The notes under the pieces: generated by a model
What the model saw: only the letters and a program-made list of their open reading frames with translations
What the model was told of the DNA's origin: nothing
Database searches by the model: none
Part shown: in pieces, positions 1 to 18,049 of the stretch
Layout of the letters: every line of letters starts with the position of its first letter
Numbering within the stretch: position 1 is the first letter of the stretch
Position numbers and translations under genes: made by a program
Assembly (NCBI GenBank): GCA_016763615.1
Contig: JAESTJ010000069.1
Location: 1-18,049, forward strand
Source of the DNA: Minisyncoccota bacterium
GTDB lineage: Bacteria; Patescibacteriota; Minisyncoccia; Phycocordibacterales; UBA2100
DNA: 18,049 bases
Direction of reading: 5' to 3'

Positions 1-118
1 CGATATCAGACCAGGCCTCTTCTGTTCTATTAATAAGGCGTACAAATGAGTTGTATGCAAATACAGCCCACAACACTCCGGCAAGTATTATAATTCCTAT
101 TATTGTTCCAAATCCCAT
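1..118 (-). CDS. lemA: LemA family protein, N-terminal fragment (cut by window edge)
   Basis: Reading the minus strand from the ATG at 118 gives 39 codons that run off the left edge. A short hydrophobic segment (residues about 3-20, rich in Ile, Gly, Leu and Val) is followed by YNSFVRLINRTEEAWSDI. This matches the start of LemA proteins, in which one N-terminal membrane helix leads into a Y-N-x-x-V-x-L-x-N-x-x-x-x-A-W-x-x-I helix of a four-helix bundle. LemA proteins are membrane-anchored and have no firmly settled biochemical role. It begins 18 bases after the coiled-coil gene stops, so it is probably the last visible member of that transcription unit. Only the N-terminus is visible, so the family call rests on this one motif. 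Confidence 0.75.
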   Translation of the reverse strand, partial: MGFGTIIGIIILAGVLWAVFAYNSFVRLINRTEEAWSDI

Positions 119-136
119 AGTAACTTTAATTAGTTT

Positions 137-421
137 TTAAGCTGCTTGTTTTTGTTTGTTAATTTGATCTTCTAACTTTTGTACCCACGTGCGAAGTTCA
201 TCAATTTCTTTGGCATAACCTTTCATACTTTCTGTTCGCTCCTCCAAAGAATCAAGCCGTTTATTTATTAAGCTAAGTTCGCGGTGAATTTGCTGTAATT
301 CACTTTCAATTTTATCTAAACGATTATCTATAGCATCTAAACGATTATCTACACCATCGAACCTCTCATCAACTGAGTCGAACCCTTCTTTCATTATTAT
401 TGCCAGTTTGTCTAAGTCCAT
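137..421 (-). CDS. Small coiled-coil protein of unknown function (94 aa)
   Basis: Starting at MDLDKLAIIMKEGF, almost the whole protein is a heptad repeat. Near-copies such as RFDGVDNRLDAIDNRLDKIE and RELSLINKRLDSLEERTE span residues about 12-65, then a second charged helix runs to the C-terminus (LRTWVQKLEDQINKQ). There is no signal peptide or membrane segment, so it should be cytoplasmic and form a long oligomeric coiled coil. Short proteins of this type are common in candidate-phylum genomes and have no assigned function. An in-frame GTG lies 21 bases upstream at 442, but the intervening codons contain a perfect TATAAT, so I prefer the ATG at 421. The gene lies between a hydroxyacid dehydrogenase and lemA. 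Confidence 0.7.
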   Translation of the reverse strand: MDLDKLAIIMKEGFDSVDERFDGVDNRLDAIDNRLDKIESELQQIHRELSLINKRLDSLEERTESMKGYAKEIDELRTWVQKLEDQINKQKQAA

Positions 422-427
422 ACATTG

Positions 428-433
428 ATTATA
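428..433 (-). promoter_or_regulatory. -10 box TATAAT, leaderless start for the coiled-coil gene
   Basis: A perfect TATAAT on the minus strand ends exactly 6 bases before the ATG at 421, so transcription would start at or next to the start codon. No convincing -35 box is seen. It sits just after the stop codon of the upstream dehydrogenase, which suggests an internal promoter. Confidence 0.5.
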
Positions 434-442
434 CCTCAACAC

Positions 443-1417
443 CTACTTTTTCTCTACAGCATTTGGAGGAGTTTCGCCGTTTAGAAATGCGATGATATTT
501 TTGGCGGCCATATCACTCATTTTCCCTCGAGTTTCCTCGGTAGCAGAGGCAATATGCGGTGTAATAACTACATTTTCAAGCTCAATTAATCCTGACGCAA
601 GAGCTGGCTCTTTTTCATACACATCAAGAGCAGCACCTTTAATAACCTTATTCTTGAGTGCCATTACCAACGCATTCTCATCTATTATTGGTCCACGAGA
701 GGAATTTATTAAGTATGCAGAATTTTTCATTGAAGATAAGCGCTCCATATTAATGAGGCCTCGAGTAGAATCTAACAAAGGAACGTGCACACTAATAACA
801 TCGGATTCAGTGAGTACATCTTCTATTTCTTTTCTAAATTCGGCATCGAGTTCAGAGTTAAGAAAATCACTTTCCTTAATATCGTAGTACATAATACTCA
901 TTCCAAGCCCTTTTTTTGCGATTTCTGCGACACGTGAACCTATTCTCCCCGCTCCCAATATTCCTAGAGTTTTTCCTTTTAAATCAGTCCCTAGTAGCAT
1001 CATAGGTCCCCATCCTTCATATTTCCCATCGCGCATAAATCTGTCTCCCTCGGTGATGCGTGAAGTTATGGAAAGCATCATAGCAATGGTGTGCTCTGCA
1101 ACGGTATCAGTGAGTACTCCCGGTGTGTTCGTGAGAGTGACTCCATGTTCTTCTGCAGCGTCCAAATCCATGTGACCAAATCCAACCGAGTAGCTTGCAA
1201 ATATTTTTGCCTGCGGTGCTGCCGCGAAAATTTCACCATCAATTTTGTCAGTCAAAAGACACAATACTGCATCAGGATTATTTTCCTTAAGTACAGATAC
1301 GAGTTCTTCACGCTCAAGTACTCCATCCTTCTCACTCACTACTACAGTGTGTCCAGCTTTTTCTAAGTTTAGGATACCAACTTCCGGTATTTTTCTTGTT
1401 ACAAATATTTTTGCCAT
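443..1417 (-). CDS. D-2-hydroxyacid dehydrogenase (glyoxylate/hydroxypyruvate reductase or D-glycerate dehydrogenase type)
   Basis: NAD(P)-dependent, probably cytoplasmic enzyme that interconverts 2-keto acids and D-2-hydroxyacids. The 324-aa length is normal for the family. The Rossmann motif GILGAGRIG is at residues 152-160. The catalytic triad is present as Arg241 (NSSRGPIIDE), Glu270 (DVYEKEP) and His288 (TPHIASATEET). SVGFGHMDLDAA and NTPGVLTDTVAEHT are typical of the glyoxylate/hydroxypyruvate reductase branch. Phosphoglycerate dehydrogenase is a possible alternative, but there is no C-terminal ACT domain. The gene starts 18 bases after the aldolase gene stops, with no clear Shine-Dalgarno sequence, so co-transcription is likely. 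The exact substrate cannot be read from the sequence. Confidence 0.9.
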   Translation of the reverse strand: MAKIFVTRKIPEVGILNLEKAGHTVVVSEKDGVLEREELVSVLKENNPDAVLCLLTDKIDGEIFAAAPQAKIFASYSVGFGHMDLDAAEEHGVTLTNTPGVLTDTVAEHTIAMMLSITSRITEGDRFMRDGKYEGWGPMMLLGTDLKGKTLGILGAGRIGSRVAEIAKKGLGMSIMYYDIKESDFLNSELDAEFRKEIEDVLTESDVISVHVPLLDSTRGLINMERLSSMKNSAYLINSSRGPIIDENALVMALKNKVIKGAALDVYEKEPALASGLIELENVVITPHIASATEETRGKMSDMAAKNIIAFLNGETPPNAVEKK

Positions 1418-1435
1418 AGAGTTTGAGCCTAACGA

Positions 1436-2299
1436 CTACAAGTTATTAAAGAGTTTAAGTCTTCCTTTTACTACTTCAGCAAGTGCATCACGCCCACCAT
1501 TTAAGTATCGGTACGGTGCTACTTCATCAAGGTTTTCCGCGAGCTTCGCCTCAAGCCCTTTGCGGTATGCGATACGAATTTCGGTATTGATATGTACAAC
1601 GTTTATTCCCGCTTTAATTGCGTTCGTGAAGTCTTCATCAGCCAGACCTGAGCCACCATGCAAAACCATTCCCGTTTCGTTTCCTAAGATATTTCGCATA
1701 GCTTTAATAAGCTCTATATTGAGAGCAGGATTTGTGCGCCCCTTCAACATGCCGTGGAGGTTTCCAACGGCAGGAGCGACAGCTGATGCTCCTGTTTCAT
1801 CTATAAACTTTTTAACGTCTTCAGGAGACGGAAGTACACTCGAGACATCATCAGGAATTTCATCAAGAACCTTACTTGAAGTACCAATGTAGCCTACCTC
1901 ACCTTCGACGATTACTTCACGACCACTTTTGTTAGCGTAGTCAACAACTTCCTTTGCACTCGAAATATTTTCCTCAACTGAAAGTTTTGACCCATCGAAG
2001 ATAACCGAGTCCATTCCTGCATCAATCGCCAATTTACACCCCTCAACGCTATGTGTGTGGTCAGCGTTAGTAAATATATCGATACCGTATTCTTTACCTG
2101 TAGCTCGTACCATAACCACCATTTTATCGAGTCCCAAAAACTTACTTTCTCCCTCTGAAACTCCTATCACTACAGGAACATTAAGTTCTTGCGCGGCCAT
2201 TGCGATACCGTTAAGTTGATTTGAGTCGGATATATTAAAATGTCCGAGAGCCACACCTTGCTCAAGAGCTTCATACATTACTTCTTTAAGTGTTTTCAT
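1436..2299 (-). CDS. fba: Class II fructose-bisphosphate aldolase-like protein
   Basis: Zinc-dependent ketose-bisphosphate aldolase, which in glycolysis splits or forms fructose 1,6-bisphosphate from dihydroxyacetone phosphate and glyceraldehyde 3-phosphate. Starting at MKTLKEVMYEAL it is 287 aa. Class II features are present: the substrate-facing GHFNISD (residues 19-25), catalytic Asp80 with His81 in NADHTHS, GEVG near 133-136, and likely zinc ligands His182 (GNLHG) and His214 (LHGGSG). The phosphate-binding end is seen in VVHINTEIRIAY. Tagatose-bisphosphate aldolases share this fold, so the sugar specificity is inferred. The reading frame extends nine codons upstream, but those codons overlap a promoter, so the inner ATG is chosen. 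The hydroxyacid dehydrogenase follows 18 bases downstream. Confidence 0.88.
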   Translation of the reverse strand: MKTLKEVMYEALEQGVALGHFNISDSNQLNGIAMAAQELNVPVVIGVSEGESKFLGLDKMVVMVRATGKEYGIDIFTNADHTHSVEGCKLAIDAGMDSVIFDGSKLSVEENISSAKEVVDYANKSGREVIVEGEVGYIGTSSKVLDEIPDDVSSVLPSPEDVKKFIDETGASAVAPAVGNLHGMLKGRTNPALNIELIKAMRNILGNETGMVLHGGSGLADEDFTNAIKAGINVVHINTEIRIAYRKGLEAKLAENLDEVAPYRYLNGGRDALAEVVKGRLKLFNNL

Positions 2300-2306
2300 A
2301 AACGTT

Positions 2307-2315
2307 AGTGTAACA
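2307..2315 (-). promoter_or_regulatory. Extended -10 promoter of the aldolase gene
   Basis: The minus strand reads TGTTACACT, then 7 bases, then the ATG at 2299. This is an extended -10 (TG-n-TACACT) placed for an almost leaderless mRNA. The expected -35 area lies inside the perfect palindrome at 2317-2353. Confidence 0.5.
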
Positions 2316-2316
2316 G

Positions 2317-2353
2317 AAAATGCCAAGGTGATATAATATCACCTTGGCATTTT
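2317..2353. terminator. Perfect palindrome, likely bidirectional terminator and possible operator
   Basis: The arms are 18 bases each and fully complementary (2317-2334, AAAATGCCAAGGTGATAT, against 2336-2353) around a single central base. A strong stem with A-rich and T-rich flanks fits a rho-independent terminator for the 148-aa gene that ends at 2400. Because the next gene (fba) starts only 18 bases further on, the same dyad covers the -35 region of the fba promoter and could also bind a dimeric regulator. Confidence 0.7.
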
Positions 2354-2399
2354 TAAAAACTGAAAAACTTTTAATCTCAAAGGTCAATCCAGTTTGAAG

Positions 2400-2846
2400 C
2401 TAATTTTCTTCCTTAAGATATCCTACCTCTTCCAGTACCGATTCCACTTCACTCAAGGACAACATATCCTCTCTAGGAACATCAGAGTGGTGAAAAATAG
2501 GAAGAATCATACATATCTCTTTAGGATTCTCTACGAACCCCATTACTCCTCCAACAAGCTTTTGTTTCTGTAGTGGCACAACATACGCATTGAGAACTTT
2601 ATTGAAAACAGCTTGTGCTTCTTCTATAGTATTCATATTCGTACGGAACCAAAGTTTGACTCCACAATGAGAATTCTCTGCAACCACAAGTAAAATGTCT
2701 TCGAATTCAGTTCTGGTTATGTGCTCGAATAAAATAGTCACCCACAATTCAAGTATTGACTGTTTTGTAGCCTGGTATGCATCGCACACACTTCGATCCT
2801 TATTTCGCGCCGACAGAAATGTTTCGGGAAATATTCTAAAGGTCAT
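2400..2846 (-). CDS. Hypothetical protein, 148 aa
   Basis: I do not recognise this protein. It is an acidic, mixed alpha/beta soluble sequence with no signal peptide or membrane helix. It has a helix-rich N-terminal half (NKDRSVCDAYQATKQSILELW), a central part likely to be beta strands (DILLVVAENSH, VKLWFRTNM), and a C-terminus ending in SLSEVESVLEEVGYLKEEN. The ATG is supported by the strongest Shine-Dalgarno sequence in the window (AAAGGGGG, 5 bases upstream) and by a -10 box 22 bases upstream. It is transcribed divergently from the pfkB-like kinase and followed by a strong terminator-like palindrome, so it probably forms a single-gene unit. Confidence 0.6.
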   Translation of the reverse strand: MTFRIFPETFLSARNKDRSVCDAYQATKQSILELWVTILFEHITRTEFEDILLVVAENSHCGVKLWFRTNMNTIEEAQAVFNKVLNAYVVPLQKQKLVGGVMGFVENPKEICMILPIFHHSDVPREDMLSLSEVESVLEEVGYLKEEN

Positions 2847-2851
2847 AATAA

Positions 2852-2874
2852 CCCCCTTTCTATTGGGCAGTATA
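2852..2874 (-). promoter_or_regulatory. -10 box plus strong Shine-Dalgarno of the 148-aa gene
   Basis: On the minus strand, TATACT (2874-2869) is followed by AAAGGGGG (2859-2852) and, after 5 bases, the ATG at 2846. The predicted leader is about 16 bases. It is the only clear SD-led start in the window, in contrast to the leaderless-type starts nearby. Confidence 0.55.
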
Positions 2875-2884
2875 CTTTAATTTT

Positions 2885-2912
2885 TTGTTTGTGCATCCAA
2901 AAGTGTTACGAT
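2885..2912 (+). promoter_or_regulatory. Promoter of the pfkB-like gene, leaderless type
   Basis: A weak -35 box TTGTTT (2885-2890), a 16-base spacer and an extended -10 TG-T-TACGAT (2904-2912) are followed by 6 bases and the ATG at 2919. The predicted transcription start falls on the A of this ATG, which supports choosing it over the upstream in-frame ATG (2913) and TTG (2889). Confidence 0.55.
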
Positions 2913-2918
2913 ATGGTT

Positions 2919-3902
2919 ATGAAATACAAATTTGTAGGACTGGGTGACATTGTGACAGATGCGTTTATACAACTTAAAGATGGTGTTCACATTGAGAGCG
3001 ACGAACACGGTGAAGAATTAAGAATACGATTTGGTGATAAATTAGAATACGAAGACGTAACAGTGGTAGCCGCTGTCGGAAACGCTCCAAATGCTGCAGT
3101 TTCAGCATTTCGCTTAGGTCTTTCCACTGCTCTCGTAACAGACATCGGAGACGATGACTTTGGAAAAGAGAAGCTAAGAACTCTCGAAGCTGAAGGGATA
3201 GACACCAGTCTTGTGGAGGTTCACAAGGGCATGCAAAGTAACTATCACTACGTACTGCGTTTTGGAGCTGAACGAACAATCCTTATTAAGCACCACGAGT
3301 ATCCGTATGAAATCCCAAGTTTTGACGAAGCACCTGAGTGGATTTACTTTTCGAGTGTCGGAGAGCACGGTATAGAGTATCACCATGAATTGGCGACCTA
3401 CTGTAAAGAAAATGGCGTGAAGTTGGCATTTCAACCAGGAAGTTTCCAGATTTCCCTCGGTAGCGAAAAAATTAAAGATATCTATGAGGCGTGTGAAATA
3501 TTTTTCTGCAATAAAGAGGAGGCTCAACGGATTCTTGATTCCAAAAGTAATGATATGAAGGAACTTATTGATGGAGTGCGCGCACTTGGTCCAAATATAG
3601 CTGTCGTAACTGATGGACCAAAGGGAGCGTACGCTTCAAATGGTGAGGGTTACTGGAAGATGCCGATGTACCCTGATCCAGCACCACCCGTTGATCGCAC
3701 TGGTGCAGGCGACTCATTCTCGAGCACGGTGGTTTCTATGCTCGCGGAAGGAATGGCTCTCCCTGAAGCACTCCAACGTGGTCCCATTAACTCGATGAAC
3801 GTAGTCCAGCATATTGGTGCTCAAAAAGGCTTACTCACGCGAGAGCAACTGGAGAACCTCTTAGCTAAAGCACCAAATGACTATAAACTTGAAGAGTTGT
3901 AA
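2919..3902 (+). CDS. PfkB/ribokinase family carbohydrate kinase
   Basis: Cytoplasmic ATP-dependent sugar or sugar-phosphate kinase of the ribokinase fold, 327 aa from MKYKFVGLGDIVTDAF. Family signatures are present: an N-terminal GLGDIVTDAFI strand, the AAVGNAPNAAVSAFRLG region (51-67) corresponding to the first PfkB signature, and DRTGAGDSFSS (259-269) with anion-hole glycines and catalytic base Asp265. The VVTDGPKGAY stretch (229-238) is typical of the nucleotide-binding half. The substrate could be ribose, fructose, fructose 6-phosphate or a nucleoside; the sequence does not decide this. Neighbouring aldolase and pentose-phosphate genes make a role in feeding sugars into those pathways likely. 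The pseudopilin gene starts 29 bases downstream. Confidence 0.88.
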   Translation: MKYKFVGLGDIVTDAFIQLKDGVHIESDEHGEELRIRFGDKLEYEDVTVVAAVGNAPNAAVSAFRLGLSTALVTDIGDDDFGKEKLRTLEAEGIDTSLVEVHKGMQSNYHYVLRFGAERTILIKHHEYPYEIPSFDEAPEWIYFSSVGEHGIEYHHELATYCKENGVKLAFQPGSFQISLGSEKIKDIYEACEIFFCNKEEAQRILDSKSNDMKELIDGVRALGPNIAVVTDGPKGAYASNGEGYWKMPMYPDPAPPVDRTGAGDSFSSTVVSMLAEGMALPEALQRGPINSMNVVQHIGAQKGLLTREQLENLLAKAPNDYKLEEL

Positions 3903-3924
3903 GTAGTAACATGACTGATAGAAT
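3897..3924 (+). promoter_or_regulatory. Promoter of the pseudopilin gene, leaderless type
   Basis: TTGTAA (3897-3902, overlapping the kinase stop codon), a 16-base spacer and TG-A-TAGAAT (3916-3924) are followed by 7 bases and the ATG at 3932. This placement supports the third in-frame ATG as the true start. Confidence 0.5.
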
Positions 3925-3931
3925 GATACAT

Positions 3932-4399
3932 ATGAGCATACATAAGCAGAGGGGTTTCACCTTGATTGAACTCTTGGTGGTTATTGCGATAATCGGAATG
4001 CTCTCTAGTGTGGTTCTTGCCTCACTCAACTCTGCGCGTGAAAAATCTCGTGATGCGCGACGTCTTTCAGATATTAGACAGATTCAAACAGCGCTCGAGC
4101 TCGCTTTTGATAGTACAAGCCCCGTAGAGTATCCAAATGCCTTATCTACACTCGTCTCATTAAATTATCTCCCCAGTGAACCAAAAGACCCACGGACGGA
4201 CGTAGCATACTATTATGCAAATCTCACTAATGCAGGCGCTGGTTGTGTGGGTGGTGCGGGTAACGCGTGTACAAACTACGTTCTTGGAGCAAATCTGGAA
4301 AATTCAAGCCATGGTGCTCTCGCTTCTGATATTGATACTGACTTTTTAAGCGTAAGTGGCCCAAATTGCGTAGACCCAGTTTACTGCGTACAACCTTAG
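3932..4399 (+). CDS. Type IV pilin-like/type II secretion pseudopilin
   Basis: Starting at MSIHKQRG, the protein has a class III prepilin leader of 8 residues. A prepilin peptidase should cut between Gly8 and Phe9, giving mature FTLIELLVVIAIIGMLSSVV with the conserved Glu at mature position 5 and a 20-residue hydrophobic helix. The following stretch, NSAREKSRDARRLSDIRQIQTALELAF, continues the long helix typical of this superfamily, and the C-terminal globular part (PVEYPNALSTL onward) holds four cysteines that could form two disulfides. It would be an inner-membrane protein that assembles into a pilus or pseudopilus used for adhesion, DNA uptake or secretion. ATGs at 3911 and 3923 would only lengthen the leader. 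It stands alone among metabolic genes and ends before a strong terminator. Confidence 0.88.
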   Translation: MSIHKQRGFTLIELLVVIAIIGMLSSVVLASLNSAREKSRDARRLSDIRQIQTALELAFDSTSPVEYPNALSTLVSLNYLPSEPKDPRTDVAYYYANLTNAGAGCVGGAGNACTNYVLGANLENSSHGALASDIDTDFLSVSGPNCVDPVYCVQP

Positions 4400-4424
4400 A
4401 TTACTTTTGTAGTATCAAAAAATT

Positions 4425-4453
4425 AAAAACACTGCCGAATGGCAGTGTTTTTT
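4425..4453. terminator. Bidirectional rho-independent terminator
   Basis: ACACTGCC-GAAT-GGCAGTGT forms a perfect 8-bp stem with a 4-base loop. It is flanked by an A-run on the left and a T-run on the right, so it can end both the plus-strand pseudopilin transcript and the minus-strand transketolase transcript, which converge here. Confidence 0.9.
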
Positions 4454-4478
4454 GTCATGTGAGGCTTTCGAGAACTCT

Positions 4479-5468
4479 CTACTTCCTTCCTAGTACTTTC
4501 TTAGCAGCCTTAACAATCGCTTTAGAATCAAGCTCATACTCTGCAATAAGTTCATCTGGGGTACCTGACTGCCCAAACACATCTTTTACGCCGATAAACT
4601 CCATCGGTACTGGATTATTCTTTGCGAGCAATTCAGAAATAGCACCTCCTAAACCTGCAGCTGCCTGATGTTCTTCAATTGAGACTACGGCGCCAATTTC
4701 CTTCGCAAGCTTAATAATAGAATCATCATCAAGTGGTTTTATGGTGTGACTATTCAAAACTACCGTTCCAATTCCCTCTTTTTCTAATTCTTTTGCAGCT
4801 ACCAAAGCGTGATAGAGCAGATGTCCACATCCGATGAGTGCCACATCAGTCTTTTCACTTCGCCACATTTCATATGCCTTTCCGATTTCAAACTTAGTTT
4901 CAGATGTTGTCATCACTGGAGTTTTCTCCCGTGCTAGACGCATGTACGTTGGGGAGTCTGTTTGAGCGATTGCCAGAGTAGCTCGCCATGCTTCATTAGT
5001 GTCACACGGAGTTATAACGTGCATTCGTGGAATAACTCTCATTATTGCCATATCTTCAATTGCTTGATGAGTTCCACCATCGGGACCAACAGAAACTCCA
5101 GCGTGGCTTCCGACAATTTTTACTGGTCTATTATTGTACGCCTCTGTCGTTCGAATTTGCTCCCAGTTTCTTCCAGGAGAAAACATCGCATATGATGTAA
5201 TAAAAGGTATTTTCCCTGATGCTGCTAATCCTGACGCAACTACTGCCATATTCTGTTCGGCTACTCCCATTTGTACAAACCTCTTAGGATATTTCTCAGC
5301 AAATGCCTGCATGCGAGTTGAACCAGTTAAATCTGCACAAAGCCCCACAACATTTTCATCTGCATCTCCAGCTTGAACTAAACCTTCACCAAAACCATTG
5401 CGCAGTGGCACCTGCTCTACATCTGCATCGAAAATTTTTTTATTTAATTTTTCTTTTTCGTTTAGCAT
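4479..5468 (-). CDS. Transketolase, C-terminal subunit (split enzyme)
   Basis: This carries the pyrimidine-binding and C-terminal domains of transketolase, which moves two-carbon ketol units between sugar phosphates using thiamine diphosphate. It is 329 aa from MLNEKEK. The conserved Glu71 in GVAEQNM activates the cofactor, and FITSYAMFSPGRNWEQIR and GPDGGTHQAIEDMAIMR (128-144) are diagnostic of transketolase-type subunits. The C-terminal domain includes VLNSHTIKPLDDDSI and ends with FGQSGTPDELI. The ATG chosen begins 2 bases after the N-subunit stop codon; an upstream extension would overlap that gene. The two halves are expected to form an alpha2beta2 complex. DXS-like proteins are related, but the two-gene split and these motifs favour transketolase. 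Confidence 0.92.
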   Translation of the reverse strand: MLNEKEKLNKKIFDADVEQVPLRNGFGEGLVQAGDADENVVGLCADLTGSTRMQAFAEKYPKRFVQMGVAEQNMAVVASGLAASGKIPFITSYAMFSPGRNWEQIRTTEAYNNRPVKIVGSHAGVSVGPDGGTHQAIEDMAIMRVIPRMHVITPCDTNEAWRATLAIAQTDSPTYMRLAREKTPVMTTSETKFEIGKAYEMWRSEKTDVALIGCGHLLYHALVAAKELEKEGIGTVVLNSHTIKPLDDDSIIKLAKEIGAVVSIEEHQAAAGLGGAISELLAKNNPVPMEFIGVKDVFGQSGTPDELIAEYELDSKAIVKAAKKVLGRK

Positions 5469-5470
5469 AA

Positions 5471-6340
5471 TTAATCGCAATCGTGGCAAACTATTTTTCC
5501 ACCTAATGTTCTAAGTTCTTTTAAGGCCATGTCTGCCTCTTCCTTATTTGGTGGTTTACCATGCCACTGATAATCCCTTTCAAATTCTTTAACTCCTTTT
5601 CCTGGAATAGTGTGCGTAATAAGTACTGATGGTTTATCGTTCACTGATTGAGCCTCTCCCATTGCCTCGTCGAGTGCCGTAAAATTGTGCCCGTCTACTT
5701 CAATAACATGCCAACCAAATGATTCCCATTTTTCTTTGAGTGGTTCAAGGGGCATTACATCCCATGTGTAGCCATCAATTTGTATTCCATTTCTATCAAC
5801 AATTCCTATAAGATTTTGAAGTTTTTCGCGCCCCGCAAGCATCGCGCTCTCCCAAATGATTCCACAGTTAAGTTCCCCGTCTCCCATGAGAACATATATA
5901 TAATTATCGGTATTACGCCCCTTATTCATGCGCTCAGCGAGAGCCATGCCAACTGCCTGACCTAAACCAGAACCCAAAGGTCCTGAACTTGCCTCAATAC
6001 CGGGAAGAAACTCGCGATGTGGATGTCCTTGCAAACGGGCGTGCAACTTGCGCAACGTCTTGAGTTCCTCAACTGGAAAATAACCGGCACGTGCCATAGT
6101 TGCGTATTGCACAGGACATATGTGACCGTTTGAAAGCACTACCTTATCTCGTCCCTCGAGATTAGGATTCTCTGGATCGTGATTCATTGTATGGAAATAC
6201 AATAACGTAAAGACATCTGCCATCCCCAAAGGACCTGCAGTGTGGCCTGAGCCAGCACTCAAGAGCATCTCTATAATATCTTGGCGAATAGTGTTCGCTG
6301 TACTCTCGAGCTCTACTATTTTTATGTCATTAAGCGTCAT
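5471..6340 (-). CDS. Transketolase, N-terminal subunit (split enzyme)
   Basis: This 289-aa protein is the diphosphate-binding half of a split transketolase. Visible features are SAGSGHTAGPLGMADV (29-44), LSNGHICPVQYA (69-80) with substrate or cofactor histidines 33 and 73, SSGPLGSGLGQAVGMAL (118-134), and the thiamine-diphosphate/metal motif GDGELNCGIIWE (153-164) with the Asn of VDRNGIQIDG. It overlaps the rpe-like gene by 11 bases and leads the C subunit by 2 bases, so translation is probably coupled and the subunits made in equal amounts. The frame extends two codons upstream through a TTG; the ATG at 6340 is preferred. Its last residues, CHDCD, are an unusual C-x-x-C ending. Confidence 0.92.
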   Translation of the reverse strand: MTLNDIKIVELESTANTIRQDIIEMLLSAGSGHTAGPLGMADVFTLLYFHTMNHDPENPNLEGRDKVVLSNGHICPVQYATMARAGYFPVEELKTLRKLHARLQGHPHREFLPGIEASSGPLGSGLGQAVGMALAERMNKGRNTDNYIYVLMGDGELNCGIIWESAMLAGREKLQNLIGIVDRNGIQIDGYTWDVMPLEPLKEKWESFGWHVIEVDGHNFTALDEAMGEAQSVNDKPSVLITHTIPGKGVKEFERDYQWHGKPPNKEEADMALKELRTLGGKIVCHDCD

Positions 6341-7025
6341 GAGCAAAAGAACTTACTAGTTTTTGTAAACGCACCAGTTCTTCTTCTGGAGCGTGTGTTT
6401 TCATTATCGCGGAGCCAATACCAAATATATTTACACCTGCATCAAATAAAGATTTTAGTGTGTCTGCATTTACTCCTCCGTCAACTGATATTGTAACATC
6501 TGGGAACTGCTCCCGCAGTTTTTTAATACGTGCAAGTGCTCGCTCATCAAATTCCTCTCCCTGATATCCAATACGATTGATACTCATAACCTGAACAATC
6601 GAAACATATCCCGACTCAACCAACGCAATAACTTCTTCTAGTGGCGTATCCAATAATATAGACACTCCCGTTTCAATTCCTGTTTCTTTCCATTCCTTAA
6701 ATACATGAGGAGCCTGATTTTCTTGAAATCCCTCAATCTGTGCTGTGACACGTTTAACACCCGCTCCAATAAATTGTTTTCCAATTTCTTGCGGCTGTTG
6801 CACCATTAGGTGCACCTCAAAATTAATATCTTCTGCGTGGGGAATCTGTCGTCCATCGAGAGTCGTTTCGTTATAAGGAAAACTTGAGGGAGGAACTAGA
6901 TGTCCGTCCATAACGTCAATCTGCGCATGAGTGGCACTCTTTGCTATAGATTCAATTTGCACTACAAGTGAGTCCCATTCATCAGCCATTATTGCTGGTG
7001 CAATTAGTGGGTACTCACTACGCAT
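6330..7025 (-). CDS. Ribulose-phosphate 3-epimerase-like protein (divergent)
   Basis: TIM-barrel enzyme of the Rpe family, expected to interconvert ribulose 5-phosphate and xylulose 5-phosphate, the donor sugar for the transketolase encoded next to it. Seen: QIDVMDGHLVP (35-45), EVHLMV (70-75) and SVDGGV (180-185), which correspond to the metal and catalytic segments, and FGIGSAIM for phosphate binding. Two differences stand out. The first metal-binding His of H-x-D-V-M-D-G is Gln35, and the usual N-P-G-F-G-G-Q loop reads INRIGYQG (149-156). The remaining ligand positions Asp37, His72 and Asp182 are kept. The substrate or metal may therefore differ from standard Rpe. The 231-aa length is normal. 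It overlaps both neighbours by 8-11 bases. Confidence 0.75.
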   Translation of the reverse strand: MRSEYPLIAPAIMADEWDSLVVQIESIAKSATHAQIDVMDGHLVPPSSFPYNETTLDGRQIPHAEDINFEVHLMVQQPQEIGKQFIGAGVKRVTAQIEGFQENQAPHVFKEWKETGIETGVSILLDTPLEEVIALVESGYVSIVQVMSINRIGYQGEEFDERALARIKKLREQFPDVTISVDGGVNADTLKSLFDAGVNIFGIGSAIMKTHAPEEELVRLQKLVSSFAHDA

Positions 7026-7278
7026 GTAGATACGAGAGTCCTTGGAGTCCTGGCTGTGGCACTATTTCGTAACCAGCACCTTTCGGCCAAAAAATGAACG
7101 CAAGTACTAAGGCGAGTACACCAATGGCAATCAATACTATTGATGCTTGTTTAGCATCTTTAGCAAGTCCGAGTTTAATAACGAGTTTTATTAGCCATGA
7201 GTTACGTGGTCGGCGAGGTCCGCGATTATACGCCATTCCTGGTTCATTAAACTGTACTTGTTTATTGTTATTGGGCAT
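7018..7278 (-). CDS. Small single-pass membrane protein, 86 aa
   Basis: Starting at MPNNNKQVQFNEPG, a basic, Pro/Arg-rich N-terminal tail (residues 1-27) precedes a short amphipathic stretch (WLIKLVIKLGLAKDAK, 28-43) and one strong membrane helix at about 46-64 (IVLIAIGVLALVLAFIF). A short C-terminal tail follows, and the positive-inside rule puts the N-terminus in the cytoplasm. I know no family for it. Its position between rpiB and the epimerase gene, with an 8-base overlap to the latter, shows it is part of the pentose-phosphate operon although nothing suggests an enzymatic role. The longer upstream reading frame overlaps rpiB and crosses a promoter-like element, so it was not used. Confidence 0.65.
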   Translation of the reverse strand: MPNNNKQVQFNEPGMAYNRGPRRPRNSWLIKLVIKLGLAKDAKQASIVLIAIGVLALVLAFIFWPKGAGYEIVPQPGLQGLSYLHA

Positions 7279-7285
7279 ATTGTAT

Positions 7286-7294
7286 ATACTATCA
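7286..7294 (-). promoter_or_regulatory. Extended -10 element before the 86-aa gene
   Basis: The minus strand reads TG-A-TAGTAT, then 7 bases, then the ATG at 7278. This matches the leaderless-type arrangement seen at other starts, but the hexamer is only a 4/6 match to consensus. Confidence 0.35.
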
Positions 7295-7312
7295 CTACTA
7301 AACACTCTACAA

Positions 7313-7774
7313 TTACTCTGTGTGGAGAGCTTCTTCAATCTTTTTAATGCGGCGAATGTGTCTCTCTTCACCGCTAAATTTTGTAGAAAGCCACTTTCTA
7401 ACGCCTTCGCGTGCAGTTTCTAAATCCACAAAACGTGCGCCGATACTCAGTATATTTGCGTCATTATGCTGTCGTGAGAGCCGCAGAATTTCGTCCGTCC
7501 CTCCATACCAAACAGTGGCTCGTACGTTGGGAAACCTATTTGCAACCATCGCCTCACCTTGTCCCGAGCCGCCGAGCACGATAGCCCGAGCTGTCTCGGG
7601 TGCTTCCGAGATAGCTCGGGCTGCCGAGACAATAAAGTCTGGGTAGTCGTCTTTTGGGTCTAGACTTTTTACTCCTAAATCTTCTACCTCTAATCCAAGT
7701 TCATCTCGCACAAAAGAAACTAACTCTTCTTTGAGTTCAAAACCGGCATGGTCTGTGGCGAAATATATTTTCAT
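7313..7774 (-). CDS. rpiB: Ribose-5-phosphate isomerase B
   Basis: RpiB/LacAB-fold isomerase that interconverts ribose 5-phosphate and ribulose 5-phosphate in the cytoplasm; 153 aa from MKIYFATDHAG. Asp8-His9 of the ATDHAG motif, YPDF (44-47), GGSGQGE (68-74) and HNDANILSIGARF (103-115) mark the active site. There is no catalytic Cys in the C-G-T-G-x-G position found in the E. coli type. The GGSGxGE form fits the actinobacterial-type RpiB, in which a Glu (here Glu74) is the base. The chosen ATG lies 6 bases after a perfect extended -10; an 18-codon upstream extension would run through that promoter. It leads the operon with the 86-aa protein, the epimerase and the transketolase subunits. Confidence 0.92.
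   Translation of the reverse strand: MKIYFATDHAGFELKEELVSFVRDELGLEVEDLGVKSLDPKDDYPDFIVSAARAISEAPETARAIVLGGSGQGEAMVANRFPNVRATVWYGGTDEILRLSRQHNDANILSIGARFVDLETAREGVRKWLSTKFSGEERHIRRIKKIEEALHTE
7583..7622. repeat. Intragenic inverted repeat in rpiB
   Basis: The 17-base arms (7583-7599, AGCCCGAGCTGTCTCGG, and 7606-7622) pair with a single mismatch around a 6-base loop. It lies entirely inside the rpiB coding region, at codons for AARAISEAPETARAIV. Protein length in this segment is near normal, so it is not an obvious insertion. Confidence 0.8.
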
Positions 7775-7780
7775 ATTGCA

Positions 7781-7789
7781 ATTATAACA
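7781..7789 (-). promoter_or_regulatory. Perfect extended -10 promoter of rpiB
   Basis: The minus strand reads TGTTATAAT followed by 6 bases and the ATG at 7774. This is the best consensus promoter in the window and predicts a transcript that begins at the start codon. Confidence 0.65.
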
Positions 7790-7868
7790 TGCAGTAATTT
7801 CTCCATCACTATTCCTTGTATCGACCAATGAGTTTATTCAAGAATCCTAAGACTGACATCAGCTATAT

Positions 7869-9392
7869 CTATGATGCGCTACCAACGGTAATTTCAAAAT
7901 CTTTGTATGCCCAAGCTTCATTTGCAGATACTTGCCACCATGCTCGCACAAATAACTTATCTGTACCTGATGGAACTGATACATCGATTGAATGTTTTGA
8001 ATACGGAGCATTGCTGTAGTTTGGTACAAATGATTTAAAGCCCAAGCCTCCCCAAGGACTTTTACCAAGTTCCCCTTTGTTTGTCGCAACCCCTATACCA
8101 ACTGATTTTGCAGGCGTCTCGAACTGCACCGTTATTGGGAGTTTTGAAATCGGGGGAATAGACGTGCCAGTTATTAAGAATGCATTACCTCTTTGGCTAG
8201 AATCAGCAACAATTGTAAACTGTGCTGTTGTAAGTCGTTGATATCCACCCTGTGTATAAAGACGCACTTCATATCTACCTGGTCCAAATGCGCCGTAGGT
8301 ATTATCTCGCACCCATTTAAATGTAGCTGTGCCTGCTGGAGCAAGGGTGGTGGGCTTAATGCGTGTGCCACTTAAATAAAGCCAATCAATCCAATATTTT
8401 CCACTATCGGGATCGCCGATATGATAAATACCAATCCAGTCTGTATCGGTTACATTTTGGGAATTTTGAAAAGAAACTTCTATATCCTCTCGTTGTTCAT
8501 ATACTAATTTGTTAGTAGAAAGCGACGCATCGATGATTGCTGAGATTGGTGGTGTAGGAATATAGATGGGACTTGGCGCCCTTACAACATTGAACCGAGG
8601 TGCAGGTACAAGGAACTTCTCAAACGCACCATTTTTGAACACACGAACCTCGTACGCTCCAAGATCTAAGGAATTGGTTGCAAATGTAACGGCTCCATCA
8701 GTTAGTGGCGGATGTTGCTCTGCATTTTTACTGTTATCTAGATATTTCCAGTCGATGTACTTAGTGTCATCTGCTTGTGATTGTTTGTACAATCCTACCC
8801 AATGACGTTTTGCACCAACAGGCGTTTGTAGTCCGGAAACTTTTACTGCCATCGTTTCTCCTTGTACATACTGCGGCTGATCTATAGAGAGAGTAACCGA
8901 ATTTCCAGAAAGGGAAGACACCGCGCTGTTGCATGTCATGGCAGACCTCGTTCTTGGACCAATGACTCCGTAACCGTTTATTTCGGGAGAACCGGAGGAA
9001 AGAATACCGTTTCGTGCCTGCCACTTTTGCACAGCTCGCTCTGTCGCAGGACCAAAGTATCCTGTGAACTCTCCATATGTATAGTCGCCTGTTCTTTGCA
9101 GGAATCTTTGTAGCTTGGATATTTCTCCATTTGGTATGTTGTCACGCGAGCCGATATCTAAATTACGTGAAAGTGAGACACATGACTGAGATGATATTGG
9201 TGCTGGTGTTGCGTTTTGTATTGCTGCACGCGCTGCACTAACTTTGTCAGGAGCTATAATGCCTAATGATACAAACAAATCTACAACCTCCTCTACAGTA
9301 ATGGCGTTAGCTGTTTGTGCGAACGCAAAACTCGAAGCTAGAATTGTAAATGCAGTAAACAGTACAAGTGCCTTGTTTTTAATAATTAACAT
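7869..9392 (-). CDS. Secreted peptidoglycan-binding protein with repeated beta domains (507 aa)
   Basis: The N-terminal signal peptide (hydrophobic residues 8-24, likely cut after AQTANA or nearby) predicts export. A short helical segment (VEEVVDLFVSLGIIAPDK) is common in Parcubacteria surface proteins and precedes a PG_binding_1-type domain at about 71-154 (EISKLQRFLQ, YFGPATERAVQKWQ, IGPRTRSAM), bounded by Cys71 and Cys154. Two related beta-sandwich repeats follow at about 165-270 and 288-395. Both show W-[VI]-G-[LI]-Y, a Y-x-x-W-x-Y-L segment, and G-x-Y-E-V-R near their ends, reminiscent of SKICH/Ig-like modules. A third beta domain (402-507) closes the protein. It probably binds the cell wall and displays the repeats outside. 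No catalytic motif was seen. It has no visible functional link to rpiB downstream. Confidence 0.8.
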   Translation of the reverse strand: MLIIKNKALVLFTAFTILASSFAFAQTANAITVEEVVDLFVSLGIIAPDKVSAARAAIQNATPAPISSQSCVSLSRNLDIGSRDNIPNGEISKLQRFLQRTGDYTYGEFTGYFGPATERAVQKWQARNGILSSGSPEINGYGVIGPRTRSAMTCNSAVSSLSGNSVTLSIDQPQYVQGETMAVKVSGLQTPVGAKRHWVGLYKQSQADDTKYIDWKYLDNSKNAEQHPPLTDGAVTFATNSLDLGAYEVRVFKNGAFEKFLVPAPRFNVVRAPSPIYIPTPPISAIIDASLSTNKLVYEQREDIEVSFQNSQNVTDTDWIGIYHIGDPDSGKYWIDWLYLSGTRIKPTTLAPAGTATFKWVRDNTYGAFGPGRYEVRLYTQGGYQRLTTAQFTIVADSSQRGNAFLITGTSIPPISKLPITVQFETPAKSVGIGVATNKGELGKSPWGGLGFKSFVPNYSNAPYSKHSIDVSVPSGTDKLFVRAWWQVSANEAWAYKDFEITVGSAS

Positions 9393-9418
9393 AGCGATAA
9401 TTTATAGATATTAATAAT

Positions 9419-9526
9419 TTAACTATACCACGCCCTATTAGCACATAAGTTTCTTTGCGTGGAAAATTTTACGAGTACCCCCTTAAGCTCGAACCCCGCG
9501 TGATCTGTGGCGGAATATATTTTCAT
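9419..9526 (-). pseudogene. Truncated second rpiB (fossil fragment)
   Basis: The minus strand from 9526 reads MKIYSATDHAGFELKGVLVKF before turning into unrelated codons and a stop at 9419. The intact rpiB at 7774 reads MKIYFATDHAGFELKEELVSF. Over the first 15 codons the DNA differs at 8 of about 44 positions, nearly all at silent sites, so the fragment came from an rpiB that had long been functional, not from a recent copy. The remaining enzyme (YPDF, GGSG and HNDAN motifs) is absent. The fragment begins right against the inverted-repeat element at 9527-9682. It ends 26 bases upstream of the 507-aa surface-protein gene. Confidence 0.75.
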
Positions 9527-9688
9527 CCCGTTAGAAATAAGGCACAGAAACATACCAATTTCTGAGTCTCATTAGATTACTTTTTCTAATATTGACCTTT
9601 TCCATACTATTTAAAATTCCGTGTCTGCCTGCCCCGTTAGAGATTTTGCGGTACATCTCTAACTGGGGTGATTTCTAACGGGATTCAT
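9522..9688. mobile_element. Possible MITE-like element with terminal inverted repeats and TTCAT flanks
   Basis: Terminal repeats CCCGTTAGAAAT (9527-9538) and ATTTCTAACGGG (9671-9682) are perfect inverted copies; the match extends to 14 bp (9525-9538 and 9671-9684). TTCAT is found on both sides (9522-9526 and 9684-9688), as expected for a 5-bp target duplication, with one extra base at 9683. The interior has no coding potential and holds an inner hairpin built from the same motif. The element separates the gap stop codon from the rpiB fossil. Confidence 0.5.
9632..9668. repeat. Inner hairpin built from the element's terminal motif
   Basis: CCCCGTTAGAGAT (9632-9644) pairs with ATCTCTAAC-T-GGGG (9655-9668) with one bulged T and a 10-base loop. 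There is no T-run after it on the minus strand, so it is not a classical terminator, although it could stop or protect the gap transcript, whose stop codon ends at 9694. Confidence 0.65.
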
Positions 9689-9693
9689 ACAAC

Positions 9694-10677
9694 TTACACG
9701 TGCGTAGCGGTTGCAACAACGTGATCTACCAATGCATTTGCATACCCTACTTCATTGTCGTACCAAGCAAGTACTTTTACCAAATTCCCCCCCACCACTC
9801 GAGTCATAGAAAGATCAGCAATTGATGCATGCGTGTTACCGATAATATCAGTTGAAACAAGTGGTTCGTTGGTTACATCGAACACGCTTTTCCAGCGTAT
9901 GTTCCCTGCCGCTCTGGTTAGCGCTTCATTAACTTCTTCTGCGGTCGTATTTTTCTTTGCAATAAATGTTATGTCCACGATAGAACCAGCAGGAACGGGA
10001 ACGCGCAGTGCAATTCCGTCAAATTTATCGGTAAGTTGTTTATGCACTTTAGTGGTGGCAACAGCTGCTCCAGTTGACGTTGGAATGATATTTACTGCGG
10101 CTGCCCTTCCCTTTCGCGGGTCTTTCTTCGAGGGTCCATCAACTGTTCGTTGAGTTGCAGTGTAACCATGCACCGTGTTGAGCATAGCTTTCTCAATCCC
10201 TATTGTTTCGTCCAATATTCCAATTACAGGGCTGCCAGCATTTGTGGTGCACGAAGCATTGCACGTTATTGCATTTTCTTTCAAGTCATCCTCGTTAACA
10301 CCCATGAGGACTGTTGTGGCATCTTTCGAAGGAGCAGAAATCACCACTCGCTTAGCCCCCGCATCAATATGTTGCTGTGCTTGATCTCTATCACGAAAAA
10401 ATCCTGTGCTCTCAACCACAACATCAATCCCTAACTCCTTCCAAGGAAGATTTGCGGGGTCTTTTTCTTGTAAAAATTCTGTAGTACTTAATTTCTTAAG
10501 AATCTCCTCTCCTGTCTTTCCGTAGACAGAATCATATTTGAGGAGATATTCTAAATTCGCTTTGTCACCAAGATCATTAATGGCAACTATCTCTAATTCA
10601 TCTCGTACTGCGGCCAGCTTAAAAAATGCTCGCCCTATTCGTCCAAACCCATTTATTGCAATTTTTGTGGTGCTCAT
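9694..10677 (-). CDS. gap: Glyceraldehyde-3-phosphate dehydrogenase
   Basis: Cytoplasmic NAD(P)-dependent enzyme that oxidises glyceraldehyde 3-phosphate to 1,3-bisphosphoglycerate. It is 327 aa, with the NAD-binding NGFGRIGR at 9-16, the catalytic ASCTTN with Cys143, His170 in TVHGYTATQ, and WYDNEVGYA near the end (305-313). The segment after VYGKTGE (51-57) is several residues shorter than in E. coli GAPDH: the usual V-N-G-K-x-I hairpin is lacking. The downstream EKDPANLPW is intact, so activity is expected. It lies 33 bases after the Cys/His-rich 409-aa gene but has its own extended -10, so it is likely expressed separately. It receives triose phosphate from the aldolase and transketolase reactions encoded nearby. 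Confidence 0.96.
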   Translation of the reverse strand: MSTTKIAINGFGRIGRAFFKLAAVRDELEIVAINDLGDKANLEYLLKYDSVYGKTGEEILKKLSTTEFLQEKDPANLPWKELGIDVVVESTGFFRDRDQAQQHIDAGAKRVVISAPSKDATTVLMGVNEDDLKENAITCNASCTTNAGSPVIGILDETIGIEKAMLNTVHGYTATQRTVDGPSKKDPRKGRAAAVNIIPTSTGAAVATTKVHKQLTDKFDGIALRVPVPAGSIVDITFIAKKNTTAEEVNEALTRAAGNIRWKSVFDVTNEPLVSTDIIGNTHASIADLSMTRVVGGNLVKVLAWYDNEVGYANALVDHVVATATHV

Positions 10678-10686
10678 ATGCTCTCC

Positions 10687-10695
10687 AGTATAACA
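10687..10695 (-). promoter_or_regulatory. Extended -10 promoter of gap
   Basis: The minus strand reads TGTTATACT, then 9 bases, then the ATG at 10677. The GGAGAG between them looks like a Shine-Dalgarno sequence, but the expected transcription start falls within or after it, so the mRNA may lack it. Confidence 0.55.
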
Positions 10696-10710
10696 ATTCT
10701 CAGCGAGGAA

Positions 10711-11940
10711 TCATCTACTGAGGGTTTCACTATTTTTCTCCATGTTTTTGCAAAAGGTGGTAGATAATACTCTGCTGCTACACATTTCTTCCAACTCTAT
10801 ATCGGTACGAAAACGTTTAAGTTTTCCAAGCAATTCTCTATCACACAATGGACGCTCGTCCACCGTAAGCTGATCCGATTCACAAAAATTTATAGCATTC
10901 TTGTAATCAGTTCCAGGAATAGTATGTTCCACCAATCCTCCTATTATTCCTAATATACATTGGTTCTTAAGTTCCATACGATCAATACTTTGACAAGCAC
11001 TGAGTAGAGTAATCTGATCATTCTGTGGATTTTGTTGTACGACCCCTGCAACTCCGACTGACATAGCTATTGTCTGTAAATCAACGCGCTTGGCTTTCTC
11101 TACAATTGCTACCATTTTTAGTGGATCACCATTACTTAATCCGTCAATCTTCTGAGCAATTTCGTAGTAACAATCGAACTGACGCTCATAAGGTTCGCGG
11201 TCACACATAGCAAATGGCTCTACAGTATTGTATGACAATCCATATTCTCCGTCCGCCATCCAATCAACAATAACGTTGTACACACCCTGACGACACTCTG
11301 CTATTTCTGTGTCACTTGCCTGTGGTAATGATTCACATTGCTCCAGAGGTTTCTGTGTGAAAGCTTCCACTGACCACTGTGATTCTTGTGTAAGTTCATC
11401 AGCACGAGCCAACAAAAATCCATGACCTGAACCGTGGTAGCATGTTTGAGAAATTGCGGGAGCAACATCTCCCAAGTTATTACGCATGTATTCGCACATC
11501 TGCGTCACAAACTCCACACTCGTATTGTCTTGAACAAGATGCTCAAAAAAACCATGATAAAAACCGTAGCCACAGGCAGTAGCTCCTTTAGGAAAATCCA
11601 TCTTGGTGAAATCTTTGTGAGTAAGGTAATCGAAGTAGTAGGACATGTCACCAATACGATGTGCGTGTCGATGACACCCTGTATTGGCAAAAACCTCATA
11701 ATTCTTGTATACAACCTCAAAAACATCAAATGCTGCCTGAGTTCCATCTACATCAAATGCCCCGCGCATGATATCCTGCCAACAATCTATTTTTTCCGTT
11801 TCATTTGGAGACTTCTCATCACAGGCTACTATTTCCGAAGCTAAGATGCCTTGTGGGTACACAGTAAAGCCTACGAAGCCAAAGAACAGCAAACTGAAAA
11901 CAGCTAACGCTATATATTGAAATTTATTTTGCAACAACAT
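10711..11940 (-). CDS. Membrane-anchored Cys/His-rich helical protein A (409 aa)
   Basis: Not a family I can name. An N-terminal membrane helix or uncleaved signal (9-27) is followed by an extracytoplasmic domain with 16 or more cysteines. Three His motifs come first: CHRHAHRIG (89-97), CGYGFYHG (123-130) and CYHGSGH (167-173). Cys pairs with 10-13 residues between follow: 202/216, 246/257, 316/328, 353/366 and 387/397, plus 40/53 near the start. These look like disulfide-tied helical hairpins. Two paralogues upstream (13333-14577 and 14613-15626) share the layout. Its start lies inside the end of the 126-aa cupredoxin-like gene (17-base overlap), so translation is coupled and a joint role is likely. 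Metal binding or redox is inferred; there is no C-x-x-C-H heme motif. Confidence 0.7.
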   Translation of the reverse strand: MLLQNKFQYIALAVFSLLFFGFVGFTVYPQGILASEIVACDEKSPNETEKIDCWQDIMRGAFDVDGTQAAFDVFEVVYKNYEVFANTGCHRHAHRIGDMSYYFDYLTHKDFTKMDFPKGATACGYGFYHGFFEHLVQDNTSVEFVTQMCEYMRNNLGDVAPAISQTCYHGSGHGFLLARADELTQESQWSVEAFTQKPLEQCESLPQASDTEIAECRQGVYNVIVDWMADGEYGLSYNTVEPFAMCDREPYERQFDCYYEIAQKIDGLSNGDPLKMVAIVEKAKRVDLQTIAMSVGVAGVVQQNPQNDQITLLSACQSIDRMELKNQCILGIIGGLVEHTIPGTDYKNAINFCESDQLTVDERPLCDRELLGKLKRFRTDIELEEMCSSRVLSTTFCKNMEKNSETLSR

Positions 11941-12304
11941 GTATAACTCCGGTAAAATATGAACGTATATGGTCGTGGAAATTATAACTTCCTACGCGAT
12001 TAAAAGTGAACTTCCACGTTTCTTGGGACTCCAAAGGTCGCAATGGATCAAACTCAGAATATATACTGTGTGAAGGATGTAGATTTGAAGCTGGCCAAAA
12101 AGGTTTATCCATTGTGGTTGTGAATGTCACCGTACCACCTTGGATAATAGTCACCTCTCGAGGTTCGAATCCACTCTCACCAAGCTCCACATGAACTGAC
12201 TGCTTAGCAGAATCAAATTGTTGGACTTTCTCTTTCCCCAGAAAAGCGAATCCTGCGATTCCAGCGAGAAGCACAACTACTACTAATAGTACCAATTTAT
12301 TCAT
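11924..12304 (-). CDS. Membrane-anchored cupredoxin-like protein, noncanonical (126 aa)
   Basis: An N-terminal membrane helix (3-22) carries an exported beta-sandwich of about 95 residues. The pattern V-x-V-x-x-x-G-F-x-P-x-x-V-T-I-x-x-G-x-x-V-T-F (37-61) is the usual start of a cupredoxin. The later FWPASNLHPSHSIYSEFD (69-86) and YNFHDHIRSYFTGVIHV (107-123) replace the copper loops. The type 1 ligands (Cys, second His and Met of C-x-x-H-x-x-M) are missing: the Cys position is Asp111, and the protein contains no cysteine. Candidate new metal ligands are His76, His79, His110 and His112. It starts 3 bases after the 181-aa gene and overlaps protein A by 17 bases. Copper binding is possible but unproven. 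Confidence 0.75.
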   Translation of the reverse strand: MNKLVLLVVVVLLAGIAGFAFLGKEKVQQFDSAKQSVHVELGESGFEPREVTIIQGGTVTFTTTMDKPFWPASNLHPSHSIYSEFDPLRPLESQETWKFTFNRVGSYNFHDHIRSYFTGVIHVVAK

Positions 12305-12307
12305 ATT

Positions 12308-12853
12308 TTAACTTCTGTCCTTTCTTCTATTGCGACGCATGAGCATAAACGGCACAGAGGACAGAACTAGACCTCCTAGAAATCCTAATACTATGTATGT
12401 AATTTTCCCTCTACCACCTTGTTCAACCTCTCCTTGCTCGACAACAAGTGGAAACGTTGCTTCTACAACATTTTTTCCGTCATTTTGATAGCGCACAGAA
12501 AGTTCGTATTGCCCCGCACCAGGAAATTTGTACGTCATAAGAGCTCCACCAAGTCGAGCGTTGTGTACTCCTGTGGCAAACACCGTAGATGTATCTTTTA
12601 CAATGCGAACCCATACATCGGTAAAGAAAACTTCTTCTTCTTCACTTTTAACGTCAAAATTAAAAACGACAGAGGCATCTGTTGTGAAATTTGCAGTACT
12701 GTATCCTACGTCAATCAGTGTATTTCCAACTTGCTTTTCGAAAGATTCTTCCGAGCCATGCGCCGATGTTGTTGCACTGCCAACGAAAAGAACAGCTATT
12801 ATCACCGCAAGTGCAATTGCAATATACTGGCTCTGCTTTTTTGAAACACTCAT
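12308..12853 (-). CDS. Exported Ig-like (YtkA/FixH-like) protein with N-terminal His and C-terminal membrane helix (181 aa)
   Basis: A signal peptide (hydrophobic 10-25) ends in ATTSA, and cleavage there would expose His32 as the mature N-terminus (HGSEESFEKQVG). A beta-sandwich of about 90 residues (48-138) follows, with NFTTDASVVFNFDV, VWVRIV and GAGQYELSVRY, resembling YtkA/FixH-type domains, which are often found with copper proteins. A C-terminal membrane helix (152-171) ends in a basic RRNRRKDR tail, placing the domain outside and the tail inside. It has no cysteines. The gene lies between two cupredoxin-like genes, 12 bases after one and 3 bases before the other. An accessory role in metal handling is inferred from context and the N-terminal His. 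The family assignment is tentative. Confidence 0.65.
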   Translation of the reverse strand: MSVSKKQSQYIAIALAVIIAVLFVGSATTSAHGSEESFEKQVGNTLIDVGYSTANFTTDASVVFNFDVKSEEEEVFFTDVWVRIVKDTSTVFATGVHNARLGGALMTYKFPGAGQYELSVRYQNDGKNVVEATFPLVVEQGEVEQGGRGKITYIVLGFLGGLVLSSVPFMLMRRNRRKDRS

Positions 12854-12865
12854 GACTTTTAACGT

Positions 12866-13276
12866 TTATTCAACAGTTATTACTCCTGTATGGAATGGTG
12901 CTAAATGGTCATGAAATCGCCATTCTCCAACACGTCCAAATACAAAACTCCAAGTTTTCTCAGCCTCTATTGGAACTTTGGAATCAAATTCAGAATATAT
13001 GCTATGCGTGGGATGTATATTCGAAGCTGGCCAGTGTAGTTTTCCATACTCAGGACTTGTCGAGAATATAATTTTGTCTCCCGCGGATATGCTGATTTCC
13101 GAAGGTGTATAGCCGTCCTTGGTAAGTACAATACGATGCTCTACACCAGTGGGAGAAACTACTGTTTGTTGTTCCGGCACATCTCCTTTAAGTGTATCTT
13201 CCCCTTTGTTTTGAGAAATAAAGAAGCCAGCTAAAGCCAGCGCGAGCAGTACAAGGAATCCTATGAAATACTTCAT
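12866..13276 (-). CDS. Membrane-anchored cupredoxin-like protein, noncanonical (136 aa)
   Basis: This is a paralogue of the 126-aa protein in the same operon. A membrane helix at residues 4-20 is followed by a linker and a cupredoxin-like domain (about 47-136). Shared signatures are WPASNIHPTHSIYSEFD (82-98), the GRVGEWRFHDH turn (114-124) and TGVITV at the end. It has no cysteine, so a type 1 (blue) copper site is not possible; the C-x-x-H-x-x-M loop reads DHLAPFHTG. His81, His88, His91, His122, His124 and His129 could form a different metal site. It is the first gene of the four-gene unit and is driven by a well-formed promoter with no room for a leader. Exported and anchored facing outward. 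Confidence 0.78.
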   Translation of the reverse strand: MKYFIGFLVLLALALAGFFISQNKGEDTLKGDVPEQQTVVSPTGVEHRIVLTKDGYTPSEISISAGDKIIFSTSPEYGKLHWPASNIHPTHSIYSEFDSKVPIEAEKTWSFVFGRVGEWRFHDHLAPFHTGVITVE

Positions 13277-13282
13277 GCGAGG

Positions 13283-13311
13283 AGTATAGCAATGTAATCA
13301 TAATACTTCAA
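13283..13311 (-). promoter_or_regulatory. Promoter of the cupredoxin operon, leaderless type
   Basis: The minus strand has -35 TTGAAG (13311-13306), a 17-base spacer, extended -10 TG-C-TATACT (-10 at 13288-13283), then 6 bases and the ATG at 13276. It is the most complete -35/-10 pair seen here and predicts transcription from the start codon itself. Confidence 0.65.
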
Positions 13312-13332
13312 AGTTTGATATCCGTTCTTATT

Positions 13333-14577
13333 TTAATCCCCGGCGTAAAAAGGTGCTCGTACAGGGGATTTACCTGTATTAAGACAGCTCTCTTTCCATG
13401 GAGAGGGTAATGCGTTGCATAATCTCAAAAATGGTTCAGAACCAACATGATAATTATATCCTGAGTAAAAAAGTAACTCCTGGAAACACGTCTCTCCTAC
13501 ACCTTCTTTACCAGCACTGTCACATATGTTCACAGCTTTTTGAGCGAGTCGATAATCTGTCTCAAGAAAACGAGAAGCTGAATTTGCAAAACACTGTGCT
13601 TTTATATCGCCACTTAATACACTACACATTTGCGTAATATTTTCGGTATCGAAATTTGTTCTTGCGGCTGATACATAAAAAATAGCGCTCAAACACCTCG
13701 TTTTGTTAAAGCCCTCAAAATCACTGCTGCAGAAATTTTCGACAAGACGTGGGTCGTCGTCAATATCATCGATAAACAAAGGCCACGATTCAGTAAGACA
13801 CGACGCACGTTTTTTTCCCTCAAACTGACTACAAAATGCTACGGACTCTTCTTGTGTTTTTGGCTCTATATCTTGTACCAGTGCAATGTCTTCAGGTTCT
13901 AGCGGCTGAAATATCTGCATAAAGGCACCGTCATAACATAAGCTGCTGAAATCTTTCTCGCCTTCAATGCTGACTCTATCGCATAACTGGATAGATTCGG
14001 GGGCGTCAGCATTGGTAATATACATACTGAGGTGTCCAAGGGCATGGTAGCAACTAGCTTGCTCGAGACCTGTAAAATCTCTGTTTCCAGCTTTAACTTC
14101 ACATATACTTTTAATCTCTGGTATCAATTCTTCTAATTGTTCCTCACTTACATATTCTCCACGAAATCTTTCTTGAAATGCACCATGCAAAGAACCATTT
14201 GAACACATGCCATTTGGGGCTCTCGCAACCACTTCAGTCCATTTTGAAACATCTTTTGCAGCTTCTTTAGCACTAAGGTTATGCCCAAGTACGTGACAAT
14301 ACCAATACGAAGAATCTTGATTCTGAATAAGGGCAGTTACTTTAAATGCATCTTCAAATGAAAATCCCCTATCCATCACTTTCGGAATTTCGGTGTCATA
14401 ACAAGCCGGTTTATAACTCTCATCTTTACATACCTCGATTACTTTAGCAGCTTGTTCGGCAAAACGAGCCTCTGAGGTTGGCGTATGAAAATAGAAGAAT
14501 GTAGCAGCACTAAAAAAAGAAATGACTCCTACTATTCCAATTAGTGTTAAAACTTTTTTACTGATTAGGAATCTCAT
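13333..14577 (-). CDS. Membrane-anchored Cys/His-rich helical protein B (414 aa)
   Basis: A second member of the unnamed family. The N-terminal membrane helix spans 8-30. The first His motif is WYCHVLGH (92-99), the second MCSNGSLHG (124-132) and the third CYHALGH (176-182). Six Cys pairs then follow at regular distance: 199/214, 249/260, 283/295, 318/329, 352/364 and 387/398, plus 50/59 before the motifs. Between pairs the sequence is helical and acidic (for example MCSVLSGDIKAQCFANSASRF without its last residue), so the C-terminal half is probably a disulfide-stapled helical superhelix outside the membrane. It sits 35 bases after protein C and 56 bases before the cupredoxin operon. Function unknown. 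Confidence 0.7.
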   Translation of the reverse strand: MRFLISKKVLTLIGIVGVISFFSAATFFYFHTPTSEARFAEQAAKVIEVCKDESYKPACYDTEIPKVMDRGFSFEDAFKVTALIQNQDSSYWYCHVLGHNLSAKEAAKDVSKWTEVVARAPNGMCSNGSLHGAFQERFRGEYVSEEQLEELIPEIKSICEVKAGNRDFTGLEQASCYHALGHLSMYITNADAPESIQLCDRVSIEGEKDFSSLCYDGAFMQIFQPLEPEDIALVQDIEPKTQEESVAFCSQFEGKKRASCLTESWPLFIDDIDDDPRLVENFCSSDFEGFNKTRCLSAIFYVSAARTNFDTENITQMCSVLSGDIKAQCFANSASRFLETDYRLAQKAVNICDSAGKEGVGETCFQELLFYSGYNYHVGSEPFLRLCNALPSPWKESCLNTGKSPVRAPFYAGD

Positions 14578-14590
14578 ACGTTATTAACTT

Positions 14591-14596
14591 AGTATA
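14591..14596 (-). promoter_or_regulatory. -10 box TATACT before protein B gene
   Basis: TATACT on the minus strand ends 13 bases before the ATG at 14577, predicting a leader of about 6-7 bases without a Shine-Dalgarno sequence. No good -35 box was found. Confidence 0.35.
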
Positions 14597-14612
14597 CAAT
14601 ATTAAAAACTTA

Positions 14613-15626
14613 CTATGGTAATGGTGTTGCTAAATCATACGATTCCAAACATATTTCCTTCTCCATACTGGAGAGATTCTCACACATATCTTTTGCTCTA
14701 TCGGAAAAATTTGGGTTACTAAACATGCTCCACGCCGCTCCTGCGTGGCAAAGAGTTTGTACGTTCTCGGGAATACTGCTACACAAGGCCGAACTTTTTT
14801 CCACACTATATTCATTTGTTGGACCAATAATATTTCCCAAACCTAGGGCACACATATCTCGCAATTGTGTATCTGCTATTTCAGAACAAAGCTCGCCCAT
14901 TTTTAACTTGTCTCCTTTTAAAACCACCTCCCACCAACCACCAAGCTCGTAGTAGCACGACTCCTGATATTCACTATCGACCTCGTTGCACGCTCCATAG
15001 GGATGCTCTTCACTAAACGGATACGGCTCTGGTAGAGCTTCTCCTGGTAAAACGGTAAAAGGAGTATTGTGCTCCATAAATACACCTGAAGTACAGCCTA
15101 ATAACGGTGTCGGCTGAGATGTTTCTTTACAAAGGGATAGTGCTTCATTCAAACGGTCAGGACCAGTATATTCAACAATACCGTGACCAATACCATGTTG
15201 GCACCCTGTACCAAATACTCCATACCTTGCGACACACGTGGTGTCGGCTTCCTTAATAAAAGACCTTCCTCGAGAAGCGAACCCAACCGTGAACAAACCA
15301 TGGAAACAGCCAAATCCAAAATTTGAGTCACAAATTGCTATTCCATTAATTTCTTCCGTACTGAAAAGTGCTTCTCCCATTACATGTGCACGTATATGTT
15401 GTACACCTAACGGCGCTGATTTATTACTGTCTATAAATTTTTTGTACGAAGAATCTGCACCTTTTTTTTGTATTTCTTTTATCCAAAAGGATAAATCTTC
15501 CTGAGCGGCGTATGTAGCCGGTTCTATTTGTGAAGCTACGTCTCTTTCGTTCGACAAAAAAAGCAAAGAGAGTCCAGTTCCAAGTAATATTATAGCCCCG
15601 AACACAATAATCAATGATTTCTTCAT
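14613..15626 (-). CDS. Membrane-anchored Cys/His-rich helical protein C (337 aa)
   Basis: The third member of the family. From MKKSLIIVFG the protein has one N-terminal membrane helix (4-24), which makes this a better start than the frame's upstream extension of 12 codons. The motifs are HIRAH (77-81), FGFGCFHG (103-110) with Cys99 just before, and GCQHGIGHG (141-149) with Cys131 before it. Five Cys pairs follow: 166/178, 213/224, 247/259, 282/293 and 315/326. The spacing of motifs and pairs parallels proteins A and B, although overall identity looks low. The gene lies 43 bases after the DUF5011-like gene and 35 bases before protein B. Extracytoplasmic metal or redox role is only inferred. 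Confidence 0.7.
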   Translation of the reverse strand: MKKSLIIVFGAIILLGTGLSLLFLSNERDVASQIEPATYAAQEDLSFWIKEIQKKGADSSYKKFIDSNKSAPLGVQHIRAHVMGEALFSTEEINGIAICDSNFGFGCFHGLFTVGFASRGRSFIKEADTTCVARYGVFGTGCQHGIGHGIVEYTGPDRLNEALSLCKETSQPTPLLGCTSGVFMEHNTPFTVLPGEALPEPYPFSEEHPYGACNEVDSEYQESCYYELGGWWEVVLKGDKLKMGELCSEIADTQLRDMCALGLGNIIGPTNEYSVEKSSALCSSIPENVQTLCHAGAAWSMFSNPNFSDRAKDMCENLSSMEKEICLESYDLATPLP

Positions 15627-15669
15627 CAGAGATATATTCCCATTCTTGCAAGTCGGGTGCAACTATAAT

Positions 15670-16965
15670 TTAAGATGTAGTGCTCGTGGCAGTACTAGTC
15701 GCTGTAGTTTCCTCTGTAGTGGTGGCCGTTTCTTCTTGGGTAGCTTCAGTGGTTGTTGCCGTTTCTTCTGTAGTGGCCGCCGTCTCAGTAGTCTGCTCTT
15801 GTGTAGTAGTCGCTGTTTCTTCTTGGGTAGTTTCGGTTGTTGTTGCTGTGTCTTCTGTAGCTTGCTCTGTAGTAGTTGCAGTTTCTGTTGTTTCTTCAGT
15901 AGTCGTTGCTGTCTCTTGAGTTGTAGTAGCTACTTCTTCTGTCGTGGTAGCCACTTCTTCGGTGGTAGTAGCAGTTGTTGCGGTGTCTTCTTCTTCAACT
16001 GTAGTAGCATTCGGGTCATACACAATAACGACACGTTCTACAAAGCTCGTGACATCACTTGAGTCAGTTGCTGAATATCCTACTGTCCAATCAGATACAG
16101 TGGTTGTGTCTATGCTTATATTACTCACATCATCTCCGTTAAGTGAAAGTGAAATACTGAGACCAAGAGTTACCCCTTCTTGGCTTGTAGTCACTGCTCC
16201 TAAGTCACTATACGATGCATTTAGTGGAATCCGTGCTGGGTTTGCTCCAAGAATAGTAATGACAGGGCCCACGCTCGCTTCTTCGGTGTTATCGGAATTG
16301 GAATTTGAGCTATTATTTGAATCTGAGTTAATTTGAGCTGCTGCAAAATCAAACGGTATTACATCGCCCTTTTCAGCTCGAGCTATCGCAGCAGGGTCCA
16401 CCTCTTCAACTACAGGTTCACTCACAAGCGGAACATATCCCGGAAGTTGCTCTGTATTCTCATCAATAAATTGACCTACAAGACCACTATATGCTGTAGC
16501 AACCACCTTATTTGTTACCTGACGACGTTCTATCCCTTGCACTTCCTGTAGGTATGCAATCTCTCTATCAACTAGCTGTTTTAGCTGCTCTGTTACATAC
16601 ACGCCAAGGTCAACGTACTGTCCGAGTACATTTCTATCAACTTGCATGGTTTTTTGTTGTGCTACGTCTTGCCATACGCCTTCGGCAAGGGCAATAGTGG
16701 TAAACGTATACTCAATATAGTAAAACTCACTGTCTTCTGTGACACCACTGATGCTAACCTTAGGACTATATGCATCAAGATTTTTATTCGATATATATGA
16801 GTTATCGATAGAAACTACTCGTTGTTCAGCCTCGAACACACTGTCGGCTACAAACTCCCTCACTTCTTCATTTGCTGCAAACACCAATCCGGACGAAAGA
16901 AAAAGAATACCGAGGACAATAGGTATTGCATTATTATACGTAAGAAAATGTATGAAACGTCGCAT
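15670..16965 (-). CDS. Secreted DUF5011-like surface protein with Thr/Glu/Ala-rich tail (431 aa)
   Basis: The N-terminal signal or anchor spans residues 12-30. Residues 31-180 form a mixed, helix-containing domain (for example EQLKQLVDREIAYLQEV) that I do not recognise. An Asn/Ser-rich linker (212-228) leads to a bacterial Ig-like domain of DUF5011/HYR type at about 233-317 (GPVITILGANPARIPLNASY, SDLGAV, WTVGYSATDSSD). The last 112 residues are almost only Thr, Glu, Ala and Gln in imperfect ATTTEE-type repeats. There is no sortase motif or C-terminal membrane helix. The tail resembles a spacer or glycosylated stalk. It likely belongs to the cell envelope and starts the minus-strand block of exported proteins. 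Confidence 0.75.
   Translation of the reverse strand: MRRFIHFLTYNNAIPIVLGILFLSSGLVFAANEEVREFVADSVFEAEQRVVSIDNSYISNKNLDAYSPKVSISGVTEDSEFYYIEYTFTTIALAEGVWQDVAQQKTMQVDRNVLGQYVDLGVYVTEQLKQLVDREIAYLQEVQGIERRQVTNKVVATAYSGLVGQFIDENTEQLPGYVPLVSEPVVEEVDPAAIARAEKGDVIPFDFAAAQINSDSNNSSNSNSDNTEEASVGPVITILGANPARIPLNASYSDLGAVTTSQEGVTLGLSISLSLNGDDVSNISIDTTTVSDWTVGYSATDSSDVTSFVERVVIVYDPNATTVEEEDTATTATTTEEVATTTEEVATTTQETATTTEETTETATTTEQATEDTATTTETTQEETATTTQEQTTETAATTEETATTTEATQEETATTTEETTATSTATSTTS
15673..16008 (-). repeat. Low-complexity coding repeat (ACNACNGARGAR-type units)
   Basis: The stretch codes for residues 320-431 of the surface protein. Short units that translate as ATTTEE, ATTTQE and ATTTEA recur irregularly, and the DNA has the matching triplet bias. 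Such tracts change length by slippage. Long open frames on the opposite strand here are a by-product. Confidence 0.85.
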
Positions 16966-16982
16966 GATACCTTACATTGTAA

Positions 16983-16988
16983 TATAAT
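16983..16988 (+). promoter_or_regulatory. -10 box TATAAT before the right-edge gene
   Basis: A perfect TATAAT lies 11 bases before the ATG at 17000, within a 34-base divergent gap shared with the minus-strand surface-protein gene. On the minus strand the same gap holds TACAAT 10 bases before the ATG at 16965, so both directions could start here. Confidence 0.4.
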
Positions 16989-16999
16989 TATGCAAAATC

Positions 17000-18049
17000 A
17001 TGAAGCATCTGGGTGTTAAAATCTTTATTACTATCTCCTTAATACTCATTGTCGTAGTGGTGGGGAAATTTGGAACTACATACTATGCCGCTGCACTACT
17101 ATCAAAAAGTATTGAAACTCTTGTAGTACCTGAAATAACGCTCAAAGATGCAACATATTTTATACGTGAAGGTAAAATATACGGCGACAATACTCCGTCG
17201 ATCTTCACTCAAAAAAAGATTCTCTCACTCGTGCACTATTCACTGCAAGCTCGAGTACAGCCCCTTTTCTCTCTTGCTGGCACCAATGTTGCAAAATACA
17301 GAGAAAGTATAGAAAGACTCAGGGAACAAGATGAAATCATTGCGTCTCTTTATGGGGAGGAAGAAGGAAATTATATTAGAGAGACTCTTCATCCAATACA
17401 GTATTTGCAAGAATTAGCGAATACTGAAGAAATACGGCTAAAGTTCATCATGACACCCTCTGATAATTTAGCGCGCGAGTATCACAACCAAATATTCAAA
17501 ACCATTGATGTATACCTTGCATACACAAACTCTCTTCTTGAAACTTTCACTTCCATCGCAAGTGAAAAAATGAAGGATGGTAATCTAATTTTCACAAACG
17601 GTTCTATTACCCCAAAACGCATAGCAGAGATAGTGTCTGAATACTCTCAAGAAATTGAAAACGGGAAAAATGAGGCGGAGCGTCGCTGGAGCTGCTACCG
17701 TGGAAGCATTCTAATGTGCGATGAAATAACTTCACCGTTAGTGCAAAAAACTTCCAACCTTGACAGCGAAACAAACGATACTACTCCTCCTAAAAATATA
17801 CGTGAGATTGCAGATATTTTGCGTGTATATCGCGAAAGTCTACCTATTGGATTTTTTACAAATTTCGATACTGCAGTAATTAACAATAGCGCATGTTACA
17901 AAAATGCTTCTCCGGTTTTTTATTCTCTCTGGCACAAAGAAACCAACGGAGTATCCTTTGTACGACCAAATATACTTAACGACTTATTATTTGTAGACAC
18001 TCACGACGGAAAACAGGCGGGGTGGAACTACTTTAAAGAAGCAAAAAAA
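17000..18049 (+). CDS. Membrane-anchored secreted protein of unknown function, partial (350 codons, no stop reached)
   Basis: An open frame from ATG 17000 runs to the right edge without a stop. It begins MKHLGVKIFITISLILIVVV, so a membrane helix at about 5-22 exports the rest. The body is mainly helical and polar (YREIERLR-like stretches, RLKFIMTPSDNLAREY, VYLAYTNSLLETFTS), then includes Cys232 and Cys240 (SCYRGSILMCDE) and Cys299, the first two spaced like a possible disulfide. No family is recognised, and it lacks the H-x-x-x-H and C-x-H-x-x-G-H motifs of proteins A-C. It is transcribed away from the DUF5011-like gene and so opens a new unit. The C-terminus is not visible. Confidence 0.7.
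   Translation, partial: MKHLGVKIFITISLILIVVVVGKFGTTYYAAALLSKSIETLVVPEITLKDATYFIREGKIYGDNTPSIFTQKKILSLVHYSLQARVQPLFSLAGTNVAKYRESIERLREQDEIIASLYGEEEGNYIRETLHPIQYLQELANTEEIRLKFIMTPSDNLAREYHNQIFKTIDVYLAYTNSLLETFTSIASEKMKDGNLIFTNGSITPKRIAEIVSEYSQEIENGKNEAERRWSCYRGSILMCDEITSPLVQKTSNLDSETNDTTPPKNIREIADILRVYRESLPIGFFTNFDTAVINNSACYKNASPVFYSLWHKETNGVSFVRPNILNDLLFVDTHDGKQAGWNYFKEAKK

Follow-up and report, generated by a model that had tools for sequence, protein, structure and literature searches.

The locus described here raises the question of what a compact run of genes for predicted envelope proteins, some with a cupredoxin fold and others rich in histidine and cysteine, does in a member of the Patescibacteria, a bacterium whose genome is very small. 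The genes lie on the minus strand of the window, the whole stretch of 18,049 nucleotides that was analysed. Four of them, cup1 (12866..13276), the gene for an Ig-like protein (12308..12853), cup2 (11924..12304) and the gene for protein A (10711..11940), follow one another with gaps of 12 and 3 bases and then a 17-base overlap; these spacings, as computed from the open reading frames, agree with those given in an earlier note on this DNA. The same note placed proteins B (13333..14577) and C (14613..15626) directly upstream, which the coordinates bear out, and both are also paralogues of A. Because B and C lie directly upstream on the same strand and share the motifs of A, the four genes form the downstream part of a larger block of six. 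The single good promoter that had been proposed does not rise above chance, promoter-like sites being fewer than in shuffled sequence. The claim that the products are anchored in the membrane holds at the level of families, with the A, cupredoxin and Ig-like families each predicted from sequence to be membrane-anchored. The gene directly downstream of A (10677..9694) resembles GAPDH, as judged by eye.

A helical family with five histidines and paired cysteines

Proteins A (409 aa, 16 cysteines), B (414 aa, 18 cysteines) and C (337 aa from an ATG, with the reading frame reaching 15662 from a TTG; 14 cysteines) are members of one family without an established name, here called CHC, which is all-helical and conserves five histidines along with cysteines that come in pairs. 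All three proteins have a stretch resembling CHxxxH, GxxHG within a helix, and CxHGxGH, and the five His motifs are present in both B and C. In protein A, the histidines fall in HRHAH (H90 and H94; 11659..11673), which adjoins Cys89, in CGYGFYHG (H129; 11554..11556), and in HGSGH (H169 and H173; 11422..11436), two residues past Cys167. Direct matches between A and C and between B and C are weak (E values from 3e-5 down to 3e-7 when only a few sequences were searched), with B being found by phmmer with C as the query at 3.3e-7. A profile built only from orthologues of A recovers C at 1.9e-13 and nothing among 1000 shuffled versions of B and C; it misses B, whose place in the family rests on its match to C and on the shared motifs.

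The conservation of these positions extends well beyond the window. In a 26-member alignment, H90, H94, G126, H129, C149, C167, H169, G172 and further cysteines are invariant, and H173 is nearly so. In a larger set of 284 rows, where some proteins are counted both as a locus and as a database row, H94 is kept in 282, H169 in 283, H173 in 281 and H90 in 267, while all five histidines are present in 263. The cysteine columns co-vary as sequential pairs (phi of 0.99, 0.90 and 0.81), and Cys89 and a cysteine two residues before the motif-2 histidine are mutually exclusive, with 205 rows carrying the first, 63 the second, 5 both and 11 neither. Neither the count nor the positions of the five histidines change across very diverged paralogues, an arrangement suggestive of a defined site and not of bulk chelation. 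The invariant histidines may be structural or zinc-binding.

Protein A is modelled as all-helical (pLDDT 90.8, pTM 0.88). In Pfam, no family matches A or B at an E value of 1, and C matches only an irrelevant weak one; no CHC relative was found in NCBIfam or the PDB, the best E value of the CHC profile against the PDB being 0.31. The CHC family is therefore one without any relative found in searches of Pfam, NCBIfam and the PDB. In fold comparisons, Foldseek returned nothing below 0.001 (best E value 0.04, TM about 0.2), and a VIA search gave, among the folds in its search set, only helical repeats and the like. The likeness to alpha-solenoid repeat proteins has to be read with care, since a VIA Z at such a level may reflect only a common arrangement. 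Tyrosinase and the other type-3 copper proteins have a helical core with six histidine ligands, whereas CHC proteins conserve five, arranged as HxxxH, H and HxxxH; no sequence family match to these proteins was found for A, B or C, and their fold is absent from the VIA listing. None of 19 pattern matches to A-type motifs was confirmed as a virus-borne CHC copy.

Cysteine-free cupredoxins and a predicted N-terminal histidine

The earlier note had described two cupredoxin folds, and the fold itself stands. A model of a relative in which the cupredoxin is fused to a CHC domain has the plastocyanin (Greek-key) fold, with the HPTHG loop being the least confident stretch of the cupredoxin in this metal-free model. 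The membrane-anchored cupredoxins cup1 (136 aa) and cup2 (126 aa) score 23.6 and 18.6 bits against Pfam Cupredoxin_1 (PF13473), below its curated cut-off of 27 bits, and many of the database relatives that the cupredoxin profile picks up are labelled Cupredoxin_1. Among the closest known structures are the Nitrosopumilus purple cupredoxin (5fc9) and the C-terminal cupredoxin of a Nitrosopumilus multicopper oxidase (9cck).

A type-1 copper site is built from a cysteine, two histidines and usually a methionine. Both cup1 and cup2 have zero cysteines, so neither is expected to hold type-1 copper, and blue-copper electron transfer by these two proteins was rejected as unlikely. When cup2 is aligned with amicyanin, the copper cysteine falls on an aspartate, D111, in the HDH motif (H110, D111 and H112; 11969..11977). 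In contrast to amicyanin and plastocyanin, the cupredoxin here has four other histidines and no conserved cysteine or methionine. These are His 76, 79, 110 and 112 in cup2, the first two in an HPSH motif (12068..12079), and His 88, 91, 122 and 124 in cup1. In 56 aligned cupredoxins, one gene being counted twice through overlapping loci, each of the four (as HPxH and HDH) is kept in 54 to 56 rows, 47 rows are without any cysteine, and no column has cysteine or methionine at 25% or more.

The Ig-like protein (181 aa) carries a signal peptide and a C-terminal membrane helix, and its predicted mature N-terminus is a histidine, H32 (codon 12758..12760), as residue 1 after signal peptidase cleavage. 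A histidine directly follows the signal peptide in 11 loci. It is present in all 131 rows of an alignment made of these 11 queries and 120 listed database relatives that partly repeat them, with the preceding residue being alanine in 126 and glycine in 5, and the residue at -3 being A, V, T, S, L or I; cleavage is predicted here by an A-x-A-like pattern only. Asp48 and Trp81 are likewise present in 131 of 131 rows, no other column has histidine above 40%, and a C-terminal hydrophobic stretch is found in 119 of the 120 database relatives. The YtkA/FixH-like domain proposed earlier was rejected, as it finds no support in Pfam: YtkA, FixH and PF07987 are not among the families matched by the 11 members at an E value of 0.1. 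Against the PDB, the best E value of the Ig-like profile is 0.34, and the window's own protein has no match at an E value of 10.

The nearest known design is that of Bacillus subtilis YcnI (DUF1775, PF07987), which, as reported in PMC8424229, binds Cu(II) by its N-terminal histidine and a glutamate, with a tryptophan beside them. The Ig-like protein shares with YcnI a signal peptide, a mature N-terminal histidine, an acidic residue, a tryptophan and a C-terminal membrane helix. However, its partners are CHC proteins and an HDH-cupredoxin, whereas those of YcnI are mainly CopCD. Because no Pfam match links the two, this is a likeness of design and not of membership.

Neighbourhood, fusion and distribution

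How consistently these genes occur together was examined in 40 regions. The screening profiles started from the window's proteins and were refined in rounds on the regions retrieved, which means that the screen is not an independent test of membership; regions L041-L052 were picked for A or cupredoxin matches, and those from L053 onward by A-type patterns. CHC genes are present in 39 of the 40 regions, with up to 11 CHC reading frames in tandem per region, and a cupredoxin accompanies them in 37 of the 39. In 27 regions the two are joined, with 39 genes encoding a fused protein in which the cupredoxin is always N-terminal, and 19 of 22 stand-alone cupredoxins have a CHC gene no more than 1.5 kb away. 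Of the loci chosen by A-type patterns only, 29 remain once five duplicates of earlier regions are set aside; a cupredoxin is present in 27 of these and an Ig-like gene in 11. All three components occur together in 14 of the 40 regions, where the Ig-like gene shares the strand of its nearest partner in 14 of 14 cases and lies within 180 bases of it, measured between matched stretches, in 13. The Ig-like gene was not found in the other 26 regions, some of which end at contig edges.

The count of 37 in 39 is too favourable, because CHC regions in four genomes lie outside the 40. Three near-complete genomes (G036, G039 and G054) have distant CHC matches but no cupredoxin match, and in G031 a distant CHC match and a cupredoxin are on different contigs. 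These four genomes limit the CHC-cupredoxin link to the A-like part of the family and the fusions, and it does not hold for every CHC gene. The window's genome also has a further CHC pair on a 6.9-kb contig, with no cupredoxin there.

Across genomes, CHC is patchy. It is found in 22 of 379 Patescibacteria genomes, and A-like genes are present in 11 of 59 relatives. Cupredoxins are commoner (35 of the 59), occurring in 8 of the 11 CHC genomes versus 27 of the 48 others. The link between CHC and cupredoxin is thus one of neighbourhood and fusion, with weak company at the level of the genome. The outcome for neighbourhood conservation, which the earlier note had put forward as a test, is mixed: A-like genes are restricted to the 11 relatives and the exact order cup-Ig-cup-A occurs, among the 40 regions, in the window only, but G032, G014, G033 and G011, the four further genomes in which A has a relative of 38% identity or more, each carry a stand-alone cupredoxin directly upstream of that relative, the matched stretches being 29 to 94 bases apart, and 14 of the 40 regions contain all three families.

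Cupredoxins without CHC have other neighbours. In G002, the cupredoxin gene is beside DsbA-like, DsbD-like, ferric-reductase-like and reductase genes (by Pfam), and in G046 its neighbours encode a histidine kinase and a protein with weak likeness to YtkA (E value 0.013), whose signal peptide is also directly followed by a histidine. G002 and G005, which are of the same genus and have no A match, each have, next to a cupredoxin, a reductase and a membrane protein resembling ferric reductase (in G005 by eye). Several cupredoxins, one of them in the window's genome, adjoin a small DoxX-like membrane protein, as judged by eye.

Metal handling and competing readings

Considering these features together, we put it at about an even chance that the module is an extracytoplasmic metal-binding system of Patescibacteria, the metal most likely being copper, as judged from sequence features. 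Because its parts resemble known designs, it would be a variant of envelope copper handling. The N-terminal-histidine protein would capture Cu(II) as YcnI does; the four-histidine cupredoxin would hold non-blue copper (or zinc) and pass it to, or act on, the fused CHC domain; and the five CHC histidines would form a metal site braced by the nearby disulphides. The literature that was searched holds nothing on this module.

The genomic setting fits extracytoplasmic copper and redox chemistry, with no pointer to a classical respiratory chain in the CHC genomes. On a 10.8-kb contig of G017 that carries a CHC-cupredoxin-Ig cluster there is also a gene for a CopC protein, whose CopD part matches weakly and below its cut-off. 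CopC-CopD thus accompanies one cluster on its contig, and it resembles the Ig-like protein in its envelope setting and in having a histidine after the signal peptide. CopC exceeds its cut-off in 2 of the 59 relatives, G017 and G033, both of which carry CHC genes, and does not do so in the window's genome. No link was seen with the copper ATPase (TIGR01511), which is over its cut-off in 6 of the 11 CHC genomes versus 37 of all 59 and is not over it in the window's genome (62% complete). A disulphide-enzyme link was also considered and rejected, as VKOR is not associated: it is over its cut-off in 14 of the 59 relatives, two of them among the 11 with CHC.

Should CHC bind metal, it could also act as a surface sink, storing copper or zinc or conferring resistance to them with no catalysis. 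We regard this as possible but unlikely: the many histidines and cysteines per CHC protein, the tandem copies and the CopC gene beside one cluster speak for it, but the fixed set of five histidines suggests a defined site, and no link to the copper ATPase is seen. It appears doubtful that CHC solenoids are instead adhesive or structural scaffolds, serving a host cell or the bacterium's own surface layer, in which histidines and cysteines stabilise the fold only. Tandem paralogy, the likeness to helical repeats, neighbours that resemble surface proteins or envelope enzymes, and the occurrence of CHC genes without a cupredoxin are consistent with a scaffold, which nonetheless leaves the fusions to a four-histidine cupredoxin and the N-terminal-histidine partner unexplained.

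A more specific proposal concerns a protein family, surface-like in character, that combines YYSQ-type repeats with a domain containing IDHPLDP..LLYHSFVESPD. This tyrosine-rich family is found in 10 of 41 regions by single-linkage clustering, where low-complexity repeats may help the linking; a profile restricted to the domain finds it in 7 of 40. Among the 59 relatives it occurs in five, all of which are among the 11 CHC genomes, the matches in G020 being to the repeats only. The chance of this overlap is 9e-5, or 7e-4 without G020, with relatedness ignored; because the genomes are related, 9e-5 is too small. In G014 and G032, tyrosine-rich genes are linked to CHC genes, while in the window's genome the family is on another contig than the CHC block, and 6 of the 11 CHC genomes are without it. 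A wider draw of 379 genomes from the phylum contains three with the family: the window's own; G239, a CHC genome whose matches are separated by some 3.5 kb from a CHC gene; and G247, which has no CHC match. This distribution suggests the tyrosine-rich family as a possible substrate of the CHC module. On an admittedly speculative reading, which we consider improbable, CHC would be a class of copper enzyme whose five-histidine, disulphide-framed site is loaded by the cupredoxin and the N-terminal-histidine protein, and which oxidises the tyrosines of YYSQ fibres, the products of neighbouring genes, so that bacteria living attached to others would gain surface appendages that are cross-linked or adhesive.

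Of the metal or electron-transfer assembly that the earlier note had proposed, the metal part is supported, as three unrelated families conserve histidines in regions predicted to be outside the cell, and the electron-transfer part is not. Cytochrome oxidase subunit 1 (COX1) exceeds its cut-off only in G010 and G030 among the 59 relatives, neither with an A match, and in none of the 11 CHC genomes, and a respiratory link of the CHC module was rejected on this ground; haem proteins of the c-type cytochrome kind were rejected since CxxCH is absent from the six window proteins, and the motif is present in 1 of 302 CHC sequences. That the cupredoxins carry electrons across the envelope in an electron-transfer chain is therefore very unlikely, even with the reductase neighbours in G002 and G005, the putative cupredoxin reported in PMC5581439 for each nirK-bearing CPR bin, Kaiserbacteria among them, and the electron transfer proposed for a single-domain protein in PMC12931201, given that cup1 and cup2 lack the cysteine and their relatives any conserved cysteine or methionine column.

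A sizeable family absent from Pfam and NCBIfam thereby acquires partners, and genes listed as hypothetical proteins in a number of Patescibacteria genomes become a testable metal-binding module. The cupredoxins of CPR bacteria that are listed as electron carriers may include the cysteine-free kind, unfit for blue copper. If the oxidation of tyrosine-rich surface proteins were true, copper chemistry at the surface of attached-living bacteria would be new.

Sugar-metabolism genes and a surface-like neighbour

A closely packed block of sugar-metabolism genes (443-10677 in the window) adjoins the module of CHC (His/Cys-rich, all-helical), cupredoxin and Ig-like genes and comprises, by names given by eye, hydroxyacid dehydrogenase, aldolase-like, PfkB-like kinase, split transketolase, ribulose-phosphate epimerase-like, RpiB-like and GAPDH genes. 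Homologues of the window's transketolase halves, epimerase, RpiB-like protein and GAPDH adjoin CHC genes at loci L047 and L056, and at L043 a GAPDH homologue is likewise found next to CHC genes. The window also encodes a membrane-anchored protein of 431 aa with a TTTEE-rich tail (15670-16965), which was assigned by eye to a family starting FLxYNNAVPI. This family is present in 8 of the 41 regions analysed (six among the matches listed), and one relative carries a Pfam bacterial surface Ig-like domain.

Gene families recurring near CHC arrays

Near CHC arrays, at loci that include L058, L061, L066 and L067, a 550-aa family recurs in 10 of the 41 regions and distant AMP-binding genes in 8; two of the AMP-binding proteins, scanned against Pfam, both fell under the cut-off. 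A gene pair encoding proteins of ~156-201 and 319-330 aa lies close to fused cupredoxin-CHC genes at L045 (13149-14608), L061 (15649-17210) and L070 (8890-10349), with no Pfam match for the five of its six proteins scanned. In the window's own genome, three tandem surface-like proteins are encoded on contig C35 (L099, 8628-10452), one of which contains YYQG repeats and 24 Tyr in 247 aa. The trio adjoins genes that, judged by eye, resemble an AMP-ligase pair and one for a 564-aa secreted protein; such kinds of genes also occur near CHC arrays elsewhere. The genome's second CHC pair is located on contig C2 (L092, 3542-5776), a 6.9-kb contig that bears no cupredoxin.

Redox genes in relatives

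Contig C15 of the relative G010 holds two COX1 copies (5905-7212 and 18831-20138; E 1.6e-108), where the matches run through 10 in-frame TGA codons. Such copies are odd for this lineage and perhaps come from a contaminant using a different genetic code. In G002, of the window's genus, the gene for an HDH-motif cupredoxin (L096, 3893-7788) lies next to another cupredoxin gene and to genes for DsbA-like, ferric-reductase-like and NAD-binding reductase proteins, which together may form an electron-export chain.
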